A DNA stretch of 48,438 nt from NCBI GenBank assembly GCA_017302455.1, contig JAFLDO010000037.1, positions 1-48,438 on the forward strand, read 5' to 3'. Every line of letters starts with the position of its first letter. The stretch's first letter is position 1. Origin of the DNA: Accumulibacter sp. (lineage in GTDB: Bacteria > Pseudomonadota > Gammaproteobacteria > Burkholderiales > Rhodocyclaceae). Positions 1 to 48,438 of this stretch are shown here, in pieces. The translations under genes were made by a program, and so were the position numbers. The notes beneath the pieces are model-generated. The model was not told the origin of the DNA. It saw only the letters and a list, made by a program, of their open reading frames with translations, and made no database searches.

Positions 1-18
1 CCCTTCTAGCCCTCTCGT

Positions 19-61
19 CCCACGCTGACGCCGGAACCTCTTCTTCCGGCGTCAGCGTGGG
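19..61. repeat. Perfect inverted repeat (17-bp arms, 9-nt loop)
   Basis: Positions 19-35 (CCCACGCTGACGCCGGA) are exactly complementary to 45-61, with a 9-nt loop between. The stem is GC-rich and has no T-run on either side, so it is either a factor-independent-like terminator without a tail or a REP-like palindrome. Nothing convincing is coded between it and the TIR relic; the stretch 62-327 holds no gene I recognise. Confidence 0.8.
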
Positions 62-327
62 ACTTTGCCATCATCTCAACCTCGAATGGCTCGGGTTGAA
101 GAGTTCCAGATATCGCGGGACGTAACACCATGGTTGTCCAGGTCTTCTTCCGCACTATTCCGTTTTCCTCGTTCCTGGCTTCCCCGTGGTTCCGGGAATC
201 CTGATCAGCAGAATCTCCAACTACGGGCTTGTAGTGCCACTCGAAATCCTCTTGGCTCGCAAACAACGTGGGTCAAGAGAGCAGCGTGATCATGCCCACC
301 CAGAGGTGGGTGCGCTGAACGCTTACG

Positions 328-720
328 GTGGAGCGGCTCGAACTTGAGGGGCAGCAGGCGGTTGGCGTCGGGATTGAGTTCGAGGTGCATTTTTTTTCTC
401 CGTCCACCCATTGGGAGTTCAGCGCGGCCTGCAAGCCGGCGACGACGGCGAAGCGGCAGTTGCAGATGTCGGCCGCGCACTGTGGTTCGAGCTTGGCAGG
501 GCCACGCTCCTGTTTCTTGAGCCAGACGCGCAGGTCGTGCTTTTCGTTGAGCGTGCAGACCAGCGCTTCGACCCGCGCCGAGTCGTGGTGGTTGTGACTG
601 ATGAAGAGATCGAACTGGCGCAGCGACAGCTGGTTGGCGAGGTCGGCCGGCAGCAGCGGGTCGTCGGTGCCACTCTGGTAGAACTGCAGAATCAGTCGGC
701 GAGCTTCAGCGTGCGCGCCG
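328..720 (-). pseudogene. Relic of a TIR-domain protein, frameshifted
   Basis: Read on the minus strand, the frame shared with the upstream regulator gives a TIR-like run: FDLFISHNHHDSARVEALV, then DLRVWLKKQE, then CRFAVVAGLQAALNSQWVDGE. This matches the TIR pattern of an SHN-type start, an RVW-D/K strand and a late W-x-x-x-E block. At an 8-base poly-A run (poly-T at 390-397 on the plus strand) the frame breaks, and the expected continuation KKMHLELNPDANRLLPLKFE appears in another frame. There is no start codon in a sensible place and the similarity stops near 328. TIR proteins act as NAD-cleaving or signalling modules, often in defence, but this copy is almost certainly dead. The remaining partner domains are not visible. 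Confidence 0.55.
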
Positions 721-788
721 CCGGGCCATGGTCCAGCCAGCGCGTCGGTGAGGCGACGAGAGCGCTGCGCCCCTGCACGACGGCGTGC

Positions 789-2150
789 TCATGCCTTCGG
801 CAGGCATTTCAGTCGACGGTAGAGCGTCCGTTCCGACAGGCCGAGGTGCCTGGCCAGCGCCTTGCGGTTGCCGCGGAAGCTCCGTACCTGTTCCACGAAC
901 GAAACCGTCTCGCGTTCGCGGGAAGCGGGCTTCGCCGCCTGGTACTGCTCCGGCATGCCCTGAAGGGTGAGCGTTTCCGCCGCCAGTTCCAGTGGCAAGT
1001 GCGGCAGACGGATCTCATCGCCATCGCAAAGCAGGCAGGCACGTTCGAGAATGTTGCGTAACTCGCGCACATTGCCGGGGTAGGGATAGCGGCTCAGCCA
1101 GTCGGCAGCCTCCGCCGACAGGCGCCGACGGGAACGCCCGCCAGCGATGCGGGCGAGCAAGCTTTCGGCCAGCAGCAGGACATCGTCACCGCGTTGCCGC
1201 AGTGGCGGCAGGTGGATCGGGAAGATGTTGAGGCGGTAGAACAGGTCCTGCCGGAAGAGGCCTTTGGCCACCATTTCCGTCAGCGGGCGATGGGTGGCGG
1301 AGATCGTTCGCACCTCCGCCTTGCGCAATTCTGGCGAACCCACTCGGCGATAGGTTCCGGTTTCCAGCAGGCGCAAGAGTTTGACCTGGATGGAAAGCGG
1401 GATGTCGCCCAGTTCGTCGAGAAACAATGTGCCACCGGACGCGGCCTCGATCAGGCCGGTCGTGCGAGTCGTAGCACCGGTGAAGGCACCGCGCTCGTGG
1501 CCAAACAAGGCGCTTTCGAACAGTGTCTCCGGCAGTCCGGAGCAATCGACCGCAACGAATGGCTGCCGGGCGCGCGGGCTGAGTTGATGGATGGCATTGG
1601 CGACGAGTTCCTTGCCAGTGCCCGATTCACCCTGAAGCAACACGGAAGCTTCCGACGGCGCTACCCGGGCGACCAGTTCCATCATCCCGAGAAAGGCTGG
1701 CGAACGACCGATCAGACCCTGGGCGTGCGCACGACTTTGCGCTCCGGGCAGAGCTTCGAGCTTCTCGATGTAAAGAACGATTGCGCCGCGGGCATCGCGT
1801 ATCGGTGACAGCTCGATGTTTTCGAAGCTCTCGCCGTGTGCCGTGTAATGGAGATGCAACACGCGCTCGCGCCGGCCGGATTGCAGACTGCGCTGTAGCG
1901 GACACGACTCGCCCGCCTGGTCGCAGGGCACCGTGTATCGATGCGAAACCTCGAAGCACTTGCGGCCAACGACCTCGACCTGATCGACCCAGTTGGCCCG
2001 ATAGGCCTCGTTCGCGGCCAGTATCCGATAGTCGCGGTCACACAGGATGTGCGGTTCGGGAAGCGTCTCCAGGAACGAGACCAGCTCTGCCAGGGACTTG
2101 TGATTGACCGCCACGCGCTGCCACCAGCTCTGCCAAATTGACTGCCGCAT
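789..2150 (-). CDS. Sigma-54-dependent transcriptional activator with N-terminal PAS domain (PAS-AAA+-Fis)
   Basis: About 453 residues. A PAS domain (about 20-115) is followed by a sigma-54 AAA+ domain (about 150-385) with Walker A GESGTGKE and the sigma-54 contact loop GAFTGA, then a Fis-type helix-turn-helix at the C-terminus ([11 protein letters not shown]). The PAS domain carries Cys65, His70, Cys76 and Cys83 in a C-x4-H-x5-C-x6-C arrangement followed by PL, which suggests a redox or metal sensor. There is no response-regulator receiver domain, so sensing is probably direct. The frame opens at 2192, but ATG at 2150 removes a poor N-terminal extension and is preferred; a GTG a little further in is also possible. 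It is divergent from the Rieske-NifX-MBL genes and is their likely activator (inference from position and the sigma-54 promoter). Confidence 0.9.
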
Positions 2151-2167
2151 GCTGCCATATCGGCAGT
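2141..2167. promoter_or_regulatory. Inverted repeat, candidate upstream activator site
   Basis: ACTGCCG at 2141-2147 is complementary to CGGCAGT at 2161-2167, with 13 nt between. It lies about 85-110 bp upstream of the sigma-54-like promoter, the usual distance for an enhancer site of a sigma-54 activator, and overlaps the start of the activator gene itself, which would permit autoregulation. Only one such pair was seen, so this is tentative. Confidence 0.35.
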
Positions 2168-2251
2168 TGATAGTCAAAGACGACAGCAGCACGTCCCCAT
2201 AGACGACACCAACGCATTGTTTATGGGTAATTTTCTGTTTCCGGGAAAAGC

Positions 2252-2267
2252 TGGCACGAGTCTTGAT
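2252..2267 (+). promoter_or_regulatory. Sigma-54 (-24/-12) promoter-like sequence
   Basis: TGGCACG at 2252-2258 followed by TTGAT at 2263-2267 fits the consensus TGGCAC-N5-TTGC with correct spacing between the GG (2253-2254) and the G of the -12 element (2265). The one flaw is A instead of C after that G. It reads toward the Rieske gene, whose ATG is about 150 nt downstream, and a sigma-54 activator gene lies immediately divergent, which supports the call. Confidence 0.65.
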
Positions 2268-2418
2268 AAGTAAATGCTGATATGGCTGATCGAAGCCAAT
2301 TCATGAACCCGCCCGGTCGGGGTTTGCGGACGCTTGCTTCGCTCGGCGGAGTCTGCAAGGCAAGAGCCCACGCCGCCTGTTTGCGCGACAACGAACCCAT
2401 CCCAACGAGGAAATCATC

Positions 2419-3039
2419 ATGAGTCTATGTACGTGCCAGGGCGAATCATTTCTGGTCAGCGACAGTCCGGCACGCCGGCGATGGTTGCTGGCTACCGTCG
2501 GACTCGGCGGCGCGATGACACTGACTGCCATTGTGCCTTTCGTCAGTAGCCTGCTGCCGTCCGAGCGAGCAAAGGCAGCCGGCGCACCGGTGGAAGTCGA
2601 CATCGACAAAATCGCCCCGGGCGAAATGATCGTCGTTGAATGGCGGGGCAAGCCGGTATGGATTCTGCACCGAACACCGGCAATGCTGGAGGCCCTGAAG
2701 AAGGCCGAGCCGAATCTGGTCGATCCGGGATCGGAAGTCGCGCAGCAACCAGACTACGCGACCAACGAACATCGCTCACGAAAGCCGGAGTATCTCGTTG
2801 CGGTCGGCATCTGCACGCATCTCGGTTGCTCACCCGCCAAGGCTTTCGATTCCGGGGACAAGGCTCTGGGTGCCGACTGGGCCGGTGGTTTTCTCTGCCC
2901 CTGCCATGGATCGACCTTCGATTTTGCCGGCCGCGTCTTCAAGGACAAGCCGGCGCCGATCAATCTGGAAGTTCCCCCTCATACCTACCTGACGGACAGC
3001 CGCCTGATTATCGGTAGCGACCAGCGCGGGCAGGCCTGA
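2419..3039 (+). CDS. petA: Rieske iron-sulfur protein (ubiquinol-cytochrome c reductase type)
   Basis: 206 residues. The N-terminus has a twin-Arg-like stretch (ARRRWLLATVGLGG) leading into a single hydrophobic anchor, as in bc1-complex Rieske proteins. The two cluster-binding boxes are intact: CTHLGC and CPCHGS, giving two Cys and two His ligands for a [2Fe-2S] centre. The length is normal. No cytochrome b or c1 gene follows, unlike the usual petABC operon. Instead the next genes are a NifX-like protein and an MBL-fold hydrolase, so this is probably an extra Rieske copy with a specialised role. A -24/-12 promoter upstream suggests sigma-54 control. The symbol follows the family; whether it serves the main bc1 complex is uncertain. 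Confidence 0.9.
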   Translation: MSLCTCQGESFLVSDSPARRRWLLATVGLGGAMTLTAIVPFVSSLLPSERAKAAGAPVEVDIDKIAPGEMIVVEWRGKPVWILHRTPAMLEALKKAEPNLVDPGSEVAQQPDYATNEHRSRKPEYLVAVGICTHLGCSPAKAFDSGDKALGADWAGGFLCPCHGSTFDFAGRVFKDKPAPINLEVPPHTYLTDSRLIIGSDQRGQA

Positions 3040-3183
3040 TCCGTGCAAAAAGATCGGCGGAAGTGACTCGACAGATTCACAGGCGCAGCCGGCGGCCTTG
3101 GGGTCGCCGTCATGCGCCGCGTCGCCTCCTTCGCAGCGGGCACGCCCGCACTTCTCTTGTGATCGACACCAGAAGGAAACATC

Positions 3184-3582
3184 ATGCAGATCGCAGTGAC
3201 CAGCCAGAACCGCAAGACCATCACCGCGCACGCCGGGAAATGCCGCAAGTTCTGGATCTACGAAGTCGAGAAGGGCTTGGTCGTCGGCAAGCGCTTGGTC
3301 GAGGTTTCGATGGACGAGGTCTTGCACGCCAGTCATCAGCACCTGGCCGAGCCGCTGGCCGGAATCAACGTCCTGATTGCCGGTGGCATCGGCCCCGGTC
3401 TTTACGATCGCCTGATGCAGAGCGGCATTCTTCCTGTCATTACCCTGGAACAAGACCCCGATGTCGCCGTGGTGGCCCTGCTCGCCAACAACCTCGACCG
3501 GTTGCCCGTTGACCGCAGCCATCATAGCCACGAGCACCGCTTTGCGCCGTCATTGGCGCCCAGCGAGCGCGATTGCCGCTGA
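3184..3582 (+). CDS. NifX/NifB-type dinitrogenase iron-molybdenum cofactor biosynthesis family protein
   Basis: 132 residues. The fold signature of the NifX/NafY/NifB C-terminal family is visible: the opening MQIAVTSQNRKTITAHAGKC, the central LIAGGIGPGLYDRL glycine loop, and a closing strand before VVALL. The C-terminal tail is His-rich (HHSHEH), which might bind metal. Proteins of this family carry FeMo-co precursors or Mo-Cu/Fe-S clusters; many are not linked to nitrogenase, and no nif genes are seen here. An AGAAGGAAAC ribosome site lies just before the ATG. It sits between the Rieske gene and the MBL hydrolase, probably one transcript. Confidence 0.85.
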   Translation: MQIAVTSQNRKTITAHAGKCRKFWIYEVEKGLVVGKRLVEVSMDEVLHASHQHLAEPLAGINVLIAGGIGPGLYDRLMQSGILPVITLEQDPDVAVVALLANNLDRLPVDRSHHSHEHRFAPSLAPSERDCR

Positions 3583-3626
3583 AGCGAAGGCAGGCTCAGC
3601 GGCTGCCCATTTGCGAGGTAAGCACC

Positions 3627-4562
3627 ATGACCAGCATTGCTCCCACACTCGACATCGGCGCCCTCAAGCGTTTGCGCATTCTGTGCATCTCCGAAACTGG
3701 CTGGTTCGACACCGCTACCGTGTTTGACGACATTCGGGCCGCCGGCGGTGCCGAGACCGACCAGTACGCTATCCCGTGGCCGCCGTTCGGCCCCCTGCAC
3801 GCGGACAACGCTGCCGGTTTCTCGGCGCTCCTGGAGGCCGAGACGACCGATGGCAAGGTGCGCCGCCTGCTGTTCGACACCGGCTGGAACCCCGACTGGA
3901 TGGATCGCCGCTTCGCGGAGGAGGGCATAGACCGCCTGCTGCAGGAGGGCCGGATCGAGGCTTTGATCGTCAGTCACGAGCACTTCGACCACTTCTGGGG
4001 GATCGGCTCGACGCTCAGACACTGTCCCGCCATGCCGATTTACCTTCCCGAGGGCTTCCATCCGACAGGCCTGGCCTTCATTCGCGAGCAGGGTCATACG
4101 GGAAGTGTGATTACCGTTGCCAGCGGGCAGCCGCTGCTGCTGTTTCCCGGTCTGGCTGTGGTCAGCTTCCCGATGCGCACGCTGTTGCAGGTCCAGGGAG
4201 AAAACGTCCTCTACGCCAACCTGGAGAATCAGGGCTTGGCCATGATCACTGGCTGCGGTCACGGCGGCGTGCTGAACCTGCTCGACTATGCCCGCCGGAG
4301 CTTCACGGGTGGCGAGCGTATCCACGCGATCTACGGTGGACTGCACCTTTCTCCCCTGGAAGACTGGGACTCGGGCCGGGACCAGATCGTCAAGGCCCTG
4401 GGGGACTATGGGATCACCAAATTGGCGTGCAATCATTGCACCGGCCGCACGGCTGTCGAGAAGATGCTGGCGAGCGGCTTGCCCGTCCTGCGCGGGACGG
4501 CCCGGCACGGCTCCCAGACGGAATTGTTCCTGGGCAACGGCGACGCGCTGGAACTGGGGTAG
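3627..4562 (+). CDS. MBL-fold metallo-hydrolase (dihydropteroate/MptA-like beta-lactamase-fold branch)
   Basis: 311 residues. The metal-binding motif SHEHFDHFWG (HxHxDH) lies at about residue 120, followed by GCGHGG, YGGLHL and CNHCTG, which supply the further His/Cys ligands. The pattern, with a late CNHCTG box, is that of the F420/pterin-type MBL branch rather than a true beta-lactamase. The substrate cannot be read from the sequence. The frame opens upstream at 3573, but ATG at 3627 with GAGGTAAG before it is the better start. It is 44 nt after the NifX-like gene, so co-transcription is likely. Confidence 0.85.
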   Translation: MTSIAPTLDIGALKRLRILCISETGWFDTATVFDDIRAAGGAETDQYAIPWPPFGPLHADNAAGFSALLEAETTDGKVRRLLFDTGWNPDWMDRRFAEEGIDRLLQEGRIEALIVSHEHFDHFWGIGSTLRHCPAMPIYLPEGFHPTGLAFIREQGHTGSVITVASGQPLLLFPGLAVVSFPMRTLLQVQGENVLYANLENQGLAMITGCGHGGVLNLLDYARRSFTGGERIHAIYGGLHLSPLEDWDSGRDQIVKALGDYGITKLACNHCTGRTAVEKMLASGLPVLRGTARHGSQTELFLGNGDALELG

Positions 4563-4911
4563 CAATGCGCATCGAGCCGTAGAAGTCCGCGTCGCCGGTG
4601 ACCCTGCGGCGCGGGGATACCGAGCGGCCGGACGCAAGTGCCGGGCCACCGGTAGTGGTCATGGGGCGCGGGACCGGCGCTGAGCGGTGCTTTCGCCCGC
4701 CGGCATCCGCTGAACGGGTGTACGCGGCCGATCTGGCCGCTGCCGCGCCCAGGCACGGACCGGTAGGCGTGCCGATTCTCGGAACTGTCCCAGACGAGGA
4801 GCACGGCTTTCTGCTGGATGAACTCGATCGCGCGCCGCCGTCGGGCAACGTCATGGGGCTCGATCTCGACAGTTCGCGCGAAAAGCCTCGGCTTGCGCTA
4901 CGCTAGACGAT
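4563..4911. other. Gene-poor stretch with a possible decayed coding fragment
   Basis: No convincing complete gene. On the minus strand around 4740-4890 a frame reads VEIEPHDVARRRRAIEFIQ then KAVLLVWDSSENRH, which looks protein-like (a hydrophobic strand ending in WD, as in some DDE transposases) but breaks off without a normal start or end. The family is not identified. Confidence 0.25.
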
Positions 4912-4938
4912 CTACGCACTACGCACTACGCACTACGC
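4912..4938. repeat. Tandem 7-bp repeat
   Basis: CTACGCA occurs three times head to tail from 4912, followed by a partial fourth unit (CTACGC). It lies about 55 nt before the RIO1-type kinase start. Copy number of such a repeat could vary by slippage. Confidence 0.85.
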
Positions 4939-4993
4939 GCCGGCGCGCGGTGCGTGACGGAAGCCCCCAGTCAGCCCCCCACTCAAGGCCACC

Positions 4994-5830
4994 ATGAAAA
5001 CCCCGCACAGACTCACCGCACTCGTCGAAGAAGGCCTCGTCGATGAGGTGATTGGCCAATTGATGAGCGGCAAGGAGGCCACCGTCTATGTCGTTCGCTG
5101 CGGCGAGGCGATTCGCTGCGCCAAGGTGTACAAGGATGCCAATCAACGCAGCTTCCGCAAGAACGCCTCCTATCAGGAAGGCCGCAAGGTCAAGAACAGC
5201 CGGCAGGCGCGCGCCATGGAGAAAGGCAGCCGCTATGGGCGCCGGATGCAGGAAGAGGTCTGGCAGAGTGCCGAGGTCGATGCCCTGTATCGGCTGGCCG
5301 CCGCTGGCGTGCGGGTGCCGCAGCCGCACCTCTGCTTCGCCGGCGTGTTGCTGATGGATCTGGTGCTCGATGCCGACGGCCATGCGGCGCCGCGCCTGAA
5401 CGATGTCGAACTCAGCGAGGAACTGGCGCTGGCGTATCACGCCCTGCTCATGAATCAGGTGGTGCGCATGCTGTGCGCCGGCGTCATTCACGGTGATCTC
5501 TCCGAATACAACATCCTCGTTGGCGAAGGCGGGCCGGTCATCATCGACCTGCCGCAGGCCGTCGATGCGGCGGGCAACAGCGACGCCGCCGAAATGTTCG
5601 AGCGTGATGTGCTCAATCTGCGCACCTACTTCAGCGCCTTCGCGCCGACCCTCAAGGACACCCAGTACGGCAAGGAAATCTGGGCGCATTACGAAAGCGG
5701 CCTGCTGTCGCCGGAACTGGCCCTGACCGGTCAAGTCGTACTCGACGAGGGGCTCGCCGACGTCGACGCCGTTCTCCTCCAGGTCAAGCTGGCCATCGAG
5801 GAGAATGCCATCCGGCGCATGTGCGAATAG
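4994..5830 (+). CDS. RIO1-type serine/threonine protein kinase
   Basis: 278 residues, the usual size of the proteobacterial RIO1-like group. The short nucleotide loop SGKEATVYVV lies at about residue 25, the catalytic Lys in CAKVYK at about 44, the catalytic loop HGDLSEYNIL at about 165, and the metal-binding IIDLPQAVD at about 185, all intact. In eukaryotes and archaea RIO kinases act in small-subunit ribosome maturation; the bacterial role is poorly defined. It is a single-gene unit on the plus strand, converging on the membrane hydrolase gene. The start at 4994 is the first ATG and gives the normal N-terminus. Confidence 0.9.
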   Translation: MKTPHRLTALVEEGLVDEVIGQLMSGKEATVYVVRCGEAIRCAKVYKDANQRSFRKNASYQEGRKVKNSRQARAMEKGSRYGRRMQEEVWQSAEVDALYRLAAAGVRVPQPHLCFAGVLLMDLVLDADGHAAPRLNDVELSEELALAYHALLMNQVVRMLCAGVIHGDLSEYNILVGEGGPVIIDLPQAVDAAGNSDAAEMFERDVLNLRTYFSAFAPTLKDTQYGKEIWAHYESGLLSPELALTGQVVLDEGLADVDAVLLQVKLAIEENAIRRMCE

Positions 5831-5965
5831 TCCGGGCGTCGATGCACGCCGCTGCCGCTGTGGCAGCACGGCGCTGCCTGCAGGTAAACGGCGCGCCGCC
5901 GACAGGCTCTGCCGGTGTGCTCCCGGCACGACAGCGGACCATTCCGGGCGAGCTTGCGCCGAGCT

Positions 5966-6472
5966 TCACTTCCTGTGCTTGCGCCCGTCAAGCCAATGCG
6001 AGATCGCGAAGTAGAGGCTTATCCCAACGAGACCGCTGTAGACACAGAACTCGTGGAGCGCCGCAACGGACACCAAGCCAAGCACCCGGTTGTCCAGGAT
6101 AAAGGGTGCGAACGGCTCGATATCGGTATGCATCACGCTGTCGAGCAGCACGTGACTGTACGAACCAATGACGGCACTAACGATTGCGACGGGCCAACTG
6201 ATTGGCGAGTCACGAGACCGGCCCAGCAGGCGGAGGCCCAACTCGGCCGCGTATTTTCCCGTCAGCGCTGACCCGATACCAATCAGCGTTGCGCCGACAT
6301 AGGTATGCGAAAAACCATGCAAATGCCCTTCGCCGGTGATCATGACGACCAGCGGCTGGATATCCATGATGATTTGCGCCCAGGCAAAGACCATCAGTGA
6401 AAAGCTTCCCTGAAGAAGCGCCTTCAACAGCAAGCCAGGTCCCATGTGGAAAGGAGTAAAGGGCACGCTCAA
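5966..6472 (-). CDS. Small membrane-bound metal-dependent hydrolase-like protein
   Basis: 168 residues with about four hydrophobic segments. Conserved polar spots sit in the membrane parts: TPFHMGPG at the N-terminus, HLHGFSHT, SHVLLDSVMH and the DIEPFAPF turn. This H-x4-D type pattern is typical of the YdjM/DUF4184-like group of predicted inner-membrane metal-dependent hydrolases. No substrate is known from the sequence. It converges with the RIO1-type gene, with 135 nt between the two stops, in which only a weak hairpin (TGCCGG/CCGGCA near 5917-5935) was seen. The 182 nt upstream of the start hold nothing recognisable. Confidence 0.75.
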   Translation of the reverse strand: MSVPFTPFHMGPGLLLKALLQGSFSLMVFAWAQIIMDIQPLVVMITGEGHLHGFSHTYVGATLIGIGSALTGKYAAELGLRLLGRSRDSPISWPVAIVSAVIGSYSHVLLDSVMHTDIEPFAPFILDNRVLGLVSVAALHEFCVYSGLVGISLYFAISHWLDGRKHRK

Positions 6473-6654
6473 GGCTCCGACATGATAGGTCGCCGCGCCA
6501 GCGACGGGCGCGTCTGCAGGTGGCCGGGTGCCTGCAGCGCCGGGTTGGCTGGCTCGCTTTGCATCACCACGAATCGACCTCCGGCCTGCACAGAGACGGT
6601 GGATCGTTGGCGCATCCTGCGGTGCCGGCGCCGCTCACTGCCACCAGCCGTCGC

Positions 6655-7362
6655 TCATGACTTGCTCGGCAAGGCGCCGACAAATCGGTAGCCGACACCC
6701 GCCTCGGTGCGAAGGTGCTTCGGTCGCGCGGGATCGTCCTCGATCTTCTTGCGCAGATTGCCCATATAGACGCGGACGTAGTGGCTGTCTTCGACGTGTC
6801 CGGGGCCCCAGACGTTCTTCAGTAGCTGGCGGTGGGTCAGCACGCAATCGGGATTGGCGATCAGATAGCTGAGGAGCCGATACTCGATCGGCGTCAGGTG
6901 GAGGGGCGCTCCGTCGCGCTCGACCGTACGCCGCGCCAGGTCGACGCGAATCGACCCGAACTCGGCGAGCGCCGTGCCGCCGGCGCTACGGCTGCGGCGG
7001 CGCAGGTGCGCGCGTACGCGGGCGAGCAACTCGGCAGCACCAAAAGGCTTGGTCAGGTAATCGTCGGCACCGGCATCGAGCGCGGCCACCTTGTCGATCT
7101 CGGTCGTGCGCGCCGAGAGTACGAGCACGGGGATCTCCGACCAGGCTCTCAGATCACGGATGAAGTCGATGCCGTCACCATCGGGCAGGCCGAGATCGAG
7201 CACCACCAGATCCGCGCGGCGGGTGCCGGCCTCGATCAGGCCGCGCTTGACGCTGTCGGCCTCGAAGACCTGAAACCCCTCGCTTTCGAGCGCCAGCTTG
7301 ATGAAACGGCGGATATTGGCTTCGTCCTCGACGACGACGATGCCGGTCGTCGGCTCCGTCAT
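6655..7362 (-). CDS. kdpE: KdpE-type response regulator
   Basis: 235 residues: a receiver domain (1-120) with the acidic pocket VEDE and phosphoacceptor Asp56 (VVLDLGLPDGDG), the switch residues LSA and KPFGAAELLAR, then an OmpR/PhoB winged helix (about 135-230) with LTPIEYRLLSYL and GVGYRF. The whole matches KdpE closely. It is on the same strand as kdpFABC and kdpD, but about 4.5 kb of opposite-strand genes (kinase, second regulator, kup) separate it from kdpD. It is the presumed partner of the full-length KdpD; phosphorylated KdpE activates kdpFABC when K+ is low. The start at 7362 overlaps a tiny upstream reading frame by 4 nt and has no clear Shine-Dalgarno of its own. Confidence 0.92.
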   Translation of the reverse strand: MTEPTTGIVVVEDEANIRRFIKLALESEGFQVFEADSVKRGLIEAGTRRADLVVLDLGLPDGDGIDFIRDLRAWSEIPVLVLSARTTEIDKVAALDAGADDYLTKPFGAAELLARVRAHLRRRSRSAGGTALAEFGSIRVDLARRTVERDGAPLHLTPIEYRLLSYLIANPDCVLTHRQLLKNVWGPGHVEDSHYVRVYMGNLRKKIEDDPARPKHLRTEAGVGYRFVGALPSKS

Positions 7363-7415
7363 GGCGCGCGCTGCCCGGCGCCGGTTTTCGCTTGCTGGTC
7401 TTCCAGGTTGTTCAT
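7359..7415 (-). CDS. Possible 18-aa leader peptide before kdpE
   Basis: ATG at 7415 opens an 18-codon frame (MNNLEDQQAKTGAGQRAP) whose TGA overlaps the kdpE ATG as ATGA. Because kdpE lacks a clear ribosome site, translation could be coupled through this leader. It may equally be chance; there is no homology evidence. Confidence 0.25.
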   Translation of the reverse strand: MNNLEDQQAKTGAGQRAP

Positions 7416-7660
7416 GTCACGACGCTCGCGTTGAGGGAAGTGGTGCAGGCGCGCTGCTTGCCGACCCGGGCCGGCGAGACGTCTCCGCCTCGCTGGCATT
7501 GCCCCGCGACGGCGGTCGGCTCCGCCCTGGACAGGCGGCTCAAGCCAGACGGATAGTAACAAGAAGCCACCCCGCACTGAACAGCTCAGGCACTTGCGCG
7601 TGTCGTTCTCGCCGATCCTGGCAAGGATGCCCTGTGCGGTATCGCCGCCGTCGGCAAGTG

Positions 7661-7677
7661 TTTACACCATTTTTACG
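7661..7677 (+). promoter_or_regulatory. KdpE-box-like direct repeat before the second kinase-regulator-kup operon
   Basis: TTTACA (7661-7666), 5 nt, TTTACG (7672-7677). The E. coli KdpE site is TTTATA-N5-TTTACA, so spacing is exact and each half differs from a canonical half by one or two bases. It points toward the kinase gene, whose GTG is 48 nt downstream. No strong -10 box was found, and with E. coli geometry the transcript would start at about the GTG, which is a caution. Confidence 0.55.
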
Positions 7678-7725
7678 TCGCATTCCGGACACTGACGGCA
7701 TCGCGTTCTGACTCCGCTTGCCGCC

Positions 7726-9255
7726 GTGAAAACTGGACTCCCCTCCCGCTGGCGCCGCGCCCCGTATCTGGTGGCCGCCGCGCTTTGTACCCTGACCACG
7801 CTGGGCACGCTTCCGCTGCGTGGCCTGCTCGATCTCGCCAACATCGTGATGATCTTTCTGCTGACGGTTTTCGTCGCGGCGGTGTGGCTTGGGCGGGGCC
7901 CATCGGTCATGGCGGCCTTCCTCGGGGTGGCCCTCTTCGACTTCTTTTTCGTGCCGCCACATCTGTCATTCGACGTCGCCGACGGGCAGTATCTGGTGAC
8001 TTTCGCGGTCATGCTTGCCGTCGGCCTGATCTCGTCGCATCTTGCGGCATTGCTTTCGGAGCGGACCGCCGAGGCCCAGTCGCGAGAACAGGAGACGCGC
8101 GTCCTTTACCAGTTGGCACGCGATCTGGGTGGCGCTTTGACGGCTGATCAGGTCGCCGACATTACACGGCATTTCCTGGGCGCTGTTGAGCTGGATGTGA
8201 CGCTGCTGGTCGCCGAGGCTTCGGGCAAGGGAGTCGCGTTCCATGAGTTCCATGAATACGGTAGCCACCGCCTGAATGATCTGGAGTACGGCTTCGCGCG
8301 TTCGGCCTACGAACGCGGCACCATCGTCGAGACCGATCCCCTGGCCGGCATGGGCGTAGCCATCGTCTTTCTGCCCCTCGTCGTACCGACCCGTGTCCTC
8401 GGGGTGCTGGCTCTGGTACCCCGGTCGGACGACGTCGACCGGGTGCGTGCACTGCGGCCCTTGCTGGAAGCGGTGGCATCGCTGCTGGCGATCACGCTCG
8501 AGCGGCTGCATTACGCCGATGCCGCGCAGGACAGCGAACTGCAGGTCTCCGCGGAGCGGCTGCGCACATCGATCCTGTCCTCCTTGTCGCACGATTTGCG
8601 GACACCGCTGACGAGTCTCGTCGGGCTCGCCGATACCCTGGTGCACAGGCAGCCGGCGCTCGACGAAGGCGCCATCGAGACGGCCGCGATCATCCGCGAC
8701 CAGGCGCATGCCATGCATCACCTGATGTCCAACCTGCTCGAAATGGCTCGCCTGCAGGCCGGCAGCATCACGCTGAACAAGGAGTGGCAGCCCTTCGAGG
8801 AGATCGTCGGCTCCAGCACGCGCCTGCTGGCGGGTCTTCTCGCCAGCCGCAAGCTCGACATTCAGGTGCCGCGCGATCTGCCGCTGGTGGACTTCGATGC
8901 CGTGTTGCTGGAGCGCGTCCTGTGCAACCTGCTGGAGAACGCGGCCAAGTATTCCCCGCCGGGGGCGCGCATCGAGGTGCTGGCGCGCACGCGCGGAGAG
9001 GCGCTGGAAATCGCCGTCGGTAACGACGGCCGCGGTTTTCCCGTGGATCGCATCGACCAGGTTTTCGACCTGTTTGCCAGGGGCGAGCGCGAGCCGGCCG
9101 TCGCCGGTACCGGCCTGGGGCTGGCGATCTGCAAGGCCATCGTCGAGGCGCACGGCGGTACGATCGTCGCCGAGAACCGTCCCGGCGGCGCCTGTGTGCG
9201 TTTCACCCTTCCTCTCGGCACGCCCCCCGCCATGGACGAGGAGGGCACGTCATGA
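7726..9255 (+). CDS. Short KdpD-like sensor histidine kinase (DUF4118-GAF-HisKA-HATPase)
   Basis: 509 residues. It corresponds to the C-terminal half of KdpD only: four closely spaced membrane segments (about 12-110) with the KdpD-type FDFFFVPP loop, a GAF-like region (about 130-260), a dimerisation helix with His289 (SSLSHDLRTPLTSLVGL) and an ATPase domain with NLLENAAKY, NDGRGFP and GTGLGLAICKAI. The N-terminal KdpD P-loop domain and the universal-stress-like domain, which sense cytoplasmic signals, are missing and no trace lies upstream. The start is GTG at 7726. It overlaps the next regulator gene by 4 nt (ATGA). It is a paralog of the complete KdpD in the same window and presumably signals to the adjacent regulator. 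Confidence 0.9.
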   Translation: MKTGLPSRWRRAPYLVAAALCTLTTLGTLPLRGLLDLANIVMIFLLTVFVAAVWLGRGPSVMAAFLGVALFDFFFVPPHLSFDVADGQYLVTFAVMLAVGLISSHLAALLSERTAEAQSREQETRVLYQLARDLGGALTADQVADITRHFLGAVELDVTLLVAEASGKGVAFHEFHEYGSHRLNDLEYGFARSAYERGTIVETDPLAGMGVAIVFLPLVVPTRVLGVLALVPRSDDVDRVRALRPLLEAVASLLAITLERLHYADAAQDSELQVSAERLRTSILSSLSHDLRTPLTSLVGLADTLVHRQPALDEGAIETAAIIRDQAHAMHHLMSNLLEMARLQAGSITLNKEWQPFEEIVGSSTRLLAGLLASRKLDIQVPRDLPLVDFDAVLLERVLCNLLENAAKYSPPGARIEVLARTRGEALEIAVGNDGRGFPVDRIDQVFDLFARGEREPAVAGTGLGLAICKAIVEAHGGTIVAENRPGGACVRFTLPLGTPPAMDEEGTS

Positions 9256-9941
9256 ACGAGACGACCGCGCGCGTCATCGTCGTCGAGGACGAGCCGCAAA
9301 TCCGCCGCTTCGTGTGTGATGCCCTGCGCCGCGAGGGCTGCGCTTCGATCGAGGCGGCCACGGCGCGCCAGGGGCTGGACGAACTTGCCCGTGGCAAGGC
9401 GGATCTGGTGATCCTCGACCTGGGTCTGCCCGACATGAACGGTATCGAATTCATCCGCGACATGCGTAGCTGGTCGGCAGTGCCGATCCTCATTCTTTCG
9501 GCCCGCTCGGCCGAGCGCGACAAGATCGCCGCCCTTGACACGGGTGCCGACGACTATCTCTGCAAACCCTTTGGTGTCGGTGAGTTGCTGGCGCGCTTGC
9601 GGGCCTTGCTGAGACGCCACTGGCAAGCCGGCGAGGCCAGTCCCCTACATCGGTTCGGCGACGTCGAGGTGGATCTGTCCCGGCGCATCGTCAGCCGGGG
9701 GGGCGTCGAGATTCACCTGACGCAAATCGAGTATCGCCTCCTGGCGGTGATGCTCGCCAACAGCGGCAAGGTACTGACCCATCGCTACCTCATCCGGGAG
9801 GTGTGGGGACCCGGGCACAGCGAGCAGGGCCACTACCTGCGCATCTACGTTGGCCGCCTACGCCAGAAGCTCGAGATGGACCCGACGCAGCCGCAGCACC
9901 TTCTGACCGAGACCGGCGTCGGCTATCGCTTTCAATCCTGA
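9252..9941 (+). CDS. Second KdpE-like response regulator (OmpR/PhoB family)
   Basis: 229 residues: a receiver with VEDE and phosphoacceptor Asp56 (VILDLGLPDMNG), switch residues LSA and KPFGVGELLAR, then a winged helix with LTQIEYRLLAVML and GVGYRF. It aligns with the KdpE at 6655-7362 almost without gaps, so the two are clear paralogs, including similar DNA-recognition helices (THRxLxxxVWGPGH). It is coupled to the short kinase upstream and is 23 nt before kup. It is therefore the likely local regulator of kup, though it may also bind the kdp promoter. Confidence 0.92.
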   Translation: MNETTARVIVVEDEPQIRRFVCDALRREGCASIEAATARQGLDELARGKADLVILDLGLPDMNGIEFIRDMRSWSAVPILILSARSAERDKIAALDTGADDYLCKPFGVGELLARLRALLRRHWQAGEASPLHRFGDVEVDLSRRIVSRGGVEIHLTQIEYRLLAVMLANSGKVLTHRYLIREVWGPGHSEQGHYLRIYVGRLRQKLEMDPTQPQHLLTETGVGYRFQS

Positions 9942-9964
9942 ATCCTGAAGCAAGAGGTAAGCAC

Positions 9965-11839
9965 ATGTCTGAAAACACCGGCGAGAGCCGTCTGGCCGGC
10001 CTGTCGCTGGCTGCCCTTGGCGTAGTCTATGGCGACATCGGCACCAGTCCTCTGTACGCGATCAAGGAAGTCTTCGGCGGTGAACACCACCCGGTGCCGA
10101 TCACGCCTGACAATGTCTTCGGCATTCTCTCGTTGATTTTCTGGTCGCTGATGATCGTGGTCAGCCTGAAGTACGTGCTGTTCATCATGCGCGCCGACAA
10201 CAAGGGCGAAGGCGGCATCATGTCCTTGATGGCGCTGGCCCTGCGACCGATCGCGGAAGGCTCGTGGCAGCGCCGCCTGATCATGATTCTCGGTCTGTTC
10301 GGAGCGGCGCTGTTCTACGGTGACGGGGTGATCACGCCGGCGATTTCCGTTCTCTCGGCGGTCGAGGGCCTCGAAGTGGCGACTCCGGCCTTCAAGCCGT
10401 ACGTGCTGCCAATCTCGTTGATCATCCTGGTGCTGCTGTTCGCGGTGCAGCGTCACGGCACGGCTGCAGTGGGCAGGTTTTTCGGGCCGATCATGGTGCT
10501 CTGGTTCCTGACGCTGGGCGCGCTGGGCTTATTCAGCATCGCCCACGAGCCGCAGGTGCTGAGCGCGCTGGGGCCTTGGCACGCCGTGCGTTTCTTCGAC
10601 GACAACCCGATTCTCGGCTTCTTTGCACTCGGCGCCGCCGTGCTTGTGCTGACCGGTGGCGAAGCGCTGTACGCTGACATGGGGCACTTCGGACACAAAC
10701 CGATCCAGTTGGCCTGGTTTGGCCTCGTGTTGCCGGCGCTGGTCATCAACTATTTCGGGCAGGGAGCGCTGCTGTTGCGCGACCCGCAAGCCATCACCAA
10801 TCCGTTCTATCTGCTGGCGCCCGACTGGCTGCTCTATCCGATGGTCGTGCTGTCCACGGTGGCAACCGTGATCGCGTCGCAGGCTGTGATTTCCGGCGCT
10901 TTCTCGATTACGCAGCAGGCGATTCAGCTCGGTTTTACCCCGCGCATGGAGATCAGCCACACGTCGGATCAGCAGATGGGGCAAATCTACCTGGCGGGCA
11001 TCAACTGGAGCCTGCTGGCAGCGGTCATTGTACTGGTGCTCGGCTTTGGCAGTTCGTCGAACCTGGCGGCGGCGTACGGCATCGCCGTCACGGGAACGAT
11101 GTTCATCACCGATCTGCTGGCCTTCGTCGTCGCGCGATACGTCTGGGGCTGGCCCGTCTGGCGCGCGTTTCTCGGTGCGCTGCCTTTCGCAATCATCGAT
11201 CTGGCCTATTTCTCCGCCAACTCGGTGAAGATCGCTGGCGGCGGCTGGTTCCCGCTGCTCTTCGGCCTCGCCGTCTATGTGCTGCTATCCACCTGGAAGC
11301 GCGGCCGCGACCTGCTCAGCGCACATCTGGCCATGGATGCGATGGATACGGGAAGCTTCATGCAAGCGATTGGCGGGGCGCGACGGGTACCCGGGACAGC
11401 GATATTCCTCACCTCCAATCCCGACAATGTGCCGCACTCCCTACTGCACAGCCTGAAGCACTACAAGGTGTTGCACGAGCGCATCGTGCTGGTCTCCGTC
11501 CATATCCTCGACGTTCCCCGGCGTGCGGACGCCAGCCGGGTCGAGGTCGTGCACATGACCAGTGACCTCTGGCAGGTGAAGGTTTTCTACGGCTTCATGG
11601 AGCAACCCAACCTGCCGAACGCGCTGGAAGAGTGTGCCGCCTACGGGCTCGATTTCGACCCGATGGATACCTCTTTCTTCCTCGGTCGGGAAACCCTGCT
11701 TCCGCGACTGAATACCGACATGTGTCGCTGGCGCGGCAAGCTCTTTGTGTGGATGTTCCGCAACGGTGGCAGCGCCGCCAACTTCTTCGGTTTGCCGGCC
11801 AATCGCGTGGTCGAGCTGGGTACGCAGGTCGTCATGTAG
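9965..11839 (+). CDS. kup: Kup-type low-affinity potassium uptake protein
   Basis: 624 residues. The N-terminus has the family signature GDIGTSPLYA and then FGDGVITPAISVLSA-type sequence (here FYGDGVITPAISVLSA), about 12 membrane helices to residue 430 or so, and a soluble C-terminal domain starting near VPGTAIFLTSNPD. This is a K+/H+ symporter of the inner membrane. The frame is open further upstream, but ATG at 9965, preceded by AGAGGTAAG, is the right start. It ends the kinase-regulator-kup operon and its stop overlaps the kdpD stop (opposite strand) by 8 nt. Confidence 0.95.
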   Translation: MSENTGESRLAGLSLAALGVVYGDIGTSPLYAIKEVFGGEHHPVPITPDNVFGILSLIFWSLMIVVSLKYVLFIMRADNKGEGGIMSLMALALRPIAEGSWQRRLIMILGLFGAALFYGDGVITPAISVLSAVEGLEVATPAFKPYVLPISLIILVLLFAVQRHGTAAVGRFFGPIMVLWFLTLGALGLFSIAHEPQVLSALGPWHAVRFFDDNPILGFFALGAAVLVLTGGEALYADMGHFGHKPIQLAWFGLVLPALVINYFGQGALLLRDPQAITNPFYLLAPDWLLYPMVVLSTVATVIASQAVISGAFSITQQAIQLGFTPRMEISHTSDQQMGQIYLAGINWSLLAAVIVLVLGFGSSSNLAAAYGIAVTGTMFITDLLAFVVARYVWGWPVWRAFLGALPFAIIDLAYFSANSVKIAGGGWFPLLFGLAVYVLLSTWKRGRDLLSAHLAMDAMDTGSFMQAIGGARRVPGTAIFLTSNPDNVPHSLLHSLKHYKVLHERIVLVSVHILDVPRRADASRVEVVHMTSDLWQVKVFYGFMEQPNLPNALEECAAYGLDFDPMDTSFFLGRETLLPRLNTDMCRWRGKLFVWMFRNGGSAANFFGLPANRVVELGTQVVM

Positions 11840-14525
11840 CTCCCCCTTCTTCGACAACCGTCGGCGGTACGCCACGCGGCAGCGAAAAGATGAAACGTGC
11901 GCCGCCGCGGGGGCGGTTCTCGGCATGAATCCGGCCGCCGTGCGCCTCGACGATGGCGCGGCAGATCGCCAGACCAAGGCCAACGCCGGAGGTCGTGCTC
12001 TCCCGTGCGCCGCGCTCGAACTTCTCGAAAATGCTCTCCTCGCGCCCTCGTGGCAAGCCTGGCCCACTGTCGTCCACCCACACCTCAACCTCATTTTCAC
12101 GCGCCGCTGCACCAATACTGACCGGCGTGCCGGCCGGCGTGTACTTGGCAGCGTTGTCGAGGAGATTACAGAGCACACGTTCGATCAGTACGCCGTCGAT
12201 TTCGAGCAGCGGCAGATCATCGGGCAGGGCGGTATGCACGGAATGGGCGGCAAGCGACACGTCGGTGGCCATCAGCGCGCTGCCGACGACTTCCTCGAGC
12301 GGCTGCCACTGGCGCTTGAGTTGGACCTTGCCGGCCTGCAGACGCGCCATGTCGAGCAGACTGTTGACTTTGGTGCTCATGCGTAGCGCTTCTTCCTTCA
12401 GCGTTGCGGCAATCGTGGCCTGGGCATCGGTGGGTGGCGGCTGCGTCAGCCGGATCGACTCGGCCAGGCCCACCAGCACGCTCAAGGGCGTCCGCAGATC
12501 GTGCGAGATCGCCGACAGCAGGGAATTGCGCAGACTCTCCGACTCCATCTGCACCAGCGTGGTTTGCGCGACGTCGACATAGTGCATGCGCTCGACGGCG
12601 ATCGCCACCAGGCTGGCAAAGGTCTCGAGTTGCCGGCGCGCCTCCGGCCCCTGCACGCGCAGCGGGTCGCGGGGTGCAATGGCGAGCACGCCGCGCGTAC
12701 GCATTGGGGCCTTGAGCGGCAGGTAGAGGAGCGGGCTACCCGGCAAGGTATCGGTGGACAGCCCAGCCGCCTCGCCGTGATCGAAGGCCCAGCGGGCCAC
12801 ACCTTCGTCTACGACCGGCGTCTCGCCGGCGGCGGCTTTGGCAGCAAGTATCGCCGCTTGCAGGTGATCCCTGGTATCGGTCAGCAAGAGCGCTGCCCGG
12901 GCACCGAATTCGACCACCAGAAAGCGGTCGCAAGCCTCGGCGATCTGCACCGGCAGCAAAGCCGCCGACAGATCTCGGGCCATTTCGTAGAGCCCGCGCG
13001 CGCGCGCCTCGCGCTGTGTCGCCACCTCGGCGTGCTGCTTGTAGCGCGCGGTGAGCTGGCCGGTGATCAGCGCCACGATGAGCATCACGCCAAAGGTCAT
13101 CAGATATTGCGCATCGCTGACGGCGAAGGAAAAGCGCGGCGGCACGAAGAAGAAGTCGAAGGCGGCAACCGCCAGAAAGGCGCTGAGCACTGCTGGGCCG
13201 CGTCCAAGACGCATGGCCACGATGAGTACGGCAAGCAGGAACAGCATGGCGATGTTGGTGAGTTCGATCGCGCCTGCCAGCGGCGCTGCCAGAGCAGTTG
13301 CCACGGCACAGATTGCCGTGGCCTTGAAATAGGCCAGCCACTCGCCCGGTGTCGGTGGAGCCGTCGGCGATGGCACGGCGGTCCGTGCGTCGTCGTTGCG
13401 CGCCACCTGGACCACGTCCAGGTCGGGTGCGGCATGACCAACGCGCTCGACCATCGAGCGGTACCATGGTTGCCAACGGCGTGGATGGTCGCGGCCGACG
13501 AGCACCCGTGACAGGTTGTGTTCGCGCGCATAATCGACAACCGTCGCGACAGCGTCGTCAGCCGAAAGCGTCGCCGTTTCAGCGCCAAGCGAACTGGCAA
13601 GATCGAGCGCGCGCACGATGCGCTGCCGCTGCAATTCGGGCTCCGGCCCAGCGGTGTGCGTGTCGACGTGAACGGCATGCCAGGGGGCCTCGAGTCGGCC
13701 CGCCAGACGCGCCGCGGTGCGCACCAGTCGCTCGCCGCCGGTGCCTGGTCCAATGCATACCAACAGTGCATCGCGCGTTTGCCATACCGTATTGATCGAG
13801 GTTTCGCGGCGGTAGGCCAGCATCTCGTCGTCGACCCGGTCGGCAGTGCGGCGCAAGGCCAACTCGCGCAGGGCGATCAGGTTGCCCTTGCGGAAGAAAT
13901 TGCGGATCGCCCGTTCCGCCTGTTGCGGCAGGTAGACCTTGCCCTCTTTCAAGCGCTGCAGCAGTTCGTCGGGCGGTAGATCGACCAGCACCACTTCGTC
14001 GGCGGCGTCGAAGACACGGTCGGGTACCGTCTCCCAGACGCGAATGCCGGCGATGCCGCTGACGACATCGTTGAGCGTTTCCAGATGCTGCACATTGACC
14101 GTGCTGTAGACGTCGATGCCGGCAACGAGCAACTCATGCACGTCCTGCCAGCGTTTCGGATGCCGCGACCCGGCGACGTTGGAATGGGCCAGTTCGTCCA
14201 TCAGGATCAGCGCCGGACGGCGCGCCAGTGCGCCGTCGAGATCGAACTCCTTGAGCATCCTGTCGCGATGAGCGATGTCGCGCAATGGCAGCCGTTCGAG
14301 GCCCGCGAGCAGGGCCTCGGTTTCCTTGCGGCCATGCGTCTCGACGACACCGATGACCACGTCCGTCCCCAGCTCTTTCTGCTGACGAGCGGCACCGAGC
14401 ATCGCGTACGTCTTGCCGACGCCGGCAGAGGCGCCGAAGAAGATCTTCAGCTTGCCGCGCGCAGCTTTGGCCTCTTCCTCCTGGACGCGTGCGAGGAGTC
14501 GATCGGGGTCGGGTCGTTCGGTCAT
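11832..14525 (-). CDS. kdpD: Sensor histidine kinase KdpD, full length
   Basis: 897 residues. Order of domains: KdpD P-loop domain (about 20-230) with Walker A GASAGVGKT and LILMDELAHSN; universal-stress-like domain (about 245-370); four membrane helices of DUF4118 (about 400-495) with FDFFFVPP; a GAF-like region; dimerisation helix with His675 (SAISHDLRTPLSVLVGL); ATPase domain with DNAAKYTPAG, DSGPGLP and GVGLGLAICRAI. The frame opens at 14612, but ATG at 14525 overlaps the corA stop as ATGA and gives the normal N-terminus (MTERPDPDRLLARVQEE). It senses low K+ and ionic stress and phosphorylates KdpE. It is unusual in being coupled to corA, and in lacking kdpE directly downstream. Confidence 0.95.
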   Translation of the reverse strand: MTERPDPDRLLARVQEEEAKAARGKLKIFFGASAGVGKTYAMLGAARQQKELGTDVVIGVVETHGRKETEALLAGLERLPLRDIAHRDRMLKEFDLDGALARRPALILMDELAHSNVAGSRHPKRWQDVHELLVAGIDVYSTVNVQHLETLNDVVSGIAGIRVWETVPDRVFDAADEVVLVDLPPDELLQRLKEGKVYLPQQAERAIRNFFRKGNLIALRELALRRTADRVDDEMLAYRRETSINTVWQTRDALLVCIGPGTGGERLVRTAARLAGRLEAPWHAVHVDTHTAGPEPELQRQRIVRALDLASSLGAETATLSADDAVATVVDYAREHNLSRVLVGRDHPRRWQPWYRSMVERVGHAAPDLDVVQVARNDDARTAVPSPTAPPTPGEWLAYFKATAICAVATALAAPLAGAIELTNIAMLFLLAVLIVAMRLGRGPAVLSAFLAVAAFDFFFVPPRFSFAVSDAQYLMTFGVMLIVALITGQLTARYKQHAEVATQREARARGLYEMARDLSAALLPVQIAEACDRFLVVEFGARAALLLTDTRDHLQAAILAAKAAAGETPVVDEGVARWAFDHGEAAGLSTDTLPGSPLLYLPLKAPMRTRGVLAIAPRDPLRVQGPEARRQLETFASLVAIAVERMHYVDVAQTTLVQMESESLRNSLLSAISHDLRTPLSVLVGLAESIRLTQPPPTDAQATIAATLKEEALRMSTKVNSLLDMARLQAGKVQLKRQWQPLEEVVGSALMATDVSLAAHSVHTALPDDLPLLEIDGVLIERVLCNLLDNAAKYTPAGTPVSIGAAARENEVEVWVDDSGPGLPRGREESIFEKFERGARESTTSGVGLGLAICRAIVEAHGGRIHAENRPRGGARFIFSLPRGVPPTVVEEGGAT

Positions 14526-15487
14526 AGCCAGCCCAGGCGCCGAAAGCGGAAGAAGAGAAACCCCATGGCGCCAGCGATCATGGTCAACGCCATTGGGTAA
14601 CCGTATTCCCATTGCAATTCAGGCATCACCTTGAAGTTCATCCCCCAGATACCGGCAAAGGCGGTCGCGATGGCAAAGATCCCGGCCCAGGCGGCTAGGC
14701 GCTTGGCGACATCGTTCTGTTCGATGGCCACCGATGAAAGACTGACCTGGATGGCGGTGCCGATGGTGTCGCGTAGGACATCGAGGTGCGCGTTGATGCG
14801 CGTCAGGTGGTCATAGACGTCGCGGAAATAGTGGCGGCTACTGGCCGAAACCGGTGGTACGCGACCGCTGGCAAGCTTGCTGACAGCCTCCATCAGCGGC
14901 GCCACCGCGTGCTTGACGATGGTTACGCGGCGTTTCAGGTCGTAGAGGCGCTCGATGTTGAGGCGTGCCGCGCCGCGCTCGAAGATGCGCTCCTCGATAC
15001 CTTCGAGCTCAGATTCCATGCTATCGACGATCGGAAAATAGCGGTCGACGACGGCATCCATCAAGGCGTAGAGGACGAAACCCGACCCTTGCTTGAGAAC
15101 CTCGGGCTCGCGTTCGCAGCGTTCGCGCACACCCAGCAGATGCTGGCCGCTGCGGTTGCGCACCGAGAGAATAAAATTGCTGCCGACGAAAATATCCACC
15201 TCGCCGATGGTGATCTCGCCATGCTCCATTTCGAGGAGGTGAATCACGGCGAACAGGCTGTCGCCATACTCTTCGAGCTTCGGCCGCTGGTGACCGTGGT
15301 TCGCGTCTTCGATGGCGAGCGCGTGCAGGTTGAACTCGATACGCATTTTGTCGAGTTCTGCCGGGGTGGCATCGCGCAGGGCGACCCAGACGAAGCAGTC
15401 CGGATGCTGCAGGTAGTCGCTGATTTCATCGGTGTCGATATCGGCAAGCTTCTTGCCTTCGCGGTAGGCAACGCAATTGATCAGCAT
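14522..15487 (-). CDS. corA: CorA-family magnesium/divalent cation channel
   Basis: 321 residues. A soluble N-terminal funnel domain with long helices (about 130-250), then two C-terminal membrane helices with the signature WGMNFKVMPE at the pore entrance and a basic tail (FFRFRRLGWL). GMN is required for Mg2+ selection in this family. The frame is open further upstream; ATG at 15487 (MLINCVAYREGKK) is preferred because the extension is low-complexity. It lies 83 nt after kdpC and overlaps kdpD by 4 nt, so it is translated with kdpD. CorA is not a normal member of the kdp operon. The symbol marks the family; Co2+, Zn2+ or other substrates are possible. Confidence 0.9.
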   Translation of the reverse strand: MLINCVAYREGKKLADIDTDEISDYLQHPDCFVWVALRDATPAELDKMRIEFNLHALAIEDANHGHQRPKLEEYGDSLFAVIHLLEMEHGEITIGEVDIFVGSNFILSVRNRSGQHLLGVRERCEREPEVLKQGSGFVLYALMDAVVDRYFPIVDSMESELEGIEERIFERGAARLNIERLYDLKRRVTIVKHAVAPLMEAVSKLASGRVPPVSASSRHYFRDVYDHLTRINAHLDVLRDTIGTAIQVSLSSVAIEQNDVAKRLAAWAGIFAIATAFAGIWGMNFKVMPELQWEYGYPMALTMIAGAMGFLFFRFRRLGWL

Positions 15488-15570
15488 CGGAGAAGCTCCG
15501 TCAGGTGGGATGCCGGCATTTTCCGCGCTTTTCCCGGTGCCGACACGCACTCCTGCGCGGCCCCCGGTGT

Positions 15571-16146
15571 TCACGGCGCCAGCGCGTCGAGGGCGAGGTT
15601 GAGTCTGAGGACGTGCACCCGCGCTTCGCCGAAGACGCCGAGGTCGCGGCCCTCCGTATTCGCGGCAACGAGTTGCCGCACGGCCTTCGTCTCGAGATGG
15701 CGGGCGCGCGCAACGCGCTCCGCCTGGTAATCGGCGGCGGCCGGGCTGATGTGCGGATCGAGACCGCTGGCCGAAGCCGTGACCAGATCTATCGGTATGG
15801 GTCGCTGGTTCCCTGGGTCGGCGGCGTGCAGCGCTTCGACCCGACCCTTGACGGCATCGGCGAGGGCCGGGTTCAAGGGTCCCTGGTTCGAGCCCGAGGA
15901 TGCGGCAGCGTTATAGGGTTGGGGTGCTGTTGCGGAAGGGCGGCCCCAGAAGTACTTCGGATCGCTGAAGTTCTGGCCGATCAGTGCAGAGCCGATCGGT
16001 TGGCCGTCCTTGATGATCAGGCTGCCGCCCGCGGCAGCAGGAAAGGCGATCCGGGCCACGCCGGTGACCAGGAACGGATACAGGACGCCGGTAACGAGCG
16101 ACAGCAACACGAACAGAGAAATGGCGGGACGCAGCAGCGTTTTCAT
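15571..16146 (-). CDS. kdpC: Potassium-transporting ATPase subunit C
   Basis: 191 residues with one N-terminal membrane helix ([20 protein letters not shown]) and the conserved periplasmic boxes [49 protein letters not shown] and a closing [12 protein letters not shown] motif. KdpC stabilises the KdpFABC complex and raises ATP affinity. ATG at 16146 with GAGGTATCA before it is taken as the start; the frame is open to 16164, overlapping the end of kdpB. It is 10 nt from the kdpB stop. Confidence 0.95.
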
Positions 16147-16156
16147 TGATACCTCC

Positions 16157-18223
16157 TCAGGCAAGACCGGCGGCGGCCAGCGCCATGTCGATCAGTTTGA
16201 TACCGATAAAGGGGGCGACCAGACCACCGAGGCCGTAGATCGCCAGGTTGCGACGCAGCAGGCTGGCGGCACCGACGGCGTGGTAGCGTATCCCCTTCAA
16301 GGCCAGGGGAATCAATGCGATGATGATAAGGGCATTGAATATGACCGCCGAGAGAATCGCCGAGGCTGGGCTGGCCAGTCCCATCACGTTGAGTGCCGAG
16401 AGCGCCGGGTAGGTGCTGACGAAGGCGGCCGGAACGATCGCGAAATACTTGGCGACGTCGTTGGCGACGCTGAAGGTGGTCAGCGCGCCGCGGGTCATCA
16501 GCATCTGCTTGCCGGTCTCGACGACTTCGATCAGCTTGGTCGGATTCGAGTCGAGGTCGACCATGTTGCCGGCTTCCTTGGCGGCCTGCGTGCCGGTGTT
16601 CATGGCCACGGCGACGTCGGCCTGGGCCAGTGCCGGGGCGTCATTGGTGCCGTCGCCGGTCATCGCCACCAGGCGGCCCTCGGCCTGGTACTGGCGGATC
16701 AGCGCCAGCTTGGCCTCCGGCGTCGCCTCGGCAAGAAAATCATCGACGCCCGCCTCGGCGGCGATCGCCGCCGCGGTCAGACGGTTGTCGCCGGTGATCA
16801 TCACCGTCTTGATTCCCATCTGCCGCAGTTCGCCGAAGCGTTCCTTGATACCGCCCTTGACGACGTCCTTCAATTCGACGACGCCGAGCACGCGCGTGCC
16901 GTCGGCAACGACCAGCGGCGTGCTGCCGCGTCGCGCCGCCGCCTCGACCGCTGTCAGCACCGACGCTGGCATGGCGCCGCCGATGGCCTCGACATGCTGG
17001 CGGATGGCGTCGGTCGCCCCCTTGCGAATCTGCCGGCCATGCACATCGACGCCGCTCATCCGGGTCTGCGCCGAGAAATGCACGAACTGCGCTGCGAGCG
17101 CGTGCACGTCGCGCTCGCGCAGGTTGAAGCGCTGCTTGGCGAGGACGACGATGCTGCGTCCTTCAGGCGTTTCGTCGGCGAGCGATGCCAGTTGCGCGGC
17201 GTCGGCGAGTTCGGCCTCGCTGACGCCCTCGGCGGGCAGAAAGGCGGCGGCCTGACGATTGCCGAGCGTGATCGTGCCGGTCTTGTCGAGCAGCAGCACG
17301 TCCACGTCACCGGCGGCTTCGACCGCGCGGCCTGAGGTGGCAATCACGTTGGCCTGCATCATGCGACTCATGCCGGCGACGCCGACAGCGGAAAGCAGTC
17401 CGGCAATGGTCGTCGGAATCAGACACACCAGCAGCGCGATGAGAACGGTGATGCTGACCGGCGAGCCCGACCCGGCCACCGTCACGCTGAACTGGGAGAA
17501 CGGCAGCAGCGTCGCGGTGACGCCGAGGAAGACGACAGTCAACGCCGCCAGCAGGATCGTCAACGCGATTTCGTTCGGCGTCTTCTGCCGCTTCGCCGTC
17601 TCGACCATGGTGATCATGCGGTCGACGAAAGTCTCGCCGGGATTGACGGTGACACGCACCACCAGCCAGTCGGAGAGCACGCGCGTGCCGCCGGTCACCG
17701 CCGAGAAGTCGCCGCCCGATTCGCGGATCACCGGCGCCGATTCGCCGGTGATCGCCGATTCGTCGACAGAAGCAACGCCTTCGATCACCTCGCCGTCGGC
17801 GGGGATGGTTTCGCCGACACTGACCAGCACGACGTTGCCGACGCGCAACTCGTCAGCGGCGACAGTTTGCCATTCGGCGTCCGCGCGCGGCGCCTGCAGC
17901 CGCTTTGCCCAGGTTTCCTTCTTCAGACCGCGCAAGGACGCCGCCTGAGCCTTGCTGCGCCCTTCGGCCAGGGCCTCGGCGAAGTTCGCGAAGAGCACGG
18001 TAAACCACAGCCACATCGCGACGCCGAGGATGAACGCGGTCGACTCCTGACCCGGACCGCTCAGGGCTGGGACCGCCGCCAGTGTCGTCAGGATCGAGCC
18101 GATGAAGACGACGAACATCACCGGATTGCGCCACTGCACGCGTGGGTCCAGCTTGCGAAACGAGTCGCCGATGGCCGGCTTGAGCAACGCCGGGTCGAAC
18201 AGGGAAAACGTCTTGCGTGTCAT
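16157..18223 (-). CDS. kdpB: Potassium-transporting P-type ATPase subunit B
   Basis: 688 residues, normal length. The actuator loop TGES lies at about residue 165 (ITGESAPV; in E. coli KdpB the Ser of this loop is an inhibitory phosphorylation site), the phosphorylation motif DKTGTIT at about 315, nucleotide-binding and hinge motifs with MITGDN and [20 protein letters not shown] further on. This is the catalytic, ATP-hydrolysing subunit of the inner-membrane KdpFABC K+ pump. It follows kdpA by 16 nt with an ATTCAC/GAGAATTTC-type leader and is clearly part of one transcript with kdpF, A and C. Confidence 0.97.
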
Positions 18224-18239
18224 GAAATTCTCCAGCGAA

Positions 18240-20051
18240 TCAATGGGCGGACCACAGCACCAGATGCTCGATCAGCGGGCCGAGCGCCAGCGCCGGCACA
18301 TAGTTGAGCAGACCAACCAGCAACACCACACCGATCAGCAGCGTCACGAACAGCGGGCCGTGCGTCGGCAGCGTCCCGGCGGTCACGAAGATCCGCTTCT
18401 TGGCGGCCAGCGACCCGGCCATCGCCAGCACCGGCACGATCACGGCGAAACGGCCGAACCACATCGCCGTCGCCAGTAGTCCATTGTAGAAAGGCGTGTT
18501 GACCGACAGCCCGGCGAAGGCGCTGCCGTTGTTGTTGGCGGCCGACGACAAGGCGTAGAGGATTTCGGCAAAGCCGTGTGCACCCGGGTTGGCGATACCG
18601 GCGCGGCCGGCCTCGGTCATCACGGCAATGGCGGTGCCGACGAGGACCAGCAAGGGCGTGGCGAGGATGGCGATGGACGTCATCTTCATCTCGTGCGACT
18701 CGATCTTCTTGCCGAGGTATTCCGGCGTCCGTCCGATCATCAGGCCGGCGATGAATACCGCCAGCACGGCGAAGATCAGCATGCCGTAGAGGCCGGAACC
18801 GACACCGCCGAATACCACTTCGCCGAGTTGTATCATCACCAGTGGCACGGCGCCGCCGAGCGGCGTGAACGAGTCGTGCATCGAATTGACCGCACCGCAG
18901 GAGGCTGCCGTCGTGATCGTCGCGAAAAGCGCCGAATCGGCGATGCCGAAGCGCGTCTCCTTACCTTCCATGTTGCCGTCGGTCAATGCCGTGGTGCTCA
19001 CGCTCGTCGTCTCGCCGACCCCGACTTGCGCGAGCAGCGGATTGCCCTCTTGCTCGAAGCCGATGGCAGCGATCGCGAAGGTGACGAAGAGGAGCGCCAT
19101 CGCGGCAAGCAACGTCCAGCCCTGGCGTTCGTCGCCGACGATGCAGCCGAAGGCAATGCACAGCGCGCCGGGAATCAGGAAAATAGACAACATCTGCAGG
19201 AAGTTCACCAGCGGCGTCGGATTTTCAAAGGGATGAGACGAGTTGGCGTTGAAGAAGCCACCACCGTTGGTGCCGAGCATCTTGATCGCCTCCTGCGAGG
19301 CAACCGGACCCATCGGCAAGGTCTGCGTGGGTGTCGTGGCGGGCTCGGTGACGGCGTTGCCCTTGTCGTCTTTGAGCGGCTGGCCGTCGGTGTCGAGCCT
19401 GGGATTGTCGTATTTGGTGACCTCCAGCGTCGTCAACTCCTGGTAGGCGTCGAGGTTCTGGATCACGCCCTGGCTGGCCAGAAACAGCGCGAAAACCAGC
19501 GACAGCGGCAGCAGAATCCAGGTCGTGGCGCGAAACAGGTCCGCCCAGGCATTGCCGATGCCAGCATTCGAATGCCGCGCAAAGCCGCGAATCAGCGCAA
19601 TGGCGACGGCGATGCCGGTGGCGGCGGAAAGGAAGTTCTGCACCGTCAGGCCCAGCATCTGGACCAGGTAGCCCATCGTCGATTCGCCGCCATAGCCCTG
19701 CCAGTTGGTGTTGGTGACGAAGCTCACCGCCGTATTGAAGGCCGAATCGGGGCTGACATTGACCATGCCCTGCGGATTCAATGGCAGCCAGAGTTGCAGG
19801 CGCTGCAGGGAATAGACAGCGAGGAGGCCGAGGGCGTTGAACAAGAGCAGGGCCAACGCGTATTTCAGCCAGCCCATGTCTTCATCGCGCTGAAAGCCGC
19901 ACGCCCGGAACACCGCTACTTCGAAGCGGCTGACCAGGGTCGCGTGATTCTCCATCATCATCACCCTGGCGATATAGATTCCCAGCGGCCGGACCAGGAG
20001 CAGCAATGCGGCCATGAAAAGACCGAGCAACAACCAGGCATGGTTGTTCAT
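18240..20051 (-). CDS. kdpA: Potassium-transporting ATPase potassium-binding subunit A
   Basis: 603 residues, about ten membrane helices. The four selectivity-filter loops are present in order: [47 protein letters not shown] and [15 protein letters not shown]. This is the channel-like, K+-selecting subunit related to KtrB/TrkH. ATG at 20051 overlaps the kdpF stop as ATGA, so translation is coupled. Directly followed by kdpB. Confidence 0.97.
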
Positions 20052-20140
20052 GAAAAGTCCTCCGGAAAAAGCAGGGCCGCGATCAGGTAGACCAGCAGGC
20101 CAGCAGCGGCGAGGCCAGCGAGAATGGTGAGCAGGCTCAT
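20048..20140 (-). CDS. kdpF: KdpF small membrane subunit
   Basis: 30 residues ([20 protein letters not shown] then [10 protein letters not shown]), one membrane helix followed by the FPE-type end typical of KdpF. It stabilises the Kdp complex at the lipid interface. Its stop overlaps the kdpA ATG (ATGA) and its own ATG overlaps the stop of the micro-ORF upstream (ATGA), giving a chain of three coupled genes. Confidence 0.9.
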
Positions 20141-20232
20141 GCGCGGCCTCCTGTCAACCGCGCGCAGCCCTTGGCGAATGCCACGACAAGGCCGAACAGG
20201 GCGGCCAGCGCGGCAAGATAGACGACGTCCAT
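20137..20232 (-). CDS. 31-aa membrane micro-protein upstream of kdpF
   Basis: ATG at 20232 opens 31 codons ([20 protein letters not shown] then [11 protein letters not shown]): one membrane helix and a basic end. Its TGA overlaps the kdpF ATG. Small helical ORFs in this position are known in other proteobacterial kdp operons and are often annotated loosely as potassium-transport related. Function unknown; it could be an accessory subunit or serve translational coupling. Upstream GAAGGAACGCA gives a reasonable ribosome site. Confidence 0.65.
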
Positions 20233-20266
20233 TGCGTTCCTTCAATCAGGGGTTGTGACAAGAGGA

Positions 20267-20295
20267 ATGATAGGCAGCGGCATGTCAAGACAGTC
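20267..20295 (-). promoter_or_regulatory. Candidate kdp promoter
   Basis: On the minus strand, GACTGT (20295-20290) and TATCAT (20272-20267) are 17 nt apart, a weak -35 with a fair -10, as expected of an activator-dependent promoter. The start would be near 20260, about 28 nt before the first micro-ORF. Confidence 0.45.
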
Positions 20296-20314
20296 GAAAA
20301 GGCAGGGTGTCGTC

Positions 20315-20331
20315 TGTAAAGAAGCGATAAA
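20315..20331 (-). promoter_or_regulatory. KdpE box of the kdp operon
   Basis: Minus strand TTTATC, GCTTC, TTTACA: one mismatch to the E. coli KdpE site TTTATA-N5-TTTACA with exact spacing. With the transcript start inferred near 20260, the box covers about -55 to -71, the position reported for E. coli KdpE. This supports low-K+ induction of kdpFABC by KdpE. Confidence 0.75.
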
Positions 20332-20470
20332 GATCGCGCGCTGAGGACCATCGCCCGACCTCGACCCGTGCCCGGCCACCTGCATCCACGCCTGGACTTC
20401 GAGCGTATTCGGGAAGGGGCAGGGGCGCGCGGTGTGCGCCTGCCGCAAACCCAACCACTGGAGGTATCCC

Positions 20471-21280
20471 ATGACCCATACTGTTCCTTCGCGACTGCTG
20501 CCGCTCGTCCTGGCGGCTACACTGGCGGGCGCCGCACACGGCGCGACCATCCTGCAACCCGACGAGGCGGCGAGCGAGGATGTCTTTGTCTATGAATTCG
20601 GTGTTCCCGGCGCTTTCCGTATTGCTACCGCCGCGCGCGTCACCAATCTCGACAGCCAGACGCTCGGTGCGCTGGTGCCGGCACCTGCCGTTGCCTTCGG
20701 CAATTTTCTCGGCAGCAGCAATACCGAGCCGCTGATCGGTGCCCTGGGCGAGACGCGCGCACACGACACGCGCTCGCTCTTGCGCTTCGATCTCGGCTCG
20801 CTGGCCTTTACGCCCGGCCAGGTCGGCAAAGCGACGATCAACCTCTTTGCCTTGCCCGGCCTGCCGCCTTTCGACAATCCAACGGCGGCCCAGCCGGTCA
20901 CCACCGAGTTGCACCGCGTCACCGAGGCGTGGAGCGAGACGACGGTGACCTGGGAGACGCAGCCGGCGGTGGCCGGACCGTTCACGTCGGCGATGCAGGA
21001 CGGCGTGAACCAGTGGGTGTCGTTCGACGTTACCGCGCTGGTCAGGGACTGGCTCTCCGACCCAGGCACGAACTTCGGCATCGAACTGCTGCAGCCCGAC
21101 ATCATCACCGCGGCCTCGGGTCGGCCGATTGCCTCGCTGTACGCGTCTTCGGCAGCAGCGGACGCGGCGTTGCGTCCGTTCCTCGAAATCACGGCAGTGC
21201 CGGAACCGTCGACCCCGGCGCTTCTGTTGGGTAGCCTCGGTCTGGTCGGCTGGGTTTCACGGCGGCGGCCAGCGGCCTGA
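20471..21280 (+). CDS. PEP-CTERM-sorted secreted protein with DNRLRE/CBM96-like domain
   Basis: 269 residues. A signal peptide (MTHTVPSRLLPLVLAATLAG then AAHG) leads to a single beta-rich domain of the DNRLRE type: paired strands with DTRSLLRFDLGSL, AWSETTVTWETQPA and VSFDVTALVRDWLSDPGTNFGIELL. The C-terminus is a textbook PEP-CTERM signal: VPEPSTPALLLGSLGLVGW, then RRR. Exosortase would cleave it for cell-surface or extracellular display; no exosortase gene is in the window. Such proteins are tied to exopolysaccharide or biofilm matrix in environmental proteobacteria. GAGGTATCCC precedes the chosen ATG. It is divergent from the kdp operon, sharing a 239-nt intergenic region. Confidence 0.85.
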   Translation: MTHTVPSRLLPLVLAATLAGAAHGATILQPDEAASEDVFVYEFGVPGAFRIATAARVTNLDSQTLGALVPAPAVAFGNFLGSSNTEPLIGALGETRAHDTRSLLRFDLGSLAFTPGQVGKATINLFALPGLPPFDNPTAAQPVTTELHRVTEAWSETTVTWETQPAVAGPFTSAMQDGVNQWVSFDVTALVRDWLSDPGTNFGIELLQPDIITAASGRPIASLYASSAAADAALRPFLEITAVPEPSTPALLLGSLGLVGWVSRRRPAA

Positions 21281-21289
21281 GGCGGCGTG

Positions 21290-21309
21290 GCCCGGCGACG
21301 CTGCCGGGC
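21290..21309 (+). terminator. Weak hairpin after the PEP-CTERM gene
   Basis: GCCCGGC and GCCGGGC arms with a 6-nt loop just after the stop at 21280; no T-run. The remaining bases to 21439, between two converging genes, show nothing else. Confidence 0.35.
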
Positions 21310-21439
21310 TATGGGGCAGGCTGTGGCGCAGTCGGTGGCGCAGTCCGGGAGGCTTTCGGCCGGCCGGGGGCCTGACCGCCGATCTTGGCGCGGGGGGTCG
21401 GCGGAAGCGCCAGCCAAGTCTGGCGCCGATCTGCCGCGC

Positions 21440-22111
21440 CTACTTGGCTGCGCGCGTCCCCGTCAACGCCGTGAAAACGCCGAGGCCGATGAACGCGCCT
21501 CCTCCCAGCCAACGACCGCCACGGCGCAGGCCACGCGCACGAGCCAGCGCGGGCGCGACCGTACCCGCCGCCAACGCGTAGGCGCTGTCGGTGACCGCTG
21601 CGATGGCGACGAAGAGCACGCCGAGTGCCATGCCCTGCAGCGCGGGTGCTCCGTCCGGGCTAAGGAACTGCGGCAGGAAGGCGGCAAAAAAGATGGCCGT
21701 CTTGGGGTTGAGCAGAGCGACGACGAAGCCGTCGCGGAAAATGCGGCCAAGTGACGCGGCTGGCGGCACGGGGGCCGACAGTTCGGCCGGCGGCAGGCGC
21801 AGCATCTGCACGCCGAGATAGACGAGGTAGAGGGCGCCGGCGTACTTGACAACCGCGAAGGCGAGCGAGGAAACCGCGAACAAGGCCGCAAGACCGGTTG
21901 ACGCGGCCAGGGCGTTGCCCAGATTGCCGAGAGCGACGCCGGCAACGGATGTCAGCCCGGAACGACGGCCCTGGACGAGACTGCGGGTGACGATGTAGAG
22001 CACGCCCGGGCCAGGCGTCACCGCCAGCACCAGGCTCGCCAGCAGGAAGGCGGAGAAGAGCGGCCACGGCGGGAGGAGGGTGCTCAGGGTAACGCCGCCA
22101 GGCTCCGTCAC
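21440..22111 (-). CDS. LysE/RhtB-family amino acid exporter
   Basis: 223 residues with about six membrane helices. The family hallmark TPGPGVLYIVTRSLVQGRRSG follows the first helix, and FRDGFVVALLNPKTAIFFAAFLPQF (split here: RDGFVVALLNPKTAIFF) is the conserved second block. The frame has no ATG near the front; GTG at 22111 gives the normal length and lies 2 nt after the stop of the upstream membrane-protein gene, so the two are co-transcribed. LysE/RhtB proteins export amino acids such as Lys, Arg, homoserine or threonine; the substrate is not readable here. Confidence 0.88.
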   Translation of the reverse strand: MTEPGGVTLSTLLPPWPLFSAFLLASLVLAVTPGPGVLYIVTRSLVQGRRSGLTSVAGVALGNLGNALAASTGLAALFAVSSLAFAVVKYAGALYLVYLGVQMLRLPPAELSAPVPPAASLGRIFRDGFVVALLNPKTAIFFAAFLPQFLSPDGAPALQGMALGVLFVAIAAVTDSAYALAAGTVAPALARARGLRRGGRWLGGGAFIGLGVFTALTGTRAAK

Positions 22112-22112
22112 G

Positions 22113-22517
22113 TCAATGCCTGGCGTCTGCGCCGGCAGCAGCCGACCGGCGGCGATCGCGGCCGCTACGGTGATCGATGTTGCCGGTATGCGGGGTGAGG
22201 CCGCGCAGGAGCGCATTCGAGTGCCGCCGTTCATCGTCGCGCCGGTCCGCAAAGTGGGCGTAGCGGCATTGACAGCTCGCCACGGCGCAATTGGCGAGCG
22301 GCAGCGGCGGCGCCGCCGGCACCAGGAAGCGCCGGCCGGCAAGACTCCTGACGCCAGGGCAGGCCTCCTGGCCGGGTCGTATGGCCACGCAGCGATAGGG
22401 CTGTGGCGTCGTCGGGCCTGCGGTTGACAGCGTGCGCGTCTTGTCTCGCCGGCGCACCCACCACAGGCAGCCGACGAAGACAAGCAGAGCAGCGATCAAG
22501 AACGGTGAGATAGACAT
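22113..22517 (-). CDS. Conserved hypothetical membrane protein with a Cys-containing DRR motif
   Basis: 134 residues. One N-terminal membrane helix (MSISPFLIAALLVFVGCLWW) followed by RRRDK, then a low-complexity middle and a block PLANCAVASCQCRY followed by AHFADRRDDERR. The Cx4CxC(R)Y...DRR...RR block looks like a conserved small-domain signature found in proteobacterial hypothetical proteins; I do not know its function. The last 35 residues are probably less conserved. The start at 22517 is the ATG that begins the helix, with a CGGAGGATCAGGC leader. The gene ends 2 nt before lysE-like GTG. Confidence 0.6.
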   Translation of the reverse strand: MSISPFLIAALLVFVGCLWWVRRRDKTRTLSTAGPTTPQPYRCVAIRPGQEACPGVRSLAGRRFLVPAAPPLPLANCAVASCQCRYAHFADRRDDERRHSNALLRGLTPHTGNIDHRSGRDRRRSAAAGADARH

Positions 22518-22577
22518 TGCCTGATCCTCCGCGAAAGTGACCGACCGGGCGAGCGCCCGGCTAGGGCGGCAGCCTGA

Positions 22578-22615
22578 TTGCGGAGCGCGGCGGCGGGCTC
22601 CGCCGCGCTCCGCAA
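22578..22615 (-). terminator. Strong hairpin after the phn-type operon
   Basis: TTGCGGAGCGCGGCGG (22578-22593) pairs perfectly with 22600-22615 over 16 bp with a 6-nt loop, 30 nt after the phnC stop. A second hairpin (CCGGGCG-AG-CGCCCGG, 22545-22560) follows. Neither has a clear T-run, so this is a terminator-like or REP-like structure separating the importer operon from the next minus-strand genes. Confidence 0.6.
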
Positions 22616-22644
22616 ATTCACAATACACCATCGGCCAGGAGCCT

Positions 22645-23457
22645 TCAAGAAAGCGCCGCCAGCCTGGCCGGTGGGTCGATAGCCGCCGACGCCGGCCGCA
22701 GCGACGCCTCGTCGCCGGCTGCCGGCCGATACAGATCGACGAGCCGGCGCTCGTCGACTTGCGCTACCGGCAGGTCGAAGGCGATGCGTCCGAGTCGCAG
22801 GCCGATCACCCGGTCGGCCAGCAGCGGCAGCAGCGAGGGGTTGTGCACGACGCTGATCAGCGTCGCCTCGGCGGCCGCGGCGACCAGCAGTCGGCAGACC
22901 TCGGCTGCCGCCGCGGGGTCGAGCGCCGCCGTCGGCTCGTCGGCGAGGATCAGGCGCGGGCGCTGCAGCAACAGGCGGGCGATCGCCACCTTCTGCCGCT
23001 CGCCGCCGGACAGCCTGTCGGCGCGCGTGTCGGCGCGCGCCAGCAGGCCGACCGAATGCAGTGCTCCCGCCGCCCGGGTGAGCTCGTCGGCCGGGAAGCA
23101 GCGCAGCCAGCTACGCCAGCCACTGACGCGTCCGAGGCTGCCGATGAGCACGTTTTCCCGCGCCGACAAGCGTCCGACGAGATGCAGCCCCTGCATCACC
23201 TGGCCGACCTCGACGCGCAGTGCGCGCAGTTCGCGTGGTGGCAAGGGGCTGTCCATGCGCCGACCGAGCACTTCGAGCGCACCGCTCGCCGGCGGCAGGA
23301 AGCCGCTCAGGAGACGCAGCAGCGTGGACTTGCCCGCGCCGTTGGCGCCGATGATGGCCAGGCGCTCGCCGTGCACGACGGTAAGTCGATCGATGGCCAG
23401 CAGCGTCCTGCCCTGCGCCTGGCAGAGCAGCGAGTCGAGGGTGAGGCAGGGGCTCAC
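22645..23457 (-). CDS. phnC: Phosphonate/phosphite-type ABC importer, ATP-binding protein
   Basis: 270 residues. Walker [10 protein letters not shown] (about residue 38), Q-loop in [23 protein letters not shown] signature [17 protein letters not shown], Walker [14 protein letters not shown] and the switch His in SVVHNPSL. The Q-loop/VLIGSL pattern is that of PhnC. GTG at 23457 overlaps the phnE stop as GTGA. It has an extended C-terminal tail of about 30 residues. With the adjacent permease and binding protein it forms a full importer; the oxyanion (phosphonate, phosphite or phosphate) cannot be fixed from sequence. Confidence 0.88.
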
Positions 23458-24350
23458 AGCAACGCTTCCCGGATCCGCCGGCTGGCCGCATCGAAGCCGG
23501 CGACCAGGACGACGATGACGATCAGCACCGTTGCCAGGCGACCCCACTGGAAGAGCGACGTCGCCTCGCTGATCAGCAGGCCAAGGCCGCCGGCGCCGAT
23601 GATGCCGAGGATCGTCGAGTCGCGGATGTTGAATTCCCAGACGTACAGGTGGCTGGAGACGAACTGCGGCAGTACCGAGGGCCAGACGGCGTTGAAGAAC
23701 ACCTGCACCGGCCCGGCGCCGACGCTGCGCACGGCGTCGATGGCGGCCATGTCGAGCGACTCGATGGCCTCGGCAAAGAGCTTCCCGTAGGTGCCCATCG
23801 AGTGCAGCGCGATCGCCAGGATGCCGGCGGTCGGCCCGAGGCCGACGATGCCGACCAGCACCAGCCCGAAGACCAAGGTGTGGATCGAGCGCGCCACGTC
23901 GAGGATCGTCTTGGCCGGCCAGGCGAGGGCGCGTGGCGCCGCGAGGTTGCGCGCGGTCAGTACCGACAGCGGCAAGGCCAGCAGGGCGCCGAGCAGCGAG
24001 CCCAGGGTGGCGATGCGCACCGTCGTCCACGTCGCCCGGCCGAGCCCGGCGAGGTAGGCGAGTTCGACTTCCTGCCGGTTCTCGACGCGCAGCAGGGTGC
24101 CGTCGTCGCTGCGGTATTCGAGATGTGGGTTGCCGAACCAGGCATCGAGAAAGCTCGGCCGGGCAAACTCGCCGGCGGTCTTGACGAGGTTGGCCAGCGG
24201 CTGGCGCCCGAGCGTCAGTTCGCCTTCGCTCGCCAGTGAGGCGAGGCAGGCGAGCACGAGCAGCGCATACGCCAGCGCCAGCGCGAGAAAGCCGATGCGG
24301 CCGGCGAAGCGATCGAGGAAACGACTTTCGAGCGTGCGCACCGTGATCAC
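23454..24350 (-). CDS. phnE: Phosphonate/phosphite-type ABC importer, permease
   Basis: 298 residues with an N-terminal helix, a periplasmic stretch (about 40-95), then the transporter core of about five helices. The coupling loop [22 protein letters not shown] and the EAA-like region [20 protein letters not shown], plus [14 protein letters not shown] near the end, identify the PhnE group. ATG at 24350 overlaps the phnD stop by 4 nt (ATGA). It is encoded between the binding protein and the ATPase, in the order D-E-C. Confidence 0.9.
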
Positions 24351-25222
24351 TTCGCTTGCAGGCTGCCGGTGGCCAGCCCGGCATCGCGAATCGGCTTGTA
24401 GAAGGCGTTGTCGCGGCTCACGAAACCGGTGTAGTGGGGTGGCAGCAGGTTGGGCCGGCTCTTCAATACTTCGCCGACGTCGCTCAGTGCCGCCTGCAGG
24501 CGAGCCACGAAGGTCTTGTCGGCGGCCAGCGCCTTGCTGACGGCGACGGCGTCGTTCGGCAGCGGCGCCGACTGCCAGATGATCTTCGACTGATCGGCCT
24601 TGATCAGACCCTGCTCGATCATCGCATTGCGGTTGCGGTTGTAGTCGGCGCCGGCATCCAGCACACCCTGCGCCACCTGCGTCTCGATCGCCTGGTGCTT
24701 GGTATGCAGGACCTTGCTGAAGTAGGTCTGCGGGTCGATTCCCTGGCTCATGAAATAGTGCAGCGGGATCAGGTAGCCGGAGGTCGAGCCCTTGTCGCCG
24801 AACGCGAAAGTCCGGCCCTTGAGGTCGGCCAGCTTGCTGATGCCGGACTTCGGGTGGGTGACGATGATCGCAAAGTACTCGGGTTTGCCGTCGTAGAGAA
24901 TCGTCGCCACCACCTGAGCACCGGCCTGGTGATTGGCCAGCACGTAGCCCCAGGGCCCCATCAGGGCGACGTCGGTCTCGCCGTTGGCGAGCGACTTGGC
25001 AAGCCCTTCCCAGCTATCGACGGTGCGCAGTTCGACCGGCCGGTCGAGCCGTGCCGACAGATAATCCGCGAGCGGCCGGTAGGTGGCGTCGTTCTTGTCC
25101 TTGTCCGGCTGGAAGAGGCCGACCGCAAACTTGAGCGGCGGCTCGGCGGCGAAGGTAGCGAAGGTGGCGGCGGCGAGCACGGCGGTGGCAAGGAAGAGGA
25201 AAAAGCGCTTGAGTCGGTTCAT
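24347..25222 (-). CDS. phnD: Phosphonate/phosphite-type ABC importer, periplasmic binding protein
   Basis: 291 residues. Signal peptide (MNRLKRFFLFLATAVLAAAT then FATFAAE), then a PhnD-like fold: KFAVGLFQPDKDKNDATYRPL, MGPWGYVLAN, DLKGRTFAFGDKGSTSGYLIP and GADYNRNRN. The GSTSGYL loop normally grips the oxyanion. The frame extends to 25285, but ATG at 25222 begins the signal peptide. It is first of the three genes; no C-P lyase (phnGHIJKLM) or phosphite dehydrogenase gene is nearby, so the ligand remains open. Confidence 0.88.
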   Translation of the reverse strand: MNRLKRFFLFLATAVLAAATFATFAAEPPLKFAVGLFQPDKDKNDATYRPLADYLSARLDRPVELRTVDSWEGLAKSLANGETDVALMGPWGYVLANHQAGAQVVATILYDGKPEYFAIIVTHPKSGISKLADLKGRTFAFGDKGSTSGYLIPLHYFMSQGIDPQTYFSKVLHTKHQAIETQVAQGVLDAGADYNRNRNAMIEQGLIKADQSKIIWQSAPLPNDAVAVSKALAADKTFVARLQAALSDVGEVLKSRPNLLPPHYTGFVSRDNAFYKPIRDAGLATGSLQAK

Positions 25223-25371
25223 CAGGGTTCCTGTAGGGAGTTGGGACGTGCTGGTTCGCTTTCTGTCCGTGGTCTGCCTGGGCAAGATCCGGTGGCAGGC
25301 ACGCCGCCCGGACGGGCGCTCGCGGTGTCGGCGAGGGCAGCGCCGATACGCGGCACGAACGGTAGCAGATT

Positions 25372-25417
25372 GGCGTGCCTGGTGTTGAGTCGAAAAAGCG
25401 GCCGGAACCTTTCAGTC
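25372..25417 (+). repeat. 46-bp dispersed repeat, copy 1
   Basis: Matches 27294-27339 at 38 of 46 positions by eye, same strand; both begin GGCGTGCC and end TTCAGTC/GTCAGTC around a shared AGCGGCCGG core. Both are preceded by a GGCACG that could pair with the GGCGTGCC, so each could form a hairpin. It lies upstream of the CHAT-type relic. Confidence 0.6.
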
Positions 25418-25453
25418 ACTATGCCAGGAATGTCGTCGAGCCTCGCCGTGCCC

Positions 25454-26233
25454 ATGCACTTCGATCTCGTCATCGCCGCGGACCATCCGAGCCGCCGCGC
25501 GGACTTTTCCCTGTGCGATGCCGCCGGCTTGGACGCCGATCAAACTGGCGCCGGACGAAGCGCTGCGCGTGCTCTTCGTCTTTGCCGAGGCGCGCGGCTC
25601 GCACCCTCGCGAAAGGGCGCAGCCCGGACCTCAATCCGCGCCAACCCCGTCTGCAGCGGATCGGCGAACTGAGCAGCGCGCAGCACGCGCACTTCGTCGG
25701 GCGCACTTGGGAACTGGTCGGGCTGGGAGCGGAATTCATCGGCTCCCGCCGGGGGGCGGAGGTGAAGCCGGTGGCGGTCGTCAGCGGGCTCGGCGGCATG
25801 GGCAAGACCGCGCTCACCGCCGAAGCGCTGGCGCTGTGGGAGTCGCGCTTCGAGTGGGTGCTGCTCTATCAGGCCAAGCCGAACCGGCTCGAGTTCGCGG
25901 CGCCGGATGCGGAGTTCCTCGTCCGCGCCTCGATCAGCGCGCACGACATCGCCCGGCAGGCCCACGTTGCCCAGGAGGGCTGGTCCGCCGCGCTGTTCGC
26001 CGAGCAAGGCGACTTCGCGCAGGCGATCACCCAGGAGCGCCGGGCCCTCGCGCTTCGCGAGCAGTTGCCCGGTCCCGGCGACCGTCCCGCGCTTCGCCGA
26101 CCTGCTCGCCGACCCCGCCTTCGCTCCGCTGGCGCAGTGGCTCAGCCAGCGCCAGGTAGATCGGGATTATCTGCCAGCCGCCGTGGACGACTTCCTCGAC
26201 CAGGCCCGGCAGGCCGCCCTCGCCAACCCGTAA
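25454..26233 (+). pseudogene. Relic of a CHAT/STAND NTPase with TPR-like segment, several frameshifts
   Basis: Pieces of one large protein appear in three frames in the right order. First MHFDLVIAADHPSRRADFSL (N-terminus, ATG 25454), then PDEALRVLFVFAEARGS (CHAT-like strand), then HFVGRTWELVGLG and the P-loop VVSGLGGMGKTALTAEALAL of an NB-ARC/STAND domain, then a TPR-like FAEQGDFAQAITQERRALAL, and finally FADLLADPAFAPLAQWLSQR with a normal-looking C-terminus ending at 26233. The full family is several times longer, so most of the protease-like domain and the repeat region have been deleted. CHAT-STAND proteins are thought to work in signal-triggered conflict or cell death. This copy cannot be functional. 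Confidence 0.65.
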
Positions 26234-26250
26234 ACCGAAGTTCCGCTCTC

Positions 26251-26278
26251 TTGCAGAACATACCGAGGTAGGTATACT
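26251..26278 (+). promoter_or_regulatory. Promoter and operator of the HigBA-like pair
   Basis: TTGCAG (26251-26256) and TATACT (26273-26278) are 16 nt apart. An inverted repeat ATACC (26260-26264) / GGTAT (26271-26275) lies between and over the -10, a fitting place for repression by the antitoxin. The start would be within a few bases of the toxin ATG. Confidence 0.6.
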
Positions 26279-26284
26279 TTGCTG

Positions 26285-26662
26285 ATGAACGTTCCTCCTC
26301 GAATCCAGCGTCCGTTGCACTGGGTCGGCTCGGCCAAGCGCAATCTGCTGGATTTCCCCGAGGACGTGGTCGATGAGTTCGGTTACGCGCTCGGGGTGGT
26401 GCAAATGGGGGGGCAACCGCCAACGGCAAAACCCTGGAAGGGAGAAGGAAGCGGCGTCTTCGAATTGGTGACGGATTTTCGTGGCGACACCTATCGGGCC
26501 GCCTACACGGTGCGATTCGCCAAAGCGGTCTATGTTCTTCACTGCTTCCAGAAGAAATCGCCGTCAGGCATCCGCACCGCCAAGGCCGACATCGACCTCA
26601 TTCATCAACGATTGAAGACAGCGCGCAACGACTACGAGGTGCGATATGGCAAGGAAGACTGA
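26285..26662 (+). CDS. RelE/HigB-type toxin (phage Gp49-like family)
   Basis: 125 residues. Core features of the Gp49/HigB-like RelE-fold group are present: LHWVGSAKRNLLDFPEDVVDE at the start, GEGSGVFELVTDFRGDTYRA in the middle, and AVYVLHCFQKKSP-SGIRT with TAKADIDLIHQRL at the end. These toxins cut mRNA at the ribosome. ATG at 26285 is chosen over 26279 because the -10 box ends at 26278. It precedes and overlaps its antitoxin by 17 nt (toxin-first order as in higBA). Confidence 0.85.
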   Translation: MNVPPRIQRPLHWVGSAKRNLLDFPEDVVDEFGYALGVVQMGGQPPTAKPWKGEGSGVFELVTDFRGDTYRAAYTVRFAKAVYVLHCFQKKSPSGIRTAKADIDLIHQRLKTARNDYEVRYGKED

Positions 26663-26981
26663 AACGGTGGAAGTCGGTACGGGCAACGTGTTCCAGGACC
26701 TGGGACTGGCCGACGCGGGAGAACGGCAACTTCGTGTTCAGCTCGCCATGCGCCTCAACGACCTTACCAAGGATCGGAAGCTGACCCAGACCATGGTGGC
26801 CGAAATCTTCGGTATCCCCCAGCCCCATGTATCCGAACTGCGCAACTTCAAGCTGAGTCGTTTTTCGTCGGAGCGCCTGCTGCACTTCATTACCCTACTC
26901 GACAAGGACGTGGAAATCGTCATTCGACCCAAGGCGGCAAATCACACGACAGGCCTGGTTTCAGTGCTGGTGGCTGCCTGA
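26646..26981 (+). CDS. XRE-family antitoxin (HigA-like)
   Basis: 111 residues. Helix-turn-helix in the centre (LTQTMVAEIFGIPQPHVSEL) followed by RFSSERLLHFITLLDKDVEI, the standard pattern of the XRE antitoxins paired with Gp49-like toxins. It neutralises the preceding toxin and probably represses the shared promoter through the palindrome at 26260-26275. Start at 26646 lies within the toxin gene end (17-nt overlap). Confidence 0.88.
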   Translation: MARKTETVEVGTGNVFQDLGLADAGERQLRVQLAMRLNDLTKDRKLTQTMVAEIFGIPQPHVSELRNFKLSRFSSERLLHFITLLDKDVEIVIRPKAANHTTGLVSVLVAA

Positions 26982-27143
26982 ATGGCGGGAAACATCTACC
27001 TGCCCATGATCAGCCCCCATGCAGCGGCGTCAGTCTCGGTCTTTGCGCGTTGGCGCTGCGCGGAGAGGATCCGCGACACCAGCAGCCGGCTGCACGAGGT
27101 TCCGCCGGGGCGAACCGGCTGAGATTGGAGATTGACACCGGCC

Positions 27144-27230
27144 ATGCCCACGCACTTCGATCTCCTCATCGCTGCGGACCATCCGAGCCACCGCGCCAAG
27201 CAGGCGGCAGCGGATGACGCCGGCGGTCGC
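27144..27230 (+). pseudogene. Second fragment of the CHAT-protein N-terminus
   Basis: MPTHFDLLIAADHPSHRA from ATG 27144 nearly duplicates the first residues of the relic at 25454 (MHFDLVIAADHPSRRA). After DDAGG the similarity ends. The rest of the gap 26982-27333 shows no gene except the second copy of the 46-bp repeat. Confidence 0.5.
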
Positions 27231-27293
27231 CGGCGACGCGCACTTCTGGCAACTCGGAAAATAGGAAAGCCCTGGGCACGCTGGTCGCCGCTC

Positions 27294-27339
27294 GGCGTGC
27301 CGGGGGTTGAGCCGAAGCAGCGGCCGGCGCCTGTCAGTC
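27294..27339 (+). repeat. 46-bp dispersed repeat, copy 2
   Basis: Partner of 25372-25417 (38 of 46 matching). It overlaps the last codon and stop of the AarF/ABC1 kinase gene on the other strand. In copy 1 the repeat precedes the CHAT N-terminus; here it follows it, so the order is changed. Confidence 0.55.
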
Positions 27340-28812
27340 GTGGGCGGTGCCGCTGCCGCCGGTCAGGAAACGCAGCGTGCTTGCCGGCAGCTCGGCGCCG
27401 AGACCGAACAGGTCGGCATTCGAGAGATGGGCGCCTCCCTGGCGGCGCGAGTCCGCCCAGATCCAGGGCCGCCACCACAGGCTCCTGATGAACTGGCTGG
27501 CCCCTTCGCGAATGAGGACGCCATCCATCGTCATGTCCTGCGAAACGTCGGCGGCGACTCCCGACAGGGTCAGCAGCGCCTTGCGAAAAAGGCTGACTTC
27601 TTCGGGAAAGCGGACCGCCGACGTCGCAGCCAGCGCGTCGAGCAGCGAGGTCATCCACTCGAAGCCGGGGAAAGTGCCGCGGCGCACCTCCCCGATCGCC
27701 TGTCTGACGGCGACCTGAACCTGGGCGTCGTCGACCGACTCGCCGAGCGCGGCGATCGCCGCGCAGACGCGCCTGTCGTTCAGCGTCAGGGCGCCGAGAA
27801 CGAGTTGCACGACCGCCTCGCACTGGCGTTTGGCGAGTTTCGTCGTCAGCGCCCAGTCGAGGATGGCCAGTCGTCCATCCGGCGTCGCCAGCAGGTTGCC
27901 GGCGTGCGGGTCGGCATGGAAGACAGCCCCGGCCTCGCCGCTGCTCCAGAAGGGTTGGGCCAGCAAGGCCCGGATCAGTCGTTCGGCCCGCTGTCGCATC
28001 TCCCTCGCCGGCAGGTCCTGGGACGTCACCTTGCAGCCATCGACCCTTTGCATGGCCGTGACGGTCGGCGTGGAAAACGGGAACACGCGGGGAATGACGA
28101 TGTCCGGCGAGCCGGCATAGAACTCGGCTGCCTGGCGCAGATGGGCCTGCTCGCGGTCAAGGCGGGCTTCGTTGGCGAGCAGGTGGGCAACGCTCTCGAG
28201 GGTGTTGGCGTAGTCGAACACCGGCAGTCCGTGCGCAACACAGCGTTCTTCGAGGAAACTTCCGAGCGCCGGCCAGATGGCGAGTTCTTCGTCCAGCCGG
28301 TCCTGGACGCCCGGCCGCAGCACCTTGAAGACGCCCTGCTGCGGGGGGCTGTTCGCTGCCGGCCGCCAGACGAAGGGAACGACGACGGCGACGCTGGCCT
28401 CGGCAAGCGCCTTTCTCGCGATGTGCAGGCCCGCGACATGGCCCACCTCGCGTTCGAGCAGTGGGCGGACGGCCGCCAGCGAATCCGTCGGGACAAGCGT
28501 TTCGAGTTCCTGCAAGCGCCGGCGCAGGTCGCCGGCAAGGCGGCGGTCGTGGGCGACCACCTGTCCCAGCTTGTGCAGGGTGGGGCAGAAACGAAACAGG
28601 GCGAGCAGCCGCCGGGGACGGCTGGCGTTGATCGGCAGCGCCAGTTGGGCGGCGAAAATGTCTCGCTGGCGGACGGGCGAGAGGCGGTCGAGGAAGAACA
28701 GCAGCGCGTCGGCCAGCAGCGGACGAAAGCGTGCGTGCGTCGGCGGCAACAGCTCGCTGAGGCGCAGCAGGATGCCCAGCAGGCTGGAGTCGATATCGGG
28801 TGGCACGGTCAT
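27334..28812 (-). CDS. AarF/ABC1 (UbiB-type) kinase-like protein
   Basis: 492 residues. An N-terminal helical region is followed by the atypical kinase domain: VFKVLRPGVQDRLDEELAIW with the ATP-binding Lys, an ExD-like acidic helix (NEARLDREQAHL), the catalytic loop FHADPHAGNLL and LDWALTTKL. The UbiB family supports ubiquinone synthesis or lipid-linked functions in bacteria; this protein is shorter at the C-terminus and has no obvious membrane helices, so it may be a divergent ABC1 branch. The frame opens at 29055; ATG at 28812 (MTVPPDIDSSLLG) is preferred, since the upstream part is low-complexity. A single-gene unit, downstream of the TetR gene on the same strand, with a 164-nt gap that contains nothing clear. 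Confidence 0.85.
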   Translation of the reverse strand: MTVPPDIDSSLLGILLRLSELLPPTHARFRPLLADALLFFLDRLSPVRQRDIFAAQLALPINASRPRRLLALFRFCPTLHKLGQVVAHDRRLAGDLRRRLQELETLVPTDSLAAVRPLLEREVGHVAGLHIARKALAEASVAVVVPFVWRPAANSPPQQGVFKVLRPGVQDRLDEELAIWPALGSFLEERCVAHGLPVFDYANTLESVAHLLANEARLDREQAHLRQAAEFYAGSPDIVIPRVFPFSTPTVTAMQRVDGCKVTSQDLPAREMRQRAERLIRALLAQPFWSSGEAGAVFHADPHAGNLLATPDGRLAILDWALTTKLAKRQCEAVVQLVLGALTLNDRRVCAAIAALGESVDDAQVQVAVRQAIGEVRRGTFPGFEWMTSLLDALAATSAVRFPEEVSLFRKALLTLSGVAADVSQDMTMDGVLIREGASQFIRSLWWRPWIWADSRRQGGAHLSNADLFGLGAELPASTLRFLTGGSGTAHD

Positions 28813-28976
28813 GGCATCGGAGGTCTGCCGCAAGGGCGCAAGAGGGGGCGAGGCGAAGGGCGAAGGGCGAAGCTGCAGAGAGGATCTGCGGCGGCCGGCA
28901 AAATCGTAGCAGACTTCCGTGCTGTTGGCGGTGCCGCCCGCAACCGGCGACTTCCGTGCTCGACGAGCGCTGCCGG

Positions 28977-29597
28977 TCAGGCCCGGCGCCGCAACCCCAT
29001 GTGCGTCGAAATCATCCGCGGGATCTCCTGGTCGAGACCGCCATGGAGCTGGCATTCGAGCAGCAGATGCAGCATGCCGCTGGTGAACGCCCAGGTGTCG
29101 CGCGCGCTGTCGACCGGATCCAGGCCGGCGCGCAACATGCCCTGATCTGCCGCCCGCTGGTAGATACGTTCGATCTTCTCGAGAAATTCGCGCGCCGGGC
29201 GCGTGGCCTCTTCCTGGACGCTGGCGAATTCATCGACGTATTCGCAGCGCGAGATCATGATCTCGAACACCTCGCGCACCACTGCGCAGTCTTCGAGCAC
29301 GCGAAAGAACTCCTTCAGCGAAGCCTCGATGGCATCGAGCGGGTTGGCGTAGGATTCCGAGAACAGGAACGCGTCGGTACGTTCGACCATCGGCCGGAAC
29401 GCGTCTTCGCGCATGGCAAAAAACAGTTCCGCCTTGTCCTTGAAGTGCCAATAGACGGCACCGCGCGTGAGGCCCGCCGCCTGGGCGATTTTCTCGAGTG
29501 TCGAGCGACTCACCCCGCACTGATGAAACACCGTGCGCGCGGCGTCGATCAATTGCTTGCGGGTCTGTTCCGCGTCTTCCTTCGTTCTTCTGGCCAT
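28977..29597 (-). CDS. acrR: TetR-family repressor of the RND pump (AcrR/TtgR-like)
   Basis: 206 residues. Start MARRTKEDAEQTRKQLIDAA, then the AcrR-type helix-turn-helix GVSRSTLEKIAQAAGLTRGA and VYWHFKDKAELFFAM, followed by a helical ligand domain with the FFRVLEDCAVVREVFEIM region. The whole resembles AcrR/TtgR/MexR-type TetR regulators that respond to drugs. ATG at 29597 is chosen over the open frame to 29687. It is divergent from the pump operon and shares a palindrome with it. The symbol is by analogy. Confidence 0.9.
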   Translation of the reverse strand: MARRTKEDAEQTRKQLIDAARTVFHQCGVSRSTLEKIAQAAGLTRGAVYWHFKDKAELFFAMREDAFRPMVERTDAFLFSESYANPLDAIEASLKEFFRVLEDCAVVREVFEIMISRCEYVDEFASVQEEATRPAREFLEKIERIYQRAADQGMLRAGLDPVDSARDTWAFTSGMLHLLLECQLHGGLDQEIPRMISTHMGLRRRA

Positions 29598-29672
29598 TGC
29601 CTCTCTCCCGGTCGGTCTCCATGTGCGGCGCTGGCAGGCATGGTAAGCGATCCTGCCATGTGTCCGCACTCC

Positions 29673-29702
29673 TTGACATACATACATGCACGTATGTATA
29701 GT
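29673..29702 (+). promoter_or_regulatory. Pump promoter with AcrR-like operator
   Basis: TTGACA (29673-29678) and TATAGT (29697-29702), 18 nt apart, give a good sigma-70 promoter for the pump. ATACATAC (29678-29685) and GTATGTAT (29692-29699) form an inverted repeat filling the spacer. The known E. coli AcrR operator begins TACATAC and ends GTATGTA, so the arms agree; the centre here is 4 bp shorter (20 versus 24 bp from TACATAC to GTATGTA). Confidence 0.75.
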
Positions 29703-29735
29703 CTAGCATCAGATTTCCGTGATGGAGCAGTTCCC

Positions 29736-30854
29736 ATGTCGCGTCGCCCCCTGTTATTGCGCACCGCCGCCTTCCTGATCGTCGCCGCCGGTGCGCTGAG
29801 CGCCTGCTCGGACAGCCGGCCTGCCGCGCCGCCGGCCATGGCGCCGCTGCCGGTGACCGTGCTCGACGTTCAGCCACAGAAGGTGCCGACGTCGATCGAG
29901 GTCATGGCGCAGACCGAAGGCGCGCGCGAAACCGAGGTGCGCGCCCGGGTCGGCGGCATTCTCATGAAGCGGCTGTACCAGGAAGGCGAAACGGTCAAGG
30001 CTGGCCAGCCGCTCTTCCAGATCGATCGGGCGCCGTACGAGATCGCCCTCGCGGACGCCCGCGCCAGATCCGATCAGGCCGGACGTGAGATGAAGCGGCT
30101 GCATGGGCTGATCGAATCGAAAGCGATCAGCCAGAAAGAATACGACGACGCCACCTCGACCAACGCGATTGCCCAGGCCGCGCTGCGCCAGGCCGAACTG
30201 AACCTGGCGTGGACCACCGTCACCGCACCGGTCGCCGGTACCACCGGCCGTGCCGTGAAGTCCGAAGGCAACCTGATCAGCGCCGGTGGCGACGGCTTGC
30301 TGACCTCGATCTACCAGCTGAATCCGATCTGGGTCCGCTTCAGCCTCGGAGAAAGCGATCTCGCGCGGTTCGCCGGCGGTCGCATTTCCGAGCGCGAGGT
30401 CACCGGCGTCGAACTCCTGCTGGCTAATGGCTCGGTCTACACCGGGCAGGGGAAACTGAACTTCCTCGCCTCGACGATCGACACGACCCTCGGCACGCAG
30501 GCCCTGCGCGCCGAATTCGCCAACGCCGACAAGCAGTTGTTGCCCGGCCAGTTCGTCCGCGTCCGCCTGCTCACCGGCGAACGCGACGGCGTGTTCCTGG
30601 TGCCGCAGTCGGCGGTGCTGCAGAGCGAACAAGGTGCCCTGGTCATGCTGGCCGGTGCCGACAACAAGGTGGCGCCGCGGCCGGTGCAGACCGGCGAGTG
30701 GCGCGGCAGGGACTGGGTGATCCTCGGCGGCCTGCAGGCGGGCGACAAGGTGATTGTCGACAACCTGATGAAGCTGCGGCCGGGTGCGCCGGTGGCCCCG
30801 CACCCGGCCGCGCCGCCCGGCGCACCTGCGCCGACGCCGGCCAGGCAGGGTTGA
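29736..30854 (+). CDS. acrA: RND efflux pump periplasmic adaptor (AcrA/MexA type)
   Basis: 372 residues. Lipoprotein signal ending in GALSACSDS with Cys25 or so as the lipid site; barrel-sandwich halves with GARETEVRARVGGILMKRLYQEG and VTAPVAGTTGRAVKSEGNLI around the helical hairpin (about 100-170); then beta-barrel and membrane-proximal domains with LLPGQFVRVRLLTGER. The frame is open far upstream, but ATG at 29736 begins the signal peptide and follows GATGGAGCAG. First gene of the three-gene pump; 9 nt before the permease. Confidence 0.93.
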   Translation: MSRRPLLLRTAAFLIVAAGALSACSDSRPAAPPAMAPLPVTVLDVQPQKVPTSIEVMAQTEGARETEVRARVGGILMKRLYQEGETVKAGQPLFQIDRAPYEIALADARARSDQAGREMKRLHGLIESKAISQKEYDDATSTNAIAQAALRQAELNLAWTTVTAPVAGTTGRAVKSEGNLISAGGDGLLTSIYQLNPIWVRFSLGESDLARFAGGRISEREVTGVELLLANGSVYTGQGKLNFLASTIDTTLGTQALRAEFANADKQLLPGQFVRVRLLTGERDGVFLVPQSAVLQSEQGALVMLAGADNKVAPRPVQTGEWRGRDWVILGGLQAGDKVIVDNLMKLRPGAPVAPHPAAPPGAPAPTPARQG

Positions 30855-30863
30855 GGAGCGGGC

Positions 30864-33800
30864 ATGTCGAAATTCTTCATCACGCGGCCGATCTTTGCCT
30901 CGGTCATCTCCATCGTCATCGTCATCGCCGGTCTGCTGGCGTCGCTGGTGTTGCCGATCGCGCAGTACCCGCAGATTGCGCCGCCGACCGTGCTGATTAC
31001 CGCCAACTACCCCGGCGCTTCCGCCGAAACGCTGGCGAGGACGGTTGCCGCGCCGATCGAAGAACAGTTGAACGGGGTCGAGGGGCTTGCCTACTTCACG
31101 TCCTCGGCGGCGGCCAACGGCACGATGACCATCACCGCCACCTTCGAAGTCGGCAGCAACGTCGATGTGGCCTCGGTCAACGTCAACAACCGCGTCAAGG
31201 CCGCCGAGCCGCGCTTGCCGGAAGAGGTGCGGCGCAACGGCGTGATCGTCCAGAAACGTTCCAATGACATTCTGCAGGTGGTCGCGCTGGAATCCGCCAA
31301 GGGCCGCTACAGCACGCTGTTCCTGTCGAACTATGCCTCCCTGAACATCGTCGACGAACTCAAGCGCATCAAGGGAGTCGGCGATGTGAGCATTTTCGGC
31401 GCGCAGGATTACTCGATGCGCGTCTGGTTGAAACCCGATCGCATGGCGCAGCTCGGCCTGACGGCCAGCGACGTCGCCGCCGCGATCAAGGCCCAGAACG
31501 CCCAGAACGCCGCCGGCAAGATCGGCCAGGAGCCGGCGCCGGACGACCAGATGCTGGTGTACACGGTCACCGCCAAAGGTCGCCTGCTGACGCCCGAGGA
31601 ATTCGGCAACATCGTCATCCGTGCCAGCGGCCCGGGTGGCGTGCTACGCCTGCAGGACGTCGCACGCATCGAGCTCGGCGCCTACAGCTACGACCAGAGC
31701 GTGCAGCTCGACGGCCAGCCGACGATCGCCATGGGCGTCTTCCTGCAGACCGGCGCCAATGCGCTGGAGGTCGCCGAACTGGTACGCGCCCGGCTCGATG
31801 CGCTGCAGAAGAAGTTCCCGGAAGGCATGGGCTACATCATTCCTTTCGATACCACGCTGTTCGTCTCCGCCTCGATCAGTGAAGTGATCAAGACGCTGAT
31901 CGAAGCGATGCTGCTGGTCCTCGCCGTCGTCTACATCTTCCTGCAAAGCTGGCGCGCGACCCTGATCCCGATGGTCGCCGTGCCGATCTCGCTGATCGGC
32001 ACCTTCGCCGGGCTGTGGCTGTTCGGCTTCTCGATCAACACGCTGACGCTGTTCGCGATGGTCCTGGCGATCGGCATCGTCGTCGATGATGCGATCGTCG
32101 TGCTCGAGAACGTCGAACGGCTGATGGCCGAGGAGAAGCTGGCGCCACGTGCCGCGGCGATCAAGGCCATGCAGGAAGTGCAGGGGGCGCTGGTCGCCAT
32201 CGTTCTGGTGCTCTGCGCGGTATTCATCCCGGTCGCCTTTCTCGGGGGAATCGCCGGCCAGCTCTACAAGCAGTTCGCGGTCACCGTGGCTGTCGCCGTC
32301 GTTCTGTCGGGCGTCGTCGCGCTGACTCTCACGCCGGCGCTGTGCGCCTTGCTGCTCAAGCCGCAGCACAGCGAGCACCAGGTCTTCAAGCCGTTCAACC
32401 GCCTGTTCGAGCGTTTCACCCGCTCGTATACCCGCACCGTCGGCCTGACGCTGAAGCACGCCATCATCGGCGGCGTGAGCTTTGCGCTGGTGATCGGCGC
32501 GACCGTCGCCTTCTTCCGCATCATTCCGGGCAGCTTCGTCCCCGCCGAGGATCAGGGCTATCTGATCTCGGCGCTGATGCTGCCGGACGGCGCAACGCTC
32601 AAGCGCACGGCGACGACCGGCGAAGGCATGCGCCAGATGGTGGCCGCCGACCCGGCCGTCAAGCACACCGTCGTCGTCTCCGGTTTCGACCTGATCGGCG
32701 GCGGCAACAAGCCCAACGCCGGTACCATTTTCATCCCGCTCAAGGACTGGGACGAGCGTCAGGCGACGGCGCCGGAACTGGCCGGCAAGTTCATGGGCTT
32801 CGGCATGCTGCAGCCGGACGGCATGGCGCTGGTTTTCAACCCGCCGCCGATCATGGGCCTGGGAACCGCTGGCGGCTTCGAGGTGTATCTGCAGAACCGT
32901 GTCGATGGCGACAGCCGGAAGCTCAACGAAGTCACTCAGGCCTTCCTCGCCGCCTTGCAGGCACGGCCTGAATTCACGCGCATCAGCAGCTTCTTCCGGC
33001 CGACCGTGCCGCAACTGTTCGTCGAGGTGGACGAACAGAAGGCGCTGGCCCTCGGCATCCCGCTGGCGAGCATCTACGAGACCCTGCAAAGCACGATGGG
33101 TACGCTCTACGTCAACGACTTCAACAAGGCCGGCCGCGTCTATCGGGTGCAGTTGCAGGCCGAAGCGGACTACCGGATGAAGCCCGACGACCTGAGCAAG
33201 GTGCATGTGCGCAGTGCGACCAGCAATACGATGATTCCGCTGTCGGCGATCAGCACCGTCAAGCCGGTCGTCGGTCCCGAGCAGGTCGAGCGCTTCAACG
33301 GCTTTGTCGCCGCCAAGATCATGGGCGACAGCCGGCCGGGAGTCAGTTCGGGCGATGCCATCCGGATCGTCGAGGAAGTCGCCGCGGCAACGCTGCCGAG
33401 CGGCTACGAAATCGCCTGGACCGGTCAGGCCTATCAGGAGAAGCGTAGCGCCGGCTCGTCGCTGCAGGCTTTCGCCTTCGCCATCGTCATGGTCTTCCTG
33501 ATCCTGGCGGCGCAGTACGAAAAGTGGTCGCTGCCGCTGGCGGTGATCATGGCCGTGCCTTTCGCGCTGCTCGGCGCGCTCACCGCGATCTGGCTGCGCG
33601 GCATGCCGAACGACATCTACTTCCAGATCGGCCTCGTCGTGTTGATCGGCCTGGCATCCAAGAATGCCATCCTGATCGTCGAGTTCGCCGCCCGCAAACA
33701 CGCCGAAGGCATGGCCATCGTCGATGCCGCACTGGCCGCCGCGCGCCTGCGCCTGCGGCCGATCATCATGACCTCGCTTGCCTTCGTGCTCGGTGTCCTC

Positions 33801-33989
33801 CCCCTGGTGAAAGCGAGCGGTGCGGGCGCCGCCGCCCGGCAGTCGATGGGCACCGGCGTTTTCGCCGGCATGATCGCTGCCACCTTCATCGCCACCATCT
33901 TCATCCCGCTCTTCTTCACGTGGCTGGAACGTGGCAAACCACTGTCGCCCGGCGACGACTCGCCCACCTTGCCGACGGAGAAGAACTGA
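30864..33989 (+). CDS. acrB: RND efflux pump inner-membrane transporter (AcrB/MexB type)
   Basis: 1041 residues, full length. Twelve membrane helices; the proton-relay region AMVLAIGIVVDDAIVVLENVER (two Asp in the fourth helix, split here: GIVVDDAIVVLENVER) and the helix-ten Lys region (GLASKNAILIVEFA) are present, and the HAE1 signature of multidrug pumps (FFITRPIFASVISIVI at the N-terminus) is clear. It exports hydrophobic drugs, dyes, detergents or solvents using the proton gradient, with the adaptor and outer-membrane channel encoded on each side. Confidence 0.96.
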   Translation: MSKFFITRPIFASVISIVIVIAGLLASLVLPIAQYPQIAPPTVLITANYPGASAETLARTVAAPIEEQLNGVEGLAYFTSSAAANGTMTITATFEVGSNVDVASVNVNNRVKAAEPRLPEEVRRNGVIVQKRSNDILQVVALESAKGRYSTLFLSNYASLNIVDELKRIKGVGDVSIFGAQDYSMRVWLKPDRMAQLGLTASDVAAAIKAQNAQNAAGKIGQEPAPDDQMLVYTVTAKGRLLTPEEFGNIVIRASGPGGVLRLQDVARIELGAYSYDQSVQLDGQPTIAMGVFLQTGANALEVAELVRARLDALQKKFPEGMGYIIPFDTTLFVSASISEVIKTLIEAMLLVLAVVYIFLQSWRATLIPMVAVPISLIGTFAGLWLFGFSINTLTLFAMVLAIGIVVDDAIVVLENVERLMAEEKLAPRAAAIKAMQEVQGALVAIVLVLCAVFIPVAFLGGIAGQLYKQFAVTVAVAVVLSGVVALTLTPALCALLLKPQHSEHQVFKPFNRLFERFTRSYTRTVGLTLKHAIIGGVSFALVIGATVAFFRIIPGSFVPAEDQGYLISALMLPDGATLKRTATTGEGMRQMVAADPAVKHTVVVSGFDLIGGGNKPNAGTIFIPLKDWDERQATAPELAGKFMGFGMLQPDGMALVFNPPPIMGLGTAGGFEVYLQNRVDGDSRKLNEVTQAFLAALQARPEFTRISSFFRPTVPQLFVEVDEQKALALGIPLASIYETLQSTMGTLYVNDFNKAGRVYRVQLQAEADYRMKPDDLSKVHVRSATSNTMIPLSAISTVKPVVGPEQVERFNGFVAAKIMGDSRPGVSSGDAIRIVEEVAAATLPSGYEIAWTGQAYQEKRSAGSSLQAFAFAIVMVFLILAAQYEKWSLPLAVIMAVPFALLGALTAIWLRGMPNDIYFQIGLVVLIGLASKNAILIVEFAARKHAEGMAIVDAALAAARLRLRPIIMTSLAFVLGVLPLVKASGAGAAARQSMGTGVFAGMIAATFIATIFIPLFFTWLERGKPLSPGDDSPTLPTEKN

Positions 33990-33990
33990 A

Positions 33991-35427
33991 ATGCCCGCCT
34001 GCCAGCAAACTCTGCCGGCGATTCGTCTCGCCGCCGCGGTGACCGCCACGCTTCTGCTCGCCGGCTGTGTCGTCGGCCCGGACTACGTCAGGCCAGCCTC
34101 GACGCTGCCCGAGCACTACCCGACGGTCGGCACCGAATCGCGCGCCACGGCCCCGGTCAATCCCGAATGGTGGACACTCTTCAACGACGCGACCCTGAAC
34201 CAGTTGGTCGACCAGGCGCTTGCCGCCAACCAGGATCTGCAGGCCGCCGTGGCGCGCCTGGAAGCCAGCGAAGCCGCCGCGCGCGCCGTCGGTGCCGCAC
34301 TCTATCCGGCCGTAGGCCTCGAGGCCAGCGCCAGCCGCAATCGCATCAGCGGCGAAACGGCGAGCGGCAAGGAAAGCGGCTCGCTGCGCTACAACAATCA
34401 CCGCGCCGCGCTGACGCTGAGCTACGAAGTCGACCTCTGGGGCCGCGTGCAACGCAGCAACGAAGCCGCGCGTGCCGAGGTGCTGAGCAGTCGCTTTGGC
34501 CGCGACAGCATCCGCCTCGCCCTGATCGGTCAGGTCGCCAACGAGTACCTGGCCTTGCGCAGCCATGACGCACAACTGGAAGTCACCCGCCAGACGCTGG
34601 AGTCGCGCCGGGAGTCGCTCAAGATCGTGCAGGCTCGCCTGGAGGCGGGGTCGGCCTCGGGCCTCGAACTGGCCCAGGCCGAGAGCGCGCTGAGTGGCGC
34701 GCAGGGCCAGTGGAGCCAGGTCAAGCGCCTGCGCGCCCTCGCCGAAAACCAGCTTGGCCTGCTCACCGGCCAGCCGGGCCTGCGTATCGCCGCCGCCAGC
34801 CTGGAGCAGATCCCGCTGCCGCCGACCCCGCCGGCGGGTCTGCCGTCTTCGCTGCTCGCCGCGCGTCCGGATGTGCGTCAGGCCGAGGAGAACCTGGTCG
34901 CCGCCAACGCCCGCATCGGCGTCGCCAAGGCCGCGTATTTTCCGAGCATCGGGCTGACCGGACTCTATGGTGGCGAAAGCGTGGCGCTCGCCGATCTGTT
35001 CTCCGGCAGTGCCGGCATCTGGTCGGCGGCGATCGGCCTGGCCATGCCGATCTTCAACGCCGGCAAGACCGGGGCCGGGGTCGACCAGGCGACCGCCATC
35101 CAACAGGAAAGCGTCGCCACTTACCGCAAGACGCTGCAGACGGCTTTCCGGGAAGTCAGCGATGCCATCGTCAATCTCGGCGACTATGCCGACGAGGAAG
35201 CGGCTTTCGCAGCCCAGGTCGCTGCCTCAAGACGTGCGCTCGATCTGGCACAGACGCGCTATGCCAGCGGCTACGCCGCGTACCTCGACGTGCTCGACAG
35301 CCAACGCACGCTGAATGCGGCGCAACTGCTCTATCTGGCGAGCCGCAAGAACCGTCTGAGTGCCGCGGTGGACCTCTTCAAGGCGCTCGGTGGTGGCTGG
35401 CAGGCGCCCCTCGATAGCGCGGGCTAG
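33991..35427 (+). CDS. oprM: RND outer-membrane channel lipoprotein (NodT/OprM type)
   Basis: 478 residues. Signal with lipobox LLLAGC, then GPDYVRP at the start of the mature protein and two outer-membrane-efflux repeats: the first around WWTLFNDATLNQLVDQALAA, the second around LLAARPDVRQAEENLVAANA. Coiled-coil tunnel helices follow each. It is 1 nt after the acrB-like stop; ATG at 33991 chosen (the frame is open from 33931). The 153 nt downstream to the HDOD gene hold no clear terminator. Confidence 0.94.
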   Translation: MPACQQTLPAIRLAAAVTATLLLAGCVVGPDYVRPASTLPEHYPTVGTESRATAPVNPEWWTLFNDATLNQLVDQALAANQDLQAAVARLEASEAAARAVGAALYPAVGLEASASRNRISGETASGKESGSLRYNNHRAALTLSYEVDLWGRVQRSNEAARAEVLSSRFGRDSIRLALIGQVANEYLALRSHDAQLEVTRQTLESRRESLKIVQARLEAGSASGLELAQAESALSGAQGQWSQVKRLRALAENQLGLLTGQPGLRIAAASLEQIPLPPTPPAGLPSSLLAARPDVRQAEENLVAANARIGVAKAAYFPSIGLTGLYGGESVALADLFSGSAGIWSAAIGLAMPIFNAGKTGAGVDQATAIQQESVATYRKTLQTAFREVSDAIVNLGDYADEEAAFAAQVAASRRALDLAQTRYASGYAAYLDVLDSQRTLNAAQLLYLASRKNRLSAAVDLFKALGGGWQAPLDSAG

Positions 35428-35580
35428 CGCGCCGGCACGAGCTTCGAGGGCTTCCGCAGAGGATTCTCCACCTCGTCGGCGTCCTGTCCCGTTTTTCTGC
35501 CACTGCCTTGACGGCGGCGGGGTCAGCTCGCCTCAGCGAATCGGAGTATTCTGCACGCTTCTTGTCGCGAGGTTCTCATC

Positions 35581-36453
35581 ATGACGCCACAACAACTGGT
35601 CCAGGAAGTCAGCCAGCTCTTCACCCTGCCCGACGTGGCAATTCGCCTGAACGAGTTGATCGCCGCACCGGATTCCTCCACCGGGGATCTGGTCGAGGTG
35701 GTACAGCTCGATCCGGGTCTCGCGGCGGCTGTGCTGAAGCTCGCCAACAGTGCCCACTACGGCCTGGCTACCCGCGTCGACAGCATCCCGCGTGCCATCG
35801 CCGTCATTGGCGAGCGGGAACTGCAGGTGATGGCGATGGCGACCTCGGTGACGACGACTTTCCGGGGCCTGCCGGCCGATCTGGTGGATATGGCGACCTT
35901 CTGGGACAACAGCGTCACCTGTGGGGTGATCGCGCGCCTGCTCGGTCGCCGCTGCCGTATCCCGAAGACCGAACAACTGTTCCTCGCCGGCTTGCTGCAC
36001 GCCGTCGGCAGACTCGTCTTCTACGCCCGTCGGCCCGACGAATATCGCGCCCAGCTTGGCGCTGCGGAGGCGCCCGACGAGCCTGCGCTGGCCGCCGCCG
36101 AAAGGCGCGTTTTCGGCTTCGATTACGCGACCCTGGGTGCCGCACTGCTCAAGTCCTGGAACCTGCCGGTGATGCTGCAGGTATTGGTGGCCTGCCAACT
36201 GCGTCCCGGCGAGGCCACCGACTGCGCACGCGAAGCGGCGCTGCTGCATGTCGCCAACACCGTCGCCGCCGGCCTGTCGCCGACGCTCAAGGGCGTGGCG
36301 GCGAGCCAGGCCGGGCAGGCGGATTTCGATTCCGCCGCCTGGGCGCTGCTGGGACTGGACGAGGCCGTGCTCGCCGAGGTGGTGCAGGAGGCCAGCTCGC
36401 AGTCCCTGGAGATCCTGGCGATCATCAACCCGTGTGCGGCGGTGATCTATTGA
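35581..36453 (+). CDS. HDOD-domain protein
   Basis: 290 residues. The HDOD signature starts near residue 15 (LFTLPDVAIRLNELIA), with VVQLDPGLAAAVLKLANSAHYG and later FWDNSVTCGVIARLL and LFLAGLLHAVGRLVFYAR. HDOD is related to HD phosphohydrolases but lacks some metal ligands; it is typical of signalling proteins in proteobacteria, sometimes linked to c-di-GMP or stress responses. No second domain is attached. It stands alone between the pump and the glucosidase; a 93-nt gap follows. Confidence 0.88.
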   Translation: MTPQQLVQEVSQLFTLPDVAIRLNELIAAPDSSTGDLVEVVQLDPGLAAAVLKLANSAHYGLATRVDSIPRAIAVIGERELQVMAMATSVTTTFRGLPADLVDMATFWDNSVTCGVIARLLGRRCRIPKTEQLFLAGLLHAVGRLVFYARRPDEYRAQLGAAEAPDEPALAAAERRVFGFDYATLGAALLKSWNLPVMLQVLVACQLRPGEATDCAREAALLHVANTVAAGLSPTLKGVAASQAGQADFDSAAWALLGLDEAVLAEVVQEASSQSLEILAIINPCAAVIY

Positions 36454-36546
36454 TCGGGGCTGCACCCAGGCGAGCCCGCCACCGACCTCGCCGGTGAGCG
36501 GGGTAGTTCAGGCAGACGCGCCGTCAGGGCGCCGGGAGAGAACACG

Positions 36547-39336
36547 ATGAGCAGCGGTTCGCGAAAGGGTAGGGCGACGGTGGCCCGCAGTGACGTTCCG
36601 TCGGCCGAGGAGGCGCGGCTCGACAGCGCCCCGCATGCCGGCCACCCGTGGAAGAAGTGGGGCCCCTACCTCTCCGAGCGCCAGTGGGGCACGGTTCGCG
36701 AGGACTACAGTGCGAACGGCGACGCCTGGAACTACTTCACGCACGATCAGGCGCGCTCGCGGGCGTACAAGTGGGGCGAGGACGGCATCGCCGGCATCTC
36801 GGACGACCGCCAGCAACTTTGCTGGGCGCTGGCCCTGTGGAACGGCAAGGACCCGATCATCAAGGAGCGGCTGTTCGGGCTCGCCAACTCGGAAGGCAAC
36901 CATGGCGAGGACGTCAAGGAGTACTACTACTACCTCGATTCGACGCCGACGCACTCGTACATGAAGTATCTGTACAAGTACCCGCAGGCGGCCTATCCCT
37001 ACGACGAGATCGTGCGCACCAACGCGCAGCGTTCGCGCGCGGAAGCCGAGTACGAGTTGCTGGATACCGGCGTCTTCTCCAACGGCCGCTACTTCGATGT
37101 CTTCGTCGAATTTGCCAAGGCCAGCCCGGACGACCTGCTGATCCGCATTGCGGTGGCGAACCGGGGGCCGGAAGCCGCCGACCTGCATTTGCTGCCGCAA
37201 TTGTGGTTTCGCAACACCTGGTGGCGCGGCCTGGCCGCCGGCGAGGCGATGCCGCTGCTGCGCGCCCTGCCGGCGAGCGCCGCGGCCCCGGGCGTGCAGG
37301 TCATCGAGGCCAGCCACCCGGCACTCGGGGTTTGCTACCTGTACGCCGAGGGCGCACCGACACTCCTGTTTACGGACAACGAGACCAATCAGCAACGTGT
37401 CTTCGGTACCGTGAACACGACGCCCTACGTGAAGGACGCGATCAACGACCATCTCGTCGCCGGCCGGGCCGACGCCGTCAATCCGGCGCAGCAGGGCAGC
37501 AAGGCCGCCGTGCTGCACGTACTGAGCGTCGCTGCCGGCGAGACGACCAGCGTGCGCCTGCGCCTGACGAAGCAGGCTCCGGACGATGGCTCGTCTCCCT
37601 TCGGCGCGGCCTTCGACGCCATCATCGGCGAGCGCCTCGCCGAGGCCGATGCCTTCTATGCTGACCTGACGCCGCCGAATGCCAGCGCCGACGAAGCCAT
37701 GGTCATGCGGCAGGCGCTCGCCGGCATGCTCTGGAGCAAGCAATACTACCTGTTCGACCTCGACTGCTGGCTCGACGAACACGACGCCAATCCGATCAGC
37801 GGCGGCAAGCGCGCCGCGCGCAACCGCGACTGGTACCACATGGTCAACGAGCACATCATCTCGATGCCCGACAAGTGGGAATATCCGTGGTACGCGGCGT
37901 GGGATCTGGCCTTCCACACGATTGCCCTGTCGATGGTCGACGTTGATTTCGCGCAGGATCAGCTCAAGCTGATGCTGCGCGATTCGTACATTCACCCGAA
38001 CGGGCAGATTCCAGCCTACGAGTGGAACTTCGGCGACGTCAATCCGCCGGTGCATGCTTTCGCCACGCTGTTCAACTTCGTCATGGATCGCAGCCGGGGT
38101 GAGACCGACCAGCGCTTCATCAAGAACGCCTTCAGCCGCCTCTTGCTCAACTTCTCGTGGTGGGTGAACCGCAAGGATCCGCTCGGCCGCAACGCCTTCA
38201 ACGGCGGTTTCCTGGGCCTCGACAACATCGGCGTCTTCGACCGCAGCGCGCCGTTGCCCACCGGCGGCGTGCTCGAACAGGCCGACGGGACGGCGTGGAT
38301 GGTCTTCTTCACGCAGAACATGCTCGAGCTGGCGATCGCCATCGCCGAGGAGGACGACGACTACGAGGACTTCATCCTCAAATTCGTGCAGCACTTCTAC
38401 TGGATCGGCGGCGGCATGGACCGGGTTGGCGACCAGCAGGACGAGCTGTGGGATGAAGATGACGGCTTCTTCTACGACGTGCTGCTGCTGCCCGACGGCA
38501 GCGCCACGCGCATCAAGGTGCGCTCGATGGTCGGGCTGCTGCCGCTGGCGGCGGTGACGGTGATTCCCGAGAGCACGCTGACGCGTTTTCCGGCGGTGGC
38601 CGCCGAGGTTGGCGCTTTCGTCCGCCGCCATCCCGAGCTGTCGGCCAACATCCACCCCTTCGACAAGCCCGGCGTCGCAGGCCGGCGGCTGCTGTCGGTG
38701 CTCAACGAGACGAAGCTGCGCCGCGTGCTCGCGCGCATGCTCGACGAGGAGCGCTTCCTTGGCGACTACGGCATCCGCGCGCTGTCGAAGTGGCACCAGA
38801 AGCACCCGTACACGGTGACGGTCGGCGGCGTCGAGTACAAGGTCGAGTACCTGCCCGGCGAGTCGGACAACGGCATGTTCGGCGGTAACTCGAACTGGCG
38901 CGGGCCGATCTGGATGCCGGTCAACCTGCTGCTGGTGCGCGCCCTGCTGCAGTACTACGCCTACTACGGCGACGACTTCCGGATCGAGATGCCCACCGGA
39001 TCGGGCCGCATGGCGACGCTGTTCGAGGTGGCGAAGGAGATTGCCGACCGCCTCATCCGCATCTTCACGCTCGACGCCAACGGCCGCCGGCCGGTCTTTG
39101 GCGACGTGGAGATCTTCCGCAGCGATCCGCACTGGCGCGATCACCTGCTCTTCTACGAGTACTTCCATGGCGACAGTGGCTCCGGCCTCGGCGCCAGCCA
39201 CCAGACGGGATGGACCGGCGTCGTTGCGCGCCTGATCCACCAGTTCCGCACGCTGACGCCCGAGGACATCCTGCACCCCGGTCGTGGTCAGCAGTCGGAG
39301 GCACAGGTCGACGCGGCCGCCGCCGCGCAGGTTTAG
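36547..39336 (+). CDS. GH63-like (MGH1-type) glucosidase
   Basis: 929 residues, the normal size of the bacterial GH63-type group. The N-terminal region has RLDSAPHAGHPWKKWGPYLS and EDYSANGDAWNYFTHDQARS; the (alpha/alpha)6 barrel in the second half carries YPWYAAWDLAFHTIALSMVD, with the Asp of AAWDLAFH the probable acid, and GESDNGMFGGNSNWRGPIW near the base-side region. These enzymes trim glucose or mannose from oligosaccharides; the natural sugar is not known. No signal peptide, so probably cytoplasmic. It is a single-gene unit with ATG at 36547 after CGGGAGAGAAC. Confidence 0.9.
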   Translation: MSSGSRKGRATVARSDVPSAEEARLDSAPHAGHPWKKWGPYLSERQWGTVREDYSANGDAWNYFTHDQARSRAYKWGEDGIAGISDDRQQLCWALALWNGKDPIIKERLFGLANSEGNHGEDVKEYYYYLDSTPTHSYMKYLYKYPQAAYPYDEIVRTNAQRSRAEAEYELLDTGVFSNGRYFDVFVEFAKASPDDLLIRIAVANRGPEAADLHLLPQLWFRNTWWRGLAAGEAMPLLRALPASAAAPGVQVIEASHPALGVCYLYAEGAPTLLFTDNETNQQRVFGTVNTTPYVKDAINDHLVAGRADAVNPAQQGSKAAVLHVLSVAAGETTSVRLRLTKQAPDDGSSPFGAAFDAIIGERLAEADAFYADLTPPNASADEAMVMRQALAGMLWSKQYYLFDLDCWLDEHDANPISGGKRAARNRDWYHMVNEHIISMPDKWEYPWYAAWDLAFHTIALSMVDVDFAQDQLKLMLRDSYIHPNGQIPAYEWNFGDVNPPVHAFATLFNFVMDRSRGETDQRFIKNAFSRLLLNFSWWVNRKDPLGRNAFNGGFLGLDNIGVFDRSAPLPTGGVLEQADGTAWMVFFTQNMLELAIAIAEEDDDYEDFILKFVQHFYWIGGGMDRVGDQQDELWDEDDGFFYDVLLLPDGSATRIKVRSMVGLLPLAAVTVIPESTLTRFPAVAAEVGAFVRRHPELSANIHPFDKPGVAGRRLLSVLNETKLRRVLARMLDEERFLGDYGIRALSKWHQKHPYTVTVGGVEYKVEYLPGESDNGMFGGNSNWRGPIWMPVNLLLVRALLQYYAYYGDDFRIEMPTGSGRMATLFEVAKEIADRLIRIFTLDANGRRPVFGDVEIFRSDPHWRDHLLFYEYFHGDSGSGLGASHQTGWTGVVARLIHQFRTLTPEDILHPGRGQQSEAQVDAAAAAQV

Positions 39337-39780
39337 CGCCGCAAGCCCTGAGCCGCTCGACCACGCTGCTGTCGCCGGCCGCAGCGCGGAACATCGCCGG
39401 CGTCAGCGCGTGCTTCTGCAGGAAAGCGCTCGAACTCGGCGCGCTTGCGGCCGGCGATGCGGTCGGCATCGGCGACGTTACCGTCGGTCAGTTCGAGAAG
39501 CGGCACCAAGTGTATGCGCCGAGTCGATTATCACCCACCTGTCCATCTCGATGCCGACTGCTGGAACCACCGCGGAAACGGGGCCGCGGTCACGGTAGTC
39601 TGACGAACTCGGACCCGAATTCGCTGTAAGCTATTCGGCCGGCGGTCGCGTGGCCGGTGATCTGTGTTTGCAATGGCATGGCTATTGAGATTCGGCGCCG
39701 CGCCGGCCGCGCTACTGTAGCGTGATTGCCCGATCGACCCTATTCCCGAGTCCAACCGCAGCATAAGGAGAGACTGACAC
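39337..39780. other. 444-nt intergenic stretch without a supported gene
   Basis: Between the glucosidase and IMP-dehydrogenase-like genes. On the minus strand near 39350-39530 two frames read LVPLLELTDGNVADADRIAG and FLQKHALTPAMFRAAAGDSS side by side, which may be a decayed small gene, but neither has a proper start and the family is not known to me. The final part (39660-39780) probably holds the promoter of the next gene; a ribosome site AAGGAGAGA lies just before 39781. Confidence 0.35.
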
Positions 39781-41289
39781 ATGGCAAGGAGCAGTTGGCA
39801 GACCGTGGACGGCGCCTTCGCCGCTGCGCCGGACGAGGCGGCGTTCTGGACCGGCAGGACCTTCGACGATTTCCTGTTCCGGCCGCAGAAGACGGATTCG
39901 CTGACTCGCCGCAATATCAGCGTGAACTCGCTGCTGACGGCGGGCGTGGCCTTGGATCTGCCGATCGTGTCGTCGAACATGGACAGCGTGACCGGCGCCG
40001 ACATGGCGCGGGCCATGGCCATGCACGGCGGCATTGGGGTCGTGCATCGTGGGATGAGCATTGCGCGCCAAGCGTCCGAAGTCGCCGTGGTGAAGCGCAG
40101 CCAGAGCGCTGTCATCGTCAGTCCGCTGTGCCTGCCGGCGGGCACCCCTATCCGCCAGGCCAGGCGTTTCGCGCGGCAGAATGGCGTCACCGGCATCCTG
40201 ATCGAGACGGCCAGCGGCTCGAACGTACTGGCCGGCTTGCTCTCGAACCGCGACACACCGGTGCACGGTGCTGACGAAGATCGACCGGTCGACGATTTCA
40301 TGACACCGCTGTCCCGCTTGGTGACCGGCGCGCCGGACATCTCCACTGACGAGGCCGAACGGCTGATGTTCGAACACCGCATCGAGCGCCTGCCGCTGAT
40401 CGATGGCGAGAATCGCATCCATGGGCTCATCACGCGCCGCGACATCGATCTCAAGCGCGAACGACCCGGCGCCAGCAAGGACAGCGCCGGCCACCTACGC
40501 TGCGCCGCGGCGGTCGGCGCGCGCGGCGATTACCTGGAGCGGGCCGCCGCGCTGCTCGAGGCCGGCGCCGACCTGCTGTTCATCGACATCGCCCACGGCC
40601 ACTCGGCAATCATGGAGCAGGCGGTCGCCGGGCTGCGCGGCAAGTTCGGCAGCGTGCCACTGGTTTGCGGTAACGTCGCGACCGGCGCCGGCGCGCGCTT
40701 CATGCGCGATATCGGCGCCGATGCCGTCAAGGTCGGGGTCGGGCCGGGCCGCGGCTGCCGCACGCGGCTGGAAACGGCGGCCGGCGTGCCGCAGCTGCAG
40801 GCCATCCGCGAGGCCTATCTCGCCGTCCGTGACAGCGTGCCGATCATGGCCGACGGCGGCGTGAAAACCGACAAGGATATCTTCCTTGCCCTGATCTGCG
40901 GGGCGTCGACGGTGATGCTCGGCAGCGCGCTGTCCGGCACCGACGAGGCGCCGGGCCGCGTGATAGAGGATCCGGCGACCCACCTGAAGAAAAAGATTTA
41001 CCGCGGCATGACCTCGCCCGAGGCCGTGCTGGAAACGCTGTACGACAACGGCAGCAGCGAAGATCTCGACGCGGCGCTCGAAACCCCGCCCGAAGGCCAG
41101 GAAATCCAGGTACCTTACCGCGGCAGCGTCAGCAGCATCCTGCAGCGCATCCGCGGCCACCTGCAGTCATCGGTGAGCTACGGCGGCGAGATCACGCTGG
41201 CGGCGGTGCGCGAGAAAGTACTGCTTGATCCGACCGCGTTCCTGGTGCCGCTGAGCGCGGCCGCGCGCATAGAATCCTACGAGCGCTGA
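39781..41289 (+). CDS. IMP dehydrogenase-like protein (GuaB/GMP reductase family) with CBS domains
   Basis: 502 residues. The barrel starts with FDDFLFRPQ, and [27 protein letters not shown] and [12 protein letters not shown]...[15 protein letters not shown] follow in IMPDH order; two CBS motifs are inserted between about residues 105 and 225 ([30 protein letters not shown]). The catalytic loop reads GPGRGCRTR, where IMPDH and GMP reductase normally have GPGSxCTTR; the Cys is kept but its neighbours differ. The flap region keeps [12 protein letters not shown]. It may be a true IMPDH variant, GMP reductase or a divergent paralog; no guaA is nearby. The gap after it (41290-41636) shows nothing recognisable. 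Confidence 0.85.
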
Positions 41290-41636
41290 GGCCCGCGCGT
41301 CCTCCGATTTGAACGCCAGCGGCAGGCGCCCGTCGAGGCGAGCGCCATGCACGCTCTCATGGCCGGTTGCTTGCGGGCCAGGACCCGTCCTTGGGCTCGC
41401 ATTGAGCAAACGACGGTGCTGGCCGAGGAGGAGTCTGACGGCTCGCGCCGATAACCATCTGCTTCGGTAGGACTTGGCCGCCGTTCGACGCGGTCACTTT
41501 TTCACCATTGCCATGACCGCTCCAGGCCCTGAGCGGCCACCGAGTTTTCGTGGTTTGCCGTCGGCAACCGACCCGTTGCAGTCGCTCAGTCTCTTGAAAA
41601 GCAGCCGTTCAGCCGAACGGGCCTCAGGAAGGGCTC

Positions 41637-41691
41637 ATCCAACAAACGGGTCAGATCGTGGCTTCGCACGATCTGACCTTACTCGTTAGGC
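41637..41691. repeat. Integron attC-like site
   Basis: Boundary boxes ATCCAAC (41637-41643, fits RYYYAAC) and GTTAGGC (41685-41691, fits GTTRRRY) flank a perfect 12-bp stem, GGTCAGATCGTG (41649-41660) and CACGATCTGACC (41667-41678), with the loop GCTTCG. This is the classic architecture of a short attC recombination site. No integrase gene lies in the window. On the minus strand it reads as GCCTAAC...GTTGGAT, which pairs properly with the GTTAGGC-like boundary at 42277-42284. Confidence 0.7.
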
Positions 41692-41741
41692 GGCGCGGCG
41701 CCACACTTGCAGAGCAATTGGGTGGTATTGTACCATAACAC

Positions 41742-41751
41742 GTACATGTAC
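41742..41751. promoter_or_regulatory. YefM operator-like palindrome
   Basis: GTACATGTAC (41742-41751) is a perfect palindrome with TGTAC halves, and a related TTGTACC lies 13 nt before it. YefM antitoxins bind TGTACA-type palindromes at their promoter. It is 14 nt before the yefM ATG; AAAGGAACA between them is the ribosome site. Confidence 0.6.
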
Positions 41752-41765
41752 AAAGGAACAATCTG

Positions 41766-42017
41766 ATGGACGCTATCACTTACAGCGCTGCTCGCGCGAA
41801 CTTGGCTAAGACAATGGATCGTGTTTGTGATGATCATGAGCCGCTAATTATTACTCGCAATGGCGAACAATCGGTTGTGATGCTGTCCCTTGAGGACTAC
41901 AACGCACTTGAAGAGACGGCATTCCTTCTGCGAAGTCCTGCAAACGCAAAGCGTCTTCTCTCATCCGTTGCGCAGCTTACCTCGGGACAAGGCATTGAGC
42001 GGGAGTTGCCCCTGTGA
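41766..42017 (+). CDS. yefM: Antitoxin of the Phd/YefM family
   Basis: 83 residues. It has the start MDAITYSAARANLAKTMDRV, the ITRNGEQSVVMLSLEDYNAL core and the LLRSPANAKRL segment typical of YefM. YefM binds and blocks YoeB and represses the operon. Base composition is clearly lower in GC than the neighbouring genes (ATTATTACTC-type runs), pointing to recent acquisition. It overlaps yoeB by 4 nt (GTGA). Confidence 0.95.
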   Translation: MDAITYSAARANLAKTMDRVCDDHEPLIITRNGEQSVVMLSLEDYNALEETAFLLRSPANAKRLLSSVAQLTSGQGIERELPL

Positions 42018-42268
42018 AGTGGATCTTTTCAGACGAGGCATGGGACGACTATTTGTACTGGCAGAAGAATGATCGCAAGATGGTTGAGCGGATCAATAAG
42101 TTGATCCAGGAAGTTAAACGCGAACCGTTTTCTGGACTTGGCAAGCCTGAGCCACTGAAACATGCGTTGTCTGGGTTCTGGTCAAGAAGGATTACTGACG
42201 AACACCGCATGGTGTATCGAGTTGAGGGTGATGCATTGCTTCTTGCTCAGTTGCGCTACCACTATTGA
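42014..42268 (+). CDS. yoeB: mRNA-cleaving toxin YoeB
   Basis: 84 residues, full length, with KWIFSDEAWDDYLYWQKNDR, GLGKPEPLKHALSGFWSRRI and the catalytic end RITDEHRMVYRVEGD followed by LRYHY. The catalytic Glu, Arg and His-Tyr residues of YoeB are present. GTG at 42014 (GTGAAGTGG) is the start, overlapping the yefM stop. The lower GC matches yefM. Nine nucleotides after the stop the cassette-like boundary begins. Confidence 0.95.
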   Translation: MKWIFSDEAWDDYLYWQKNDRKMVERINKLIQEVKREPFSGLGKPEPLKHALSGFWSRRITDEHRMVYRVEGDALLLAQLRYHY

Positions 42269-42272
42269 ACTT

Positions 42273-42290
42273 CGCCGCCTAACGTTGGAC
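42273..42290. repeat. Cassette boundary opposite the attC-like site
   Basis: CGCCGCCTAACG (42273-42284) is the exact reverse complement of CGTTAGGCGGCG at 41684-41695, so the two ends of the yefM-yoeB unit mirror each other. Immediately after comes GTTGGAC (42284-42290), a GTTRRRY box that mirrors ATCCAAC on the far side. No stem lies at this end. Confidence 0.65.
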
Positions 42291-42305
42291 GTAACGGGCA
42301 CCGGT

Positions 42306-44141
42306 TCATTCCATTCCCACGCTGGCCTCGATCAGGAAGAAGCGGTCGCTGCGGCGCTGGGCCTCGTTGCGATGGGTTTTGTGCTCGTTGTCGATCAGGT
42401 CGAAGTCGATCTTGGCCGCCTGCACGGCGCGGCAGGTCATGTAGGCCTTGGCTTCGGGCGCCGTCAGGTCGTCGAGGTGTTCGTTCATCAACGCGACCAG
42501 CGCCGCCTTGCGCCGGAAAAGATCGGTGCTCGACTTGAAGTCGTCCGGCTGCTCGGCCATCAGCCCCTTGGCACAGGCCGCGAAATCCTGGCTGCCACAC
42601 CAGCGCGGCAGTTTCAGCCGCCGCAGCGGACGGGCGTCGCCGCCGAGGTCCTGGTCGACTTCCAGCAGAACACGCAGGAGCTCGTCCTGATAGGTGAGCG
42701 CGTGCCGATACAGCGGAGCCTCGCAGCTGGCGCAGATCGGTTCCAGCCACGACACCAGCCATTCGAGCAGGCTGCCGCGCGAATCGCGCTGCAGCTTGAC
42801 CACCGCCAGGTCTTCGGCTTCCATGCGCGAGACCGGCACGACTGATCTGGCACAGGTCTGGGCATCCCAGGCGGCGAGCAGATCGGCGTCGCTCAGCGTC
42901 GGCTGGGCGCCCCTCGGCAGCAACTCGCCGCGCACCTGGAGACGCCGCGCAGACTCGTCATAGGCAAAGCTGATGCGGCGATAGGCCAGCGGCCAGTCGG
43001 ACAGCGAGCTGACGTTGAGCTCCAGGATCGGCCGGCTGGCGAGCGCGCGATGGGCTGCCCAGAAGCCGGTGTGCGTGTGCGCCGAGAGATACACCAGCGG
43101 GTGCTCGACCCGGTGCATGAGCTGGCGCAGGCTCGCGCGCGAGCTCAGGCTGAGCGAGCGCCAGTTGTGATGGCCGGCGAAGACCACGACATCGCCACGG
43201 GCAACGGCCTCGTCCACCCATTTGCTGACCGCCTCGACCTGGTCGGAATGGACGTGGCCACGGTCGCCGGGACTGCGTCCCAGCAGCGCGTCCCAGGCGT
43301 CTACCAACGGCCCGGCCTGGTTGGTATCGAGGCCGATGATGATCGTATCGCGCGTGGCGCCGGGAGCACGCGGCAGTTTGAGGCGCTGCGCGAGGAAGGA
43401 TTCGGCGTGCGATGGACCGTCGAACAGCTCGGCCTCGACACCGGAAAGGAAGCTCTCGGGATTCGGGTCGCGCCAGCTTATGGTGTGGCTGCCGATGGGC
43501 GGCGGGGGCTCGAGGCCCGGCTTGGGCGGAGCGACATCGTGGTGCTCGGCAATGTAGCGCGCGATGAAATCACGCTTGGTGAAGGCTTCACTGTCGGACC
43601 TGAAGCTGCCGTCGTCGACCTCCGCGCCGCGCCGGCATGCCCGGTTCCAGCGCACGGCATTGCTCCTCGAGGACTCCGCCAGGTAGGCCCCCAGCGTGCT
43701 GTAGGCGTAGATGCCGAACATCAGGCCGTCGTGGTTGCCCGGCAGGATGGCACCCGGACGCCGCGCTTCAACGAAGATGCGGCTCATCCGCTCGGCCTCG
43801 CTGCGGCACGACAGGTCGAGGACGTCGCCAAGATGCAGAAAGGGCTCGTCGGGATGGCTGTGCAGCGCCCACTCCATCAGCCGGCGGCCGAACAGCGCCT
43901 GCTCGGGCGGGCGCTGCGCGACCTCGACGTAGGCGTCGACGGCGCTGTCGTTATCGTGCATCGGGAAACCGGTCGATTGATGCTCCTGCGTATCACCGAG
44001 AGCGGTGATGGGCGTCGTCAGGGGTGTGTAGCGGCCGCCGGGATCGGCATCCGGGGGCGGCAGCGGGGGAACACCGGCGCAACCGGCAAGCAGCGCGGCC
44101 AAGAGCAGCGTGGCCAGTGAGGAAGTTGGACGGCGGATCAT
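42306..44141 (-). CDS. Lipoprotein metallophosphoesterase (calcineurin-like fold)
   Basis: 611 residues. Lipobox LLLAALLAGC; then metal motifs of the calcineurin-like fold in order: ALGDTQEHQ, HLGDVLDLS, ILPGNHDG, VFAGHHNW and YLSAHTHTGFW. The C-terminal third (from about residue 410) is a Cys-containing all-helical domain starting GELLPRGAQPTLSDADLLAA and ending FFLIEASVGME. It should sit in the outer or inner membrane, facing the periplasm, and act on a phosphoester such as a nucleotide or lipid; the substrate is unknown. It is the third gene of an operon with a phospholipase D, 11 nt after it. A shortened relative of its C-terminal domain lies at 47519-47746. Confidence 0.82.
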   Translation of the reverse strand: MIRRPTSSLATLLLAALLAGCAGVPPLPPPDADPGGRYTPLTTPITALGDTQEHQSTGFPMHDNDSAVDAYVEVAQRPPEQALFGRRLMEWALHSHPDEPFLHLGDVLDLSCRSEAERMSRIFVEARRPGAILPGNHDGLMFGIYAYSTLGAYLAESSRSNAVRWNRACRRGAEVDDGSFRSDSEAFTKRDFIARYIAEHHDVAPPKPGLEPPPPIGSHTISWRDPNPESFLSGVEAELFDGPSHAESFLAQRLKLPRAPGATRDTIIIGLDTNQAGPLVDAWDALLGRSPGDRGHVHSDQVEAVSKWVDEAVARGDVVVFAGHHNWRSLSLSSRASLRQLMHRVEHPLVYLSAHTHTGFWAAHRALASRPILELNVSSLSDWPLAYRRISFAYDESARRLQVRGELLPRGAQPTLSDADLLAAWDAQTCARSVVPVSRMEAEDLAVVKLQRDSRGSLLEWLVSWLEPICASCEAPLYRHALTYQDELLRVLLEVDQDLGGDARPLRRLKLPRWCGSQDFAACAKGLMAEQPDDFKSSTDLFRRKAALVALMNEHLDDLTAPEAKAYMTCRAVQAAKIDFDLIDNEHKTHRNEAQRRSDRFFLIEASVGME

Positions 44142-44152
44142 GGCGGGAGCAG

Positions 44153-45766
44153 TCAGTAGAGATCGACCGGAAAGGCCTTGAAGAGGACGTTCTGCATACG
44201 TTGGGACAAGCTGCGGGCCGGCTGCGACGTCAGTTCGCCGGCGCTGCTGCGCCAGCGCAGCGTGCCGTCGTCGGCGCGGATCACCTGCCAGCTGTTGTCA
44301 CCTGCCATGTCGCGCAGCATGCGTTCAGCCAGTTTTTCGGCCAGCAGCGGGCTGTCGATGAGGACCCCCATCTCGGAGTTCAGGATCTGGGAGCGCGGGT
44401 CGAGGTTCATCGAGCCGACGAAGGCACGCCGGCGATCGATCACCATCGCCTTGGTGTGCAGGCCGACGAATTCGGCGCGCAGCGGCGCGATATCCGCCAG
44501 CTCGCCACGGATCGCCGCATCCGGGCGCAGCTCGTAGAGCTCGGCGCCGGTTTCGAGGATGGGCTCACGCCATTGCTCGAAGTGGCTGTTGACCGCCGGC
44601 ACGTCATGCGAGGCAAGGGAATTGGTCAGGATTCTCACCTTGACGCCGCGCCCGGCCAGTTGCCGCAGGTCAGCCATGAAACTGGCGTCGGGGATGATGT
44701 AGGCGTTGGTGATCAGAAGTTCGCTTTTCGCCGAATGCATCAGGTGGTGAATGGCGTTCGGCATGTGGTTACTAGTCCCGGCGTCGCGCACCGGGGAGTC
44801 GGTATGCACCTCGCTGCGGCCGGCAGCCAGCATGCCCGGCAGGCCTTCGATCTCCGCCGTCCAGTCGCTGCGGCCGGCGTTGATGCTCATCAGGCTGGGA
44901 TTGGCCGTCACGGTCCCGATCGACGCGGTGCTCAATTCGCTCTCGGGCGGGATGTCGGCCCCGGGTGCCAGCCTCGGAATGGCGCGCACCCAGTCGCTGT
45001 TCCAGTAGCGGTCGAAGACCTGGCTGGCCTGCCTGGCCACCGGCCCGACGCCGAGAACGTCGAGATCGTGAAAGTTGAATTCGGGATTGAGGCCGAAATA
45101 CTCGTCGCCGAGATTGCGCCCACCGATGATCGCCACCCGGTTATCGACCACCATCTGCTTGTTGTGCATGCGCCGGTTCAGGCGCTTGAAATCACTGGCC
45201 ATGCCGACCCCGCGGCCGAACAGCGAGCGATCGTCCCACGGGTTGAAGACGCGGATCTGGATGTTCGGGTGCCGATCAATGCGTGCGAGAAGTTCGTCGC
45301 GCATCTCGACATGGGTCATGTCGTGCAGCATCGTGTTCAGGTCGTCAAACAGGATGCGCACCTTGACGCCGCGGTCGGCAGACTTGATGACGCGGTCCAT
45401 CATCAGCCGGCCCAGCGTGTCGCCGAACCACACGTAATACTGCAGGTCGATGCTGTGCGTTGCCGAGTCGATCAGCGTCAGACGCCAGAGCAAGGCGCGG
45501 TCGCTGCGTTCGAGCAGGTTGAATCCTGAGTAATCGCTCCCGTGCTTCGCCGCAATCGCCGCCTCGGCCGGGGCAAAACGGCTGTCGGCGCGCGGGGCCG
45601 CTGCCGATTCGGCTGCGGGTCTTGGCCCGGCTGGCCGGGAAACGGGCTGGGAGACGGGCTGGGAAGCGGGCTGGGAGGCGCAGCCGATCAGCCAGAGGCT
45701 GACGAGCGCAACGGCCCGGACACCCGCCGATCTCGACCCCCCGCGTCGTCGCCCGCTCGGGGTCAC
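44153..45766 (-). CDS. Phospholipase D/cardiolipin synthase-like lipoprotein (ClsC-like)
   Basis: 537 residues. Lipobox SLWLIGCAS, then a short repeat linker (ASQPASQPVSQPVSRPAGP) and two HKD catalytic motifs: HNKQMVVDNRVAIIGGRN (about residue 205) and HTKAMVIDRRRAFVGSMNLD (about 435). The pattern matches the ClsC/YmdC branch. It probably acts on phospholipids in the periplasm. The frame is open to 45982 without an ATG near the lipobox; GTG at 45766 overlaps the stop of the upstream gene as GTGA and is preferred. Second gene of the operon: hypothetical, PLD, metallophosphoesterase. Confidence 0.85.
   Translation of the reverse strand: MTPSGRRRGGSRSAGVRAVALVSLWLIGCASQPASQPVSQPVSRPAGPRPAAESAAAPRADSRFAPAEAAIAAKHGSDYSGFNLLERSDRALLWRLTLIDSATHSIDLQYYVWFGDTLGRLMMDRVIKSADRGVKVRILFDDLNTMLHDMTHVEMRDELLARIDRHPNIQIRVFNPWDDRSLFGRGVGMASDFKRLNRRMHNKQMVVDNRVAIIGGRNLGDEYFGLNPEFNFHDLDVLGVGPVARQASQVFDRYWNSDWVRAIPRLAPGADIPPESELSTASIGTVTANPSLMSINAGRSDWTAEIEGLPGMLAAGRSEVHTDSPVRDAGTSNHMPNAIHHLMHSAKSELLITNAYIIPDASFMADLRQLAGRGVKVRILTNSLASHDVPAVNSHFEQWREPILETGAELYELRPDAAIRGELADIAPLRAEFVGLHTKAMVIDRRRAFVGSMNLDPRSQILNSEMGVLIDSPLLAEKLAERMLRDMAGDNSWQVIRADDGTLRWRSSAGELTSQPARSLSQRMQNVLFKAFPVDLY
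45637..45684 (-). repeat. 12-bp tandem repeat in the PLD gene
   Basis: Four units of GGGA-x-x-CGGGCT type run head to tail, with the last one degenerate. They encode the SQPV/SQPA linker just after the lipid-anchored Cys. In-frame loss or gain would change only linker length. Confidence 0.8.
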
Positions 45767-46149
45767 CAACTGCTCCGGTCGCTGTAATGGCCATCGCGGA
45801 TGCAACCGCGGCGGTCGAAGTCGCAGGTGGACGTGTAGGCGAGATCCCGCTCGCCGCCCTGCTCGAAATATACCCGTCCCTGCCCGGTCAGCGTCCGGTC
45901 GTGGAGGATGGGGTGACGCAGGTCCAGGTCGCGGACAGCACCGTGGTCGCGTTCGAGGTGACAGCGCACTGCGCTGACGCACCCGCGCTTCAGGTAGCCC
46001 ATGTCGTCCAGCGCATGGCCGCGCGCCTGGTTGTCGTTACTCCGGCGATACTCCTCCTCACGGTCGCGATCCTCGTTCTTCCTGCGGTTGGCGGCAACAA
46101 GGCCGGTGACGGCAGCGCGGGCGATCGAAATCTGGCGTTTCCTCTTCAC
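45763..46149 (-). CDS. Hypothetical protein, first gene of the PLD operon
   Basis: 128 residues from GTG at 46149 (preceded by AGGATGGATGAATCCC). Basic, charged N-terminal part (KRKRQISIARAAVTGLVAAN then RRKNEDRDREEEYRR), then a block with paired Cys: RGCVSAVRCHLERDHGAV and a closing CDFDRRGCIRDGHYSDRSSW. No family recognised; the four Cys suggest a small metal- or disulfide-stabilised domain. It has no typical signal peptide. Its stop overlaps the PLD GTG, so the two are coupled. The start region is shared with a repeat copy before the relic at 47519-47746. Confidence 0.55.
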   Translation of the reverse strand: MKRKRQISIARAAVTGLVAANRRKNEDRDREEEYRRSNDNQARGHALDDMGYLKRGCVSAVRCHLERDHGAVRDLDLRHPILHDRTLTGQGRVYFEQGGERDLAYTSTCDFDRRGCIRDGHYSDRSSW

Positions 46150-46216
46150 GGGATTCATCCATCCTGGATGACCGGTGCCGGTCAACGGCAGCCTGCCCGG
46201 GCACCTGATTATCTCC
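46145..46216 (-). repeat. Duplicated leader region, copy A
   Basis: 72 nt, matching 47742-47813 at 63 positions by eye, same orientation. On the minus strand it runs from GGAGATAATCAG through GCCCGGGCAGGCTGC to the ribosome site and the GTGAA start of the downstream gene. Matching sequence stops almost exactly at the start codon, so what is duplicated is a leader or promoter. Confidence 0.8.
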
Positions 46217-46225
46217 CCTGCTGCG

Positions 46226-46398
46226 ATGTCTGCGCAATCCGCCAGTTCCCCCACGGCCGATTTGCCTGGATTGTGCTGGCGGCGATCAACCTGATGACGC
46301 TTGCCCTCACCCTGACCATTCAGTTACTGGCGCTCATCGCCCTCGTTCAGTTTGTACGAAGCGAGCGCCAGCCGGTAAACGCAGGCGCTACTGACTGA
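46226..46398 (+). pseudogene. Possible small membrane-protein gene with a 1-nt frameshift
   Basis: ATG at 46226 reads MSAQSASSPTAD and then hits a stop; one base frame-shifted, the next stretch reads FAWIVLAAINLMTLALTLTI then QLLALIALVQFVRSERQ, a clean membrane helix with a basic end, to a stop at 46398. Restoring one T in the run at 46261-46263 would join them into a 57-aa protein. There is no strong ribosome site. The rest of the gap to 46577 shows no gene I can support. Confidence 0.3.
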
Positions 46399-46577
46399 CG
46401 AGGTCGGCACCCGGTCGAACGACAGTTTTCGCTGCATCGACGGAATCGTGCAGGGCTTGTGATGTGGTTTGGCTTGAAACCCCGTCATGCCAGAAATGGC
46501 CCCGTGGTGGATTTCGCGGTCGTCGATCAAAACAGACCGATCTTGCCGGATGACGGTACGGCAGCCGATGCCCCGGA

Positions 46578-47522
46578 TCACTCCGGGCTGGGTTGCCAGC
46601 CCGCGATCTTCGCCTTGAGCGCGGGGATCGCGGCGGCGGCGCTGCGATAGCCCGCCATGATGGCTGCGTCACGCTGGGCGAAGCTCACCGGGTTGTCCGG
46701 TTCGAATTCCGGCCGAATGAGGATGTCGGCCTCGGCGATCTCGGCATCGCTGAGCAGGCAGCTTTGCAGCCGGAAGGTTTTGCGTACCGTGTCGAGGGCA
46801 TTGCCGCGTAGCGCTGGATGCTTGCCGCAATAGATGTCGACCGCGATGACCACGTCCGCGCCCATGGCCCTGACGAAGCGGACCGGAACGGTAGTCAGCA
46901 CGCCACCGTCGACATAGGTCCGTTCGTTGGAGTGCACGGGGATCACCACGCCCGGCACCGTTGCCGAGGTCTGGACGGCCTCCCCCGGGTCGCCATCGAC
47001 GACGAGCAGAGCCTTGCCGGCACTGAGGTCGGTCACCGTGATGCCCAGCGGCACCGGCAGTTCGCGCATGCTCCGGTGGCCGGTCACCGTACGGATCCAG
47101 GACGCGTAGGCCTGGCCATTGATGACGCCCTCGCGACTGACGACAAGATCCAGCAATTCATAGCGGCTTGCCGACTTGGCCAGTGACTCGATTTCGCTTG
47201 CGCTCAAGCCGCTGGCATAGAGGGTGGCAGCCAGGGCGCCGACGGAAGTGCCGGCGACCACGTCGGCGCGAATTCCCGCTTCTTCGAAGGCGCGCAGGAC
47301 GCCGAGATGAACGAATCCTCGCACGCCGCCGCCGCCGAAGGCGATGCCAACCCGTGGAGTGTGGTCGCCACCATGGCGTGCGACGACGGATTTGACCTCC
47401 TCGAGCGGCAAGGCCTTGAGACCATCATAGCGGTTGCTCCGGGCGCAGCCGGCGGTCTGGCCCAAGACCATCGCCGCCAGCGCGATGGTGGCGGCAAGCT
47501 GCAGGGAGCGGCGCAAGCTCAA
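46578..47522 (-). CDS. Patatin-like phospholipase lipoprotein
   Basis: 314 residues. Signal with lipobox (LGQTAGCARS), then the patatin oxyanion box FGGGGVRGFVHLGVL, nucleophile elbow GTSVGALAA and the catalytic Asp box VDGGVLTTVPV, all intact. It is likely a periplasm-facing lipase or acyl hydrolase like the RssA/NTE branch. The only good start is TTG at 47522, with GGGGATGGA before it; it overlaps the stop of the short ORF upstream (TTGA), so translation is coupled. A near relative of the metallophosphoesterase tail sits in that upstream ORF. Confidence 0.88.
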   Translation of the reverse strand: MSLRRSLQLAATIALAAMVLGQTAGCARSNRYDGLKALPLEEVKSVVARHGGDHTPRVGIAFGGGGVRGFVHLGVLRAFEEAGIRADVVAGTSVGALAATLYASGLSASEIESLAKSASRYELLDLVVSREGVINGQAYASWIRTVTGHRSMRELPVPLGITVTDLSAGKALLVVDGDPGEAVQTSATVPGVVIPVHSNERTYVDGGVLTTVPVRFVRAMGADVVIAVDIYCGKHPALRGNALDTVRKTFRLQSCLLSDAEIAEADILIRPEFEPDNPVSFAQRDAAIMAGYRSAAAAIPALKAKIAGWQPSPE

Positions 47523-47746
47523 TCCATCCCCACGTTGGCTTCGCTCAGGAAGAAGCGGTTGCTGCTCGCCTTGAAGCCGGATTTCTGGCAGCTATGGGCA
47601 TCCCAGGCGGAGAGCAAAGTGGCATCGGTCGTCGTCGGCTTGACGCCCTTCGGCATCAGCTCACCCACGCAAGGGGGCGATTTCCGCCCGTTCCCCGCGC
47701 ATCTCGGTATCCGAACGCGGTTCGGAATCTGGCTTTTCGTGTTCAC
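47519..47746 (-). CDS. Short ORF: shrunken paralog of the metallophosphoesterase C-terminal domain
   Basis: 75 residues from GTG at 47746. After a charged start (VNTKSQIPNRVRIPRCAG) comes GELMPKGVKPTTTDATLLSA then WDAHSCQKS, which corresponds to GELLPRGAQPTLSDADLLAA and WDAQTCARS of the full gene. It then jumps directly to SSNRFFLSEANVGMD, equal to the full gene's last residues (FFLIEASVGME). About 160 residues between are missing. It keeps an intact frame and couples to the patatin gene, so it may be a mere leader or a decaying gene; as an independent protein it would lack the phosphoesterase domain. Confidence 0.55.
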   Translation of the reverse strand: MNTKSQIPNRVRIPRCAGNGRKSPPCVGELMPKGVKPTTTDATLLSAWDAHSCQKSGFKASSNRFFLSEANVGMD

Positions 47747-47813
47747 GGGATTCCTCCCTCCTGGATGACCGTTGCGGGTCAGGAGCAGCCTGCCCGGGCG
47801 GCTGATTATCTCC
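47742..47813 (-). repeat. Duplicated leader region, copy B
   Basis: Partner of 46145-46216 (63 of 72 matching). It carries the AGGAGGGAGGAATCCC ribosome site and start codon of the short ORF before the patatin gene. Confidence 0.8.
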
Positions 47814-48111
47814 GCGACGGCGGCGTTTAGCAATCGGCGATAGCCTGCCAGGCTGACAGCGTGCACGCCGGATGGCAGGTCAAGGTCACGACGTCGGACC
47901 GTTCGCAGACACCCGATGACCCTCAGTCGAGCCTGTTTCTGATGCGGATGCAGCCGCTGCGTACCCACCAAACCTTCCGTTTTGCGCCACGGGAGACTAC
48001 TATTCGGCGCTCCGCCCCTGGTCTGCCGCACCCTGTCCGCGGCCATCAGCGAAGCGTAGCGACAGCGACAGCCAGCGCAAGCCACCAATCAGCGCCCTAT
48101 CAAGGAATGTG
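47814..48111. other. Intergenic region without a supported gene
   Basis: 298 nt between the divergent leader B and the aldehyde dehydrogenase. It should hold both promoters, but I see no clear -35/-10 pair. AAGGAATGTG just before 48112 is the ribosome site of the next gene. Confidence 0.5.
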
Positions 48112-48438
48112 ATGACCGAAAGCGATGAGATCCTGGCCATTCCCCTGTGGATCAATGGCCACGCCTACCTGACCATGGCGCCGGCCTTTTTTGATGTCCG
48201 CGATGTGCGGAGTGGCAAGGTGCGGCGCCGGACGCCCCTGTGCGGCGCTGCAGAAGCGCTGGCTACCGTTGAATCGGCGTGCAACGCGCTTCCGGCATGG
48301 GCTGCCCTGACGGCAGAAGCGCGAGCGACGCTGCTCGCGGCGCTGGCCGATGCGCTGGCGGGCTACGCCGAACACTTTGCCGGCCTGATCGCCGAGGAAA
48401 CCGGCAAGGATGCCGCGGCCGCGGCGGCGGAAGTGAGC
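48112..48438 (+). CDS. Aldehyde dehydrogenase family protein, N-terminal part (runs off the window)
   Basis: 109 residues are visible and the frame is open to the end. The start MTESDEILAIPLWINGHAYL is followed by the NAD(P)-dependent ALDH N-terminal pattern: FDVRDVRSGKVRRRTPLCGA, then ESACNALPAWAALTAEARAT and LAGLIAEETGKD-like sequence (here FAGLIAEETGKDAAAAAAEV). The catalytic Cys and cofactor motifs lie beyond the window, so substrate class (for example succinate semialdehyde or another acyl aldehyde) cannot be judged. Confidence 0.8.
   Translation, partial: MTESDEILAIPLWINGHAYLTMAPAFFDVRDVRSGKVRRRTPLCGAAEALATVESACNALPAWAALTAEARATLLAALADALAGYAEHFAGLIAEETGKDAAAAAAEVS

Follow-up and report, generated by a model that had tools for sequence, protein, structure and literature searches.

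How does a second potassium-uptake system come to stand inside a kdp operon, and what does the regulatory pair that accompanies it control? In the 48,438-nucleotide stretch of Accumulibacter sp. DNA analysed here (the window), a potassium-uptake operon with its own shortened sensor-regulator pair is placed exactly between kdpD and kdpE. The kdp genes occupy the minus strand and begin with a 30-aa frame read from the sequence (20048-20140), presumably kdpF; it is followed by kdpA (18240-20051; PF03814), kdpB (16157-18223; assigned by its P-type ATPase domains PF00122 and PF00702 and its operon position), kdpC (15571-16164; PF02669), a corA-type channel gene (14522-15487, longest frame from 15574; PF01544, above the TIGR00383 cut-off) and a full-length kdpD with its serine-kinase domain (11832-14525, longest frame from 14612; 1129 bits against NF007793, cut-off 1123). 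The response regulator gene kdpE lies beyond the interruption, also on the minus strand (6655-7362; 346 bits against NF007820, cut-off 325), behind an 18-codon leader ORF (7359-7415, minus strand) that overlaps its start by ATGA. Between them, on the plus strand, are a short KdpD-family histidine kinase with a GTG start (sK, 7726-9255), a KdpE-family response regulator overlapping it by ATGA (sR, 9252-9941) and the K+ uptake permease gene kup (9965-11839), whose product carries the PF02705 membrane domain and the PF22776 C-terminal domain of the Kup/HAK/KT family and scores above the TIGR00794 cut-off, as expected of Kup (TrkD). The kup and kdpD frames share eight nucleotides at their stops (11832-11839), the kdpD stop lying antisense to the last kup codons. 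The nested order and the identical 8-nt overlap recur in a second genome (G023, locus L002), as do the length and the overlap of the leader ORF; the arrangement is thus not an assembly artefact. All six genes compared between the two nested genomes are intact in both and under coding constraint; for kdpE, the differences are in excess at third codon positions and no stops occur.

KdpD combines PF02702, DUF4118, GAF, HisKA and HATPase domains, and sK has DUF4118, HisKA and HATPase in the same order, with a sub-threshold GAF match (23.5 against 27) and no PF02702, the N-terminal serine-kinase domain, in a Pfam scan; the only PF02702 match in the whole genome is that inside kdpD. Aligned with kdpD, sK is identical in 231 of 509 aligned columns, the alignment having 14 columns with gaps, and it scores 412 bits against the KdpD equivalog NF007793, far from the cut-off of 1123. 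sR and kdpE align without a gap and are identical at 131 of 227 positions, both have Asp56, and the 322.3 bits (322) of sR place it about 3 bits under the KdpE equivalog cut-off (NF007820, 325). Order, strands, domain content, Asp56 and stop overlap were thus described correctly in the initial annotation, as was the nearly gap-free alignment of the regulators, and its assignment of the kup-linked pair to the KdpD/KdpE lineage, with the N-terminal half of the kinase gone, is supported by the NCBIfam scores and by the trees discussed below. It had further read the truncation as loss of the cytoplasmic sensor half. An N-terminal half is indeed missing, but what was lost is better described as the serine-kinase/Usp half: the K+ sensing sites proposed in the available text of PMC11018627 are located in the TM and GAF domains, both of which sK keeps in outline, and the missing part is now known to be a serine kinase whose target is the Kdp pump. 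Usp-like remnants were noted in ten kinases, four of which were scanned: one exceeds the Usp cut-off, two are just below it and one has no match.

Both transcription units of the locus carry a candidate operator. A KdpE-type box, TTTACA-N5-TTTACG (7661-7677, plus strand), precedes the module, with a putative -10 element, GACACT, 10 nt further on (7688-7693); of the 63 module boxes that were aligned, 85% have A and 92% have T at the corresponding offsets. The kdp promoter has TTTATC-N5-TTTACA (20315-20331, minus strand), and by eye a degenerate copy of the box 32 nt downstream (20283-20299) and a -10 element, TATCAT (20267-20272), both on the minus strand. These two boxes are the only exact TTTA-N7-TTTA sequences on either strand of the window, against 0.08 expected from composition, and their spacing equals that of the E. 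coli half-sites TTTATA-N5-TTTACA (given in PMC3264566). Across genomes, the exact box occurs at 63 of the 82 module loci, counting that of the window (reverse strand, 0; shuffle mean, 0.32), and in 17 of the 25 regions taken upstream of kdpA (shuffle mean, 0.27); it is missing at 19 of the former and eight of the latter, the kdp promoters of G023 and G007 among them. The modules of G001, G024 and G027, genomes without KdpA or full KdpD, have it as well. Residues R193, R200 and T215, described as important in E. coli KdpE (PMC3264566, in the part available), are retained in both sR and kdpE when aligned to E. coli KdpE (4kny), assuming a two-residue chain offset. sR is thus predicted to bind TTTA(T/C)A direct repeats and, given the same box type at the kdp promoter and the same DNA-binding residues in both regulators, the two circuits probably share operators. 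The cross-talk that had been suggested between them thereby gains a concrete basis, although cross-talk itself is a prediction from the sequence. The kinase-facing helix of the regulators, where insulation of the two pairs was sought, shows no sign of it (its mean divergence is 0.10, that of the remaining receiver 0.11); the DHp region of the kinases has some group-specific positions.

In a related genome, G007, the kdpD/kdpE junction is uninterrupted and the module resides on a different contig, whereas in G001 the kdp operon is reduced to collinear scraps flanking an intact module. Since the site is represented without the module, with the module nested in it, and with kdp decayed on either side of a complete module, the order of events becomes readable: judged by these sequences, the module is an insertion at the kdpD/kdpE junction, later than its free-standing existence. 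An ancestor would have carried it elsewhere in the genome; its insertion would have provided kdpD with a new stop, antisense to kup, and would have cut off kdpE behind the short leader ORF, which is possibly the severed old 3' end of kdpD. Whether the position has any function is evenly balanced. The nested site may be neutral hitch-hiking at a harmless junction, with two systems that operate independently there: nesting is seen in only two of the 12 module-bearing genomes of the genus, it has been undone in G001 and G005, and the G023 kdp promoter is among those without an exact box. Against this, all six compared genes have stayed intact in both nested genomes and the two promoters of the window carry the same type of box.

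What the truncated kinase has lost correlates with the transporter that it accompanies. Among 216 distinct kinases, which are not a random sample since similarity to sK was the criterion for collecting their loci, 95 have the serine-kinase domain, 115 do not and six, cut at the 5' end, were set aside; one of the latter (L268) lies about 6 kb from a kdpA on the same strand. Same-strand kdpABC, sought within 9 kb, adjoins 88 of the 95 kinases with the domain and none of the 115 without it; none of the 95 adjoins a same-strand Kup or Trk gene, while a Kup, Trk or K+ channel gene, sought within 700 nt, is found next to 92 of the 115. For one of them (L158), the partner is a TrkA (ORF L158:3954-5378; PF02254). 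No K+ gene was detected within 700 nt of 17 domain-less kinases, and six are cut; other K+ transporters could be missed, since few query proteins were used to call neighbours. Four of four independent pairs agree with the partner rule, a number that cannot reach 0.05 in a sign test. At the level of the order, ten of 13 short-frame loci have kup, one carries part of the serine-kinase domain (L270), and no K+ transporter was detected beside the pair at L267 and L268. Of the 150 genomes in the family sample, 55 encode a domain-less kinase, of the K+-linked kind in 52 (51 with an adjoining Kup, Trk or K+-channel gene, one at a contig end); 37 of these 52 have neither a full PF02702 domain (KdpD) nor KdpA. 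The full domain is confined to 34 of the 150, one of them contig-cut, which are exactly the 34 with KdpA.

The trio sK-sR-kup is probably best understood as a control module that is autonomous and autoregulated, serves a K+ transporter of a type most often expressed constitutively, and has an operator type in common with kdp. In the mechanism proposed, sK, which keeps the membrane and GAF-like sensor parts and dispenses with the serine-kinase/Usp half, would phosphorylate sR; sR would bind the KdpE-type direct repeat over the -35 region of the promoter in front of the module itself, and would recruit polymerase, so that kinase, regulator and Kup would be produced together, most likely under K+ shortage. 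The lack of the serine-kinase half would follow from its target: this is KdpB of the Kdp pump, with which sK is not partnered. The signal of sK may differ from that of KdpD, since no part of the short kinase has changed as much as the GAF region: mean divergence there is 0.30, against 0.13-0.16 elsewhere, in a comparison of 75 short with 64 full-length kinases from which seven short forms belonging to other clades and four alphaproteobacterial rows were omitted. A GAF motif, T-x-T-L-P, was tried as a clean separator of the groups and failed (79 of 95 full-length kinases, nine of 82 short ones with a K+ partner and two of 23 without). The strong remodelling of this region and the missing serine-kinase/Usp half would suit a kinase that senses a cue other than K+ (turgor, Na+, pH or the nitrogen/PTS state), with Kup serving osmotic or pH adjustment; this is unlikely, given that the TM region is conserved with KdpD (mean divergence 0.13) and that a K+ transporter or channel adjoins so large a share of the domain-less kinases.

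In the favoured mechanism, sR would activate rather than repress, and low K+ would induce. The sign could be the opposite, since in Sinorhizobium fredii the level of kup is lowered at low K+ and strongly raised by mutation of kdpDE, without binding of KdpE to the kup promoter (PMC9239096, in the text available). That system resembles the present one in having Kup and Kdp in one genome and a K+-dependent kup transcript; it differs in the lack of KdpE binding to the kup promoter, and the available part of the report mentions no kup-dedicated regulator pair. Accordingly, sR might act as a repressor that shuts off Kup at scarce K+ so that the Kdp pump takes over, autorepression keeping sR low, and the position of the box would indeed also allow a bound protein to obstruct polymerase. 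This is fairly improbable: most K+-linked module genomes of the family sample (the 37 of 52 without KdpA) have no Kdp pump to which uptake could be handed over. The spacing from box to -10 presumably resembles that of class II activation by PhoB-family regulators, which we likewise count against repression.

It is very doubtful that the nested locus works as a reciprocal switch in the manner of a noncontiguous operon, in which one kdpF-A-B-C-corA-kdpD//kdpE transcript would run antisense through the module and the module transcript antisense to it, high-affinity Kdp and low-affinity Kup excluding each other by transcription and by shared regulators acting on one operator type. A precedent for an opposite-strand unit interrupting the genes of an operon is menE-menC-MW1733-ytkD-MW1731 of Staphylococcus aureus (described in the available text of PMC7154746), whereas in the nested locus kdpE may have its own promoter.

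The trees bear on where the module came from. The window sK clusters with other short kinases and sR with the regulators of those kinases, not with unrelated two-component systems, which would have spoken against the proposed circuit; kdpD and kdpE cluster with the ordinary kdpDE of the genus, kdpE with the KdpE of G023, G007 and G005. Short-kinase loci number 23 among the best 80 of 567 confirmed matches, and 22 of them have sR and kup adjoining, the remaining one (L034) stopping at a contig edge; with flanks of up to 8 kb, only L002 is inside kdp. Gene order in related genomes thus repeats the nesting in G023, but most short-kinase loci are free-standing, outside kdp. The trio is an older, portable module and not a local copy of this kdpDE. 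Clear homology and the adjacency of the two pairs had suggested that sK and sR arose in place from this genome's kdpDE, followed by truncation and capture of kup, which is highly improbable, given that sK and sR fall among free-standing modules from other genera and kdpD and kdpE among the genus kdpDE, and that G007 has an uninterrupted kdpDE together with a module on another contig. A recent local duplication is refuted by the trees; a deep origin from a KdpDE pair stands.

The serine-kinase domain was lost more than once: an AU test rejects a single clade of all domain-less forms (76 versus 26 rows; p 1.6e-10). Domain-less forms are scattered in several places among full-length KdpDs in a tree rooted, by our choice, on four alphaproteobacterial KdpDs, so that secondary loss fits better; a pre-fusion origin, with the stand-alone histidine kinase older than full-length KdpD, is disfavoured by the same rooted tree. 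A piece of the window's kdpD (L001) was dropped from the first kinase tree, and a stray kinase fragment in L074 was dropped from the box, divergence, partner, pair and AU analyses and sits on a very long branch in the main kinase tree.

Compared with E. coli KdpD/KdpE and kdpFABC, of which the window holds a full-length copy, the module has the same kinase and regulator families and the same box spacing; it differs in the absence of a serine-kinase and Usp half from sK, in the position of sK next to kup, and in the slightly sub-threshold score of sR. Split KdpDs, consisting of a serine-kinase chain and a TM/GAF/HK chain and commonest in Acidobacteriota and Chloroflexota, also have an HK-only chain with TM and GAF domains; according to the available text of PMC11018627, which surveyed species with an annotated Kdp pump and left out further variants where full-length KdpD was present, the separate serine-kinase chain is kept in Kdp-pump species, whereas here the HK chain goes with Kup or Trk and Kdp is often missing. 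The module is no split KdpD, with the genome's sole serine-kinase domain in full-length kdpD and most module genomes of the family sample lacking domain and pump alike. Among the matches listed in the open-licence literature (titles and abstract openings), none describes a short KdpD linked to Kup or Trk, and the accessible part of a Caulobacter lead (PMC8552747) does not mention kup.

The partition of the serine-kinase domain by partner transporter tests, independently and on evolutionary grounds, the claim made in 2024 that the domain serves to shut off the Kdp pump. K+ and Mg2+ accompany polyphosphate, and the handling of these ions is therefore of interest in a relative of Accumulibacter. 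In E. coli, trk and kup are described as constitutively expressed (PMC5458449, in the part available), whereas the window kup is the last gene of an apparent operon that includes a two-component system of its own. In many betaproteobacterial genomes, Kup or Trk appears to have a dedicated KdpDE-type system, which in the family sample outnumbers KdpD itself (52 versus 34 of 150 genomes).

In the window, kdpF (20048-20140), kdpA, kdpB, kdpC, corA (14522-15487) and kdpD (11832-14525) follow one another on the minus strand, and kdpE (6655-7362, also minus) is separated from kdpD by a gap of ~4.5 kb. This gap accommodates three plus-strand genes: a short KdpD-type kinase, sK (7726-9255), a KdpE-type regulator, sR (9252-9941), and kup (9965-11839). 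With an ATGA overlap of sK and sR and a spacing of 23 nt between sR and kup, this module looks like one operon; the stops of kup and kdpD overlap by 8 nt. sR aligns with KdpE gap-free (131/227 positions identical), and sK shares 231 identical residues with the C-terminal part of KdpD over 509 aligned columns. The only match in the genome to PF02702, the N-terminal serine-kinase domain of full-length KdpD, lies in kdpD. In Pfam and NCBIfam searches, sK and sR belong to the KdpD/KdpE lineage, under the equivalog cut-offs (sR by ~3 bits). Gene calls and alignments thus bear out the initial annotation as to gene order, strands, the Asp56 common to both regulators and the stop overlap. Ahead of kdpF, a 31-codon ORF (plus stop; 20137-20232, minus) with the look of a small membrane peptide overlaps the gene by ATGA. 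The kdp promoter side harbors overlapping ORFs on opposite strands (20432-21280, plus, with a CBM96 match; 20590-21417, minus), and beyond kdpE, four minus-strand ORFs of 168-375 aa (2830-6472) have no Pfam match at E 1e-5. Several betaproteobacterial kdp operons have a same-strand corA gene separating kdpC from kdpD (window, L028, L076, L080); in genome G007 (locus L125), only its 3' tail remains in front of kdpD.

In a scan of a species-genome collection, 567 loci were confirmed and the 80 best of them analysed. Among these 80, 23 possess a kinase that lacks the N-terminal domain of KdpD and that sR and kup adjoin in 22 cases (L034 ends at a contig edge). The trio resides inside kdp only in L002, whose MAG bears the name Accumulibacter sp. 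Bin45 (G023); the examined flanks of the other short-kinase loci among the 80, up to 8 kb, contain no kdp genes. In a tree built from 83 kinase C-terminal halves, a branch with SH-aLRT 100 separates the 24 short kinases from all the others. In a wider tree of 103 rows, rooted on four alphaproteobacterial KdpDs, the window's sK falls within a large short-kinase clade (55 rows, SH-aLRT 95) and its kdpD groups with ordinary KdpDs of the genus; sR and kdpE are placed likewise in a regulator tree (97 rows). Kinase and regulator trees, together with the mostly kdp-free module loci, rule out a local copy of this kdpDE. The duplication originally proposed stands insofar as the sK/sR pair descends from KdpDE, but it took place long ago and elsewhere.

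Among 28 genomes of the genus, judged by identity and frame length, sK is present in 12 and full-length KdpD in 18 (both in 9, sK alone in 3, KdpD alone in 9, neither in 7); KdpA occurs in the same 18 as KdpD. The nested arrangement, with the module between kdpD and kdpE, is found in the window's genome and G023, and not in the other 10 sK-bearing genomes, so within this sample of the genus the gene order recurs once. In G007 (KdpA-C 87-95% identical), kdpD is directly followed by kdpE, the two genes overlapping by ATGA; its module lies on another contig, the kinase (L124) being split over two reading frames by assembly error or decay. In the window and in G023, kdpD terminates within the stretch antisense to the final kup codons, and an 18-codon ORF precedes kdpE, overlapping its start by the same ATGA as kdpD in G007; this leader presumably represents the old kdpD tail. 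G001, listed as 100% complete, lacks KdpA and has module and corA intact, surrounded by collinear scraps of kdpE (116 nt, 89%), kdpD (99 nt and 141-158 nt, 80-81%), kdpC (120 nt, 73%) and kdpB (39 nt, 92%); a PF02702 match persists over 26 residues, and after the scraps comes a faint trace of the promoter box of kdp (21/24 nt, E 0.02 alone). Here, the module outlived kdp. The free-standing module of G005 keeps 105 nt of the kdpD 3' end (89%), although the genome's own kdp locus lies at a distance of ~210 kb and belongs to a different type (KdpD 67% identical); either the module left its kdp neighbors or they left the module. Since the window, G023, G001 and G005 share one kinase clade (SH-aLRT 100, 103-row tree), the insertion would most simply have preceded the split of these four genomes. 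Between window and G023, all six genes compared (kdpE, sK, sR, kup, kdpD, corA) show a third-position excess and no stops, indicating that genomes which still have the two systems maintain both.

As shown in PMC11018627 (Nat Commun 2024), the N-terminal domain of KdpD acts as an atypical serine kinase and inhibits the pump via Ser162 of KdpB; the accessible text of that study places suggested K+ sensing sites in the TM and GAF domains. The N-terminal half is indeed absent from sK, but it is not where these sensing sites lie, in contrast to the initial annotation's loss of a sensor half. As described there, the survey was limited to 5495 species annotated as having a Kdp pump, and where full-length KdpD was present, additional variants were left out; modules like the window's consequently fell outside it. 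We compared 216 distinct kinases from the loci gathered in this analysis, with near-copies removed and six 5'-cut kinases set aside (among them L268, a 542-aa frame that shares its strand with a kdpA ~6 kb away). Of 95 kinases with the serine-kinase domain, 88 stand beside same-strand kdpABC (the window, L002 and L301 also having kup on the opposite strand), 2 have neither neighbor and 5 are cut; none of the 95 has a same-strand Kup or Trk. Same-strand kdpABC accompanies none of the 115 domain-less kinases (105 without N-terminal match, 10 with a Usp-like remnant), the two nested ones facing kdp on the other strand; 92 adjoin a gene for Kup, TrkH/TrkA or a K+ channel of the TrkA_N type (on the same strand in 86 cases, on the opposite strand in 6), another 17 lack both kinds of neighbor and 6 are cut. 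Pfam matches confirm the TrkH assignment in ten loci, the TrkA assignment in L158 and L203 and that of the channel in L120. Among the Usp-like kinases, nine of ten are preceded by a same-strand kup and one has a convergent trkH; one of four remnants scanned passes the Usp cut-off.

The AU test rejects a topology with all domain-less forms in one clade (p 1.6e-10), and domain and partner each change 5 times on the tree, never apart (81 rows); the independent pairs agree (4/4), too few for a sign test to reach 0.05. At the genome level, which depends less on the choice of loci, full PF02702 is present in 34 of 150 sampled family genomes (cut by the contig in G110), the same 34 that have KdpA. 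Of the 52 genomes whose short kinase is K+-linked, 37 lack both, with no association (Fisher p 0.22); G046, G106 and G131, which have only domain-less kinases without adjoining K+ gene, are outside the 52.

Other arrangements were also observed. L301 (G519) has an ordinary kdpABC-kdpD-kdpE, on whose kdpE an opposite-strand kup converges (~99 nt away). In another class of the phylum (L257, L258, L260, L274, L275, L302-L305), kup is followed by a Usp-remnant KdpD-like kinase and a KdpE-like regulator; this order, without the serine-kinase domain, is a second architecture of the same idea. In L184, L187, L189, L191 and L203, trkH converges on the regulator gene of a short kinase-regulator pair; the four in the tree form their own clade, grouped with the full-length KdpD L036. 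Domain-less kinases with a KdpE-like regulator and no K+ gene detected within 700 nt occur in L194, L197-L200, L204, L241-L243, L245, L247-L249, L252, L253, L256 and L267; ETF, enoyl-CoA hydratase or SHMT genes adjoin L198, L199 and L204.

E. coli KdpE is described as binding the half-sites TTTATA and TTTACA with a five-base spacer between them (PMC3264566, accessible text). The exact form of this repeat, TTTA-N7-TTTA, appears twice in the 48-kb window, at 7661 (plus) before sK and at 20331 (minus) before kdpF (0.08 expected by composition). Within 300 nt upstream of the module kinase, the box is found in 63 of 82 loci, window included (shuffles 0.32), and never on the reverse strand; it precedes kdpA in 17/25 cases (shuffles 0.27) and domain-less kinases without K+ partner in 5/23. 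The exact box was not found at the kdp promoters of G023 and G007. G001, G024 and G027, genomes with neither KdpA nor full KdpD, carry the box at their modules, so sR, not a kdp-linked KdpE, is likely its reader there. A conserved A...T ten bases after the module box (85% and 92% of 63) suggests a -10 element, in which case the box would cover the -35 region. In the kdp promoter of the window, the exact box lies another 32 nt upstream, a degenerate copy being visible by eye at the near position. KdpE residues R193, R200 and T215 are identical in sR and the window's KdpE.

In the simplest and probable model, sR activates its own operon, and sR and KdpE could meet at both promoters of this genome. 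Repression by sR is a live rival, given the behavior of kup in S. fredii: according to the accessible part of that report, KdpE does not bind the kup promoter, and kup is down at low K+ and up in a kdpDE mutant. The kinase-facing helix of the regulator shows no extra divergence and so gives no indication of insulation. Of the kinase regions, GAF has changed most; the signal sensed by the short kinase may thus have shifted. kdpE may have its own promoter; in the boldest reading, it is expressed from a transcript that crosses the module in antisense, a noncontiguous operon in the sense outlined in PMC7154746.

In the titles and abstract openings listed by searches of open-licence literature, a short KdpD linked to Kup or Trk was not reported. 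The distribution of the serine-kinase domain by partner transporter is a test of the obvious prediction that follows from PMC11018627, as far as its accessible text goes.
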